Shown: positions 1 through 64,000 of the stretch, one piece after another | Layout of the letters: each line of letters starts with the position of its first letter | How positions within the stretch are numbered: the stretch's first letter is position 1 | Assembly (NCBI GenBank): GCA_009746045.1 | Contig: RPFO01000436.1 | Span: forward strand, 883,127 to 947,126 | Direction: 5' to 3' | Source of the DNA: Mesostigma viride | Taxonomy: Eukaryota > Streptophyta > Mesostigmatophyceae > Mesostigmatales > Mesostigmataceae | Length of the DNA: 64,000 nucleotides | Made by a program: the position numbers and the translations under genes | Notes under the pieces: model-generated | What the model saw: the letters and a program-made list of their open reading frames with translations, nothing else | Databases searched by the model: none | Told to the model about the DNA's origin: nothing

Positions 1-2036
1 TGCATGAAGGGGGGGAGGCGGGGCGGAAGTTGGCTGCGAGTAGTGCCCGGCCCTCTTGTGAGGGCCCCGCGCGCCATGCCGAACATGTGCCATCCGTGCG
101 GATGGCAACCTCCATGCATGCATTGGGCGCCTTCACGCTTTTACAGACATAGGGCGCCCGGTGCGCATGCGGCCCATGTGGCCTGCGACATGGCCTGCGC
201 TGGTGGCCTTCAGGATGCCGCGTGGCCATGCGCCTGTGAGCGCGTTGACACGTCGACATGGGAGCAGTCGGGCGCAAGCATAAGGCGATCTCACGCGGGG
301 GGAGAGCGGAAGAGGGAGGGAGCCGGTCGCGCGGATGTGTGGGGAGTTTTGCGGTCAGGGATGGCTGCGCTCGCCGTGGGTGCCCGTGGCTCTGGGCGTT
401 ACGGTGGGGAGAGGGCGCGCAGCCTTGCACGCGCTTGGCGGCGTTGCGTGGGCTTGCCCTGTGCCTGAGACGCCCGAAGGTCACGGACCTCGCCAATGTA
501 GTGCGGTGCTTTCCGCGTCGGTCGCCATTCGCGGCTTGCGTGCCATGCCAGGGCAACCGCTGGGCATGGGGCGCGAGTCGGGCCAGGATGTGGCAGGTTC
601 AACAGTGCGCGCCCTAATCGCGGTGCATCGGGAAAGGAATGAAGTTTTGGCAGCAGGAAGGAAATGGGGGGGGGGGGGGGCTCAGCAACACAGGGAATGG
701 AATGGGGTGTATAGTGGCTTGGGCGGCATGGGGGGAGGAATGGGATGATGGGTCCCTGGATGCTCGCCGTGTGTCAGCGCATGGGATAGAGTATGATGCG
801 TGGGCTGCCAGATTTGGCAGCAAGCACGTGTGGCACAATAACTAGGGGAGCTGATAGAGGGGACCGGCATCTCTGGGCTTGTGGGCATGCATAGGAAGGC
901 TTGCGGCCGGTTGCCTTTCGGACAGTGGGGCCGGCTGTGGTGCAGATTTTCCTCTTTCAGGCCACGGAGAGTTGCTTTTGTTGATGCAATTGGTGATGCT
1001 GCTGGGGAAAAATGGGCTGTGATGCTTGTACAGGTCAGCCAGGGCGTCCCTGGATGCCATGCACTGGGGTTTCAGGCCTTGGGAGGGGCGGTTGCCTTTT
1101 GACACTGCCATCCGGCGAGCCCCCCACCTACTCTGCCATACTGCCCTGCAGTCCTCTCTACCGCTGTTTAGTACCCTGTAGTCCTCTGTAGTTACCTCCA
1201 GTCCTCTGTAGACCTCGCTCGTCCTCCCAAGTCCTCGCGGGCGCTGTCATTTACCATGTATACAGTTCCCAGGCCTGTGCTGGGTATATCTGGTATACCC
1301 GCCGCAAGTAGTTGGGTGTGGATGAATGTGGAGAAGCGTTTCACGCACTCATGCGTGGTTGTGGTATGCGATCCAGGGAAGGCCAACACAAAGCTTGGGC
1401 CATGCCATGGTAGGGCAGATGCCCCTGGTCGTGCCAGGAGCATCGGTAGGCCCATTGCCTGGTGAAGTAGTGGGAAGGAATTGTGAATGAGGCACAAGCA
1501 TGACACATGCATGTTCGCACATCCCCCAGTAACACCTTGTTACAGGGCGGAAGGGGGCGGCGTGCACAGGGCGGCGGTCATGCCAGGCAAAGCGGATGAG
1601 GCCGCTGGAGTGCATGGATTGCTCATTAGTGCTGGCGGTTCCTGCTGGTGGTGCATCTGTTGGCCCACTTGACAGTAGTCGAAGGGGCAGTCCCATTGCC
1701 AGCTAGTTTCCTTTCGTTGCAGTGAGGGTTCATGGTACCATGGATTTGAGTGCTTGCGTTTTATATGGCACGGTCAGTTAATTAAATGGCATTTGCCAGC
1801 TTTATGAACGCGATTGGTCGTGGACATACGTATTAAGTTTTGTTTATAGGCCTTGGATCAATGCCAGCAAAAGCGTGCCCTCTGTTTGATTAATTGTAAG
1901 TGGGACAACTATTTCTGGGTGCATGGCGTTCCAACGTCGGACAAGTAGTCGTCTGACAGGAAAGGGGCGAAGCCCGCGAAAGCTACGTGGCTATCTGTAG
2001 GAAGACCTGCATGGAGGGAGACATATAGAATCAATG
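1..2036. other. GC-rich intergenic DNA, no gene recognised
   Basis: No reading frame here resembles a known family, and the open frames look like by-products of high GC. Visible landmarks are a poly-G run near 666-680 and a stretch at about 1150-1240 with many degenerate 'GTCCTC' and 'CCTCTGTAG' words. From about 1700 onward the composition becomes more AT-rich. Confidence 0.5.
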
Positions 2037-2053
2037 GCCAATTTTACCCCGAC

Positions 2054-2750
2054 TCCCACGAGTCCGGTTCTCAAATTCTCAAGTTCTCGGAGGGCGCCGC
2101 CCGAGATTAAATAAGAGGTACCTTGAAATTAAATAAGAGGCATGCCTCTATCCAGATATATTTTTGGAGGCGAGTTTCTATTGGCGTTAAGTTGTAGTAT
2201 AGTACGACAACGTGTCAGACCGTATAATTTATTCCGACTTCTACATTCAGTTCACCGCTTGGTCAAAAAAGGATCACTTATATCAAGGAAACAACAAAGA
2301 TCACTTATATACCCTACTTCTCCGTAAAATCTCATCGACCGGGTTTCGAAACAACCCACGAACGCCGTAGATGCACATCCAACGGAGCAAACAACGTCAA
2401 GACCGACGCGGCGCCAAATAGTCGCCACGGTTCCTTTTCTGCGAGCCATTTTACAACGTACGTCGCGCCGCGTCGTGTACCCAAGCCCTTTTCTGAACGT
2501 GAGATCCAAAATCCGCTTGCCAGACCGGGAACTCCGTCCAATACCGTAGTGCATTGAATTTAATTGGAACATAAATCCTTCTTTCCGTCACCCTTGATAT
2601 GTTTTCGTACAATACTACAAATTAACGCCAATAGAAATTCGCCTCCGAACATATATCTCGATAGAGCCATGCCTCTTATTTAATTTCAAGGTACCTCTTA
2701 ATTAATCTCGGCCCCCGCCCTCTGAGAATTTGAGAATTGAGAACTCTGGA
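2054..2750. mobile_element. Non-autonomous inverted-repeat element (MITE/foldback-like)
   Basis: About 150 bp at the left end (2054-2205) reappears as the reverse complement at the right end (about 2600-2750). Both ends carry the words 'GAGATTAA', 'AAGAGGTACCTTGAAATTAA' and 'TTTCTATTGGCGTTAA'. The element is bracketed by a 17-bp direct repeat, GCCAATTTTACCCCGAC, at 2037-2053 and 2751-2767, which reads as a target-site duplication. The interior of roughly 390 bp has a 106-codon minus-strand open frame with no recognisable transposase, so the element is probably non-autonomous. A 17-bp duplication is long for a classical cut-and-paste transposon. Confidence 0.75.
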
Positions 2751-2767
2751 GCCAATTTTACCCCGAC

Positions 2768-3064
2768 GGACACGTGTGTAGTACTCCTACACACAGATCT
2801 CGAATGATTTATCTAGTACAAAATCTAAATGGCTTGCATCACTCCCCGGAAAGGAGAACTTTTGCGGATGACTGTAGGTGTCAGCTGGCGATGCCTTAGG
2901 ATCAGGAGACGTCCGTCCTATAGTCAGCAAAAGTGGGTGCGAGAGGTCCCCAGTTCGATTCCGGCCTGGATTCATTTGCAGATCGCGTTTTCCGTTTTCC
3001 GCGGACCGGCACTGAACGCAAATGGTTTTCACCTTTTGCGGCGTGCCAAATCAGAATATAGAGT
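2768..3064 (+). mobile_element. tRNA-related SINE-like repeat, copy 1
   Basis: This block is repeated, slightly diverged, at about 4797-5090. It contains an RNA-polymerase-III-like promoter: an A-box-like 'TATAGTCAGC' near 2918-2930 and a B-box 'AGTTCGATTCC' near 2952-2963. The same spacing is kept in copy 2. The tRNA cloverleaf is degenerate in its T-stem, so I treat it as a SINE rather than a tRNA gene. Copy 1 begins right after the direct repeat of the neighbouring inverted-repeat element and lacks the first roughly 50 bp present in copy 2. Confidence 0.65.
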
Positions 3065-3139
3065 CAATGGATATTCTAATGCCAGATTATGAAGCTAGTG
3101 AGACAACTATGTTTTGCTGGCATTCACATCATCCATCAA

Positions 3140-3300
3140 CTACCAGGCGAGTTACGAGCCAGTAGCCACGAGGTCGCCATGGCTGACGGCGGAGCTCATA
3201 GCTTTAACGTTTGGGCACCAAATTCGGCTGTGAATATCACAATCGCTTCGTCTTTCTAAGACGCACACGCTGATGTATTTTCCCGAAGCTATATTACACA
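3140..3300. repeat. Dispersed repeat next to (GATG)n, also at 59.2 kb inverted
   Basis: The stretch from 'CATGGCTGACGGCGGAGCTC' through 'CACAATCGCTTCGTCTTTC' to 'AGACGCACACGCTGATG' occurs again, inverted and diverged, at 59,234-59,372. In both places it lies a short distance from a long (GATG)n/(CATC)n array, so it probably belongs to the LINE family that ends in that tetranucleotide, or is a favoured neighbour of it. Confidence 0.6.
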
Positions 3301-3330
3301 AATTAATTAATTAATTAATCAATTACACAA

Positions 3331-3462
3331 ATGATGGATGGATGGATGGATGGATGGATGGATGGATGGATGGATGGATGGATGGATGGATGGATGGATG
3401 GATGGATGGATGGATGGATGGATGGATGGATGGATGGATGGATGGATGGATGGATGGATGGA
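3331..3462. repeat. (GATG)n microsatellite, about 33 copies
   Basis: Near-perfect tetranucleotide array flanked on both sides by ATTA-rich sequence (TTAATTAATTAA). On the minus strand it reads (CATC)n and follows the 3' untranslated part of the LINE fragment at 3463-4012, so it is best read as that element's simple-repeat 3' tail. Confidence 0.85.
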
Positions 3463-4012
3463 TTAATTAATTCATTAATTAATTAGACTCGTGCTCCCGT
3501 TGGGGAGTCACGGAGCATTAACCCCGATGGATGGATGGATGGGTGCAAACATTCCTACCGGTCTAATCTATCTACATTGGCTACATACTACATCTACCTA
3601 ACAGCATTCTAACTACAACATCTATCTAGGCAGCCGCACGCTGCCCGAGGGGGAGCTATCTGGCGTGCCGCCCGCGGGACTGCACACGAGGGCGCTTCCC
3701 CACTGGGGGGGGCTCATTGTCCTCTATGACCTGGGCCCACTTGGCCTTGTCCATCATCTTCTTCCAAATCACGGAGAGGCCGAGGCCCCCCATGTCCTCT
3801 ACTAGCTGTTCCTTGAAGGTGCGGGCCTTGCGGCGTCTAACATCACTAGGCCCAGCCCACGTCAGGAGGTGCCGGCCAGGCTGGGCTGGTCGCAGTCCTG
3901 CGGGGGGGCCACGTGAGGTGTCTACCTGGTTGGTGCGAGCTAGGTGCCCTACAAGCTGCAGGCGGCGTTGCTTAATGGTGCTGGTGATATAGGGCATGCC
4001 CTGGTACAGGCC
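3463..4012 (-). pseudogene. 5'-truncated LINE (non-LTR retrotransposon), 3' end fragment
   Basis: The minus-strand frame at 3656-3997 encodes the last roughly 110 residues of a LINE reverse transcriptase protein: '[14 protein letters not shown]', then '[18 protein letters not shown]' and '[12 protein letters not shown]'. This matches the usual C-terminus after the thumb of LINE polymerases. The fragment is truncated abruptly at 4012, exactly where the next (GATG)n array begins. Its 3' untranslated part (3463-3655) contains short GATG runs and a conserved block 'GGGGTTAATGCTCCGTGACT', and ends in the array at 3331-3462. A second, longer copy lies at 4231-5710. It is non-functional because of truncation. 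Confidence 0.75.
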
Positions 4013-4230
4013 CTGGATGGATGGATGGATGGATGGATGGATGGATGGATGGATGGATGGATGGATGGATGGATGGATGGATGGATGGATGGATGGATGG
4101 ATGGATGGATGGATGGATGGATGGATGGATGGATGGATGGATGGATGGATGGATGGATGGATGGATGGATGGATGGATGGATGGATGGATGGATGGATGG
4201 ATGGATGGATGGATGGCCGGATGGATGGAT
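4013..4230. repeat. (GATG)n microsatellite, about 54 copies
   Basis: Nearly perfect GATG array separating two LINE fragments. On the minus strand it is the 3' tail of the downstream LINE copy (4231-5710) and also the point where the preceding LINE fragment is truncated. Confidence 0.85.
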
Positions 4231-5710
4231 ATTAATTAATTAACAAATTAGACTCGTGCTCCCGTTGGGGAGTCACGGAGCATTAACCCCGATGGATGGA
4301 TGGATGGGTGCAAACAGTCCTACCGGTCTAAGCTATTTACAACATCTATCTACAACATCTATCTACAAAATCTATCAACATCAACTCTACCCTAGGGCAC
4401 CTGTCTGGCGTGCCTCCCGCGGGTTTGCACACGCGGGCGCTTCCCCACGGGGGGGGGCTGGTTGTCCTCTATATGACCTGGGCCCACTTGGCCTTGTCCA
4501 TCATCTTCTTCAAAATAACGGAGAGGCCTAGGCCCCCCATGTCCTCTACTAGCTGTTCTTTGAAGGTGCGGGCCTTGTGGCGTCTAGCATCACCGGGGCC
4601 CGGCCCACGTCAGGAGGTGCCGGCCAGGCTGAGCTGGGCGCGGTCCCGCAGCGGGGCCACGTGAGGTGTCTACCTGGTTGGTGCAAGCTAGGTGCCCTAC
4701 TAGCTGCAGGCGCCGCTGCTTTATGGTGCTGGAGATATATGGCATCCAGCCGTGTTCAGCCCGTCTCACGTTGCGAGACTGAACAAGTCTCGCGTGCAGA
4801 CACGTGTGTAGTACTCCTACACACAGATCTCGAGTGATTGATCTAGTACCAAATCCGAAAGGCTTGCATCACTCCCCGGACAGGAGAACTTTTGCGGATG
4901 ACTGTAGGTGTAAGTTGGCGATGCCATGGTAACCGGAGACGTCCGTCCTATAGTCAGCGAAAGTTGGTGCGAGAGGTCCCCAGTTCGATTCCGGTCGGAT
5001 TCATTTGCAGATCGCGTTTTTCCGCGTTTTCCGCGGCCCGGCACTGAACGCAAATGGTTTTCACCTTTGTGGCGTGCCTGATCAGAATATATGGCATGCC
5101 AAGGTACAGGTCCTCATTGCGGACATGAGCAGCATAGCCGACTCTGAAAATGGATCGCAGCATGTTGGTGACCGCGCCGTCTAGCTTGCGGGCCAGGTCG
5201 GCGGTGAGGGTCCACTCTCGGCCCGGTACGTAAGAACAGGAAGGACGAGGACCTTAAACAGGTCCTGTTTCTCGATCTTGCCCAGGGGCTTGCGCCACAG
5301 GGCCCGGTATTGGCGTAACGCATGCCAGGCAAGGGAGATGCGGTGGTCCACTTCAGCCTCGCAGCTGGGAAGCAGGCTGCCCAGCAGCTTGACACGGTCC
5401 CGATACAGGCCTAGAGAGCCGTCAAGGAGAAAGAGGGGTGGCGGTGGGTCTGTGAGCCCAATCGCCAGAGCCTCTGTCTTCTTGCTGACCTCAAGCCCCA
5501 CTGCACAGGCCTCGATAGCCAGACAGTCAAGCCACCGGCGTCTGCACGTGCCCAGTGTCCTAGCTCGAAGAGGGTGGTGTCGTCGGCATAGATGATGTCC
5601 GCCAGCCGAATCTCCGTTTCCGCCCCGCCATGCCAGAACGGTTGGCAACCTGCACCCCTGGTTCCCTACCCACGATGCGGGCAAAGCGCTTGCGCGCCTG
5701 AATCATTACG
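4231..5710 (-). pseudogene. Truncated LINE reverse transcriptase, interrupted by a SINE
   Basis: Reading on the minus strand from 5710, the frame contains the catalytic motif '[10 protein letters not shown]' (about 5570-5605), then 'GLEVSKKTEALAIG', 'KLLGSLLPSCEAEVDHR', 'WRKPLGKIEKQDLFKVLV' and 'LPVLTYRAE'. These are the palm motif C and thumb of a LINE reverse transcriptase. A frameshift near 5230-5250 leads to 'MLRSIFRVGYAAHVRNEDLY'. The element is then broken by a 339-bp SINE-like insertion (4746-5084) and resumes with the C-terminal part also found at 3656-3997. Its 5' part, including motifs A and B, is missing. The 3' end runs into the (GATG)n array at 4013-4230. Confidence 0.8.
4746..5084 (+). 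mobile_element. tRNA-related SINE-like repeat, copy 2, inserted in LINE
   Basis: This copy splits the LINE at 4231-5710. The word ATATATGGCAT stands on both sides (4735-4745 and 5085-5095). The undisturbed LINE copy at about 3985-3996 has a single related word, so this is an 11-bp target-site duplication. Inside are the A-box-like 'TATAGTCAGC' and the B-box 'AGTTCGATTCC' (about 4980-4991). The first roughly 50 bp ('CCAGCCGTGTTCAGCC' onward) are absent from copy 1. Reverse-strand frames across it are tRNA-like artefacts and not genes. Confidence 0.7.
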
Positions 5711-5924
5711 ATGGATGGACGTCCGGACGGACGGATGGATGGATGGATGGATGGATGGATGGATGGATGGATGGATGGATGGATGGATGGATGGATGGAT
5801 GGATGGATGGATGGATGGATGGATGGATGGATGGATGGATGGATGGATGGATGGATGGATGGATGGATGGATGGATGGATGGATGGATGGATGGATGGAT
5901 GGATGGATGGATGGATGGATGGAT
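5711..5924. repeat. (GATG)n microsatellite, about 52 copies
   Basis: Starts with slightly degenerate 'GATGGACGTCCGGACGGACG' and then becomes a perfect array ending in (TTAA)n. It sits at the 5' truncation point of the LINE at 4231-5710 and at the 3' end of the repeat block at 5925-6430. Confidence 0.85.
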
Positions 5925-6430
5925 TAATTAATTAATTAATTAGGAACATAACTCCGTTGGGAGTATATGTAGCACATAGCCCTTGAGAGGGGGGCATATG
6001 GCCTATCATACATCCTAAGCTACTTCCTGCAAGGGTGGGGATGTAAAGGACCCTTGCTCTAGGTGCACCAGGGCACTTGCATCCCCATGATCTTCAAGCT
6101 ATGCCCAGCGAAGGGGGAGCCTGTCATGGGGGGGAAGATCAGCATAGCTATACAAAAAGCTAGGGCATGGCTGCTCAGCAGGGAGTTACTCCCTGCATGG
6201 GCACTGCATAATTAAATAAAGCTAGGCATCATCTGGAGTGTGGCACATCATAGGCACACAGGTACATGACTAAAAAGGCTAGGCCTCAGCTGGTATAGTG
6301 CCTGTAGTAGGCGGGCATGTACAAGGCCACTGTCTAACTATTCTACACTACTGCTGTATTCCCCTAGGCTGGGGCTGGAGTTGCTGGGGCCGCGGTGGTC
6401 GAGGGGGTCGCTTGCCAGGGCTTGTGGCCG
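5925..6430 (-). repeat. LINE-like 3' terminal repeat block
   Basis: The part from 5925 to about 6090 is present inverted at about 29,120-29,290. Shared words include 'CTCCGTTGGGAGT', 'GGGCATATGGC' and 'CTCTAGGTGCACCA', and both copies abut (TTAATTAA)n. It looks like the 3' end of another retroelement ending in ATTA/GATG repeats. No coding sequence is visible; the remainder up to 6430 shows nothing recognisable. Confidence 0.5.
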
Positions 6431-6436
6431 ACGTAG

Positions 6437-6676
6437 ATGGATGGATGGATGGATGGATGGATGGATGGATGGATGGATGGATGGATGGATGGATGGATGG
6501 ATGGATGGATGGATGGATGGATGGATGGATGGATGGATGGATGGATGGATGGATGGATGGATGGATGGATGGATGGATGGATGGATGGATGGATGGATGG
6601 ATGGATGGATGGATGGATGGATGGATGGATGGATGGATGGATGGATGGATGGATGGATGGATGGATGGATGGATGG
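6437..6676. repeat. (GATG)n microsatellite, 60 copies
   Basis: Perfect GATG array of 240 bp. Both strands are open in all frames (Trp-Met-Asp-Gly or Ile-His-Pro-Ser repeats) simply because the unit lacks stop codons; these are not proteins. Confidence 0.9.
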
Positions 6677-7200
6677 ATCTGATACACAGCTGTAGCCACA
6701 GCTTGCAGCCCAGTGGTGGCATAAGTCGAATGGGCAGTTGGCCGGTCAGTTCGATCAGGCAGTCCTCCATTGATGCACTGCATGATAAGTATGCTGGGTG
6801 TTCAGCCATGCAGACATGTGACTGATTAGCTATGTACAGATTTCTGGAGCTAAAAAAAACTCCATGGAACTTCAAATGTCATACAAGCATTTGAGATTCA
6901 CAAAAACTTCAGTTTTGAAAAACAATTTCAGTTGCTCTTTCCCTGCGCCATCACCAAGCTTTTCTTTTGTCATGGCTTCCACAAAAACTAGGTGAACTTT
7001 TCCTGGGCACATCTTTCACCACATGCACTTAGTGCAGGCAATGTAAGTGGACTTAAGCTCCCTTAGTGACTATATTTCGTCCAGGAATATGGTTGGGGCA
7101 TGATGCAGACAATCTTTGTAACTATCGTGTGAGATTGGCATCGTACTCCGTGGCGTGCCCTTGCGAATGACACGCAAGTACTTACTTCCTTAGCTCCCTT
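6677..7200. other. AT-richer intergenic DNA, nothing recognised
   Basis: I see no coding frame, repeat or RNA gene in this stretch. Composition is more balanced than the surrounding repeats. Confidence 0.4.
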
Positions 7201-7640
7201 TTATGCGTAGGGCTCCAGGACATTATACATGAGCTTCGTTGCCCATGCTGTACTAATCATACGACGTCGCTTCATACAGCGTGGCACACTGTCCAATGCC
7301 ATCTTGCAAGAGCTCATAGAAGCCATCACCAGGATGAAAATGGGGATGCTATGCAAAGTAACATTACTGTCCACACTAGTGGCTGCCAGCACAGCGCCAG
7401 GCACGCCACATTTGAAGCAAGCAACCCCAGGTACAGGGCAAGTCACAGTCCAAGTCACAGCCCAAGTCACAGCCCACGTAACAAACCAAGTCACAGCCCA
7501 AATTACAGCCCCAGCCCCAAGGTGTTGCCCCCCCTCCGCCTCAAGCCCGACTCAAATTGGTGCTCCAGGTGGTGCGACAGGTCGTGCTGCGCGTGCTCTG
7601 TCATGATGCCGCTGGCTGGGGGGGGGGCGGGGGCGGCCGG
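7201..7640. other. Unidentified open frames and 12-bp repeat
   Basis: A minus-strand frame (7494 to 7201) and an overlapping plus-strand frame (7229-7606) are both open, but neither matches a family I know. Part of the openness comes from a degenerate 12-bp repeat, 'CAAGTCACAGCC', at about 7440-7512. The minus-strand C-terminus 'RRRMISTAWATKLMYNVL' looks more protein-like than the rest, but I cannot assign it. Confidence 0.25.
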
Positions 7641-7699
7641 CGGCGCACCCCCTGCAGGCGCGCTCTTCATGCCCTGGTTCATGCCACATGCACATACCA

Positions 7700-8080
7700 A
7701 TGAAGCAACCAGACATATAAGATAACGGCAGGCTCGAGCTACCCTGCTGATCCGATCTTCGAGATTGTAGGCCTGCAAGCGCTGACTGTCTAATGGATAT
7801 TGTTGTCTCCTGCTATTCAGCGAAATATGTGGCAATGTTCAAGATGTTCAACTGATGATGTTCAAGGGGCATGCAGAAGACAGGCAGGCTCAGCGATGGG
7901 AGCGGGCAAATGTGAGCTCAAAAAATGGAGGCAGGAGCTCCGACTCCACAGCTAGAGGTAGATGCTGGTCGCTTGCACGCATCCATCCACTGGCATCCGT
8001 TCCCCACTTGCGAGGACTTTCTCGAGATCTATATCAAGGAGACAACCAGCGCAGGCCAGAAATCTCGAGGACTTTCTGGA
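7700..8080. repeat. Short dispersed repeat family 'GAGACAACCAGCGC'
   Basis: The word 'GAGACAACCAGCGC' followed by 'GGCCAGAA' at 8039-8064 recurs at about 25,610-25,635 and, inverted, inside CCR4 intron 2 at about 17,853-17,880. A second word, 'GTAGCTCGAGCCTGC', occurs at 25,655-25,670 and inverted at about 7725-7740. These are fragments of one dispersed family of unknown type. Confidence 0.5.
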
Positions 8081-8159
8081 GATCAATAGTTCACAAATAA
8101 TATTTAATATTTATAATGGTTGTCTTGGGTGATACCAGCAACCTAGTGTTTAGCTCACA

Positions 8160-8446
8160 AACTCTTTAACCCGTTATTTGACTCATTATTAGCCGCAGCA
8201 GGGTATCTGTAGTATTACAAGCCACGGGCACCCACCATACGCTATTTAACTCATTATTTGCCGCAGCAGGGTATCAGAAGTATTACAAGCCACGGGCACC
8301 CATAATAAGCTATTTGACTCATTATTAGCCGCAGCAGGGTATCTGTAGTATTACAAGCCACGGGCACCCACCATACGCTATTTAACTCATTATTTGCCGC
8401 AGCAGGGTATCTGTAGTACTACAAGCCACGGGCACCCACCATGATC
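8160..8446. repeat. Tandem repeat, four to five units of about 63 bp
   Basis: Each unit carries 'GCCGCAGCAGGGTATC', 'ATTACAAGCCACGGGCACCC' and 'TTAACTCATTATT'. Alternate units differ ('TTATTAGCC' versus 'TTATTTGCC'), so the higher-order period is about 126 bp, as expected from duplication of a dimer. Confidence 0.8.
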
Positions 8447-8539
8447 TCCTGGAAATTCTCTCGTTCGAACGCGTCAAACACAAGGTACTACCCGAAGCCA
8501 ACAACGATGTCTCATACCCCAATGCCTGCAGTCCATCCC

Positions 8540-8750
8540 TACCCCCGGGCATCCACCATATTATTGCTAATATATACTTAACTTTTATTATAATATTCCT
8601 ATTATTCGTATTGCTAATATCATTACTATTATTATCCACCATATTAATACTAATATATTTTATGCTTTTATTATGACATTCCTGTTATTCGTACTGTTAC
8701 TATTATTACTATTACTATCCACCATTTTGTTTTTATCAGTACCACCACCC
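8540..8750. repeat. AT-rich duplicated block
   Basis: Two approximately 100-bp copies in tandem, each running from 'CCACCATATTA' through 'CTTTTATTAT', 'CCTATTATTCGTA' (or 'CCTGTTATTCGTA') and '(TTACTA)n'. No coding potential. Confidence 0.6.
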
Positions 8751-9087
8751 ACCATGAGCTTTTGGAACTTCTCTCGTTTGGACGGGTCGGAGAACTCGGC
8801 GGTGTCCCACCGGTTGTGGCCGTACAGGCTCTCAGGCTTGGGTGCCTGGCAGGGTGTGAAGGCAAAAGGATGCATGATGGTGAAGTAGAGGGGTCGCATG
8901 CAGCAGCAGCAAGCGTCCCAACGGAGACAAATCATTCAGAATGTAGCAAACGCACATGCGCATGTAGTACACGTGCTTTACCAGGAGGTGCACACACACA
9001 CATACACGCCTGCCCCCTTCCCCCCCCTTCCCCCTTCCCGCCCAACCACGCACACACGTACACACACACAAGCGCACGCGCACACGC

Positions 9088-9353
9088 ACGTACACGTACA
9101 CGTACACGTACACGTACACGTACACGTACACGTACACGTACACGTACACGTACACGTACACGTACACGTACACGTACACGTACACGTACACGTACACGTA
9201 CACGTACACGTACACGTACACGTACACGTACACGTACACGTACACGTACACGTACACGTACACGTACACGTACACGTACACGTACACGTACACGTACACG
9301 TACACGTACACGTACACGTACACGTACACGTACACGTACACGTACACGTACAC
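9088..9353. repeat. (TACACG)n hexanucleotide array, about 44 copies
   Basis: An essentially perfect 6-bp repeat preceded by (CA)n-rich sequence at 8990-9088. It encodes alternating Tyr-Val, Arg-Val or Cys-Thr in open frames that are artefacts. The unit is not a known telomeric repeat of green algae. Confidence 0.9.
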
Positions 9354-9359
9354 AAAAGC

Positions 9360-9842
9360 TCTGAAGCCCCTGCAGTATGCATAATGGGCGATAGCGGGAC
9401 GAGACATACTCCACTAACGCAGCAGCAAGATAATGTCATAATGCAGTGAAGCAGCTACAGTTCATGACAAACGCCGGTTGGCGGGGCAGGAGACTGGGAA
9501 TGGGGATGCGTGCTGTATCATGGCTCATACTCAGCACCTTGATCTAAGTAATCAGTTTCTAACTCATCTATCATGTCTACCTGCACCACCCTTGCCGCGT
9601 GTCCCACGCCACTAGTCCCCCCACCCCCCCACCCCCCCACCCCACCCCACCCCACCCATCCACCGCCACCACCACCACCATCCGGACTACCACCACCCAT
9701 CCGGGATCACATTTGAAAATCTCCAGTCATCCACGGTCACGCGGGATCACTTTTTACCTACCCGCACTCCTACCCGCACTCCTACCTGTACAAGCGTGCG
9801 CTCACACGAATGCGCGAACAATGAACGACTGAACGCTCTCAC
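9360..9842. other. Non-coding, with (CCCCA)n tract
   Basis: No gene is seen. It contains a pyrimidine-rich (CCCCACC)n tract at 9620-9660 and a degenerate 'CTACCCGCACTC' duplication near 9757-9785. It may be the 3' intron or downstream region of the minus-strand Ala-rich gene. Confidence 0.35.
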
Positions 9843-10141
9843 CGCCTCCTCCACTGGCTTCTTGGCCCCCCACATGCCGCGTTGCAAGATCACGTCTTCT
9901 GGATGCTTTAGAAACTACCTCTCCCTAATCCCACTAGTTTGTGCTCACCGCCTCTGTAGATTTTGCTCACCGCCACTGCCACCGCCGCCGCCACCTCAGC
10001 CTTGCTCGCCCACAGCATGATAAGGCTGAGTTTGCAAGTGATTGCCGTTGCCTTTGTGTCCTTTTGGCTTATCGTAAAACATTTTAAGCATTCGCCCTGT
10101 GTGCAAATGAAAGAAAATATTTGATGAGTAATTGTGCTCAC

Positions 10142-11591
10142 CGCTTCAGCCGCCGCCTTCTTGCCCGCCCACAGCAGCTTCTTCTTCTCCTCCAGGGACT
10201 TCTTGTCGCCGCCACCCACCGCCATGCCGGCTGGCAAGAGGGGGGGGGAGGAAATGCGTCCCAGGGGGGGGAAGGAAACGCGGCGCAGGGTGAGCGGTGC
10301 AGAGGGCATGGCATAGGGAACCTAAAAAGGAGGGCAAACGGAAGGGGAACTACTTGGTTCAGTGCACGACAGGAGGCTACCCTACTTGGTGAAGGCTTTC
10401 CTGAGAAATGCATCCACCATGGCCCAACTGTGCCACAAAGTGCCAGCACAAGCATCCAAGTAGCACGCATCACGCTCGCAAGCAGCCCTTGCCAGTCCTT
10501 TGCCACCAATAGCTTCCTGCACCCCACCATTGCCTTTCGCATGCCAATTACACAGACCACGCAACCCCCCCCCCCCCCCCAAAAAAAACTAAAGTACCCT
10601 CCCTCACCGCCCATCAATAAGATAAAAAAACCTCCCTCACCGCCCATCCATAAGATAAAAAAACTCCCTCACCGCCCATCCATAAGATAAAAAACCCTCC
10701 CTCACCGCCCATCCATAAGATTAAAAAAACCCTCCCTCACCGCCCATCCTTAAGCATAACGAAAACAGCAGCACACCCCGCCCTCGCCGCCCATCCTGAA
10801 GCATAAAGAAAACAGCAGCACGACCCTCACCGCTGATCTTGGCCGCGCGCTGCATTGCCAGCTGGGCGATCGCGCTGGCGTTCTGCGCCACCGCCACCTG
10901 TCCCGCCGCCGCCTGCGCCGCCACCGCCTGCAACTGCGCCGCGCCAAACGCATGACCCGCTGCGCCGCTACCCAACGCCAATCCCGGCGCACCACCACCT
11001 GTCGCGTCGCGACTGGCCGCCATTGCAGCCAGCGCCGCCGCCTGCAACACCCCCGCGTTCACCGCCGCTGACGTCGCCACAGCGGCCGCTGGCGCGTGCA
11101 GCTCCACCCCAGAGCTGGCCGGCGCCGCCGTGGCCTCCGCGGCCGGCGAGTCGCTCCACCGGGACTTGCCCCTCTCCCTTCGCTTCCTCGACGCGGGGGC
11201 TGCTTCCTCCGCACCAGCGGCTGCTGCTGCGCTCCCTGGTGATTCTGATGCCATGCCTCCAGCAGCCGCCGCTGTGGTGGCAGCATTAGCACCAGGGGTA
11301 CTCGTGACGGCAGCAGCAGTGCTATTAATGGCACCAGCAGCACCCGCAGCAGCACCAGCCCCAGTCGCGGGAGCAGTACTCGTGGCAGCAGGAGAAGCAG
11401 CAGATAGACTAGCAGAGCCAGCTTTACCGCAGGCTAATTCTGGCGCACGCGCCGCATCCCCAGCCCCAGCCTCCCTGGCACAGGCAGGCGCGAAAACCGA
11501 TGGGTTGATCGACGAGGCCCCCTTGTCCGCGGGGAGGGGCGTCGTTGCCACGGCAGGGCCACCTGCGCGCGTGCAGGGGGTGCTGGCGGGG
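10142..11591 (-). CDS. Ala-rich protein with splicing-factor-like motif (two exons, partial)
   Basis: Two exons splice together in phase on the minus strand. The first runs from an acceptor 'CACACTTAG' (exon top 11591) to a donor GCG|GTGAGG (exon end 10831). The second is 10230-10142, ending GCG|GTGAGC. The first encodes about 250 residues of Ala-rich low-complexity sequence around 'SRKRRERGKSRWSD', which fits a U2AF-ligand motif (basic residues before Arg-Trp) as in SF1 or SF3B1. It ends 'AIAQLAMQRAAKIS'. The joined second exon gives 'GDKKSLEEKKKLLWAGKK'. Start and terminal exons were not found. The combination suggests a splicing-related nuclear protein (RSRC2/SMAP- or KHDC4-like are guesses), but I do not identify it. 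It could also be the 3' part of the NIPP1-like gene upstream. Confidence 0.45.
10585..10830 (-). repeat. Intronic minisatellite (about 34 bp) carrying donor-like sites
   Basis: Starting directly after the exon donor at 10831, seven or so units repeat on the minus strand. Most carry 'GATGGGCG' followed by 'GTGAGGGAGGG' and a T-rich 'TTTTTTATCTTATG'. Units nearest the exon carry 'TGCTGCTGTTTTC' instead. Each unit repeats the authentic junction GCG|GTGAGG, so the array looks grown from the exon-intron boundary. Confidence 0.75.
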
Positions 11592-12935
11592 CTAAGTGTG
11601 AGGTTGTTTGCGGTCGGGGGCACGGGGAGCCGCCGGGGGCGTGACGTGTGCGGATGTTAGTAGAAGCGACACGATAGGAGGGCAGGTGGGCGGCCAGGTG
11701 GGTGGCCAGGTGGGCAGACAAGCTAGGGAACCCGCTCATGTTCTGTTAGGCAGGCAAGCATTTCATCATTGCTCCTTTAACATTTGTCCAAGGGGCCCTC
11801 AACTCCCTATATACGTGTGCCTTTTCCAGCCAACACATGCGATGTAACAGCAACGCAAAATGGAAATTATACTCTTTCAAAAAAGGTTGACAATCGTGAC
11901 AGGCGGCGGCCTGCCCGGTGGGCTGCCCCGTCACACTTATGCATGGTCCAACGGGACATCGTGACAGTCACAGATAGAGGCACCGCTGTGCTGCTTGGCT
12001 TGTGCCTACTACTATCTAAACTGGCACGTTACCTGCTGCCAGGAGCGGACACACCGCACCCTTCCCACCATCCACCTCCACAACAGCCCCCTCCAATGCC
12101 CCCCTCTCGCCCCCCCCCCAAATTCCCCTCCCCCCCGGTCCCCACCCTCACAAAAAAAAAACACAAACTCGTAGGGAAGGAAGGCTCATGTATACCTGCT
12201 AAAACACGCACAGGCACCAGGCCACCCTGTAATCCACCAGACGCAACAATCCATGCCTGCACATTCGCGGGCGCTACACCCAGCCGACCCTGGACACGCG
12301 AAAGCAAGCCACCCAGCAAGCACGGCACCAGCACATACCTGGACACGCAACCAAGGAAACAAGCAAGCAACCCAGCAGGAGCAGCTACGCTGGCTCATAC
12401 CCAGGCCCATACCTGCCCAAAAACATACACCACACCGCCCACCAAACTCTATCTTTCACAACACTTCGTACTCCAACTCTGGTTTGGACCTGCACACCAG
12501 CAAGCAAGGCACCTCGCCGCCCCGCAGTCAATAGTAAAAACTAGCCACACCGTGCCTCCGCATGCAGTTAGGCCATACCTACAAACGCAAGTGGTCCACA
12601 TATGTGCACAGAAAGCGCTGCTCACCCCGTACCTGCGCACAAACAACAACCACACAATAGTCTATTCGCCAGAGTCTATACTGTGCCCCGCGACTGCCCA
12701 ACAAGAGCTCGAGGCTCATAAACTACAGAAATAGTCTATAAACCACACTTTCTCACACGCTTTGGTCTGTTCACATCTTTATACGCGCATGTGCACCGCA
12801 GTAGCCATCTCGCACGCTGGCACGATCTTGCACACCTAACTTGCCAGCACAGCACCAGCACCAAGTTCACACTCCGTACTTACTACCTCCACACGCATTA
12901 GGTCCAACAACTGTTAACTTTTCGCTGGTCCGTAC
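11592..12935 (-). other. Intron or intergenic DNA between two minus-strand gene segments
   Basis: No coding sequence is recognised. Read on the minus strand, it has several donor-like words: GCGCAG|GTACGG (about 12,632), GGGCAG|GTATGG (about 12,416), GTCCAG|GTATGT (about 12,341), TAGCAG|GTATAC (about 12,194) and AGCAG|GTAACG (about 12,031). They resemble the authentic donor CACAG|GTACGG at 12,936. At 11,688-11,725 a 'CAGGTGGGCGGC' motif is repeated three times on the plus strand. Confidence 0.4.
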
Positions 12936-13805
12936 CTGTGCAGCTGCCGGCGTCCGCCCCCTCCCCCCCCCGCACGACGTGGTATGCGCGGGTGCTAGCA
13001 CCCAGCACAAAAGGTGCCGACCGCCGCTGGCCTGCGCCCAGCAACAACTCGGCTTGTTGCGGCGCCAGGGGTTTGCCCCCCACTTTGGTCCCGTGCGCCG
13101 ACCGCAGGTCCGTCAACAGCACGCAGCCGTCACTTCGGCGGTGCAGGATGGCGGCGTGCTGGCGGCTGCGCTCGCATCGTGACGTCATTGACAGAAACCC
13201 ACTTGATGAATTCAACATGATTATATGTATACGTTGAGTTGACCAGAATGAGGCACCGGAGCATCCACAAAGGGCTGTGTGACGGTAGAAAGCAGTCCCT
13301 TTCTCCATTATGGTACCATAATGGAGAAAGGGTAGAGGAGAAATGGTGACGGAGGAAAGGGATCAGGACGGGTACCCGGCAATTGTTTATAATTTTTTGA
13401 AATTAAGGGAATGTTAGCAAGGTCGTTTTTCCCAAGAAGAGAGGGGGGGGGGGGCACTGCGAAGAAAGAAGAGGCATTGTTGCCATACCACCCTTCCAAT
13501 GGCAGTACGAGTAGGGAGTGCCAAGACACCCACGGGGCCCCCTAGTGCACACACATCCATAAGTTCTTTGAGAAGCTAGCGGTGCATCAGCCCTACCGTG
13601 GTCTATACATACTAGGCAGATCATGCGCGAGGCGTACCTGACCGAGGGGTGGTCCAACAGCACATCACAGGTTGGCGCCCGGCCCAGCGTGTAGCACTTT
13701 TTCTGGTCCAGCGGCATTTTCTCCACCACGCTTCCCTCCTTCACGATCTCTAGTGTGAAGCCGGGCTGGCTGTCTTCCGTGGCCCCCCTGGGCGGAGTAC
13801 CGCAC
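12936..13805 (-). CDS. NIPP1-like FHA-domain protein (PP1 regulator), two exons, partial
   Basis: Exon 13,805-13,638 begins after acceptor 'ATGCGGCAG' and ends GTCAG|GTACGC. Exon 13,165-12,936 begins after 'GAGCGCAG' and ends CACAG|GTACGG. They join in phase 2. Together they encode a full forkhead-associated domain: 'FTLEIVKEG', 'CYTLGRAPTCDVLLDHPSV', then 'SRQHAAILHRR', 'TDLRSAHGT' and 'VLGASTRAY'. The Gly-Arg, Ser-Arg-x-His and His-Gly-Thr residues that bind phosphothreonine are present. The 'LGASTRAY' end is characteristic of the NIPP1 (PPP1R8) branch rather than kanadaptin. Family role: nuclear scaffold that targets and inhibits protein phosphatase 1 on splicing factors. The N-terminal exon and the RVxF PP1-binding site were not located. 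Confidence 0.75.
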
Positions 13806-15374
13806 CTGCCGCATGTCAGCATGGGAGTACCCACAAGGCACTGCCGGACATGATTAGGGAAGGTAATCAGGGGCGAAAAATGCCGGATTCACATTGACAT
13901 TCCAATACATCCTACCCGTTTCTCTGTCTCCGGCCCCTCCCCGGCATTGGCCATAAACATGAAGCACACCTACCGAGCATTGAGGAATCAAACAGACACT
14001 GCAAGCGACAACGGCGTCGCTGATCGTGCTTATGCCGCTTGCACTTTGCCGGATAGCCAACTTACCAATCCGGGGGATGATATGTAGGCGGAATTTGGGC
14101 CATGTCGACACTCAATTGGAATCGGTTTGTAGTGGCCGACCCCTCGCAACGGCTTTAAGGGCAAGCCCAGACCCCGGATCAGGTCGCGCACGTCGGTACT
14201 TGTTTCAGATGAGCTCTACAAACATGATTTAATCCTAAAAATATTGAATGAAAACTGGCAGCGGTATGCTCGTTGTGCGCAAGCAAACGTGATCGCTCTT
14301 CGCAAGCACTGCAAGCCACACTTAATCCTGCCAAGGTCCACTCAATTTGACGAGATACTGTTAGTGGCTTGGTGCACACCAGATGGCTTCTCGAATATGC
14401 GGCAGCCCTTTGATGTGTGAATTTTGATCATTAGCTTCGTCTTGTGAAAAATGATTATGCGAAGCAAAAAGACGCTCCTAATTCGAGTCAGCCATCGCCG
14501 AATGGTCAGGGACTAGGTTTGTCACACGCAAGCGCTGCTTTATGCATGCACGCGCTGACGAGTGACGGGACGGTTTCCTGTCGACGCCTCAGAGGCATTA
14601 AAATCTAGCATGCAGGAGCTTCAGGTGCCTGCTTGGACCCACTTGAGATTGCGCGCCATCTTGTACAGTTCAGCCATGGACCATGGTACGGACAAACATC
14701 TCTGTGCAGCGCTGACCGTCCATATTATCACATCTCCCCTGGATTGGTAACAGAATATATAGCCTGAACCAAGAACACTCGAAACGGGTCCACTCAGAAA
14801 GTGGCTTTTCTGACCTCTGAACGAGGGCTTGGACGGTCCTGGAAGCCCTTGCCTCGCTTGGAAGTTCAACAGTAACTGGCTCAGCTCGGCGTGGGATCCA
14901 CCTGACTGACAACAGCTGACTGTTAACTGGCTCAGATGAACATATCCCATGCCCCTGGCATGGGGAGCGCACACATGGCGCGCATGCATGCAACGGCGCA
15001 CGCCCCACGATGATGGCATGCGCGAGCACGGGGCGGGGCGCTCGCTTCCTTTTTAATGAAACGTCTCGCTGCGCTGGGGGCGCCCCTCGGTTAGCATGGA
15101 GTAGGATAGATCTTGGCCGTCAGGGTTGTCCCTCCCCGGGCGGGGTATAAGCAAATTTACCTACGCTGGTAATGGCTTGCAAAAGCCATTGCCGAGGGCA
15201 CTTTATCGTGAACGGGCGGCCAGCGAAATGATGTGGTGACCAAGTGGAAAAATTAGAAACCGGCCGAGGGCAGAGGACGTAATGGCCGATAATGGTTCCT
15301 GTTAACAGCTTGGGTTTGGGACGAGGCCCACATGCTGCTAAATTCGCCATCGTCTATCAAGAGTCTCGGGTGAG
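13806..15374. other. 5' region between divergent NIPP1-like and CCR4 genes
   Basis: It should contain the upstream exon(s) of the minus-strand NIPP1-like gene and the promoters of both genes. I could not pick out a convincing first exon. The last 400 bp before the CCR4 start are GC-rich with palindromic 'GCATGCATGC'-type words near 14,985. Confidence 0.35.
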
Positions 15375-18300
15375 ATGGTGCGCGTCATCCGCGTGGGCCT
15401 TCCAAGCGAGACAGCAATTGCTGGGTGCGATCTTGCACCCTATGTCCTTTTGAGGAGACCCGATGGAACTGTGACTGATGAGGAGGTGGAGGATGCCGTC
15501 GTGGTCGATGGGTGTTACGTCAAGTCGACGTGGTAAGACATCGAAAGCGGGTAGACCCTCATGCAGTATATAGGCAAGTATGGATTGATGAAGGTGGCAC
15601 AACGGGCAGTTTTGACGAACCAGCTTTTTGAACGTTTCCGGGGCTTCTTTGTAGCGGATAGGCAGGGTTTCAAAAGTCTGTAGCATGTTGTCAGGCTTCA
15701 AAAGCCCTCGACTTGCAGGTGTATATTCGGTTCGTTTGGTCTGGCGTGCCTGCTGTTCGCGAAGGGTCGTCACGCCAGTCGAGTGGACTAGCAGCTCGGG
15801 AGGGCATTTATTCGTTTATTTGCGTCTTTATCTGTCGCGGATTATTTTTAACCTAGGTTTTTGTAATCCCCCCGTCCCCCTCCTGTTGAGTCAATATGTT
15901 GGCATGATTGCCACCATCATACCATTAGGCTGACCATCCCGTTGGGGTGCTGCGGTGGCTTCTGTATAGGTAGATATGTGGGTGGCCTAGCGGTTGTGTA
16001 ATAGGTGGCGGGGTGATGAGTGGCAGTTGCACAATAGCAACGTCCTGTCCGCTTTCTCCACCAACCCGTAGTCGTCATGAAGCCATTGGCGAGGTTCACG
16101 TCTGTTCAATACTTTATTAGATTTTTCAATACTTAATTTTTTTGTGTTTATTTTGGCTGCTTGCGGTCAGCTATGCAGGTCCTGCAGCAACGCCTGCTGA
16201 TGACAGTGTTCTTGCTGGAGAACTGTCCCTGCTCCATCCCAAATAGCGCTTTTTCTTTTTCATTCACGTTTTTGTAGTTAAAATACTTTTGGTATACATG
16301 TGCCTTTTTGTCTAAGTTTCTCTCCTTCTGGTATGCAGGTTTAGTTCCGGTAGGTGTGTCCCTGCAGGTAGTTCCTTTGCGGCAGCTATTTTCACTCAGT
16401 TTCAGCTGACCTTGTAAGCCGCAACACACAAAACCTGCTGCGGGCGCACAAGTTCTCAACAGAAATGGGGCTTGTGTACGCACCTGTATTTGTCATTCTT
16501 TGTATACACCTGACAGCATTATCCACGTATCTGTCGACCACGGCAACAGCATTGTTTCAGCCAGTACGGATATTGTTAACATCATTTTGGTAACCTTAAA
16601 TACTAGCATTACTTCGTCATTGAGACCATAACCTGGCATGTGCATAGATCCTATGAAATATGCAGTTTACTAGATATATATGTATGACTTCTCTTTCTGT
16701 GCAACGGACCACTTAAAAAAAAAAAGGTGCAATGGACCACGCCGCCATCCTGCTCCTTGTCTTATCATTGAAGGTGTTAAACCAGAACAGAAAGTCACGC
16801 TTTAATATCCATCCCAGATACCACGACTCCACTTTGTCCGTTCCTCTTCCCCCCCCTCCCCCCTCTACCTTCCCCCATAAGTTGTCGGCACCTTGGTGTT
16901 TTCTCCCCACCTTTCTTCTTGTCCCCTCCGCGCCACCTCAGAAGTCCCCACCCCTGCTTTCAAAACAGGTACAGAAGTTTTTTCTTTCTTCTCGGCCTCT
17001 GTCAGCATGTCTGCGCATCTTTTAACATCCATCGACACCCTCACCAATTCGCCCCCCTTCCCACCACCATCATCACCACCAGCGCCCCTCACCCCACCCC
17101 ACCCCACCCCACCCCCACCCCACCCACCCCCCACCCACCCCCACCCACAATGGCATTGTATTAACTTCTCTTTACGACACCACCACCGCCACAATAATAC
17201 CAGTGACCGCAACTGCCACCACAGTAACAACAACTACGCCTCCATTCCTTTTCCACCCCCTGAGACTGTACCGCAGCGATAATCTACGACACTTTAAGAC
17301 ATGTGGCAGTATGACGCTGACCGCTCTTCGTTTTACCCTCCCCCCCCCCCCCCCCCCGTGAGCAGGTACCGCAGCGCGAGCGAGCGGGGCCGCGCCGTGT
17401 GCAGCGTGCACCCAGGGGAGCGCGCGACCGTGCAGTGCATCCTGTGCATTAAAGCCGGCGTGCTGCCCCACAAGACCTACCACTGCTCGCCCAAGTGCTT
17501 TGTCGCCTCGTGGCCGCAGCACATGGCCATGCACAGCCACCCGCACAGCGGGCAGAATGGGCACCCGGGGGAGGCCGGCAAGCATGGGGACGGGGGGGGG
17601 GCGAACGCTTCCCCTTACCGCAGCTCGGGGGGCGGCAGCAGCCAGTTTGGCGCGCGGGCGAGCGTGAACAACCCGTACATGAACAGGTGAGAGAATAGAT
17701 GTGTGCCGGCATTGATCAACGCGGGCAAGTGAGAGCAGGCATCTGTATGCAAGCATGCATGAGCAAGAGAGGGTTCATGGGACAGGAACGGTGCACACGC
17801 CAGCCCCCTGTCGACTAAATTGGATAAAAAGTACAATAGAAGTATGTATAGAATGACTTCTGGCCTGCGCTGGTTGTCTCCTTGGTATTTATAGAACGAC
17901 GCTTGCATGATGCGCGCTGGTGGGAGCATGGATGGGGAAAATGGCGCCAGCATAACGCAAAATGGCCAGCATATTGGGGCGTGTGTAGAGCACTTGCTGT
18001 AGGGTGTTGTGTCTCCTAGTTTACAAGCGCCCCACTCGCGTCAGAAACGTCAGACATGAACAGGGAATGTACAAGGAAACAGGTCTAGCCATATCAAGGA
18101 AACAGGTCTAGCCATATCAAGGAAACAGGTCTAGCCATATCAAGGAAACAGGTCTAGCCGTGTCAAGGAAACAGGTCTAGCCGTGTCAAGGAAACAGATC
18201 TAGCCATATCAAGGAAACAGGTCTAGCCGTGTCAAGGAAACAGGTCTAGCCATATCAAGGAAACAGGTCTAGCAATATCAAGGAAACAGGTCTAGCAATT

Positions 18301-21300
18301 TCAAGGAAACAGGTCTAGCCGTGTCAAGGAAACAGGTCTAGCCATGTCAAGGAAATTGATTAGTTCGTGGCACAGTGCCCCATCAAGCCTCTGCAGTGCC
18401 CCCCTCATCCTGGCTTGTCACCTGGCATTTCATGTCCCCATCCCTCACCCCTCCGATTGTTAGCATGGCCCGCCCCCTCCAACTCCTGCTGGCCCTTCAC
18501 GCCCTCTTTATTCCTCAGGCCTATCGTTCTTGGCATTCCCTACCCTACTCATCCTCTCACTTCACCCCACCCACACAATCGCCCTTCTCACCGCTTGTGT
18601 CCTGCCTGACCCATCCCATCTTTGCTATGTTTCCCTCCTTCCCTGTCCCTTTGTTTCCATCCCTCGGCCCTCCTCCCCCCCCCCCCCCGCGCCCCATACC
18701 CATCCATCCCCCCCGCACCCCCCTCGCCAGCCAACCGGGCCGCTCCGCCCCCGGTGTCTCCGCGGCCCAGGCGGAGCGCGACAATGTGGACTACTGGTCA
18801 GAAGTGTCCCGCTCGCGCCACTACACGCCGACTGCGGACGACATCGGCTACCTGCTCAAGTACGAGTGCGCGGTGGTGGACGCGGCCACCAACACGGTGG
18901 TCGAGCCGGCCAACACAGTCTACACCTCGCGCGTGATCCAGGCGCCGCAGCCGCTGATCCGCCAGATGGTGCCCGTGTTCGAGCACCGCCCCGGCGACGG
19001 CATGAGCGACGTGACCTTCTCTGTCCTCTCCTTCAACGTGCTGGCAAACCTGTACGCGTCGCCCGAGCTGTACTCGTACTGCCAGCCGTGGGCGCTCGGG
19101 TGGTCGTACCGGCGCCAGAACCTGCTTCGCGAGATCCTCAACTCCAACGCCGACATCCTGTGCCTGCAGGAGGTGAGATCGCTTCACCTGTAATTGCCTG
19201 CGCATGAATCCGTTAGCCCCAGTTTTGTTTCACTAGATCCTCAACTACAACGTAGACATCCTGCCTGCAGGTGGCTTTTCCTGTTCTGGAGTACCTAATC
19301 ACTTGCCCGTTGTTAAGTTACTATACCAGTAGAGCTGCTGCACGTGATCTTTGCTTCAAATGCCAACAAATACCCTCTACCTGCGGTAGGCGAGGGGTTG
19401 TTGCTTTACGTGCCCAGGAATACGGCCCCTGCCCAACCACGCCTAACCCCCTATCGCCACAATCTATACACACACACCCCCACATTTACCCCCATCCCTA
19501 ATCACTTCCCCCCCCCCCCCCAGGTCCAAAGCGACCACTTTGAGGACTTCTTTGGCCCCGAGCTGGACAAGGCCGGGTACACGGCAGTCTACAAGAAGAA
19601 GACCGGGGAGGTGTACACCGGCACCGCATACGCGTTCGACGGCTGCGCGACCTTCTTCCGGCGCGACCGCTTTGTGCTGGTCAAGAAGTACGAGGTGGAG
19701 TTCAACAAGGCTGCGCTCTCGCTCATCGACGCGATCACGCACCCGCCCAGCAAGAAGGCCGCGCACAACCGGCTGCTCAAGGTATGTGTGTGTGTGGTGG
19801 TGAGGGGGGGGGGAGACCTACAGGGTAAGAGGGTTGGTAAATGCAGCTGGTAACCACAGCAAGAAGGCCGCGCACAACCGGCTTGCTCAAGGTGGGCAGG
19901 GGTGGCTTCGTCTCTTGCGTGATCGGTAGATCGGTATGAGAAGGTCCATTAGGGACTTTCCGGCTTAAAAAGTTTGTGGGTGCTGGTTGAGCCCGACGAG
20001 AAGGCCGCAGCGACCGGCTGCTCAAGGTGGGGGGGGGGGGGGGGGGGGGGGTATAGGGGGTAAGAGGGTTGGGGCAGGTAAACCCAGCTGGTAAACGCAG
20101 CAGGTAAACGCAGCAGGAAGGCCACACACCACCGGCATTGAAGGTGCATAGGCGGGGAAGGGGAAGGGGTGCTCCCAGGGTATAGAGGGGGCCATGTTGA
20201 GGGGGCCTAGTTGAGGGGGCCCTGTTGAGGGGCCTAGTTGAGTGGGCCGACTTGAGTGGGCCATGTTGAGGGGGCCTAATTGAGTGGGCCTATTCTAGTG
20301 GGCCTACTTGAGGGGGCCATGTTGAGGGGGTCTAGGTGAGTGGGCCTAGTTTAGTAGGGCCTGCTATGCTCGTCATGGGCGTTTTCGTGGCGTGCCACCT
20401 GGCAGGTTTCATCATTTTGTGTGCATGTGGTATACCAATGGCGTTCTCCATGACAACGTCCACTGGACAGCGTGGTGCTCGTACTGATGCTGTACATGGC
20501 ACACGTGCTGAACCCGCACCGTTGCTTAACACCTTGTGCCTGTACCACGTATGTCGTATTGATTTATTCTAACTACTGCCAGGACAATGTCGCACTCATC
20601 CTGGTGCTGGAGGCGATCGACCCACCGGACCCCGAGGCGGCTGCGGCGGGCAAGCGCCAGCTCATCTGCGTGGTGGGTGGCCTTGCCTTACACACACTAC
20701 CGTACCATGATATGATATCATGCCGTGATGATAATTATGGCATAACTATTATGGCCATGATATAATATGATGGCATAACTATTATGGCCATGATATAATA
20801 TGATGGCATAACTAATATGGCCATGATATCATACGATGGCATAACTAATATGGCCATGATATAATATGATGGCATGACGATGATTTAGGTGGCATCCGCG
20901 CCGTCAGCCGTGTGCACAGCTAGTTGCTCACTTGTGTGGGCGTCCGAGTGTCGTGGGCGTTATGGTGGCGAGCACCTGTCAGTATGGCTGCGGAGGCGTG
21001 GTAGGCACCTCCGGCAGCGCTCGTCTGCTTTGATATGAAATTACTTCGTTCAAAATTGCTTTGTTTTCATTTCAGTTTCGGCTTCGCATTAATGGTGAGC
21101 GCCTCTCTCACGCATATAAAAAATCACATCACATGGTACGCCCCTAGCGAAGCTGGTTGCTCAGCACAAATTAGTCCATTTGCTCCTCTTCTGGTGGGTG
21201 CTGCGCTGAGGACCTTCGCCCTCATGTGTACCTTGATGCCGCGCTCACTGTGATATGGAGTTTGCTTGCCCCCCTTGCCCATCGCTCACCGACTCTTGCT

Positions 21301-23542
21301 CCCTTGCCCTAGCGCGCCTCGCTCGTCCTCCCCTACTCGTTCTTTTCCTCTTGCCCCCCCCCAGCCCACTCGGTGGCCCCCTCTCTCCGCTTGCTCCCCT
21401 CCTCTGCCCCTTGCTCCCCCCCCCCCCACTCCCCTGCCCTGCCCCGCCTCCATCCTCCCCCGTGCCTTAGCTGCCCCTGATCATTTCCCTGCCCTTGCCC
21501 TGGCTCATCTTACTACTCCCTTGCCCTTGTTTGCCCCCTCCCCCCCCGCCCCTCGCCCAGGCCAACACGCACATCCACGCCAACCCGGAGCTTAAGGATG
21601 TGAAGCTGTGGCAGGTGCACACGCTGCTCAAGGGGCTGGAGAAGATCGCCGCGAGCGCGGACATACCCATGATCGTGGCAGGGGACTTCAACAGGTGAGC
21701 AAACGCGGTGTGGGTCGAGGGGGAGACGGGAACACTGTGTGTGTGTTGGTAGAGAGGGTGGCTTTTTAAGTAGTGTGCGAGACTTTGACAGGTAGATCTT
21801 GTGGAGGTGGGGAGGTCTTCAGGCCTTCAGCGGGTGAGGGGAGGCGAGAAGTGGTGAAAGTGACAATTTATGTTGCGGGTGGCGTCAAACATGTGAGCAT
21901 GTCTTATTTCAGTAATGTGGGATGTCTCAACAGGTGAGCAAGCCGGGGGAGCAGGTGATATTTGTCGTTGTCCTATTTAGCACTTGAAGTGACATAAACA
22001 CATAAGGTCACTAGCACTGATGGGGTTCCCCCGATAGTTCCTCGTCCCTTGCTGGCATTTAACGCGCCGTTGTCTGGCTTTCCCCGGTATGACACTCGAG
22101 TATCACCCGTCAACCTCTCTCCTCCCTCGGCCCTTTTCTAATCCATCATGCTTCGCTCGTGCATTCTGCCCTCTCCTCCCCCCCTTTCTATCGCCCCCTT
22201 CCCCTGCCCCCCCCCCCCCCAAACCAGTGTACCTGGTAGTGCCCCCCACTCGCTCCTCTCGATGGGCCGCGTGGACCCCGGCCACCCCGACCTGCAAGTG
22301 GACCCACTGGGCATCCTGCCCCCCAGCGCCAAGATCTGCCACTCGTTGCCGCTCATCTCCGCCTACTCGGTCCTCATCAACCGCAACATCTGCAACGTGC
22401 CCGTGCCGGAGCACCAGCGGCGCAAGATCGACCCGGCATCGTGCGAGCCGCTGTTCACAAACTACACGCGCGACTTCAGTGGCACGCTCGACTACGTTTT
22501 CTACACAGGTACGCTCGACTATGTTTTCTACACAGGTACGCTCGACTACGTTTTCTACACAGGTACGCTCGACTACGTTTTCTACACAGGTACGCTCGAC
22601 TACGTTTTCTACACAGGTACGCTCGACTACGTTTTCTACACAGGTACGCTCGACTACGTTTTCTACACAGGTACGCTCGACTACGTTTTCTACACAGGTA
22701 CGCTCGACTACGTTTTCTACACAGGTACGCTCGACTACGTTCTCTACACAGGTACGCTCGACTACGTTCTCTACACAGGTACGCTCGACTACGTTTTCTA
22801 CACAGGTACGCTCGACTACGTTTTCTACACAGGTACGCTCGACTACGTTTTCTACACAGGTACGCTCGACTACGTTTTCTACACAGGTACGCTCGACTAC
22901 GTTTTCTACACAGGTACGCTCGACTACGTTTTCTACACAGGTACGCTTGACTACGTTTTCTACACAGGTACGCTCGACTACGTTTTCTACACAGGTACGC
23001 TCGACTACGTTTTCTACACAGGTACGCTCGACTACGTTTTCTACACAGGTACGCTCGACTACGTTTTCTACACAGGTGCACGCTCGAGAGTGGGAAGATC
23101 CCACGGTATCGTTCTTGTGACGTAAAAGAATAGGGGTTCCGGATGGGCAGGATATTGTTTCTGTGCTGGCACACCCACATGGTGACAACATTTCGGTCAC
23201 ACAAGAATGACCTCCCCCCCCCCCTTGGGCTGCTGTTGTCCCTTTTGTTTAGTCTACCTGCATCTCTTGCCCTTTGGCTTATATATATCCCCTTCTCTCT
23301 TGCCCTTCTATGTTGCCCCCTCTAACCGGTTCCCCCTTTCCTCATCCCCCGGGTCACCTCACTTCCCCCCCCGCCCCCAACCCCCAACCCCCCCGCCACC
23401 AGCCAACTCGCTGCAGCCGGTGGCCCTGCAGGAGCTGCTGGACGAGGAGGTGCTGGCGCGCGACACGGCGCTCCCCTGCCCGGCCATCTCGTCCGACCAC
23501 GTCTCCCTCGTGGCCGAGTTCCGATACAAGCTGCACCGCTAG
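15375..23542 (+). CDS. CCR4: CCR4-type poly(A) deadenylase, CCR4-NOT catalytic subunit (8 exons)
   Basis: Exons: 15375-15532, 17366-17686, 18731-19172, 19524-19781, 20583-20672, 21561-21694, 22228-22508 (first donor), 23403-23542 (stop TAG). All have GT-AG borders and agreeing phases, giving 608 codons with the stop; plant CCR4 proteins are about 600 residues. Exon 1 ('MVRVIRVGLPSETAIAG', 'APYVLLRRPDG') is only 52 codons. Exon 2 encodes the plant-type Cys/His finger ('CSVHPGERATVQC', 'YHCSPKCF', 'WPQHMAMH'). The EEP nuclease domain has 'FSVLSFNVLA', catalytic Glu in 'DILCLQE', 'FDGCATFFRRDRF', 'ANTHIHA', 'AGDFN', the Asp of 'TLDYVFYT' and 'SSDHVSL'. It removes poly(A) from mRNA with Mg2+ in the cytoplasmic CCR4-NOT complex. 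There is no leucine-rich repeat, as in plants. Exon 7 ends in a 22-copy minisatellite containing the donor. Confidence 0.95.
15533..17365 (+). other. CCR4 intron 1
   Basis: Spans 1833 bp from TG|GTAAGA to a C-rich acceptor ending 'GTGAGCAG'. It holds T-rich sequence at 16,090-16,280, a pyrimidine tract at 16,845-16,875 and a (CCCCA)n stretch at 17,085-17,150. An antisense open frame over exon 1 (15,773-15,357) looks incidental. Confidence 0.7.
18073..18348 (+). repeat. 23-bp minisatellite in CCR4 intron 2, 12 copies
   Basis: Units read 'AAGGAAACAGGTCTAGCC' followed by a variable CATATC, CGTGTC, AATATC or CATGTC. The array starts just after 'GACATGAACAGGGAATG' (18,053-18,070), which resembles the end of exon 2 ('TACATGAACAG|GT'). 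Each unit carries AACAG|GT, a donor-like word. Confidence 0.85.
19235..19270 (+). repeat. Decayed copy of CCR4 exon 3 end in intron 3
   Basis: 'AGATCCTCAACTACAACG' and 'GACATCCTGCCTGCAG|GTGG' repeat the exon 3 end (19,133-19,172: 'GAGATCCTCAACTCCAACGC', 'GACATCCTGTGCCTGCAG'), including the following GT. It cannot be coding in the mature message because of indels. Confidence 0.75.
19858..20143 (+). repeat. Three decayed copies of CCR4 exon 4 end with donor in intron 4
   Basis: The authentic end 'AACCGGCTGCTCAAG|GTATG' (to 19,781) is echoed at 19,858-19,891 ('GCGCACAACCGGCTTGCTC'), 19,998-20,026 ('GCGACCGGCTGCTCAAG|GTGG') and 20,112-20,143 ('CACCGGCATTGAAG|GTGC'). Spacing is 110-135 bp, and the segments between the copies are also related ('GGTAAGAGGGTTGG', 'CAGCTGGTAA'). 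The repeated unit therefore spans exon end plus intron start. Confidence 0.8.
20190..20350 (+). repeat. G-rich degenerate tandem repeat in CCR4 intron 4
   Basis: About ten units of 15-17 bp of the form 'GGGGGCC(C/T)AGTTGA' or 'GTGGGCCTACTTGA', mixed with 'GGGGGCCATGTTGA'. G-runs are dense on the transcribed strand. Confidence 0.75.
20700..20885 (+). repeat. AT-rich tandem repeat in CCR4 intron 5
   Basis: Four to five units of about 36-40 bp contain 'ATGGCATAACTATTATGGCC' and 'ATGATATAATATG'. It begins some 30 bp after the exon 5 donor. Confidence 0.75.
21778..21933 (+). repeat. Decayed copies of CCR4 exon 6 end in intron 6
   Basis: The authentic end 'GGGGACTTCAACAG|GTGAGC' (to 21,694) is echoed by 'GCGAGACTTTGACAG|GTAGAT' at 21,778-21,791 and 'GGGATGTCTCAACAG|GTGAGC' at 21,919-21,933. 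Confidence 0.65.
22482..23075 (+). repeat. 27-bp minisatellite of exon 7 end plus splice donor, 22 copies
   Basis: Exactly 594 bp, 22 units of 27 bp with very few substitutions. Each unit encodes Gly-Thr-Leu-Asp-Tyr-Val-Phe-Tyr-Thr (two units have Leu for Phe) and ends CACAG|GTACGC; the last ends CACAG|GTGCAC. The first unit is the genuine end of exon 7, since its product joins in phase to 'ANSLQPVALQELLDEE' of exon 8. Every unit keeps the reading frame and the same phase-1 donor. The repeated block carries the catalytic Asp of the EEP domain. Confidence 0.95.
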
Positions 23543-23760
23543 GGGGGTTCGGGGCAAGGTGCCAGTATCAGCGTGTGGCAGCACGATGCGATAAGCTGCA
23601 CCACTAGCGGGTGGGGGCGGTTGCTAGCATTACTAGCACGTGGCCAAGTGGCGATGCATGCTGCATGGCTAGGGGGGGGGGGGGGCGGTTGCTGGCATTA
23701 CCAGCAGGTGGCCGAGTGGCGATGCATGCTGCACGGTTCGGTAGCATAATGCTACTTGCG
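23543..23760 (+). repeat. CCR4 3' flank with echo of the stop region and direct repeats
   Basis: 'CGATAAGCTGCACCACTAG' at 23,589-23,607 repeats the gene's end 'CGATACAAGCTGCACCGCTA' (23,522-23,541). A segment of about 80 bp ('GGCGGTTGCT.GCATTAC.AGCA' to 'GGCGATGCATGCTGCA') is tandemly duplicated at 23,620-23,675 and 23,690-23,740. Confidence 0.65.
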
Positions 23761-26140
23761 GGGATGGTTGTAGCACTGTCCTATCAGCAGCACGGCTAGT
23801 GTGAGGCACCATTCTGAAGGCGGGACCGCGGAGCGGTGCGGGTGCCAGAATTTTGGGACACTTGCACCTCAAGCAGGGTAAGCAGGCAGGCAGTACATGT
23901 GGCGCCGCCAGTGCAGGCAACTAGTGTGATGCCATCAGGGTGAAGATGTACCTAAGGGGGGGTTCCCTTGCGAGGTTGGCACCGTCGACCAGGGCGCCAT
24001 GCGGTGTGGAAAGGATGGCCCCTCTCCCCACAATCCGCGGGACAGTGGGGAGCGTGGGGACAAGTGTGGCAGTGCCGGCAGCCAGCAGGGCGCGCTGGCG
24101 GGGTGTAAAGTGTACGCCACGACACGTTGGGGACAAGAAGCGTCGCTGCTGGGGGGCGGGTTCCCCCCCCCATCCCATGCTCCGGCTTGGGGCCACAATC
24201 CATCGTGGATGGCAGAGGTGGAACAGGTTATCATGAGGGGGGGATGTGTGGAAGACGTGGCGGATGGTCCTGCAACAGAGAGAGTTGCTGTGACACGACA
24301 TGGCCCGCTTGGGGGGCGTGTTGGCCTGCGTCGCTGGATGAGGTTTTGAGCGTCGCCGACGGTCGTGGTTGCGTGCCATGGAGCGCGCCTGCAGTCGCGC
24401 ATGTCGTGCAGGGGGGTGGCAGGGATGCCACGTAGGAGGGTGGACTCACATTAAAGCAGCGCGACGACCAGGGCCGATTAATTAACACGATTTACGTCAG
24501 AGAACCGGCGTTCCTGTATGAGCCGCGACGGCCGTATCTCATCTCTTGTCGCCATCATGGCGTTTGAGTTGTTTCAGTTCAGGATGTTGTCGTCTTGAGA
24601 TCCTGGGGGGGGTGGATGTTGGGGCGCCTGCCATGTGACACCCAGGGAGGAGTGAGATCAAGGGGAGCCCGAGATGTATCCGAATAAGGAGCGGCCTCTT
24701 ATCTTTGCTTCTCACCGCGGCCACGACATGGTGAAATTACGGCAATTGTTGAGAGTAGCGGTGGTCGACATGGTGACATGCCGGCGGTAGTCGAGAGTAG
24801 CGGTGATCGTGGCATCTGGAATCGATGGGAAATGGCAACCCAGCGGCGGTACTTTGTTGCGCGTGTCCGTTGCGACTGGTGGTCTGACCAGAGCGAGTGC
24901 TGCTACTTTCGGATGCAGGAAGGGAATGGACATTGGTTTTTTACCCGTGGGGTCCAACAGTGGGGTCTGCCGCCGCATTTGTTGCGCCCCCTACTCTACC
25001 TGTTTTCCACAGCGGGAAGGGCGGCACAGGCATGTGTTGCTTCTTCAGCTTTGCATATCTGGCTTGGCTTTGGGGCTGCCGTTCAGTAGTCCTTGAGATT
25101 GCGGAAGGCCTTCCCACCTTGCTGCTGCGGTGCGGGTGTAGGAAGGCGCATTGCATTAGGACTTAGCATGTTGCGTTGTCATCTTGACCCCCCTGACGCG
25201 CATTGCGGACTTGGGGGCCTCTGCAAGAGAGTAATCGCAACGCCATGTAGCAAGAGGCCAGTTCTGCCCCCATGGCAATGATGAACTTGGCTCGCTGTAA
25301 CATGGCCGCCCATAGGGATGCTGTGGTTGTATGACATATGAACCAAGGTGACAAGCTGGCCCTGCCTTGTAAGCTTCTTTTGCGTCAGCCCGGCAGAGGT
25401 CGGGTTGATCGCTGTAGGTGACTTTTTCCTAGTTTGAACTAATCTTGGGAGCGGACTTTATGCCCCCCGCTCCTATTCTGTGTGAGTTTTATTCAATTTG
25501 GGTATGGGAATGTAAATGCATATGTTGTTCGCTTCACCTCTATTGGGGAACACTTCAGTGGTGCACTGACACGGGGGTATGTTTTGTTTCAAGTGACCTA
25601 TGTCAAAGAGACAACCAGCGCACGCCAGAAATATCCGGAAAAATCCGGAGCATGGTAGCTCGAGCCTGCTGTTATCTTATCCGCGTTTGTCGAGTCGGTT
25701 AGGATGACGGAGAGGAATGGAGGTGCATATGTGTAGCCATGGACATTCAAAACTATGGCTGGCTAATTCACGCTCACGGAGACCTAGATCGACAGTAAAT
25801 GGCTAAAAACAACCTCATGCACGTGATTAATTAAGGGAACGTGGCGCGCCGAATATTTTCCGCGCCAAAAAAATTTCGCGGTACCGTCCGTACGGTGTAT
25901 AATGTCTGCCCGGACCGCTCAACCCTCGCGGAGGTGGCCATGGCGGCTTGCCTTCGATCAGGCAATATTAATCGATATGGCATCGAGAAAAGCTAGAAAA
26001 AATGCATGAATTTCGCAGAAGATTAGTCGATGACCTCATTTCATGGCGGAAAGTTTACTGTTTGCAATATCGCTAATTTCTCGAACGGCTACGGGCGCGG
26101 GGGTCCAGGATATAATTTCTCTTGCGGATCATGAAATTTA
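23761..26140. other. Intergenic DNA, no gene recognised
   Basis: Several GC-driven open frames occur at 23.9-25.3 kb on both strands, but none resembles a known protein. A fragment of the 'GAGACAACCAGCGC' repeat family lies at 25,590-25,690. From about 25,780 the sequence becomes AT-rich with 'TTAATTAA'. Confidence 0.45.
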
Positions 26141-26149
26141 ATGCAGGTT

Positions 26150-26459
26150 TACGGCAGCGATCCGCCTCCCCCGCGCGCGGGGGAAGGCTGGCCCGGCACC
26201 CGTGCTCCTCACCTTTAAGTACATGGCGGACAAGCTGGCGTTCCTTAAATGCCGCAAGAAGCTCTCGGAGACTCGCTTCACGCTGGACGACGACTTGACC
26301 CTGGCCCAGCAACAACGGCGACGCGAGCTATGGCCGACCTACCTTCAGCTCCGGCAGAGCGCAAGGGGGAAGCCGGTATACTGGAGGGGGGCGGTCATCC
26401 ACGTTGACCACAAGCCCTGGCAGCCCCCTCCTGCCACCTCAGACTAGGAATATATATTA
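26150..26459 (+). pseudogene. L1-like retrotransposon ORF1 C-terminal fragment
   Basis: The frame 26,202-26,447 encodes 'KLAFLKCRKKL', 'LDDDLTLAQQQRRRELW' and 'GKPVYWRGAVIHVD', ending in TAG. The same arrangement, with 'LDDDLTPAQQQQRRDHW', occurs on the minus strand at 31.8-32.2 kb. This is the end of an ORF1/endonuclease-linker protein of L1-type elements common in green algae. Only the C-terminal roughly 80 codons remain. The RLE element lies immediately downstream, inserted at 26,448-26,460. Confidence 0.65.
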
Positions 26460-28848
26460 AAAATATAATTACTTACAGCAGAGTGAAATCACTCAAACCA
26501 AAGCAAACGCCCAGCTATAAACCTATATACAGAGCCATGTCAAAGCTCTATACTACGATAAGACCAATGGAAACGCCTAACGGGAGGAACCTAATAGCCC
26601 TGCTGCACCGCAAAATCAGCCCGCGTACGGCGGAGCATGATGTCAGCCATGGCCCGAGTCAGCGCCACCGACAAGCGCTGACGCCAATATGACGTCCAGG
26701 TCCGCGCCGACCATGGGGCCCGCTGGCCCTCCAGGTCCAGCCGGTCCTCCCGGAGCCGGCAACACTCCTTGAAGAAGGCGGAGGTCAGGGGCCCCATGGC
26801 CCCAAACTCCTCCAGGACAAAGGGCACCACACGATGGTGCCCGACGTCGCCGTAGGCCAGGAGCTTGGCCCGCTCCGCCCGGTCCGCCGTGTAACCTGCC
26901 GTGAGGGAGGCCCCAGCCACGTGGCTAAGAGCCAAGGGCCGCGCCACCGAAACGTCAATAAGCAGATGCCGGCCACCCCCCTCAAAGTCCAGCACCACGA
27001 TGTCAGGCCGGTGGTTGGGGGAATAGAAGGCAGCGCCATCCGCATCCACGGACCGGATGTTCGCGTGGGGGAAAACCGACCGGATCATGGCGAGCACCAC
27101 CGTCAGGAGGACAGTGTGCAAATACAAATACCAATTCTGATTCTGTTGGCCCCCCATGCAGGCAAGGTAGTGAGTCCCCGTGGGATCCAGCGGTTGCCCA
27201 CAGCTACCACAAGGCCGCCCGGCCGGAACAAGAGGCTGCGGGGCAAATAGCTGGTGCCGGAGCGCCACCGAGTAGTGGCTGGGAGCCAAGGCGAATGGGG
27301 GGGCCATGGGAAGAGCACGAAGGTACGCCGAGCCCACACTCCGCAAGGAAAGCGAGAACAGCCACGCACGTCCCTGGGCGTTGAGGTCCGCGAAAAGAGC
27401 AATCCAATCAGCCGTGTGCAGAATACCCGCGTAGGTTTTCTGGTGTTTATCGATGACGCGAGCAGGGAATGCGGCGGGAGATTGAACGGAGGCGACCGAG
27501 GGAGTGCCGCGAGGGAGGTGGCGCTGTACCGCCTGAGCGGCACGGACGGGAGAACAGGCCTGCTGGATCTCAGCATAGGCCTCCTGGATGGCGGTGACGA
27601 AGGGCAAAGGGCTGCTGGGGTCCAGGAGGTCAGGCGCTGCTGTTGCCAAAAGGGGCAGGAGCCGGCAGCTTTCCGCCCACGACTGAGCGACGGAGCCCAA
27701 AAATGCTGCTGGGGCCAGCCGGGCGGCACGAGTCAGACCGCAGCCACCCATCCGTGCAGGCAGGGAGGCAATGCGAATAGCATGTGGCGGGAGGTCGGGG
27801 CCCGGGACCAGCTGCGCCAAGGCCGACTGGATGCGTTCGTCGTGGCCCTCGGCGGCCAGCCGGACCTGAGCCGGAAGAGCGCCCCGGAGCCAGTGAACGA
27901 CGCGAGGGTGAGCGCAAAACCACAGAAGCAGACCCTTGGTCTGCGAATCATGAAGGCGCGCAATCAAGGGCAGTACCTCAGTGCGTGCCTCGAGGGCGGC
28001 CCGCAGAGCATCGATGACAAACGCGGGGTCGCCAACCGGAACACCGAGGACATCCAACCCATGGAGGCGCTCGTCCCGGCCCAAGAGCTGGGGCGGAAAG
28101 CCGGAGCAATCACCTTGGGGCGAGTACACCGCGCACTTGGCCAGGGTCAACTGGAGGTTGATGTCGGCCACCGCGGTCTGCAGTGCCAGCAGAGCCGCGG
28201 TGGTGTCCGGCACAGGGCCCAGAAGGTAGATATCATCCAAGTAGGCCTGAATAGCGACCGCCGGGTGGGCAGCATGGACCGCTTGGAGGCAACCCTGGAG
28301 GGGGGCGGCAAAGTACAGGGGTCCCAGGGGGTCCCCTTGCTGGGTGCCCGACCGCGACAGCAGGCCGCCGCGAGTGCCGTCCTCCATGATGTGAACCAGT
28401 TGGCCGGGCTGGCCGTAGCACACGGCTGTCCAAGCGTACAAGTCCTCGAAGGACTCCATGACGGCCGCAAACATGCTGGCGCGGGACAGACTGTTGAACG
28501 CGTTGTGGCAGTCGACCTTGACGACAGCGTGGGTGGGGTGGGCCTCGAGGTAGGCCTGCACCGAATGGATGAGGATATCCGCCCCGCCTGGAGTCGTCAC
28601 CCCCAGCTGGGCCGCCACCGAGGTCTCACCCGCTGCGAGGGGCGGGCAGAAAAAGGCACGGAGCTCGGGCGCCTTTTGGCGGCAGATCACTTTGCCCACG
28701 AGCTTGCGGAGCACCTCACCGCAGGCGATCGGGCGCACCTTGCCCTCGGGGGGGGGCAAGACACCCTTGAGCAGAGCGAGGAGGCGAGCGCCCGCTAACC
28801 ACTCGCGCGCAGCGGGAGGAACGCGACCAGCCGCCAGGAATATATATA
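26460..28848 (-). mobile_element. RLE-type non-LTR retrotransposon, 5'-truncated insertion
   Basis: A block of about 2.4 kb flanked by AGGAATATATAT at 26,448-26,459 and again at about 28,836-28,848, which I read as a 12-bp target-site duplication. It splits plus-strand L1-like DNA that contains the ORF1 remnant. The polymerase frame runs from the upstream edge of the block, so the insertion is 5'-truncated inside the reverse transcriptase. Confidence 0.6.
26591..28835 (-). CDS. Reverse transcriptase with C-terminal restriction-like endonuclease
   Basis: One uninterrupted minus-strand frame of over 720 codons; the frame stays open upstream of the first usable start near 28,759 to the element edge. 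Counting from that start, the motifs are 'KVRPIACGEVLRKLVGK' (residues 7-23), motif A 'VDCHNAFNSLSR' (82-93), motif B 'GTQQGDPLGPLYFA' (138-151) and catalytic 'AYLDDIYL' (172-179, Leu where many have Ala). A Cys-x2-Cys...His-x3-Cys zinc knuckle is at 517-534 and the PD-(D/E)xK endonuclease core 'RPDIVVLDF' (584) with 'HLLIDVSVARP' at 598-608. This order (RT, CCHC, RLE) is that of R2/NeSL/CRE-class elements that copy themselves by target-primed reverse transcription. All catalytic motifs are intact and there are no internal stops, so the copy is young despite 5' truncation. Confidence 0.85.
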
Positions 28849-29290
28849 CCAGTAGTGTAGATTAGTAAGGCTTAGCCTAGCATGTGGCACACGCGCGTGT
28901 GCGCCCATAATGGCCCCCATGGATGATGCCTTCAACATTTAGCCATGCTTTGTCTATAATGGGACCCCCATGGATGTTGCATTAAGAATTTAGCCATGCT
29001 ATGCCATGCAGAGAGATGCTCTCTGTCGACAAGCCATGTCCTAGCTCTTGTATAGCCATGATGACCTTCCTCCCCCGTGCCAGGATCCCCCCCGGCCTTA
29101 GGCGGGTTGAACCTGAGACAGCATGGTGGTGCGGGTGCCTTGGTGCACCTAGAGCACGGGTAGCTTACATTCCCACCCTTGCATGAAGTAGCCTAGGGTG
29201 TATTAAAAGCCATATGCCCCTTCTCAGGGATATGTGCTACATTGACTCCCAACGGAGTGATGTTGATAATTAATTAATTAATTACGGCAG
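28849..29290. repeat. Retroelement 3' repeat block
   Basis: Contains a duplicated unit near 28,905-28,990 ('TTTAGCCATGCT', 'GACCCCCATGGATG'). The part from 29,120 to 29,290 is the inverted counterpart of 5925-6090, ending in (TTAATTAA)n. No gene. Confidence 0.5.
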
Positions 29291-29490
29291 CGATTGTGAG
29301 GCAACGTAGGCTCTAAAGAGCGATTATGAGGCTAACTTAATGGTGTTGTCGAGTTTGTGCCGAAGCTTCCCGGTTTCTTTTACATTTCCGGCATTCAAGG
29401 TAAGAACCTACGCAGGCCTGCGCATGTCGCCTTCGACGTATTCACGGAAGGCGCACCTTCCTTGTTCGCCTGATCAATAGATGATGTCTT

Positions 29491-29706
29491 TTATTGTTCG
29501 AGCTTGCGTGCCAGTTTATGCATGAAACATTTCCACGCAGGCAGGTCATTAACATCGGCCTTTCGCCCTTTTTTCGGGCAGTTTCCCTGCAGGAAGCGCT
29601 CCATTTCTTTCGGTTGCATCGTCAGATTCCTAGCAATTTCGTACAATTTCGTGTAGTTTGTGATGCTTAAGGCGCCGAGGTCAAGTTGTTGGTAATGTGT
29701 TGACAT
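29491..29706 (-). CDS. Small hypothetical protein, 71 residues
   Basis: A 71-codon ATG-to-stop frame whose composition looks protein-like rather than repeat-derived: 'DLGALSITNYTKLYEIARN', 'PKEMERFLQGNCPKKGRK' and 'LPAWKCFMHKLARKLEQ'. It is rich in Lys and Leu with amphipathic helical spacing. I do not recognise a family. It could be an exon of a larger gene or a relic of a mobile element. Confidence 0.35.
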   Translation of the reverse strand: MSTHYQQLDLGALSITNYTKLYEIARNLTMQPKEMERFLQGNCPKKGRKADVNDLPAWKCFMHKLARKLEQ

Positions 29707-31380
29707 TTGTTTTCCATCATCCTTTGGACATGAGCTTGCTCAGACGCTTTGTTATGTGCCGGATCTGACACGCCTGTTTTAGTAACGACATCCGGCATGT
29801 GCCTAGAGGCTAACAAGCTGGCATCAGCTTCTTAGCAAATTGCCATATTGGAAAGGAAGGTGAGAGTGGTTCTTTTGCTGGCCATAGTGCATGAGTGGCA
29901 TTGCATTAGATAGGTGTTTCCATTGCTTTCCTTGAGCTATAACCATTAAGACTTCCCTGCTATGTGTGCAGCAAGGCAAGCTGGATAGGATGTGAATGCT
30001 TGGCAGACAGCATGTATGATTTTCTGCCAAGTTTGCAGGCTGCAGTTGCCTCTATTGCTTGGGCATTCTTTCTAAGGTTTTTACACGTATACTTGCTGAG
30101 TTCTTGGCATAAATTTGCATGGCAACCTTGGGCTGAGCATAGTGTATGCTCTCTTGGTGCGTGTATGCCTAGCGATGGTGTTGCTATGCCCACGCTGGCA
30201 AGGCTGGCCATGCTGAGGGCAGGGGAGGGCAGATGAGGTGCCTAGCCTTTTCTTATGTTGTGTGATCGAGTTGGGCATGTTTTTTGGCTTCTTGGATGGA
30301 AAACATCATGTCTAGGTGGCCTTATACACAGAAAAACCTCATTTAGCGTATGTTCAGGATTTAGCACGCAAAAACTTATAACTTGAGCTAGACTTGTCGG
30401 AATGACCTGGGACTTGGAACACAGTTGTCCCCCTGTTAGACGGATTTTCGCTGCAGGAAAAAGTATTTTTTTGACGTGTTTACAAAAAGTTATTCCCAAT
30501 GTCCGGTAAAAAAAGGGTCATTTTGCGGGGAAATTAATAACTGTTCGAGGTTTTGCCCTTTTCATGATGTAAATAGCTCAGCAAGCTACAAACTCAGGGA
30601 ACTAAAAACGCTGCAGGTAGTTTTGTAAATAAATGTGTGCATTGGCTGGGGCATACCCAGCCCTAATTAGCGTCTTTTGCTATTAATTTTTGCAATTAAT
30701 TTATAGCGCATTATTGGCGTATATATGGGGGTAGTACCCCCAACAAGTGCATGGACAACTCACTAGAGATGTTATTTAGTGCCCCCAATCATAACTTAGG
30801 GTTGTGCAAATGGATTTCAAGTGATATTACCATATGTAAAATTTTAAGGTTTTTGGGGTGCCACCTCCCCTTCATTTACACGTGACAGCGTCACGTGAGC
30901 ATAAGACCTCAGTGGGAGGGGAACATGGGATGGAATGGATGATGCTAGCTATCTAGTTCCTAGTTACAGGGTTGTGGGCACCACGGCCCGAATCGCTATG
31001 AATGCCAAACGCGGCGGGCACACGCGGAGCCTCGGCCCACAGACTTGGGGGTGGTCTACTTCATCACTACTTGCCATTATCCTCGTGATCCATCTGCCTC
31101 CATATAACAGACAAACCAGGAGGCTGCCCGGGTGTTCACGAGCCCGTCTCGTCTAGGGTAGCACATGTCCATGCCTAGTCTATCACGGAAAGTCCACGGG
31201 TGGCAGCCCTGCCGCGCGCGGCCTGGGGCACGCTGGCCAGGTGAGGACAAAACGTCCAGGCTGGGCGGGCTTGGTGCCAGCTAGTCTATCTGATGTGTCT
31301 ACCTGATCTGTGCGCCGCCAGGTGCTCGGCTAGGCCAAGGCGCCTGTGCCTAAGAATGTGGGAAGTAATTCATTTATTTA
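29707..31380. other. AT-rich intergenic DNA with dispersed repeat fragment
   Basis: No gene is seen. The part 30,860-30,935 ('CACGTGAGCATAAG' and 'CCTCAGTGGGAGGGGAAC') is present inverted at about 50,340-50,415. A short inverted 'GGGGGTAGTACCCCC' lies near 30,728-30,742. Confidence 0.45.
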
Positions 31381-31384
31381 TTAG

Positions 31385-31480
31385 CACGTGACTGCGTCAG
31401 ACGTGTGGGTGCCAATACAGAGTAAAGGAGCCTTCGACCCTATATACACAACGAGGAGGGAGGGCGCCCTAGCTTCTCTC
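31385..31480. repeat. Dispersed repeat terminus shared with 36.96 kb
   Basis: 'GTGGGTGCCAATACAGAG' to 'GAGGGAGGGCGCCCT' recurs, diverged, at 36,955-37,045 ('GTGGGTACCAATGAAGG' to 'GGGAGGGAGGGCGCCCT'). Both follow a TTAATTA/ATTTATTA-rich junction, typical of element ends in this window. Confidence 0.55.
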
Positions 31481-31769
31481 TCTGCCGCAACTGGGCAGGC
31501 CACAGAGCGCTCTCTCGACAGCATGGTGCCGGGGCGCAACACTGTGGGTGCAATACAACCATGCAATACCATGCATAGGTAGGCTGACGCATAGCTTATG
31601 CTACAACTTAGGTGAGGTGGGCTCAAGACGTCGGCTAAGGCGCAAGCTGATAGCCACAATATGCTAGAGCTAGTAGTAGTTGAAGGTACGATAACACTGT
31701 GCGCTAGTATCATTTCAAGTGCTGTAATGCCTAAGGTACCCCATTATTCATTTACCCCCATCTAGACAA

Positions 31770-32380
31770 CTAGCTTGAGTGCTCTATCGATGCGGGGGAG
31801 CCCGGGGGGCCTTCCACAGTTTCGTGTTGACATAAAGGTCCGACACAAGACCGACCCCGAGAACCGCCAGTACACTTGGGGCCGTTCTCGGGGTCGGTCT
31901 TGTGGTGAATGTAGTCGCGCCAATGATCGCGGCGTTGCTGCTGCTGGGCTGGCGTCAGGTCGTCGTCAAGCGACCAGGAGGTGTTCACCAGCTTCTTGCG
32001 GCGATAGAGGAACCGAACTCGGGCTGTCGTAGCTGAAGGCGAGGACCACTGGAGGGGGCCCAGCCTTGTCCCGTGGATGGCCGGGGCAGGCGGTAGGCGC
32101 CCTGCAGTGTCGCACCTGGCAGCTCCATGCGCGCCAAGAGTTGTTTCTTCAGCTCGTCGAGAAGAGAGTCTGGCCGGGTCTCCGCCGGCCGGCTGCATGT
32201 CCAAGCGCCTGAGGATGACCCGTCGGCGGCGATGGTCGCGGTCAGCGGCCTCGCGGCGAGTGTCTAGGCTCCTGGAGCTTGGTGGTGATGGCGGTGGTGG
32301 TAGACGGGTTGCCTGGCTCTTGAGCAGGTCAGCCCAGGAGGCGCGAGTCGAGGCCGGTCATCGCTAGCCCTACCAGCAGG
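31770..32380 (-). pseudogene. L1-like retrotransposon ORF1 fragment, second copy
   Basis: The frame 32,204-31,770 contains 'VRFLYRRKKLVNTSW' and 'LDDDLTPAQQQQRRDHW', homologous to the fragment at 26.2-26.4 kb. The coding part then degenerates, and the region 31,830-31,910 has an inverted duplication around 'GACCGACCCCGAGAAC'. The upstream part to 32,380 is consistent with continuing ORF1 in other frames. It is inactive. Confidence 0.6.
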
Positions 32381-32459
32381 TTAATTAATTGGGCGGCGAT
32401 GGTGGCCATTCGCTCAGCAAAGTGCTAAGCCCGGCCGTGCATGCTGCCCCATTATAAGC

Positions 32460-33610
32460 ATGCCCCAAAACCCATGGGCTTCTCGTTCTTCATCGGCTCA
32501 TCACGGTACTTGGTGACATAACCACGCAACTCTGCCTCGTTGTCCTCCTCCTTGTCGTTGACCCCACAGCCTTGGCCCCCTCCTCGTCGTACTGTAGACA
32601 CCCAACACCTGCCCTTCTCATTCGGGGCGCTTCTCAGGGGTGTTTAAGGGCATCACAGCAGGGGAAACACCCTTGTCCACGGCATGGGGAGTTGACACAG
32701 GGGTATCTGCTGCCGGAGCTCCACTGCCCTCAGCCTTGCCTCCTCCACCACCACCCTCACCTGCTGTGCCGCCATGATTGCCCTCACCCTTAATAACGCT
32801 GCCATAATCCATTACCACATTTCCTTGCCATCATGCTACCGACAAGATCGGGCTGCCATCTAGGCTTGACACAGTCTTCCCTACATGCCTCAAAACAGCA
32901 CTTGTTACCTTGGCAGGCACGATGGGCATGAAAAAAGACTTTCCCAGTTATGGCACCCGCTGAACAGCGCCCGACGAGCAACATATCACTGCACACACTG
33001 TTCCACCTCACGGGGGAGGTTGCCATCGACCACATCATCCTCATCTAACAAGCCCCCACCCCATGCCATCGCCTAGTCATCATCCTCGTACTAGCGGACA
33101 GCACGCCCCCCCTTGAGTTCAACACCATCGTAGAGAATGTTACCTTGATGGAGCACTCTCCGTGAGAGGTGACTGCCCAGGTGGCTGTGAAGGGGGGCTC
33201 AATAATACTGAGAAAGAGTGATATCCCCCATCACCGTAGCCCCTGCCTACACAGTGGCCATGCACCTTGCTGCCCCCCCCCCCTCCGCCTCCTCCTTGCT
33301 GGCTCCCTTGCACCTTCCCTCAGCAGGTCTTCTATTTCAGTAAAATCCGTTACCATAGGCTTGAAATTTCGTAGCATTTTCCTTAAAAAGGTCATGCCAC
33401 CTTCCTTGCGGCTGGTTGGCTGCGACCTCCACCCCATTCTTGAACATTGTATCAAACGCCTCACGGGGGAGAGGAGGGATAACAGAGTGTTTGTTCACTA
33501 ACGACTTCAATCCCATGGCAGCCGCCGTACGTTGGGATTTCACGACACCTGCCATGTGCGGACGTTGACAGTGTAATAATTCTGCAGCTGTACGCCGCAG
33601 TCGACGCACT
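32460..33610 (-). pseudogene. Unidentified decayed coding region
   Basis: Minus-strand segments in shifting frames have protein-like composition. They are 'MGLKSLVNKHSVIPPLPREA' and 'ENATKFQAYGNGF' (about 33,510-33,340), 'DEDDVVDGNLPREVEQCVQ' followed by a stop (about 33,050-32,990), a Cys-rich 'ACQGNKCCFEACREDC' (about 32,920-32,870) and an acidic 'NDKEEDNEAELRGYVTKYRD' (about 32,560-32,500). They may be one gene broken by at least two frameshifts and a stop. I do not recognise the family; a mobile-element protein is likely. Confidence 0.3.
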
Positions 33611-33849
33611 GGCTGGTGTGCATCGTGCGAGGCACCGCCATACGCGTTATCGCCATGTCAAGTGCGCCGCCGCAGCTTGTCTCCGCACTTGTAACGGTAG
33701 CGCAGATACCCCTCCGTCAAATTCATCGTGTTTCTGAGCAACATAGGCCAGCGTAGAGACAACCAAAACACTGGGTTTTATCAGCAACTCACAGAAAAAA
33801 CAACGCCGTTCACAGAGTATGTAGAAAACCAAAAAAAGAGAAAGAAATA

Positions 33850-36240
33850 GAAGTGAACTAGAAATCGAAAAAATCGAACGGTAACATTGAAATAGAAGCG
33901 TTCTTGATCAAACATCTGCCAAGAGTCGGGACATAGCCCATGCGGGCTGCAGTGATGCAACGGCTCGCTTTTTCACACCCGCTGGAGTTCCGGGAAGAAC
34001 TGCACGATGCACGCGTCCTCCCCTCTGCAGCAACAAAATTTCCCCCCCAAATGCTTGTTGCTAAATTGGAAAAAAAAAATAAACGAAGGTCAACACATCC
34101 CAGGGCTTTTGCATTAACTTCCGCGAGCAGTATTACTGTGAACCTGATCGAGGTCATCGCCATCAATTCAGTCAACATAGCCTTTTCACCTTTGCCATGT
34201 TTTTTTTTTTTTTTTTAATTATCATTCCATAAAGATTACGAAAATAGTTTAGAAAGGGGCCATTCGTAACAAGATCACCATTCTACCTGGGAGTAGTCGT
34301 TGGGCATTGCTGTGAAGACCCCGTTTCTCCTCATGGTAGAATGAAAGAGCTCAAGGGGGCTAGGGGTATTGTTTGGCCCTGGGTACCAGACTTGGTACTG
34401 GGCGTTGGCGATAAGCCAAGACCGTCGCATGGCTGATGAGTGCCAATTGTGGTTTCGGAGCACCCCACCTTTGTGGTACTCGTCTTGAACCTAGAACACC
34501 GTCTCGTTTGGTAGAGTCCCGATGGAGTAGAGCAAGGTTGTGCGTATGAGCGTATCCAGATCCGCGCAGTGGATCCACGCAGTCTGACTCTCCGTCCGTT
34601 CATCTCCAGGGGTCCCTGTGATGCCCAAAATAATAGTGTGTACGGAGATTGCTGGGACCGGCTCAGCTGTGCATGTCGCTCAGAGGTGAGTAACCATGCC
34701 CAGATCCCCTAGAGTAGGCACCACGGAAAGCGGTGCTCGATGGTTTCGGAGAGGTGCGTGGAAAGACATGCAGCTGGGTGGCCAAACCGACGATGGAGTT
34801 CCTCATTGGCTCCTATGGCCCGGTGGAGGAGCAGGTGTTGAACGTCAGTAGGCCGTCTGTCCACTAAGGGGTGGTTGGCTGCAGCAGTTGTGTTTTTGAT
34901 CCAGGTGAAGCTCGGCCGTAACAATGTATTGCCATTGGGCTATTTGTGATTAGCTGTGTACCTTTTTTATCAGGTTGGTTGACTGGTTTGTAAGTGGGTG
35001 TTTTTATTAGCATACGTTACGTAGGACTAGTGCCGGCGCCGACCTGTGGCGCCGGCAACCCGGGCCGACCTGCATTCAGTGGGCTGAGCCATAGTCTTGG
35101 ACACTTTCCAGTGTTGCACTATTCGTAGCTGGATGCTGGGGGTTCCACCCATTGGTCTGTGCGGCCATATTGCTGGTTTCATTGGTGGGCCGTTCTGGGG
35201 TCATTCCGTGCACGTCGGCGTGTATCGTTGGGCCGTTGGACCAACGAGCACGACGGCCGGCATATAGGCCAATTCGAGGAATTGGTTTGTCCTCTCTCGG
35301 GTTATGGCTATGGCATGAAGTGTGAGGACTCGTCTACTTTCCAAGGGGGCTCTGCCCGCGTGCTGGGATAACAGATGGATCATGATTCCATTCAGACGTT
35401 CAGTACTACATGTCCATATCCAGATCGGAGTCCAGATCTGTGACAAGCATCCTGTTCAAGGGATGCTAGTTCCAACAAAGTCAACCACTGTTCATAATAG
35501 CCAATTATGCAATTATGACATAGGTGTAGATCTTTCCACAAGTCGGGGTTCTATCCGGCGCTTTACTCGTATCGGAGGAAATTCACCCGAGTCGAGTCCC
35601 AGATCTTCGTAGGCCAGTCAGGCCTGAGGCCGAGCCTTTCCTGGCGTTGGTTTTAGAACACGCTTTACCATTGGCATCGAGAACCTACAAAATGGTCCTC
35701 CAACCTCTCTGTAGTCGACCTTACGTGGGGCAGGGTTCTGGCACGTAATCGAGGGAATGGCTTCGTCATCAACCACCTCTATTGCTTCAGAGCCAGCTAT
35801 GGATACGGCACGGGGCGATCCGCCGGTAGGGCCAAAGACGCAGGTGCGCGCTGGGCAGGAACAGGAGTTTTTTATCAACGTATTTTTCGATCCGCCGCCA
35901 TGACTTTTGCCTTCACCGGGGCCGGTAGATAGCCCATTTCCTTGGAGCCGGCTGGCCTTGTCCAAGGTCACATTCGGTGGAAGTCTATCAACATGTGTCT
36001 TTAGGGCGATTGCTTTTTATTTGTCGTCGACAGTCCCCGGGAAGTGCCGGAGGACACGGGGTGCCCAACACTGAGAGGGGCACCCCTCCTGCTTTCTGCG
36101 GGGATGGCGAGGTCATGGATCCCCGCCCGTATCGCGCTCCAGTGCAGGTGCAACAGTCAATCTGGAGCTGAACTCCGTGAGTAGTTCGCGAAGTTCGCGA
36201 AGCTCCTCTGCGCGGTTGCGCAATTTGTCCCGTGTAGCCA
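33850..36240 (-). other. Unidentified, partly coding-like region (decayed mobile element?)
   Basis: On the minus strand an ATG at 36,238 opens 'MATRDKLRNRAEELRELREL', a probable coiled coil, but the frame stops after about 43 codons. Further frames at 35,971-35,618 and 35,446-35,201 are open but unrecognisable. The pattern fits a decayed retroelement gag-like region. Between 33.85 and 34.3 kb there is only AT-rich DNA with a poly-T run at 34,200-34,216. Confidence 0.25.
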
Positions 36241-37164
36241 TGTATATATTGTTCAACTTCACATAAATATTCTCTTATTTAGATTTCAGGCACCAACGCG
36301 CACTTCACCCAAGAGAAAAGACGGAAATGCAGGCATCGAGCCTCGCTCGATTGTTTAATTGTAAACGTTGTCTTTTTTTTTATGTATTCACCCTTTTGCC
36401 GAACCTCCATGATTGCGTTCGAACCCCTCAAGCTAGCGTGCGCTCCTTGGCGGGGCTAGCGCCACCTGGCACTCGGCCGCGGTACGTGGTGTCACGCATC
36501 TCCCTAGCCGGGGCTCACCGGCCACAAAAAGTACAAGCTCTAATGGCGCATGCGAAGCCCGCAAAACTTGTAAACAAATAAAAGTTGCCCCAAACTTTAT
36601 ATCACTGGCCTCTGCCAGTCCAGTATCTTGCGTGCGAGCTCTCGCCGTGTCGTTCATTCATTAGCTACCTCAGGCGTCGACAGCATCAAATGAGGGTAGA
36701 AATGAGATCTTTTGATGACGGAAGAAGACTTCACAAACAAGAAGAAGCCAGACATTACCAAAGCTGGCCACGGAACGATGAAGCCGACTGGACGCTGAGT
36801 AAAACTTGTGATATTGCCCAATAAACACAATGGGTCTTACATACACATTGTAAACTGTGCCATTCCCAATCAAAACTGATGCCTATTCATTATACAAGAT
36901 GGAATTGACAAGACCAGCACAGTCCAGAAGAAGTCTGACAGACTAATTATGTAATTAATTAGCACATAGACTGCGTCGCGTGGGTACCAATGAAGGAACC
37001 TTCAATGCCTATACACATTGAGAGGGAGGGAGGGCGCCCTGACAGATACCTGCAGGAATTCCAGGCTGCCGGAATGAAGAACACAAGTTTTCTTAAGAAG
37101 ATTTAAGATTACAAAGAAATGTGAACGGCCCATGCATTCTCCTGGTTAGGTACGCATGTGTACC

Positions 37165-40100
37165 TCATCCTTGACTTCGGGGCTGTTGCTCCACTAGGTA
37201 ATTAACCACCGCCGGGTTCACAGCATAGTAAAGCACGTTGTGCCCCTCCTGCATCATACAAGAAGCGACAATGTAAATCTCGTCAGCACGCACGTATAGC
37301 CATGCATTTCATGACACCCGGGCTTGTAACTCTCGGCAGCGAGAGTATAAGGGTGGAAGCTGCAAAAGGACCTACCACCACAACGCCGTTGTTGGGAATA
37401 CGCATTGCTTGCTTGAAGCACATTGGACGTAGCAGTTAAGGTGAATAGGAGAGATATATGTCGGGCACAAGGTGAATAGAAGAGATATATGTCGGGCACA
37501 AGGTGAATAGGAGAGATATATGTCGGGCACAAGGTGAATAGGGGAGATATGTGTCGGGCACAAGGTGAATAGGAGAGATATATGTCGGGCACAAGGTGAA
37601 TAGGAGAGATATATGTCGGGCACAAGGTGAATAGGAGAGATATATGTCGGGCACAAGGTGAATAGGAGAGATATATGTCGGGCACACATTCGCTCTTGTG
37701 CATCAAGTTTATCAAGTCCATACACTGCACATTGGCCAGCTTGGTACCTATGTCGCTTGCGATAGTTCCTGGCTACGGCAAGTCAGCCCCCTTTTCAGCC
37801 CTTTGTTGCAACAAGTATGGGAGCGAGAGCTCAATAAATCCAGTTCTAACTGCGCGCAAAGGATTCATCATGTCAGTACCCCCAGAATATGAATTTCAAC
37901 TCAGACTCAGCCTGCTGCCCTGCTCTTGACATCACAGCGAGCCCGGCATTGAGCTGAGACCAAAAGCACATGTGGGCAGAAGGGCTTTGCATCCTTACAC
38001 TGGCACCAACCACTCGGCATTCTGAAACCATGATATAGTGGTACGTGTGAGCATCCTTGAAAAGGTTGCTACTTATCATTGAGTCACATGAATGAAGTCA
38101 AGATGACAACGCCCAGAAAGGATGTGAACTTAATCGTAATGAGCCAACCACCCTGGAGCTTTAGGGTGTCTCCACGCATGTTGGGCATGAAACAGAATAC
38201 AGCAATTCGTGAAATCAATGTCACTTGGTTCCTGCTTAGCTGTAACTGGGTTCAAACAGCGCAAATTGTGCAGGCTTCAAATTTCTCCATGCTTTGTTGG
38301 GGGCATGATGACCACAAGATACCTAAACTGAAGTCATGGCTTCCTCAGATGTCGATGGTCCTGCATGATGTTGCCCCAGTCCAATTAACATGGTATATTA
38401 ATTGAGCAAACATAATCAAATTGGATTTCAATTCACTATTCAAAGCTCCACATTGTACAAAACATGTTTGGATGCATATCCGTTGAACTATGACAAACTT
38501 ACAAGTTGAGCAAGAACTGGACAGCGTAGCTTACCGTGTCCTTGTCGTCCATTGTCATCCCCTTTCCCTCCACCAGGTACTTGACCAGGTCCAGGTGGCC
38601 TCCGGCAGCAGCCAAATGAAGTGCAGACTTCCCATCCTGGTTGCAGGCATGGGAACAACAAAGCAGCCATGTCAATAACAGTGAAACGAAGTCGTATAAA
38701 ATGGTGTGGAATTAAAATGCTGCCTGAGGAAGAATCTTCACCGAACTCTCTGTGCAAGTACAAAGAAAGAAGATAGGCTGATGGAAAGGTGCGCAACACA
38801 GCCCACCACGCACTAGTGCGTAGAAACATAAAAATGTCAGCTATGCCCATGCTCACGCAAACATCCTGAATCTTGTGTGTCCTTACATGCAAAAATTCAC
38901 CAGGGAGATGTTGCACAGGAGAATAGATACGTGAACTTTCCAAATGCTTTTTTCTCCATGGATTGGCCAGTTCCTCCTTTATTGTTAGGCATCAGCTCCA
39001 TGCTGTAACTTCAAGTTGACAAGAATCAATTAAACCATCCTAGTGCCATAGCTTGTGCAGTGCCCAGTGTGGTCTCTTGGTGGTACGAATGCAGATGGGT
39101 GTGGGGGAGATATTGCATCACCTTTGGAGGACTTGCCGTATGCAGAATTGGCGGGCGTTAGCCACCCCCTCCTTTACAGAGAGCTCTGACACTACCAAAA
39201 CCCAGGTAGATCAGTAGCGAATGACATGCATGAGGATTCGTTCAATCCTATGCAATATCTAAAGGGCCTGTAAATCACCCACGAGTGGCCACCGGGGTAG
39301 CATGCAGACCAGGAGTCTTGCTTACCCTAACACATACCACATAAGGATGAAGGACCGAGTGCCCAATGACTTTTCTTAATTGTTGAGCTTTGCTCATTTT
39401 ATATGTGACACGCGGACGGGCTCAAAGGGGACTGAACTGCTGTAGGTAGCGTAGTACTAGCGCTTGTCACAAGGGTACTGCACCGGACGGCCTTTTTGTG
39501 CCGGCCCTGAGTGTGATCCCGAAGTGCAGGCCTATAGGTAGCTTCTAATATATGTCACTAGACCTTGTACCTGCGCCTGGCGTGGTGCAGCTGTGATGGG
39601 CAGTCAGTGCTTACTGTGGTGAAGGGGTCATGGGGAGGCCTCTTTTCAGCTTCGCAACTTGATCCCAGCATTTGGTGGCAAGGTCGGCTGGCCGCTATGG
39701 CGGCCGCGCTGGATGTAAGACGATGCTATCAGCCTCTCCGGGCGTTGAGAGGCCTAGAATAAAATCTTTATAATTGCCACCAACCAATACTGGCCATAGT
39801 AAGGGTTGTTGGCTGGGGGACTCTACCGTTTGAGTAAAAGGGTGTGGTTTCCGGCGCTGGGCCCACCAACGATTTCCCTCTGCCCCTGGGTGTGGCAAGC
39901 AGCTCCTTGACTCTGGGGGAGCTCCGTTTTAAGTCGAACTACGTCGGGGAAGGAGCCATACGGGCCAGGGCTAGCAGCTACGGTGGAAAGAATCGCAGGC
40001 GGGGGCGAATCTGCCCTTAAGTGTGGAGATAGCTAGCGCAGGGTGCCGGGTAGCCAATAACTGCCAGGAGCCTGACAGCGGACCCGATCTTTCGGCCTGT

Positions 40101-43100
40101 GGCCAGACGGGAGTTTCGGGGAGGATGCGGGGCTGGAGCAAATCTCGGCGGAAGGAGCGCGCTCTTCATTATTGCCCAGTTTTTCAGCAAAGAATGACCG
40201 CCTGGCGGGGCTGAAATTATGGCTGTTTTATCGCCTTTGTTTCTATCCTGTATGATGCGCTATAGGAAAGACAAGAGTTCGGTTCTGCAAGGCGGGCATA
40301 TCTATGCCACCAAATATTTCCTACCAATTTACAAGCGCTGGTTGGGGCGTTGGCTAAACAGTTTTCCGGCCAACGCTTCGGTAGGGTAGAGGGCCTATCA
40401 CCACGATGGCTTCAATGCCGGGAAATCCCAGCCTCAGGGGTGGGGCTGGTGATGGGTCCTGGGCTTGTGAGAGACGGTCCGGGGGCGTAAGACCTAATGA
40501 GCAGCCGCAGGAAACCGCCCCCCTAACGGGGGGAACGACATGGGTGCCGCCCTGCATCCGCTGGGAAACCGCAGCGGCCACACGGGAGCGGCAGTAAAGC
40601 TGCGGCAGTGCGCAGGATGGGGGCCATGGGCGGAGAGAAACTCGGCATCAAGGCTGGCGACAGCCTTGGTGGCGAGGTAGGAGGTGTGGGGGCAACACCT
40701 TGTGTTCGAGAAGTAGTGGAACACCTTGTGTTCGAGTTGTAGGAGTGGGCCCCAGCATGGTGCTACAATAACCAACTTGATAATGATGTGCACTAAGTTC
40801 GACGGTATGGTATAGGCTGTACGTCTAAAGCCTAGCACATAACAATGTAAACAAAATGTTTCTCCGTTGGGAAGGAACTCCCATGGATCAAAAGCTAGAA
40901 ATGTATTTGGAGAGCTTTGCTCTTTTTTATATGTGGCACGCGAAAGGGCTCAAAGGGGACCGAACTGCCGTAGGTAGCGTAGTACTAGCGCTTGTCACAA
41001 GGGTACTGCACCGGACGGCCTTTTTGTGCCGGCGCTGATCGTGATCCTGAAGTGCAGGCCTAGGGAGCTTCTAACGTACGTCAATAGACCGTGTACCTGC
41101 GCCTGGCGTGGTGCAGCTGTGATGGGCAGTCATTACTTAGAGTGGTGTAGGGGACGTAGGGAGGCCTCTTTCTGCTAATGCCCACCCACCCCACCCACCC
41201 ACCCACCCCCACCACCCACCCACCCACCCACCCACCCACCCACCCACCCACCCACCCACCCACCCACCCACCCACCCACCCACCCACCCACCCACCCACC
41301 CACCCACCCACCCACCCACCCACCCACCCACCCACCCACCCACCCACCCACCCCCACCCACCCACCCACCCACCCACCCACCCACCCACCCACCCACCCA
41401 CCCACCCACCCACTCACCCACCCACCAACGCACCCACCCACCCACCTCTTTCAGCTAGCGCCCACCCACCCACCCGCCCACCCACCCACCCACCCGCCGC
41501 CCCCGCCCGCCCGCCGCCCGCCGCCCGCCCGCCCGCCCGCCCGCCCGCCCGCCCGCCCGCCCGCCGCCCGCCCGCCCGCCCGCCCGCCCCCGCCCCCCCC
41601 CCCCCCCCCCCCCCCCCCACCCACCCACCCACCACCCACCACCCACCCACCCACCCACCCACCCACCCACCCACCCACCCACCCACCCACCCACCCACCC
41701 ACCCACCCACCCACCCACCCACCCACCCACCCACCCACCCACCCACCCACCCACCCACCCACCCACCCACCACCCACCCACCCACCCACCACCCACCCAC
41801 CACCCACCCACCCACCCACCCACCCACCCACCCACCCACCCACCCACCCACCCACCCACCCACCCACCCACCCACCCACCCACGCACCCACCCACCCACC
41901 TCTTTCAGCTACCGCCCACCCACCCACCCACCCACCCACCCACCCACCCACCCACCCACCCACCCACCCACCCACCCACCCACCCACCCACCCACCCACC
42001 CACCCCCACCCACCCACCCACCCACCCACCCACCCACCCACCCACCCACCCACCCACCCACCACCACCCACCCACCCACCCACCCACCCACCCACCCACC
42101 CACCCCCACCCACCCACCCACCCACCCACCCACCCACCCACCCCCACCCACCCACCCACCCACCCACCCACCCACCCACCCACCCACCCACCCACCCACC
42201 CACCACCCACCCACCCACCCACCCACCCACCCACCCACCCACCCACCCACCCACCCACCCACCCACCCCCCCCGCCCGCCCGCCCCGCCCGCCCGCCCGC
42301 CCGCCCGCCGCCCGCCCGCCCGCCCGCCCGCCCCGCCGCCCGCCCGCCCGCCCGCCCGCCGCCCGCCCGCCCGCCCGCCCGCCCGCCCGCCCGCCCGCCC
42401 GCCCGCCCGCCGCCCGCCCGCCCGCGCCGCCCGCGCCGCCCGCCCGCCCGCCCGCCCGCCCCCGCCCGCCCGCCCGCCGCCCGCCCGCCCGCCCGCCCGC
42501 CCCCGCCCGCCCGCCCGCCCGCCCGCCCGCCCGCCCGCCCGCCCGCCCGCCGCCCGCCCGCCCGCCCGCCCGCCCGCGCCCGCCCCCGCCGCCCGCCCGC
42601 CCGCCCGCCCGCGCCGCCCGCCCCCGCCCGCCCGCCCGCCGCCCGCCCGCCGCCGCCCGCCCGCCCGCCCGCCCGCCCGCCGCCCGCCCGCCGCCCGCCG
42701 CCCGCCCGCCCGCCCGCCCGCCCGCCCGCCCGCCCGCCGCCCGCCCGCGCCGCCCGCCCGCCCGCCGCCGCCCCCGCCCGCCCGCCCGCCCGCCCGCCGC
42801 CGCCGCCCGCCCGCCCGCCCGCCGCCCGCCCGCCCGCCCGCCCACCCACCCATCCACCCACCCACCCACCCACGCTGCTAAGAGGGACAACACCTTGTGT
42901 TCTAGTATGCTGGGCGCCCAGCATGGTGCTACAATAACCAACTTGATAATGTTGTGCAATGATTTTGAAGATGTGGTATAGGCCCTACGTATAAAGCCTA
43001 GCACATAAATATGTTAAATAAATGTTTCTCTGGTGGGAAGGAACTCCAATGGACCAATAGCGAGAAATGTATAGAACAAGCATTTCAAGTGGCAGCGTGG

Positions 43101-46100
43101 AATTATAAAATGCCAGGGCATCCCATGAACCAGGAATGCCCCAATTAACCCAGACCAAACCTGCGCTTCATTTCCAACTGGCCAACTGGACAGCAGCAAC
43201 GCTTACCCCATCCTTGGCGTCCAGACTCATCCCCTTGTGCTCCACCAGGTACTTGACCAGAGCCAGGTGGCCTCCCTCAGCAGCCAGGTGTAGCATGTTT
43301 CGCTCGTTCTGTATAGCAATCCACACCCAAGCAAGCAGAATCCAGCGGCTGGGTGCCATGCTTAGAAAACAGTATTCCTTCTTGACGAGTTTACAGGGCT
43401 CTCAGGCCCTAAGAGGAAGACATGGGACCTGAGTTACTAAGCGCAGGCCACACCATCTGTGGCAGTCTTAGCCAAAAGGTATACCTAGTAGTATTTTTTG
43501 TTCGGAAATGCTGACAGGTGTGCTGGCTGAGTCGGCCCAGGTAGATCCAGTAAAGTAGTCCTCCCCGACAAGGAAGCAAGTTTGGTGGGCCAGGGGCACT
43601 GTGCGTGAGTGCGTGTGTGTGTTGGCATGTGTGTGGCGTGTGTGTGTCAGCCCGCGGTATAATGCGTTCTCTCTATCATAAAAGGTGGCCTAAGGATCAG
43701 CCGCTTTAGTAAAGTTAGCGATGTTTCATTGGTGAAGCTAGCGCACACATAGTCATAAAACAGATACCTGGCTGTGCCTGCATGCAAGGCAAAGCAAGCA
43801 AAGGTCGTGGATCCCATAATGTAAGCAACTGCACATGCAAGGGGTCATGTACCGCCAGCATTAACAGCTGAAGCTCCTTGCCAGGAATATACACGTACAA
43901 GCAGGATGTGGCAGTGTCCACTCTAATCGATGTTCTCCGAAACAAATCGGATATGGAAGAGACTGTTGCAGGCAGGGAGAGCGGCTAGTTGGAAGCTGCT
44001 GGCCACGTGGGTTTCAGTAGACATGCGATGGAGTTATTACCGCAGTAACGTAACGGGCGACATTCATGGCTACATCAGTAAGAGGCCTGGCTACATGCCC
44101 GTTCAGGCATTGTGCTTATGCCCGGTTCGCACTCCCTTGCCGAACCTTTAGTGTTGCGTGCAGCTGCAGGAGGTAACTTATGCCACACGTCACGTGGCCA
44201 TACGGTTCTCTTCGCAAAGACTGCCAATGCCCCCAAGAAACAAATAACACAGGGGGTGGGTGGGCAAGAAACACGGCCTTTTCCTTCTCAAAGTCTCCTA
44301 GGTAATTGGCACACCACATTTGCGTGAAATACCGCTGAGATTCCCAGCCTGACTGACATGATTCCGATGTGAGAACAACAAGGACAGAATGTGGGCAATT
44401 GTCCGAGTCAGGTTTTTCAGCTAAGCATTAGCAAGGGCATTTTCAGACTGGTAGCCGAAGTTAGACCATTACATGATCTGGCTTATATTTCAATTTATTA
44501 TCCGCCCAACAACGCCCTTAACTGAGGCAGAGGATGTCAACCCAACTGCTTCAGTGAAAGCATCTCCTGGGCGTGCTGGCTAGGCCATGCTTAGCCCCAT
44601 CCTATAGCCTCGCGCCACGTAACTACGTAGCCCCTGCCGCCCCAGGAACACTGCGCATGCGGCATTTGTCCTCGCCCATCACGATGAACAGCTGTATTTC
44701 AAAGAATTACAAATCCATACTATTTGGCCAGAGACCTTGCAGCGGTTTCCGTACGGGCTTGCTGGGCCGCAGTGAAATGCCGCTAGGAATTTGAGTGACA
44801 TCTATAAGTAGCTAAATCGAGCCTGTGGCCTGCCTTTCAAGGCAAGGAGAGAAGGGGGGGGTCCCATGCCTCCTTGCTGTGCATCAAACCGGGATGACAG
44901 GTACCTACTCAAAAGTTGGTACCCACTGACTCTTCCAACGCAGGCGCGTGAATGAATGAATGAATTGGTGAGCTATGCTCATTTTTTCTATGACTAACCT
45001 GCTAAGCGGAGAATGCAACGGCGTATAGCACAAAGAGAAAAAATAATATTCAGAAAAAAATTATTTTTGTGCTGGCACCTGTACCCCAGCCACCCAGGTA
45101 GGGGTTGGCTGGACAGGTGGTTGCTATGAAAGGTGGGCTTCCATTCTAGGGAAGCCGGTTGTTTCTTTTGCCTGAGAACCTCACGCGACCACATCACAAA
45201 AAACAAAACGCAAGGCAACACATCAAGCATTATAACCCACCATGACCTCGAGAGTGACAGCCCCAGGACGGAATTTCATAGCGAAACTCAAGCAAGCAGC
45301 CAAGGAGGGATGCACCCCAAAGGAGGCCACCACTGCGGTTCAGAAGATCCTAGGGGAGGGGGTTTGGCTAGAGCGAATCAAGAAGCTCAACATGGGGCGT
45401 GCCAAGAACGTCATGGGCGCATTGGAGGAAAGGGCGTTTGTCAGCGATTGGGATGGGGAGGAGGACCTGGTCGATGTGCTAGCAGCGCAGCTGGGGGAGG
45501 CTAATGCAGAGCCGGATCCACCAGTGTCAGCAGGTGCGGTGGGAACTGGGGGTGTTCCCCCTTCGGCAGGTGGGAGCGGAGGGGCGGGGCATGGTGGAGC
45601 GGGCGCTGGGGAGGACGATGGCGCTCGTGGGGCGATCGACCAGGCTGTGGCGGACCTAGACCGAAACATAGGTCAGCTGCTGGGGACCGAGACGGGCTAT
45701 GCAACGCCAGCTGGAGGGCTTCCATCCCGGCCGGGCAACGCCCGCACTGGCGGAGATATTGGCGACCTGATAGCGGCCATGTCGAAGCTGCTGGACCAGG
45801 CAAAGACTCCAGCAGCTGCAAGCCCAGCAGTGGCGACGACTGCTGGCAGGCTGGCGCGCACGAAGGGAGTGGCGCTGAGCGGGCATGCAGTGCCGGTCCT
45901 GCTGAGCAACATGCTGGAAGCAGTGCTGCGGGGAATGCTGGACTACGCGGAGAGCGTGGGGGGGAAGTCCATCCGTGCGTCGATAATGCTGCCGATGCAG
46001 GGGGGCAGCACAGCCAGCGGGGAGAGGCGCATGTTGGTCCTGAAGATGGCTGGCATCCTGGACACGATGGTCACAGATCTTGACTACTGGGCCACGCCAC

Positions 46101-49100
46101 GCTCAGAAGTCGTCCTGGAGCTGGCAGCAGGAGATTCTCTCGTGAAACTGATCACGGCGTGCCAGCTGGTGGATGTGGGGTCGACGAGCCAGAAGGGCAC
46201 TTCGTCGGAGATGCTGCCTTTCCAGGAGGGTGGGGCAATGCTGGTGTCTCCGGCGGTCGGGGACGCGATGAGCATGGGGAAGCTTCAGCACAAGCTGGAG
46301 AAGGGCCCCGGCAAGAAGAGGCAGGGTGGCCCGTCCAACAACAACAAGTAAGGGAGCGGTGCCTCCTTCCGCTGCCTCTTCCAGCGCCGCTTCCAGCTCG
46401 CGATTGGTGGCAGCAGGTACGCTCAGGCCGTAGGCGCGATAGGATGAGTCGGGCTTTTAATGCTCGCACACTAGCCTGTCAAGCGGTTAGGGCGTTAGAC
46501 TGGATGGGGGGGGGGGCAAGACCCGCCTGCCGTAGATTCAGCCCGTGTGCCCGGGCCGATGCAGCAGGTGGCCCTAGATGGGATTGATGATGCTTGCAGG
46601 TCCTTTGTCCGCCGGAATGGTGGCTGCGTAGCGGGAATGGTAGAATCTATAGTGGATGGGGGTGAGCTATATACTAAAGGAGCCCCTTACGATCGGTTAG
46701 TAGCTGCACGCTTGGCTTTGCCTGGTGTGGGGGAAGGCGGCCAAGTGGACGTGCTGAATTTACTACCCTCCTCTTGGGGAGCGATTTTAAATGGTGAGAG
46801 TAAGATGGTACGTACGCTGAGCCCAGCAGAGCGGATCTTGCAGAAGTCGATGCGGATCTCGCGGGGGTGTAGCATGGAGGAGTTTGCGCGGGTTTGCACG
46901 GTGTGTGTTGAGCAGGGGATGTTGGGCGGATTTCCTGAGGAGGAGCCGCCTGTGGTGAACGGCACTTTCGGGGTCGGAAAGCCCGACGGCCGTACACGGC
47001 TGATTGTGGACAACCGTCCTGGCAACATGCCACTACCAGATCCTACGCCCGCTTTTCTCCCACACCTTGGCGTGATTTGCGATCTGCCCACGCGCGCTGG
47101 CAAGGATGTCTTTGGGGGCGTATCTGATCTGGATTCCTACTACAACAGACTCCGCCTGCCCGTTTGGATGCGGCGGTAGTGTGCCTGGATGCCGGTGTGG
47201 TCGGATCTGGTGGCTCTGAGTGGGCCGCGTCAGAAGGTGTGGCCGTGGATGTTGTGCTGGCCAATTGGGAGCAAGCTGACCGTCGCGGTGGCCCAGTGTG
47301 TGCACCATTCTGTGCTGTACCGCTGTGGCCCCAAGCCCCCGCTGAAGGCTGGTCGGGGCCTGAGCATCGACATGTCAGCGCTGATCCTGGTGGCGGAGGC
47401 TAACGAGGCGGGGCAGACCGTCCGGCTGAGGATGGAGGAGGACCCTGCTGTGCCACTGGTGCCCTCGACGTGCTTTGAATCTCGGCAGGATCTGGAAGGT
47501 TTGCATGCTGTGGCGATCGATGACCTCCATTTCACCCACTGTGCGTCGGTGGATGGAGTGGATCATCAGCTAGATTGTGTTCAGGCTGCCTGCGCCGCTG
47601 TTGGGCTGGTGCAGAAGTCTGACAAGGTGGTACGGGCGACAGCCGAGCAGACTGGTGTGCAGGCGGTGGGTGTCATCCACCAACGGCATGGTGACGTGGT
47701 GCCTGTTCCTGAGCGTGTGGTGGCGGTTATCGCCGCTACTTAAAGAATCTTGGATCGCGGATTTACATTCTACCGCGAACTTAGTTCTGTGCTTGGGAAG
47801 TGGGTGTGGATGCATCTGCTGTGCCGCCCCATGCTTTTGGTGTGGTCTGAGATGTATCGGCTGCTAGCAGCCATGAACGCCGCCCTGACTGGGCGCCCCT
47901 GGTGGCTCCCTGAGGGGGCCCGCCGGGAGCTTCAGGCGGCGATCGACCTGGCCCCCTTTTTGAGGGCTGCCAGGGCCCGGCCCCTTTCTGACCGGGTCGT
48001 CGCAAGTGATGCGAGCAGCTCCGGCGGTGGGGTGGTCTACAGGGACCTGCGTGGGGCTGATTGTGCCCGGCTGGCGACCCGGTGCGAGGCGCGGGGGTGG
48101 CGGACGACAGCCTTAACGTCTGGGGAGGACTGGGACCTGGAGCGCATGGAGGAGGCGGACTACAGCCTGCTGGGCGGTGGCCACTGGCGTACGGCACTGT
48201 CCTACAGGTGGCGGGGCCAACCTAACCACATCAACGTCAAGGAGGCGATTGCTGCGATGCAGGGGGTCGAGTGGTCGTGCCGGACCAAGGCGTGTCGAGG
48301 TAAGCGTGTCGTCCGGCTCGTGGACTCTAGTGCTGTGGTGGGGGCGTTTGTCGGAGGGCGGTCATGGTCCTACCGCCTCAACCAGCTGGTTCGACGCTAC
48401 TGCGCACTGTCACTGGCTGCTGACACGCACAGCCACTGGGTCTGGGTGGCGACCGACCACAACCCAGCTGACAAGGCCAGTCGGCGTGGCGCTTGGATTC
48501 CTGACTTGACCCGGTGCCGTGACGTGCACCCCAGCCCTGGGCCTCGGGGGGCGGCGCCCACGGGACTTGGCACTTTCGAAGGGCGCTGTCAACCCCGTTT
48601 CTACCTTGACTGCCTGCCGGCGTGTGGTGGCTGCCTACGTGGCATGGGCGCCGCCTGGCCGAGTCGACCCGGCTGACGTGGAGGCCATTTTCTGTGAGTG
48701 TATTTCTGCTGTCTACCATGCCGGGGGTGGGAGCGTTTAAACCTTATGCAAGTACGTCAAGGCTGGCCTGCACCTGTACTTCCCTGACCTAGTTCGGAAC
48801 TGGGTTCTTGCGGACCACACGCTTGCGGGGTGGCAGCGGCTTGTTCCAGCTGTCACCCCTCCCCCTATGGCCTGGCGCCTTTGCTATTTCACTGCCCTGT
48901 TGCTAGTTTCACGTCGACAGGTGCATTTGAGTGCGTTGATTATTATTGCTTTCCAGCAGTATTTACGCATTTGCGAGGCGCTAGGGCTGCGGGTTAGGGA
49001 TGTGGCTCATCCTCGCCACCCCATTCTCGAGCCAGGGCCCACTGTCAGCGGCCTTGTGCTGAGCAACCCCAAGACTGCGCAGGGGGCGGCCCAGCACGCC

Positions 49101-52100
49101 CTCGTCGGGATCGACTTTCTTTGTGGCTCCTGAGACGTTTGACGGCTGGCCAGCCCCCGGATGCCCTTTTTTTCGGGGTTTAACGTACAGCCATGCTAGG
49201 CAGCAGTGGGAGGCTGTGCAGGCCCGCATGGGCATCCCGGGGATGTTTTCTTTTCACAGCCTCCGGCATGGGGGGGCGACGCACGACGCCATCGCTGGCG
49301 AGTCGCCGGAGGCCATTCAGCTGCGCGGTCGGTGGGCTTGGGCCCTCTCGGTCACGCGCTACATTGGACTCCATCGCAGCCTCCTGGGGCGGGACATCCC
49401 GCCCGCCCTCTGGGCTCAGGCCCTGTAAATGAATGAATGAATGAATGAATAAATAAATGAATGAATGAATAAATAAATAAGTCCATAAATAAATAGATAA
49501 ACAAAACAAAGCTAATCTGTTAAAGCTATTTATTTGCTTTAAGAGATTGGCCAGGGCGATTGTAGCCAAGCTTTGCACAGGTCGGACAAATAAATTAAAC
49601 ATTTGCATATTGACCCACATTATATTTCTAAATATTGAATATTTAGTCCACTAAGTATTACTTGCTGCGCTCCACGAACTTCGGGGAAAATATTTAAATG
49701 TATTTATTACGGAACTGCTTTTGGCAGAAAAACATTTAAATAGATTTGTCAAGAACTTCGTTTTGGGGAAAAAGCATTCAAATATATTTGCAAAGGATTG
49801 CCCTCTTGGTCCATGGATTTAATTAGTATTTAAATAACAAGTATTTATGAATGTATCCTTATTAATGTAGAATAGCCGATCGGTTTTTACAAGGGTTGTC
49901 TCAGGTTTTACAAGACGTTCTTGTAGGCGACTGGATCCCTGCAAGGTATTCTTTTTGTCCGGTCGCAGCAAAATCAAGCCCCCCCCCCCGGCTGTGGCCT
50001 GGAATTTATGTGCTTTTATATATTTTGCAAACTAACATTTTCAAAAATAATTGTAAAAATATATTTGTCTCGAAGGGCCCTTTGACAGAATATATTCAAA
50101 TCTATTTGGCACAAAACGTAGCAGCCTTGGAAAATATTTGAATGTATTCAGCATGAAGCGCCCTAGCGCAGAAAAACATTTGAATATATTTGCCTTGCTC
50201 CCCGGTTTGTGCGAAAATATTTAAATGATACTTGACCTTGTTTTGGTACCTGCCAAAAGTATTTAAATGCCATCAAAATTTTATTTGTCCGCCCTGTGAA
50301 GCTTTGTGATGACTTGGCAGTATATCTTTTTCACCTATGATCAACCTTTATATCATCCATTCCACCCCATGTTCCCCTCCCACTGAGGCCTTATGCTCAC
50401 GTGACACAGTCATGTGTATATTAATTAATTAATTAATGAGCCTACCCTCATCAACTTCAGGAATGCAAAATGGGCCAAACTGGCTATTAATAGGTTTTTA
50501 CCTTGTCATCCAACCATACATTTCTTGTTTTTGGTCCATTGGAGTTCCTTCCCACCAAGAGAAACATTTATTTTACATTTTTGTGTGCTAGGCTTTATAC
50601 GGACAGCCTATACCACACCTTCAAACTCAGTGCACATCATTATCAAGTTGGTTATTGTAGCACCATGCTGGGGGCCCAGCATACTCGAACACAAGGTGTT
50701 GCCCCTCTTAGCAGCGTGGGTGGGTGGGTGGGAGCTGAAAAGAGGCCTCCCTACGTCCCCTACACCACTCTAAGTACTGACTATCATTCACATTGCGCCA
50801 CGCAGGCCTGCCGGCTGGCGCAGGTACAAGGTGTACTGACTGCCAATCACAGTTGCGCCACGCCTGGCGGCTGGCGCAGGTAACAAGGTCTAGTGACGTA
50901 CGTTAGAAGCTACCTAGGCCTGCACTCCGGAACCACACTCAGCCTAGGCACAAAAAGGGCCGGCCGGTGCAGTACCCTCGTGACAAGCGCTAGTCTTACG
51001 CTACCTACGGCAGGTCGGTCCCCTTTGAGCCCGTCCACGCGTCATATATAAAATGAGCGAAGCTCAGCAAATACATTTCTTGTTTTTGGTCCATTGGAGT
51101 TCCTTCCCACCAAGAGAAACATTTATTTTACATTTTTGTGTGCTAGGCTTTATACGGACAGCCTATACCACACCTTCAAACTCAGTGCACATCATTATCA
51201 AGTTGGTTATTGTAGCACCATGCTGGGGGCCCAGCATACTCGAACACAAGGTGTTGCCCCCACACCTCCTTCTTGGCCACCAAGGCTGTCGCCAACCTTG
51301 GTGCCGATTTTCTTTCCGCCCATGGCCCCCCTCCTGCACGCTGCCACGGCTGTACTGCCGCCCCCGTGTGGCCGCTACGGTTTCCCGGCGGACGCAGGGC
51401 GGCACCCATGTCGTTCCCCCCGTTAGGGGGGCGGTTTCCAGCGGCTGCTCATTAGGCCTTACGCCCCCGGACCGTCTCTCACAAGCCCAGGACCCATCAC
51501 CAGCCCCACCCCCGAGGCTGGGATTTCCCGGCATTGAAACCTTTGTGGCGATAGGCCCTCTACCCTACCAAGGCCTTGGCTTGGAAACTGCTTAGCCAAG
51601 GCCCTGACCAGGGCTTGTGTTGTTGTAGGAAATTTTTTATGGCATAGATATGCCCCCCTGGCTGAACCGAACTCTTTATCGCTTTTCCTATAATGCATCA
51701 TACAGGATAAAAGCAAGGCGATAAAACACCAAGAATTTCAGCCCCGCCAGGCGAACATTCTTTGCTGAAAAACTGGGCAATGATGAAGAGCGCGCTCCTC
51801 CCACCAAGATTCGCTCCAGCCCCGCATCCTCCCCGAAACTCCCGTCTGGCCACAGGCCGAAAGATCGGGTCCGCTGTCAGGCTCCTGGCAGTTATGGGCT
51901 ACCCTGGCACCCCGCGCTAGCCATCTCCACGTTTAAGGCAGATTCGCCTCCACCTGTGATTCTTTCCACCGTAGCCGCTGGCCCTGGCCTGTATGGCTCC
52001 TTCCCTGACGTTGTCCGACTAAAATCGCAGCTTCCCCAGTGTCAGGAAGCCGCTTGCCGCACCCAGGGGTAGAGGGGAATCGTCAGTGGGCCCAGCGCCG

Positions 52101-55100
52101 GAAATCACACCATTTTACTCAAAACGTAGAGCCCCCCACCCAACAACCATTACCGTGGCCTGTAACGGTGGGTGGCGAACATAAAGAATTTTATTCCAGG
52201 CCTCTCCACGCCCGGAGAGGCCGATAGCATCGTCTTACATTCAGCGCAGCCGCCATAGCGGCCAGCCGACCTTGCCAGCAAATGCTGGGATCAAGTTGCG
52301 AAGCTGAAAAGAGGCCTCCCTACGTCCCCTACACCACTCTAAGTACTGACTATCATTCACATTGCGCCACGCAGGCCTGCCGGCTGGCGCAGGTACAAGG
52401 TGTACTGACTGCCAATCACAGTTGCGCCACGCCTGGCGGCTGGCGCAGGTAACAAGGTCTAGTGACGTACGTTAGAAGCTACCTAGGCCTGCACTCCGGA
52501 ACCACACTCAGCCTAGGCACAAAAAGGGCCGGCCGGTGCAGTACCCTCGTGACAAGCGCTAGTCTTACGCTACCTACGGCAGGTCGGTCCCCTTTGAGCC
52601 CGTCCACGCGTCATATATAAAATGAGCGAAGCTCAGCAAATGCCGGCTCGCCTACGTATTTTTATCAGATTGACTGGTTACTCTCGGGAGAGAACGAGCG
52701 CTATCAATGCGTTCTTGACTTGTAAACAGATGTGAAGTCCATCTAGCTTTAGGGCTTAACAGCCAGCTATGTGCAGGCTTAGCAGCTGTCCCTCCTCTTG
52801 GCTGGCGCATGGGTTAGTTGGTCACGCTCGTTTTCCTCGGTGTTGCCTTTATAGCAACACGAGAAGAGGATTGAATAGTCAACAGTTTAGAATCTGGGCC
52901 TCCACATTTATGCATATGCATTAGACTTAGACAAACTTACAAATTAAGTAAGAATTGGACAGCGTAGCTTACCGTGTCCTTGTCGTCCATTTTCGTCCCC
53001 TTTTCCTCCACCAGGTACTTGACCAGGTCCAGATGGCCTTTCGTAGCAGCCACACGAAGTGCAGATTTCCCACCCTGGTTGCAGGTATAAACCAAATAAA
53101 TACGCAAGCAGCTTAAAAAACATCTCAATCTTTAAAAAGATTATGTTAGTATGCAGCCATGACGATAGAAAGAGTTCACCAGACCAAATTTCCGCTGAGC
53201 ACCAATTTCCACTGAGACTTGTGGTCGCCAAGCTGAGACTTCAGGGGCACTAGTACATCGTGGCATGCCCCCACCGCAGGCTCTGCCTTCTGTGCCGTTA
53301 AGGCAGATGGCACTTCAGTTTACGCAGGCTCAAGGTCGACATAAAATCAAACAACTTCTTGGAGGTTTAAATAAACCAACTGCTGGGAACACGTGGCAGG
53401 TATGTTTCTATGTGCATGGAGGGATGGGGAAAGCAAGCATCGCCACGGTTTTACATCACGCCACAAAGATATCAAGCAACGATCCAGCATGCACAATGTC
53501 AGGATTGGGATTGTTTGGTTGCTGCATATGTGATTGCAAAGTGTTCTGGCTGCTGGAGGAAAACGATACTGCAAAGCGATGATCGGATTTTCCTAAATAG
53601 ACCCATATAAAATGAGACAAGAGAGAACGCGCCAAATTTTTTGCCTTCATAGGGACATGAGCCAGGGCAGGCAAAATCACAAAGGCCAGTTTTGTGCTGG
53701 CAAAATAGTATTCATTAATTGTATTTCTCTGAAGTAAAATTTATTCTAATGGGCGAGGACAAATGCTGCATGCGCAGTGTTCCTGGGGCGGCAGGGGCTA
53801 CGTGGCTACGTGGCGCGACGGTAGAGGATGGGCTAAGCATGTCCTAGCCAGCACGCCCAGGAGATGCTTTCACTGAAGCAGTTGGGTTGACAACTTGACA
53901 TCCTCTGCCTCAGTAAACAGCGCTGTTGGGCGGGTTCTTCCAAAATTGCATGCTAGTACTACTGTAAGTTAGAGCCAGATTTTGAAAAGCTCTGAAGTTT
54001 GGTTGCCCTGTAAAACTTCCCTTAGCATACTAGCAAAATATCTAACCCTTTGTACAGGTTGTACTTGTAATTCTGGCATTGGCATGGTGCCAGGGCTTTA
54101 CGACTGGGGCATGGGATGTAAACGTAGCATCATGTGCCGATCATTCAGGAGGCTTTTGAGGAAAAGGGAAGGTTGTTTTTCTTTTGCCTGCCCACCCACC
54201 CTGTACTCCCTTTACTCCTGCTGAAGTTTGCAGCTTTGCTCAGCGAACCTCAAATGGCAGGTGTGCAAGTGGCCATTTTGCTGGCCCAATCACGCGACTA
54301 ATTTTTGGTTTAATAAGAAGTTGATGAAAACGAGCAAATGGAGCTCAAGGCAATATTTGGTAGTACAACTCCGATACACAGTCGTGTGTATGCTCAGGCC
54401 TTCCCTTTGTTTTAACTCTGACAGTCATACTGACAAAACTCAGGCCTGATAAGTAGGCAGCCTACAAACCTGATGGTGTAATAATTTTTATACTCAAGCT
54501 TATGTGACCAGCAAGATGCTTAGATGCACCAGCGTGAGTACGTCAATCATCATGACGGGCGGCCTTGATGAGGCATGGACAGCATACTCAGGAGCCCTAC
54601 AAGGAATAGCAAGAACTTTCTCTTCTCGGGCCCCTACCCCCCATCCCCGCCTACTCGCCCGCCCGCCTGCCTGCCTGCTTGCCCATCCATAATTTCTTTT
54701 GTTTTCCCGTGGAACAGGAGCGAATCTGCTGAGCAAATACTGCTTCAGGGACAGATCTGCGACCTGGCTGAAACATACCACCCTTTTGAACAAGGACAGG
54801 ACAGCGGCTCCAGCTACGCCCCTAGCAACACAGCCACAAACATTATGGCTCATTGTGGTTTGTGAAAGCGTGGACCATGAACTACATCTGCCTGCAAGCG
54901 TCGTGGTTGAGGAAAGGGTGGGAAACAGGTTAGCACACAAATATATCAACAAATTTAACGGGCAATATCACGTAGCGATGGGCGCATTGCACGGGGAACA
55001 CGTCAGGGTAGAAGCAAATGCCGTAGCTCATTATACGGATGCCACCGAGATGGCATAGGAGAAAACCTCTGCTGAGAACGCGCATGGAAGACTAGCGACA

Positions 55101-55322
55101 CTACCACAACCCCATGCATGAATAAAATTCCGGGATATAAAGCAAGAAGGTATTCCCAAACAACCACACACATAGACTGTTGCCAACTGGCCAGCTGGCC
55201 AACTGGGCAGCAACGCTTACCGCATCCTTTGCGTCCAGACCCATCCCTTTGTCCTCCACCAGGTACTTGACCAGAGCCAGGTGGCCTTCCCCAGCAGCTA
55301 TGTGAAGAGCGTTGCAGCCAAA
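37165..55322 (-). CDS. Ankyrin-repeat protein gene, five exons seen, introns full of transposons
   Basis: Exons on the minus strand: 55,322-55,221, 53,074-52,973, 43,308-43,207 and 38,636-38,535, each exactly 102 bp and phase 0, then the terminal 37,248-37,165 with stop TGA. All have AG before and GTAAGC after, except the last. Each 102-bp exon encodes one 34-residue ankyrin repeat: 'ALHIAAGEGHLALVKYLVE', 'ALRVAATKGHLDLVKYLVE', 'MLHLAAEGGHLALVKYLVE', 'ALHLAAAGGHLDLVKYLVE'. The last exon has 'NVLYYAVNPAVVNYLVEQQ'. Exons 1 and 3, and 2 and 4, are most alike, including the first 30-40 intron bases, so a two-exon unit was duplicated. Upstream exons were not found. The product is presumably a protein-interaction repeat protein; the partner is unknown. 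Confidence 0.8.
37439..37686 (-). repeat. 31-bp minisatellite in last ankyrin-gene intron, 8 copies
   Basis: Eight units of 31 bp each contain 'GGTGAATAGGAGAGATATAT' and 'GTCGGGCACA', with only two or three substitutions overall. It lies between the exons at 38,535 and 37,248. Confidence 0.9.
38640..39389. other. Ankyrin-gene intron DNA, nothing further recognised
   Basis: This intron segment adjoins the exon at 38,636. I see no repeat shared with other parts of the window and no coding sequence. Confidence 0.4.
39390..43070 (-). mobile_element. Composite repeat element with expanded satellite (inverted relative of 50.5-52.6 kb)
   Basis: Read on the minus strand, the order is block A (43,060-42,885), satellite (42,875-41,180), block B (41,170-40,905), block A' (40,880-40,700), non-coding block C (40,690-39,670) and block B' (39,660-39,390). 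The plus-strand element at 50.5-52.6 kb has the same order A, short (GGGT)n, B, A', C, B'. Here the two B copies are clearly diverged from each other, so this copy is older. No coding sequence is recognisable in block C. It sits in the intron between the ankyrin exons at 43,207 and 38,636. Confidence 0.65.
41180..42873. repeat. (CCCA)n to (CCCG)n satellite, 1.7 kb
   Basis: From 41,180 to about 42,265 the unit is CCCA with scattered CCCCA and CCA variants and three short unique interruptions ('CTCTTTCAGCTA', at about 41,445, 41,900). From 42,265 to 42,840 it is only C and G, mostly CCCG. The minus strand is (GGGT)n/(GGGC)n with hundreds of G3 runs, so it has extreme G-quadruplex potential. The 567-codon open frame through it is an artefact. 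Confidence 0.9.
43440..44520. other. Ankyrin-gene intron DNA, nothing recognised
   Basis: Non-coding. It contains a (GT)n-rich stretch near 43,605-43,650. Confidence 0.35.
44520..44705. repeat. Inverted repeat partner of 53,745-53,935
   Basis: 'AGAGGATGTCAACCCAACTG', 'AGCATCTCCTGGGCGTGCTG' and 'CCTGCCGCCCCAGGAACACT' all recur as reverse complements at 53,745-53,935. Both copies lie in introns of the ankyrin gene on either side of the DIRS element. Confidence 0.75.
45242..46351 (+). CDS. DIRS-element ORF1 (Gag-like), 369 residues
   Basis: Intact ATG-to-TAA frame. The N-terminal roughly 90 residues ('MTSRVTAPGRNFIAKLKQAA', 'GRAKNVMGALEERAFVSDWD') look globular and charged. A Gly/Ala/Pro-rich linker follows at about 95-200. 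The C-terminal domain ('AVPVLLSNMLEAVLRGMLDY', 'LKMAGILDTMVTDLDYW') is alpha-helical in character, and the tail is basic and Asn-rich ('KKRQGGPSNNNK'). It stands where Gag-like ORF1 lies in DIRS elements and presumably binds the RNA. Copy 2 preserves the last 39 residues with one extra Gln. This is the only clearly intact frame of copy 1. Confidence 0.7.
   Translation: MTSRVTAPGRNFIAKLKQAAKEGCTPKEATTAVQKILGEGVWLERIKKLNMGRAKNVMGALEERAFVSDWDGEEDLVDVLAAQLGEANAEPDPPVSAGAVGTGGVPPSAGGSGGAGHGGAGAGEDDGARGAIDQAVADLDRNIGQLLGTETGYATPAGGLPSRPGNARTGGDIGDLIAAMSKLLDQAKTPAAASPAVATTAGRLARTKGVALSGHAVPVLLSNMLEAVLRGMLDYAESVGGKSIRASIMLPMQGGSTASGERRMLVLKMAGILDTMVTDLDYWATPRSEVVLELAAGDSLVKLITACQLVDVGSTSQKGTSSEMLPFQEGGAMLVSPAVGDAMSMGKLQHKLEKGPGKKRQGGPSNNNK
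46559..48676 (+). pseudogene. DIRS-element reverse transcriptase-RNase H, two in-frame stops
   Basis: One reading frame with TAG at 47,177 and TAA at 47,741. RT motifs: 'GVGKPDGRTRLIVDNR', motif A 'VSDLDSYYNRLRLP' just before the TAG, motif B-like 'QCVHHSVLYR' and catalytic 'VAIDDLHF' (about 47,514-47,530). RNase H motifs: 'VVASDASSSGGGVVY' (Asp), 'HINVKEAIAAMQGVEW' (Glu), 'VVRLVDSSAVVGAF' (Asp) and 'DHNPADKASR'. This is the DIRS-type RNase H. The TAG is shared with copy 2, whereas at the TAA site copy 2 has CAT (His). The frame ends at TGA 48,674-48,676 and overlaps the recombinase frame. Confidence 0.8.
48519..49428 (+). pseudogene. DIRS-element tyrosine recombinase, with stop and frameshift
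   Basis: The frame overlaps the end of the RNase H region. It reads 'DPADVEAIFCECISAVYHAG', meets TAA at 48,738-48,740 and continues in the same frame with 'CKYVKAGLHLYFPDLVRNW' and 'FQQYLRICEALGLRVRDV' (first catalytic Arg). A one-base frameshift near 49,115-49,125 then leads to 'FSFHSLRHGGATH' (His-x2-Arg) and 'RGRWAW', and finally to 'SVTRYIGLH' with the Tyr nucleophile. Stop and frameshift are identical in copy 2. Function in the family: site-specific recombination of the circular cDNA into the genome. Confidence 0.8.
49429..49500. repeat. (AATG)n/(AAAT)n microsatellite
   Basis: Begins within the last codon region of the recombinase ('CTGTAAATGAATGAATG') and runs to 49,500 with AATG and AAAT units. 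AATG units also occur at the other end of the element (44,948-44,964). Confidence 0.85.
49660..50290. repeat. Degenerate AT-rich tandem repeat
   Basis: About nine to ten loosely conserved units of 55-65 bp share 'AAAACATTTAAAT', 'AAAATATTTAAATG' or 'AAAGCATTCAAATATATTTG'. Strongly diverged, no coding potential. Confidence 0.6.
50340..50440. repeat. Dispersed repeat terminus, inverted copy of 30.86-30.94 kb
   Basis: 'CACTGAGGCCTTATGCTCAC' and 'CATTCCACCCCATGTTCC' are the reverse complement of the block near 30,860-30,935; both are near TTAATTAA repeats. It is probably the end of a dispersed element. Confidence 0.6.
50516..52641 (+). mobile_element. Non-coding element with two identical 334-bp terminal-type repeats
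   Basis: Order: block A (50,516-50,712), short (GGGT)n, repeat B (50,736-51,069), block A' (51,070-51,262), non-coding C (51,263-52,304) and repeat B' (52,305-52,638). B and B' are both 334 bp, start TGAAAAGAGG, end CTCAGCA, and show no difference that I can see. This suggests LTRs of a recent TRIM/LARD-like insertion; the TG...CA ends support that, but no target-site duplication, primer-binding site or coding sequence is evident. The older inverted relative at 39.4-43.1 kb has the same internal order including block A, so the transposed unit may extend beyond the B repeats. It lies in the ankyrin-gene intron. Confidence 0.7.
53200..53740. other. Ankyrin-gene intron DNA, nothing recognised
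   Basis: No family or repeat identified. Small open frames on both strands are not convincing. Confidence 0.35.
53745..53935. repeat. Inverted repeat partner of 44,520-44,705
   Basis: Reverse complement of the intronic block at 44.5-44.7 kb ('CAGTGTTCCTGGGGCGGCAG', 'CAGCACGCCCAGGAGATGCT'). Similarity is high with small indels. Confidence 0.75.
54699..55058 (+). CDS. Hypothetical open frame inside ankyrin-gene intron
   Basis: A 119-codon frame on the strand opposite the ankyrin gene. Its second half ('WLIVVCESVDHELHLPASVV', 'EERVGNRLAHKYINKFNGQY') has ordinary protein composition. A possible acceptor, 'TTTTCCCGTGGAACAG', precedes position 54,719. No family is recognised; it could be an exon of a mobile element or chance. 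Confidence 0.25.
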   Translation: MFSRGTGANLLSKYCFRDRSATWLKHTTLLNKDRTAAPATPLATQPQTLWLIVVCESVDHELHLPASVVVEERVGNRLAHKYINKFNGQYHVAMGALHGEHVRVEANAVAHYTDATEMA

Positions 55323-55329
55323 CTGTTTT

Positions 55330-57090
55330 ACACAAAGGTGCACACATTGGATCAAGCCCAGGTCATCTCGTGTCGAGAGAGGGTAACGACAGGACACCCA
55401 AACCACCACAACAACCACAACAATGGCAACGACCACCACAGAAACGGCGGCAAAGGAGCCAGAGCGGGGCATGAAACAGACCAGTGGAGCTGCCAGTGGA
55501 CATGACATGAGACGCTCCAGGCGGAAAGTACGGAGGCTTTGCAAAAATGCAAGGATACCTCATTTGCAAGCTGAAACGGGGTCGATGTTGAACCTATAGT
55601 ACTGAGTATGGGTATCACTATGCTATAGTAGTATGAAAGTACCGTTCTGTTGAAAATAGTACTAACCTTGGATAAATGTGTGCTTGGTGTCTAAGATCAC
55701 CGTTGGGCTCTTGGTATGTTGCATATAACATGCCACAGCACAAACGAGACAAGTTCATGAGAGAGGGCTGGGTGCTTCCCAAGCCATGCCTGCATCCCAG
55801 CACGGCCTAGCTGTTTAGGACGAGAAGAAAGGGTTTTAAATGTCACGCCCATGGAAAGGCTGCTTGCGTGCCTTGGCCATAGTTGTATTCAAGAAGGATT
55901 GGGCAAGATGTGTCCATCACAGCAGAGAAGAAAAAATTAACACTTCGTCTGTGAACTAATTAGGGTCGTGGTCCGTAATTTTTTGTAGAATGCAGAATCG
56001 CGCCAAATGTGGGCGCCGGGGCGCCGAGCCGAATCTGGAGAAACAGTTGGTTAGGACCCGCGATCCAATGTTGAGCTATTTGTTTATATTTTTTATATTT
56101 TGTTTTTGATAGGGCACCATGAGGCTTCAGCCCATAGCCCGGCCCTAGGATGCACCATGCAATGCGTCAAATGTGCCGTGCATGTCGAACGGACGTCTAG
56201 GCTGCCATGGCCCATCCTCTCTATTTTGGGATGATATGGTGTTGAGATGGGCACATAGGACATGCTTTTGCACAAGAAATATTATTACTAAAGCTATACA
56301 ATATAGGGCACAATGAGGGTCCAGCCCATAGGATGCACCATGCTATATGAACAAATGCAAAGACAACCCACCGTGGTGCAGCGACATTGTCAATACACAA
56401 GACAGCAACACGTGTAAATCCACGTGTGCAAGTCCACATCTTTTGACGTAGTAAGGTATAGTGTTTGCCCGCGATTCGGTAAGCATGGCATGGCATGGCA
56501 TGCTCCCCAAGGGACCGCACACACACACACATTTGCACGGCCGGGGCTGTCACGGAGCACTGCAGGCAGTAAGTGCCTGTGATGCGTATTGCACGCAACT
56601 ATGAGGAATCCACAGCCTCTATTCTAAACACACACAAGGATCATGCATGAGAATGACAGTCGTGAATTTCCGCGCGCTTGACTTTGCTCAAAAGCCTCAA
56701 TACCAATTTAGTTGCATAGTTTATGACAAGGTGTTGCTGTTAAAGGTAGCACATGAACAGCATGGCAAGATAAACAAGCAACAGTGGACACTCATACCCA
56801 GTTCCCTAAACCTCTGCCCTGTTTGGGTGACTTGCAAGGCTTGCCTGTGACATGGGCAACGTAGCAGGAACTGTCATGCATCTCACAGAAAGCACATGCG
56901 TTACACGACTGGGAACAGCGGCAGAGCGCAGCACTACGTAATAACCTGCCTTGAAGTTACACTGGCCAGGTGCCGTTACGTATAAACAAGAAAAAACTGG
57001 CAGCGTTTAAAAACCAAATGATGCCATAAGCCTTCTCCCACCCGGATGATTTAATTTTCCTACGCCTCAACACACAGAGTTATCAGCGCG
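55330..57090. other. Non-coding DNA upstream of the ankyrin exons
   Basis: No further ankyrin exon could be found. Two related segments near 56,100-56,170 and 56,305-56,345 share 'GGGTCCAGCCCATAG' or 'GGCTTCAGCCCATAG' and 'GGATGCACCATGC', a short duplication. The rest shows nothing recognisable. Confidence 0.4.
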
Positions 57091-57092
57091 CA

Positions 57093-57240
57093 TTAGCTGC
57101 TAGAGGTCCCGTCCTCCGCGGGCCACCTTTTCTTGAGCACCGACTCAACCTCAGCCGGCAGCGGCACAGCCTGGCCGGGCGAGGTCTTCTCCCACTGCTT
57201 AAGGTTCACTATCCATCGCCTCGAGTGAAATCTGAATTCC
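57093..57240 (-). CDS. Possible terminal exon of an unidentified gene
   Basis: On the minus strand the frame reads 'FHSRRWIVNLKQWEKTSPGQ', then 'VPLPAEVESVLKKRWPAEDG' and stops after Thr-Ser-Ser-Ser at 57,093. The charged, non-repetitive composition with Trp looks like the real end of a protein. Upstream, the frame runs into repeat family M (57,340-57,430), so either the exon starts below that or this is the 3' coding end of a mobile element. I do not recognise it. Confidence 0.3.
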
Positions 57241-57339
57241 TTGATGCTCCTTGCTACAACTGCAAGGCCCCTCGACCAAGCCGGACCCCATGTGATAAGG
57301 GTCTCTCGTCCAACACGCCCGCAAAAATCCTGATCCATT

Positions 57340-57960
57340 TCTGGCCTTGCTTGGCATGCATCACCACAAAACACAAACTTTATAACAATATGCGTCCTAG
57401 CTCTATACGGTGGGATAACACAGACTTGTGTACCACATGGCGGGAAACCGATCTACTATCGCAGACTGGGGCTAAAAAATCGACCACGAAATTTATTTTG
57501 AGTAGCACAATCGACAGATCTCCGCGAGAGGATCCTCAATCATGACTTAGATACTGGAATGTCCGTTTTCAGCTGAGTGATAGTGGGCCTACAAGACAGG
57601 TAAAAATGGATGTGTGCTCGCCCCTTTGCATAAATTGGGCCCAAGTCAAGGCAGGCCAAGTAGGCGGGTCCATTCTCAAGTAGCGCATCGACAGATCTCA
57701 ATGAACGCAGAATCTGAAGCTCACATGCCTTGAATGGTCGATATTTGGACGACAGGGGCCAAAACCCGACACGCCCAACGCCAGAAATTACTTAACTCGC
57801 AAAAATGTGCTTTTTTTACAAGGCAGAACGGTTTCCTGCCACTAGCATCACATGGCCATCTGAATTCTAGGGTGAGCACATTACACGAGTTAGCAGGGCC
57901 AGCCCACAACAGTTGCGCCCCTGCTCCACCCCCTTTTGTTAGGGTGGCTGGGTGGGAGGA
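57340..57960. repeat. Dispersed repeat M, diverged pieces
   Basis: 'GGCATGCATCACCACAAAAC' and 'AGCTCTATACGGTGGGATAA' near 57,350-57,420, and 'GGGTGAGCACATTAC' with 'CAGGGCCAGCCCACAACAG' near 57,870-57,915, match the direct repeats at 59,957-60,180 and 60,372-60,565. The material between the pieces is not shared. Confidence 0.6.
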
Positions 57961-57979
57961 AATACAAACAACAGGGTGA

Positions 57980-58900
57980 AGTGAGTCTTCTCGAGCCGCT
58001 TGCGGCGTCTGAGAAATGAAATCTTGTCCGCAGGGGTCTTAAGGTGAGAAGGAGCGGGGGCGCCCCTGCCTTACCCCGCGCGCGGGGAAGGCGGTGGGCG
58101 ACCAGCTCGATCTCACCATTATTAAGGCCCATGCGACCCAAGGATTTCTCTCTCAAACGCACGCGTAAGCTTCTCGGAATTCTCACCTTCCTCCATGTCG
58201 AAGTTCTTGACGATCACGTTGCATGAGGCTGCGCTTGGCGAGCTCGGTCTCCTCGCGGAGGTCGAGCGTCTGCTGCTGGAGCTGCGGTGCTGCGACAGCG
58301 GAGGTGGTGAAGGTGGTGTGCTGCTTAAGCATGTCCGCCCAGGTCGGGATGGGAGGAGCATCGCCAGCCATGCAGCTGGGGCGGGCTTGGCGGCAATGTC
58401 CTTCACCGCCAGGGCGGTGAGGCGTGCGGTGTTTTGCAGGACCTCGATGGCGATGGCATTGTCCTTAAGGTGCTGGTCGATGTCGCGGAGCTGGGCGGTG
58501 ATGGAGTCAGTGGATCGAGGCGGAGGGGGTAGCCGGGAGGTGGAGGCGAGGAGGGTGGCGGTGGCGGTGGGGATGGTGGGGAGCTCAGCTAGCAGCCAGC
58601 GCGCGACCCACAGCTGCCACATCGATCTGCAGCGAGGGGCGTCACGTGCTGTGAGATGGCTTCGTGGAGGTGGAGGAGGAGGGTGGATTCGGTCAAGGGC
58701 CGGGATGGGTTTCCAGAGGTCCGCGGAAGCACGCTGAAGGATGGAAAAGAGAGCTGCAAGCTGAAGGCGCGGTCGCGACCAGCCAGACAGGTCAGGGGCG
58801 CGGGGCTGAAACTGACCGTCAGACTGGCTGCGGAAGCATTGGTGGCGTTGGAGGCGCTGGCACAGGTCAAGAAGGGAGGCATATGACCCATAAAACAGGA
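57980..58900 (-). pseudogene. L1-like ORF1 N-terminal/coiled-coil fragment
   Basis: The minus-strand frame 58,622-58,122 has 'ITAQLRDIDQHLKDNAIAIE' and 'TARLTALAVKDIAAKPAP', a coiled-coil-like region. It then shifts to another frame with 'PPIPTWADMLKQHTTF', 'DLREETELAKRSLMQ' and back to 'NVIVKNFDMEEGENSEKLTR'. The last block is the start of an RNA-recognition fold seen in many L1-type ORF1 proteins. At least two frameshifts are needed, so it is a pseudogene. It may be the upstream part of the family whose C-terminal pieces lie at 26.2 and 31.8 kb. Confidence 0.5.
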
Positions 58901-59233
58901 GCTCTAGTATCCGGATGTGTGGCCAGTCGAAATAGCCGGGTCTGTTGACGTCGAAGGTGGAAAATAACCCGTCAACGTCAAAGTCGTACTCAGACCAGCT
59001 AGGAGTTCTGTTGGGCGGCTGCGTTTGGGCTCAGGCGAGGCTGAAGGCGAGGCCGCATGAAGCCCGGGAGGGTGCGGGGCGATCGACCGCCAGTGCGCGA
59101 CTGCATGAGTGTCACCGCTGCCTGCCGGACTTGAGGGCGAAGCTGCGGCTGGAGCTGCATGCAGACGTATTTTCATGGCCTAGCGCAGCCGCCAGGCTGC
59201 GTTGCGTCGAGGAGCGTTTGCTCGTCATATATT

Positions 59234-59372
59234 GCGTAATAGCTTCGGAAAATTATATCAGCGTGCGCGTCTTAGAAAGACGAAGTGATTGTGATATTCA
59301 CAGCCGAATTCGGTGCCCAAACGTGAAAGTTATGAGCTCCGCCGTCAGCCATGCATGGCTACCTCGTGGCTC
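59234..59372. repeat. Inverted copy of the repeat at 3.14-3.30 kb
   Basis: Reverse complement with scattered substitutions: 'GCGTGCGCGTCTTAGAAAGA', 'TGTGATATTCACAGCCGAAT', 'GAGCTCCGCCGTCAGCCATG'. It is followed at 59,380-59,433 by a LINE 3' end ('AGCTTGGACCGGTAGGATTG') that matches 3480-3600 and 4240-4350 in reverse. Confidence 0.7.
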
Positions 59373-59433
59373 GTGGCTCGTGGCACTTTGTAGATAGCCT
59401 GTAGATAGCTTGGACCGGTAGGATTGCGTGCAC

Positions 59434-59957
59434 CCATCCATCCATCCATCCATCCATCCATCCATCCATCCATCCATCCATCCATCCATCCATCCATCCA
59501 TCCATCCATCCATCCATCCATCCATCCATCCATCCATCCATCCATCCATCCATCCATCCATCCATCCATCCATCCATCCATCCATCCATCCATCCATCCA
59601 TCCATCCATCCATCCATCCATCCATCCATCCATCCATCCATCCATCCATCCATCCATCCATCCATCCATCCATCCATCCATCCATCCATCCATCCATCCA
59701 TCCATCCATCCATCCATCCATCCATCCATCCATCCATCCATCCATCCATCCATCCATCCATCCATCCATCCATCCATCCATCCATCCATCCATCCATCCA
59801 TCCATCCATCCATCCATCCATCCATCCATCCATCCATCCATCCATCCATCCATCCATCCATCCATCCATCCATCCATCCATCCATCCATCCATCCATCCA
59901 TCCATCCATCCATCCATCCATCCATCCATCCATCCATCCATCCATCCATCCATCCAT
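59434..59957. repeat. (CATC)n microsatellite, about 131 copies
   Basis: Perfect CATC array of 524 bp, the longest in the window. It directly follows a LINE 3' untranslated fragment in plus orientation, as expected if CATC is the 3' tail of that family. The open frames through it are artefacts. Confidence 0.95.
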
Positions 59958-60565
59958 TTCTGGCCTTGCCTTGCTTTGCATGCATCACCACAAAACATCA
60001 AATTTATTACAATATGTGTGCTAGCTCTATACGGTGGAATAACACAGACATGTCTACCAGATGGCAACACGGCCATCTGTATGCTAGGGTGAGCACACTA
60101 TGTGAATGTGCAGGGCCAGCCCACAGCAGCTGTGCCCCTGCTCTACCCCTTTTGCCAGGGTGGGTGGGTGGGAGGCAAAAGAAACAACCTGCTTCCCTAG
60201 AATGGAAGCCTACCTTTTATGGCAACCAACTTGCCCAGCCAACCACAATATGGGTGGCATGGGTTCGGGTGCCAGCACAAACCTTAAGTTTTTTTCCCTT
60301 TTTGAGCTATAAGGGGTTGCATTCTCAGCTCAGCAGGTTAGTCATAGATAAAATGACCATAGCTCACCAATCCATTTCTGGCCTTGCTTTGCTTTGCATG
60401 CATCAGCACAAAACATAAAATTTATTACAATATGTGTGCTAGCTCAATACGGTAGAACAGCACAGACTTGTCTACCAGATGGCCACACGGTCATCTGAAT
60501 GCTAGGGTGAGCACACTACGTGAATGTGCAGGGCACACCCACAGCAGCTGTGCCCCTGCGCTGCC
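59957..60565 (-). repeat. Direct repeats M flanking DIRS-like terminal sequence
   Basis: M copies at 59,957-60,180 and 60,372-60,565 ('TTTCTGGCCTTGC', 'CATGCATCACCACAAAAC', 'GCTAGGGTGAGCACACTA') enclose 60,180-60,372. The enclosed part is the reverse complement of the left terminal region of DIRS copy 1 (44,965-45,160). In the orientation of DIRS copy 2 this places an L-type repeat just beyond its 3' end. Confidence 0.65.
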
Positions 60566-60799
60566 CACATCTCCTTACATGGCTAACAGCCAAAAATACG
60601 TACGACATGCAAAGAAGAAAACTTAACTACACTAGCTATGGGGTACTTAGTTGGTTCACCCTTGGGTCACCAAAATCGTTCCCACCCTGATCTCCCAAGC
60701 AGGGGTGAGGTCAGTTGATAGCTAAAAGACGAGAGATGAAAACTGGAGACGTCAAAACACGACGCCACCGAAGTGACGCTGGAACTCGGCAGCGTCAAA

Positions 60800-61710
60800 A
60801 CTCCGGGCCTGGGCCCAGAAAGCCGCCGGGATGACTCCCCCCCAGGAGGCTGCGATGGAGTCCAATGTAGCGCGTGACCGAGAGGGCCCAAGCCCACCGA
60901 CCGCGCAGCTGAATGGCCTCCGGTGACTTGCCAGCAATGGCGTCGTGCGCGGCCCCCCCCGTGCCGGAGGCTGTGAAAAGAAAACATGCCCGGGATGCCC
61001 ATGCGGGCCTGCACAGCTCCCACTGCTGCCTAGCCTGGCTGCACGTTCAACCCCGAAAAAAAGGGTATCCGGGGGCTGGCCAGCCGTCAAACGTCTCAGG
61101 AGCCACAAAGAAAGTCGATCCCGACGAGGGCGTGCTGGGCCGCCCCCTGCGCAGTCTTGGGGTTGCTCAGCACAAGGCCGCTGACAGTGGGCCCTGGCTC
61201 GAGAATGGGGTGGCCAGGATGAGCCACATCCCTAACCCGCAGCCCTAGCGCCTCGCAAATGCGTAAATACTGCTGGAAAGCAATAATAATCAACGCACAC
61301 AAATGCATCTGTCGACATGAAACTAGCAACAGGGCAGTGAAATAGCAAAGGCGCCAGGCCATAGGGGGAGGGGTGACAGCTGGAACAAGCCGCTGCCACC
61401 CCGCGAGCGTGTGGTCCGCAAGAACCCAGTTCCGAACAATGTCGGGGTAGTACAGGTGCAGACAGGCCTTGGCGTGCTGGCATAAGGTTTAAACGCTCCC
61501 ACCCCCGGCATGGTAGACAGCAGAAATACACTCACAGAAAATGGCCTCCACGTCAGCCGGGTCGACACGGCCAGGCGGCGCCCATGCCACGTAGGCAGCC
61601 ACCACACGCCGGCAGGCAGTCAAGGTAGAAACGGGGTTGAGAGCGCCCTTCGAAAGTGCCAAGTCCCGTCGGCGCCGCCCCCCGAGGCCCAGGGCTGGGG
61701 TGCACGTCAC
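60800..61710 (-). pseudogene. DIRS copy 2 tyrosine recombinase
   Basis: Contains 'DPADVEAIFCECISAVYHAG', the same in-frame TAA (61,489-61,491), 'FQQYLRICEALGLRVRDV', the same frameshift before 'APETFDGW', then 'GIPGMFSFHSLRHGG'. A further indel after the last motif ('GGGGGGCCGCGCACGACGCC') disrupts the stretch before 'GRW' and the Tyr. Copy-specific damage is therefore added to the shared defects. Confidence 0.75.
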
Positions 61711-62330
61711 GGCACCGGGTCAAGTCAGGAATCCAAGCGCCACGCCGACTGGCCTTGTCAGCTGGGTTGTGGTCGGTAGCCACCCAGACCCAGTGGCTGT
61801 GCGTGTCAGCAGCCAGTGACAGTGCGCAGTAGCGTCGAACCAGCTGGTTGAGGCGGTAGGACCATGACCGCCCTCCGACAAACGCCCCCACCACAGCACT
61901 AGAGTCCACTAGGCGGACGACACGCTTACCTCGACACCTCTTGGTCCGGCGCGGTCACTCCACCCCCTGCGTCGCAGCGATCGCCTCCTTGACGTTGATG
62001 TGGTTAGGTTGCCCCTGCCACCTGTATGTAGGATAGTGCCGTACGCCAGAGGCCACCAACCAGGTTCTAGTCTCCCTCCTCCATGCGCTGCAGATCCCAG
62101 TCTTCCCCAGACGTTAACTCTGTCGTGCGCCACCCCCGCACCTCGCGCAGGGATGCCACCAGGGTGCAATCGGCCCCAGGCAGGTCCTGTAGACCACCCC
62201 ACCGTCGGAGCTGCTCGCATCACTTGCGACGACCCGGTCGGAAAGGGGCCGGGCCCTGGCAGCCCTCAAAAAGGGGGCCAGGTCGATCGCCGCCTGAAGC
62301 TTCTGACGACCCCCACAGGGAGCCACCAGC
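61553..62330 (-). pseudogene. DIRS copy 2 RNase H, frameshifted
   Basis: The pieces 'FLRAARARPLSDRVVASDAS', 'VDSSAVVGAFVGGRSWSYRL' and 'WVATDHNPADKASRRG' are present but spread over different frames. Frame breaks occur near 62,270-62,300, 62,170 and 61,910-61,960, where copy 1 is open. Confidence 0.75.
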
Positions 62331-63669
62331 GGCGCCCAGTCAGGGAGGCGTTCATGGCTGCTAGCAGCCGATACATCTCAGACCACACCGAGAGCATGGG
62401 GCGGCACAGCAAATACATCCACACCCACTTCCCAAGCCCAGAACTCAGTTCGTGGTAGTATGTAAATCCGGGATCCAAGATTCTATGAGTAGCAGCGATA
62501 ACCGCCACCACACGCTCAGGAACAGGCACCACGTCAACATGCCGTTGGTGGATGACACCCACCGCCTGCACACCAGTCTGCTCGGCTGTCGCCCGTACCA
62601 CCTTGTCAGACTTCTGCACCAGCCCAACAGCGGCGTAGGCAGCCTGAACACAATCTAGCTGATGATTCACCCCATCCACCGACGCACAGTGGGTGAAATG
62701 GAGGTCATAGATCGCCACAGCATGCATACCTTCCAGATCCTGCCGAGATTCGAAGCACGGCGAGGGCGCCAAGGGCGCAGCAGGGTCCTCCTCCATCCTC
62801 AGCCGGACGGTCTGCCCCGCCTCGTTAGCCTCCGCCACCAGGATCAGCGCTGACATGTCGATGCTCAGCCCACGACTAGCCTTCAACGGGGGCTTGGGGC
62901 CACAGCGGTACAGCACAGAATGGTGCACACACTGGGCCACCGTGACGGCCAGCTTGCTCCCAATTGGCCAGCACAACATCCACGGCCACACCTTCTGACG
63001 CGGCCCACTCAGAGCCACCAGATCCGACCACACCGGCATCCAGGCACACTACCGCCGCATCCAAACGGGCAGGCGGAGTCTGTTGTAGTAGGAATCCAGA
63101 TCAGATACGCCCCCAAAGACATCCTTGCCAGCGCGCGCGGGCAGATCGCAAATCACGCCAAGGTGTGGGAGAAAAGCGGGCATAGGATCTGGTAGTGGCA
63201 TGTTGCCACGTCGGTTGTCCACAATCAGCCGTATACGGCCGTCGGGCTTTCCGACCCCAAAAGTGCCGTTCACCACAGGCGGCTCATCCTCAGGAAATCC
63301 GCCCAACATCCCCTGCTCAACACACACCGTGCAAACGCGCGCAAACTCCTCCATGCTACACCCCCACGAGATCCGCATCGACTTCTGCAAGATCCGCTCT
63401 GCTGGGCTCAGCGTACGTACCATCCTACTCTCACCATTTAAAATCGCTCCCCAAGAGGAGGGTAGTAAATTCAGCACGTCCACTTGGCCGCCTTCCCCCA
63501 CACCAGGCAAAGCCAAGCGTGCAGCTACTAACCGATCGTAAGGGGCTCCTTTAGTATATAACTCACCCCCATCCACTACAGATCCTGCCATGGCCGCTAC
63601 GGAACCGCCGTTCCGGCGGACAAAGGACCTGCAAGCATCATCGATCCCGTCTAGGGCCACCTGCTGCAT
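62266..63669 (-). pseudogene. DIRS copy 2 reverse transcriptase, catalytic Asp lost
   Basis: Same frame as copy 1 with the shared TAG at 63,049-63,051. At the catalytic motif it reads 'AIYDLHF' (about 62,697-62,717) where copy 1 has 'AIDDLHF': the first of the two metal-binding aspartates is Tyr. At the position of copy 1's TAA (47,741) copy 2 has CAT. The frame breaks after 'GRRWWLPVG' near 62,300. Confidence 0.8.
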
Positions 63670-63879
63670 CGGCCCGGGCACACGGGCTGACGATTCAGCA
63701 GGCGGGTCTGGCCCTCCCCCCCCCCATCCAGTCTAACGCCCTAACCGCTTGACAGGCTAGTGTGCGAGCATTAAAAGCCCGACTCATCCTATCGCGCCTA
63801 CGGCCTGAGCATACCTGCGGCCACCCACCACGAGCTGAGAGCGGCGCTGGAAGAGGTAGTGGAAGAAAGTACTGCTCCC

Positions 63880-64000
63880 TTACTGCTTGTTGTTGTTGGA
63901 GGGGCCGCCCTGACCCTTCTTGCCGGGGCCCTTCTCCAGCTTGTGCTGAAGCTTCCCCATGCTCATCGCGTCCCCGACCGCCGGAGACGCCAGCATTGCC
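63880..64000 (-). CDS. DIRS copy 2 ORF1, C-terminal end (cut by window edge)
   Basis: The minus-strand frame reads 'AMLASPAVGDAMSMGKLQHK' and ends 'GGPSNNNKQ' with TAA at 63,882-63,880. It is nearly identical to the end of ORF1 of copy 1 but has Ala for Val and an extra Gln before the stop. The remainder lies beyond the window. Confidence 0.75.
   Translation of the reverse strand, partial: AMLASPAVGDAMSMGKLQHKLEKGPGKKGQGGPSNNNKQ

Follow-up and report, generated by a model that had tools for sequence, protein, structure and literature searches.

Which 5' splice site is used when the end of an exon, together with its donor, is repeated 22 times in tandem, and do the additional units belong to the protein or to the intron? 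This question was raised by the gene for a CCR4-type deadenylase in the green alga Mesostigma viride. The gene was located within a 64,000-nucleotide stretch of genomic DNA (the window), to which the positions below refer unless a separate locus is named.

The CCR4 gene and its 27-bp array

According to our gene model, the CCR4 gene occupied positions 15375-23542 of the plus strand, had eight exons and only GT-AG introns, and encoded 607 residues. Exons 1-7 were located at 15375-15532, 17366-17686, 18731-19172, 19524-19781, 20583-20672, 21561-21694 and 22228-22508, the last of these being also supported by the alignment to human CNOT6. Exon 8 (23403..23542) held the SDH motif and the stop codon. 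Given the use of the first donor, intron 7 spanned 22509..23402 (894 nt) and ended with the acceptor CCACCAG|CCAACT; the six other introns were 351-1833 nt long. The protein matched the EEP nuclease domain (Exo_endo_phos, PF03372, E 2.1e-24). Its best solved relative was human CNOT6/CCR4a (aligned query residues 226-602), and CNOT6L was also among the solved-structure matches. Plant-type CCR4 proteins have a MYND-like zinc finger near the N-terminus instead of the LRR. In our protein, a check for this finger gave a weak match to zf-C6H2 (24.1 bits, below the cut-off of 30), and neither of the two families reported at E 0.001 was the LRR. No protein relatives were found in the searched contig collections (viral_contigs and genome_contigs), and the tRNA and Rfam scans across the window were empty.

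The array was located at 22482..23075 on the plus strand. TRF reported a tandem repeat at 22484-23087 with a period of 27, 22.3 copies, 98% matches and a score of 1162, and counting unit by unit gave 22 copies of the final 27 nt of exon 7 plus the donor. Twenty-two copies at this level of identity are not a product of chance. Unit 1 was the end of exon 7 itself; units 2-22, which are probably intronic, began with GTACGC and finished with CTACACAG, and an acceptor-like end met a donor at each unit border. Only four substitutions distinguished units 2-22 from the consensus: a silent C>T in unit 2, another silent C>T in unit 18, and the same T>C in units 10 and 11, which thus shared one F-to-L change. 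This near identity pointed to a recent expansion or homogenisation of the units. When the 439.9-Mb assembly (2243 contigs) was searched at the DNA level, this array alone was matched, with four overlapping matches.

Each unit offered a plausible 5' splice site. The donors of 21 units were identical (CACAG|GTACGC, with the +5 G), and the 22nd (23076..23081, plus strand) read CACAG|GTGCAC and was without the +5 G found in all seven CCR4 donors. Splicing from the first donor (22509..22514, plus strand) joined FYT to ANSLQP in phase and gave the 607-residue protein. Reading through to later donors added multiples of nine residues, up to 189 (21 x 9) at the last one, with the frame kept and zero stop codons. 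The Asp of the repeated GTLDYVFYT corresponded in the alignment to that of IDYIFYS in CNOT6. Counted 39 residues back from the SDH-motif D530 in this alignment, it was the equivalent of D491 of CCR4a, which belongs to the active site and has been replaced by Ala in order to inactivate CCR4 (PMC8216464). Since the equivalents of S529-D530-H531, the SDH motif of CCR4a, were encoded by exon 8, the array was placed between two active-site motifs. Thus, the original prediction was borne out in its description of the array, the CCR4 identity, the exon structure with an in-phase first donor, the stop-free extension by later donors and the catalytic Asp in the repeated motif. A small correction concerned its CACAG|GTACGC donor, which was found in 21 of the 22 units, the last donor being different.

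Copies of exon ends in the CCR4 gene and on the same contig

For each CCR4 intron, the preceding exon end (45 nt) together with the first 15 nt of the intron was compared with the remainder of that intron and with 2000 dinucleotide shuffles. Donor-spanning copies were present in four of the seven introns, with scores of 53 (intron 3), 67 (intron 4), 30 (intron 6) and 77 (intron 7), none of which was reached by any of the 2000 shuffles. Introns 1, 2 and 5 were marginal, as 49, 38 and 38 of the 2000 shuffles, respectively, reached their scores. Namely, a decayed copy of the exon 3 end and donor was found inside intron 3 (19226..19274), a copy of the exon 4 end and donor inside intron 4 (19857..19893), and a short copy of the exon 6 end and donor (TCAACAGGTGAGCAA, 15/15 matching) inside intron 6 (21927..21941). 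Two diverged copies of the exon 4 end were also identified (19991..20021, score 28, and 20111..20136, score 32). Moreover, the gene was followed by copies of the exon 8 end that took in the stop-codon region (23595..23734, score 43, 0/2000 shuffles; TRF period 68, 2.1 copies). All of these copies were on the plus strand.

When the eight exons were matched against the seven introns, every match scoring at least 28 paired the 3' end of an exon with the intron that followed it: exon 3 matched once, exon 4 three times and exon 7 many times, and exon 6 appeared only when the donor was included. The first in-frame stop was located 19, 70 and 2 nt into introns 3, 4 and 6, ahead of the copied donors. 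Therefore, the later donors of these introns were unusable productively, and the first donor alone yielded the enzyme. At the other exon ends, acceptor 2 had a possible decayed copy that had lost its AG (score 27, 1/2000 shuffles), acceptor 8 was matched through a C-run (6/2000 shuffles), and acceptor 5 was marginal (26/2000). At a score of at least 30, copies were found for 5/8 donor or stop ends and 0/8 acceptor or start ends within CCR4 (p = 0.013 for a contrast chosen after the fact). Exon 5 had one match outside the gene, at 47369-47406 (score 34).

We also considered a sample of 304 kb that comprised the window, a neighbouring 40 kb and another 200 kb from farther along the contig, the loci beyond the window containing 8626 N. 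Coding segments were predicted by means of the high GC content at third codon positions in CCR4, with a predictor trained on this one gene; it recovered 7/8 CCR4 exons and called 177 segments in the real sequence versus 22 in shuffled sequence. Predicted segments with scores under 12 were left out of the counts, and the seven CCR4 segments were counted separately. For the exon-versus-intron comparison, the background windows and the predicted-segment counts, repeats with short units and stretches dominated by one base were masked; the donor-copy shuffle test and the test of FHA donors described below were run on unmasked sequence.

Copies at a score of at least 32 were found downstream of the 3' end for 12/170 predicted segments and upstream of the 5' end for 10/170 (p = 0.83). 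Thus, the 304 kb gave no support to a general rule by which copies accumulate at exon 3' ends but not at 5' ends. Restriction to non-coding copies within 250 nt gave 8 for the 3' ends versus 2 for the 5' ends (p = 0.11), with a cut that was chosen after seeing the rows. The CCR4 gene was nevertheless enriched in comparison to the other segments: 4/7 of its segment 3' ends, one of them the stop end, had copies versus the 12/170 (p = 0.0014). Outside the CCR4 gene, 200/2524 windows of 40 nt (8%) had a local copy at a score of at least 30 within 1 kb, which indicated that local duplication was common in this genome.

A clear relative of the CCR4 case was among the 12 segments with copied 3' ends. 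It belonged to a UPRT gene on the same contig, whose exon (L017:1717-1896) matched UPRTase (PF14681, E 1.2e-20). The end of this exon and its donor (CAGATG|GTGGGC) were present as three tandem copies with a TRF period of about 99 bp (L017:1844-2101). An in-frame TAG was located 13 nt past the first donor, so the later UPRT donors would be ignored in productive mRNA; the next exon, with the acceptor CTGCAG|GTGTGC, joined in phase. Inspection by eye also revealed extra intronic donor copies for two other exon ends, on the minus strand at L011:4000-4200 and at 10151-10297 of the window. Two FHA-gene donors had no copies; the second FHA acceptor was picked by eye.

Origin of the array and choice among its donors

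We infer that the first donor of intron 7 is the one in use, chiefly because introns 3, 4 and 6 permitted the first donor only. It is probable, in our judgement, that the CCR4 array is a mirage-type minisatellite, a known repeat kind described below: the spliceosome would pick the first donor, units 2-22 would leave with intron 7, and CCR4 would be the ordinary 607-residue enzyme. The putative first event was the duplication in tandem of a short segment containing the 3' end of exon 7 together with the 5' splice site. It may have been seeded, via slippage or microhomology-mediated duplication, by the 8-bp sequence ACGCTCGA. This sequence was located within the exon 7 end, recurred every 27 bp through most units (with one change in unit 18), and was found once more 29 bp past the copy of the last unit, just after the last donor. 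A 10-bp direct repeat, GCACGCTCGA, was also present, with its left copy at the start of unit 1 (22482..22491) and its right copy starting with base 3 of the last donor (23078..23087); these were its only exact plus-strand matches in the window. Growth to 22 copies could have followed by slippage or unequal exchange.

Such duplications may persist since the signal that is met first, be it a donor or a stop codon, would win and leave the protein unchanged. Splicing inside the array would also be frame-neutral because AG and GT were present at every unit border and the units were 27 nt long. As 21 of the donors were identical, the preference for the first one in intron 7 would be a matter of position alone. 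The array RNA was less folded than shuffled sequence, with 20/20 shuffles folding at least as well (z = +9.3). Accordingly, nothing hid the first donor, and the idea that RNA structure masked the later ones was rejected.

The original prediction had described the array as a coding minisatellite, and here our reading departed from it. The open frame through the array was weak evidence of coding: the 27-bp unit was open in 5/6 frames, 67% of shuffled 27-mers were open in a given frame, and 39/80 minisatellite arrays in the 304 kb had a period divisible by three. On these grounds, we rejected the open frame as evidence of selection for coding. Since units 2-22 followed the first usable donor and the sister copies in introns 3, 4 and 6 lay behind in-frame stops, the simplest reading was an intronic array carrying one exonic unit.

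Alternatively, stochastic choice among the donors could produce a ladder of CCR4 isoforms with 0 to 21 extra GTLDYVFYT motifs next to the catalytic Asp and with differing activity, which we regard as unlikely. Unlike in introns 3, 4 and 6, the later donors of intron 7 all kept the frame and were stop-free up to the last one, so their use would be unpunished by a stop; moreover, 21 of them were identical and the fold favoured none. A human example of donors within repeats is the minisatellite of IFI6 (6-16, G1P3), which has a short unit of 12 bp. This minisatellite was reported to supply multiple splice donors, two downstream units serving as such (PMC4526556). Human exon-intron boundary repeats were described as often also kept in transcripts (PMC2812944), and a junction duplication in human CBS was reported to be spliced mainly at the more distal copy (PMC2630376). 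Given these three cases, the principle that the first signal wins does not hold universally. However, RT-PCR suggested that regular splicing was undisturbed by the mirages of amphioxus (PMC3087553), and the copied donors of introns 3, 4 and 6 and of UPRT, all behind in-frame stops, would be ignored in productive mRNA. The ladder would also insert up to 189 residues between D491 and the SDH motif, which would presumably harm the enzyme. More doubtful still was the possibility that an isoform ladder, in which donor choice among the 21 identical sites adds nine-residue strands between the Asp and the SDH motif, is combined with copy-number changes between strains or cells that tune deadenylation.

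A role of the array in splicing itself appeared very improbable, whether many U1 sites would boost the definition of exon 7 or the AG|GT borders would allow stepwise (recursive) removal of the intron. Although most unit borders read TTTTCTACACAG|GTACGC, in which a pyrimidine stretch, AG and GT stood side by side, the 27-nt spacing was below usual intron sizes, the six other CCR4 introns were without such an array at the donor, and the copies in introns 3 and 4 had diverged like neutral sequence. The least credible explanation was an assembly error that inflated or created the copies: tandem repeats are frequently misassembled, but single-base differences marked units 2, 10-11 and 18, the flanks and the reading frame were intact, other arrays in the assembly were well over 594 bp, and the Mesostigma viride genome was reported to be built from PacBio reads with an N50 of 11.2 kb at 113x (PMC6947507).

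The CCR4 array among repeats that span exon-intron borders

The proposal that such a repeat was undescribed did not survive comparison with the literature, where the class has been published as 'mirages', with human CBS and IFI6 as further examples. Mirages are minisatellite-like repeats across exon-intron borders, reported for the amphioxus genes Adh3 and the globins BflGb6 and BflGb9, where length instability was also seen (PMC3087553). According to this report, they are tandem repeats with units of 10 to 160 bp, many with an AG/GT splice signal, that occur at several loci per genome and include degenerate repeats in an intron. Similarly, in CCR4 the 27-nt end of exon 7 and its GT donor were repeated into the intron, and CCR4 introns 3, 4 and 6 and the UPRT gene provided further loci in the same genome. 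In contrast to the amphioxus cases, the CCR4 array, known here from its sequence alone, had 22 nearly identical in-frame units at a donor within a nuclease motif, and the same gene was affected in several of its introns.

Another similar case is human CBS, an enzyme gene with the polymorphic 31-bp VNTR c.1444_1467+7(16_21), which is present in 16-21 copies (PMC2630376). By this notation, its unit consists of 24 exonic and 7 intronic nt with the donor inside. However, 31 bp is not a multiple of three and later donors shift the frame there, whereas the 27-bp unit of CCR4 keeps it. Alternative donor use has been reported for IFI6, while the CCR4 donors were recognized only by their sequence. In human segmental duplications, minisatellite units of about 30 bp on average were described as altering gene structure, some of them at exon-intron boundaries (PMC2812944). 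These repeats possibly formed new introns and were accompanied by transcripts, whereas in CCR4 an existing intron was lengthened. Finally, tandem duplication of AGGT-bearing sequence has been described as a source of intron gain (the Rogers model, with potato RdRp as a case; PMC4974935). Both there and in CCR4, tandem duplication over a splice boundary created new splice signals, but no new intron position was evident in CCR4.

Thus, the CCR4 array is a striking example of a known repeat kind that spans the exon-intron border, and, coming from a green alga, it lies beyond the animal cases that a search of the open literature found in print. The array is distinguished by its 22 copies, all in frame and within a catalytic motif, and by the recurrence of this kind of duplication within one gene. 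The exon-end and donor copies in introns 3, 4 and 6, the copy of the stop region and the triple copy in UPRT are new here. With 21 equal donors that are all in frame and differ only in position, the array is an experiment of nature in which identical 5' splice sites compete, and it could reveal how strongly position alone decides donor choice. Moreover, the presence of both fresh copies and diverged ones within a single gene suggests a route for intron lengthening in which exon ends leave fossils in the introns that follow them.

Copies and repeats in other CCR4 introns

A minisatellite of 12.3 copies of a 23-bp unit, which contained AAACAGGTCTAG, was located in intron 2 of the CCR4 gene (window positions 18072-18355). 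A short distance upstream of it, at 18054-18064, was an 11-nt exact match to the end of exon 2. At the other side of this exon, the acceptor of intron 1 and the start of exon 2 may have a decayed copy at positions 17253-17278, in which the AG was lost. The score of this copy was 27 (1 of 2000 shuffles).

Other repeats and a reverse transcriptase domain

Several other repeats were observed on the same contig. An array of eight copies at window positions 37438-37686 had a 31-bp unit starting with the donor-like AAGGTGAAT, and no gene was identified at this array. Additionally, the window contained C-rich 4-bp repeats over 1.7 kb (41181-42851) and two identical 190-bp copies spaced 555 bp (50516-50705 and 51071-51260). 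A satellite of 261 copies with a 46-bp period covered ~11.8 kb and extended from one additional stretch of the contig into another (L009:3627 to L010:5460, local coordinates). A reverse transcriptase domain (PF00078) was found in a 756-aa open frame on the minus strand (window positions 26594-28861).

Exon ends and donors in other genes

In the UPRT gene, the exon end with its donor was present in three tandem copies with a ~99 bp period (positions 1717-2101 of the fetched stretch L017). A predicted minus-strand exon at window positions 10151-10297 had a diverged copy of its end and GTGAGC donor ~130 nt downstream. The minus-strand PPR-repeat gene, with segments at 3319-5958 of another fetched stretch (L013), contained part of one exon end again in the intron of that exon; the 17-nt end region of another exon was also found again, and a 12.5-copy array of a 23-bp unit began close to the end of a third exon.

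The exons of the FHA-domain gene (window positions 12936-13638, minus strand) had the donors GTACGC and GTACGG. Its long second intron, with an acceptor chosen by eye, contained five AGGTA[CT] motifs versus 0.55 in shuffles (1 of 1000).
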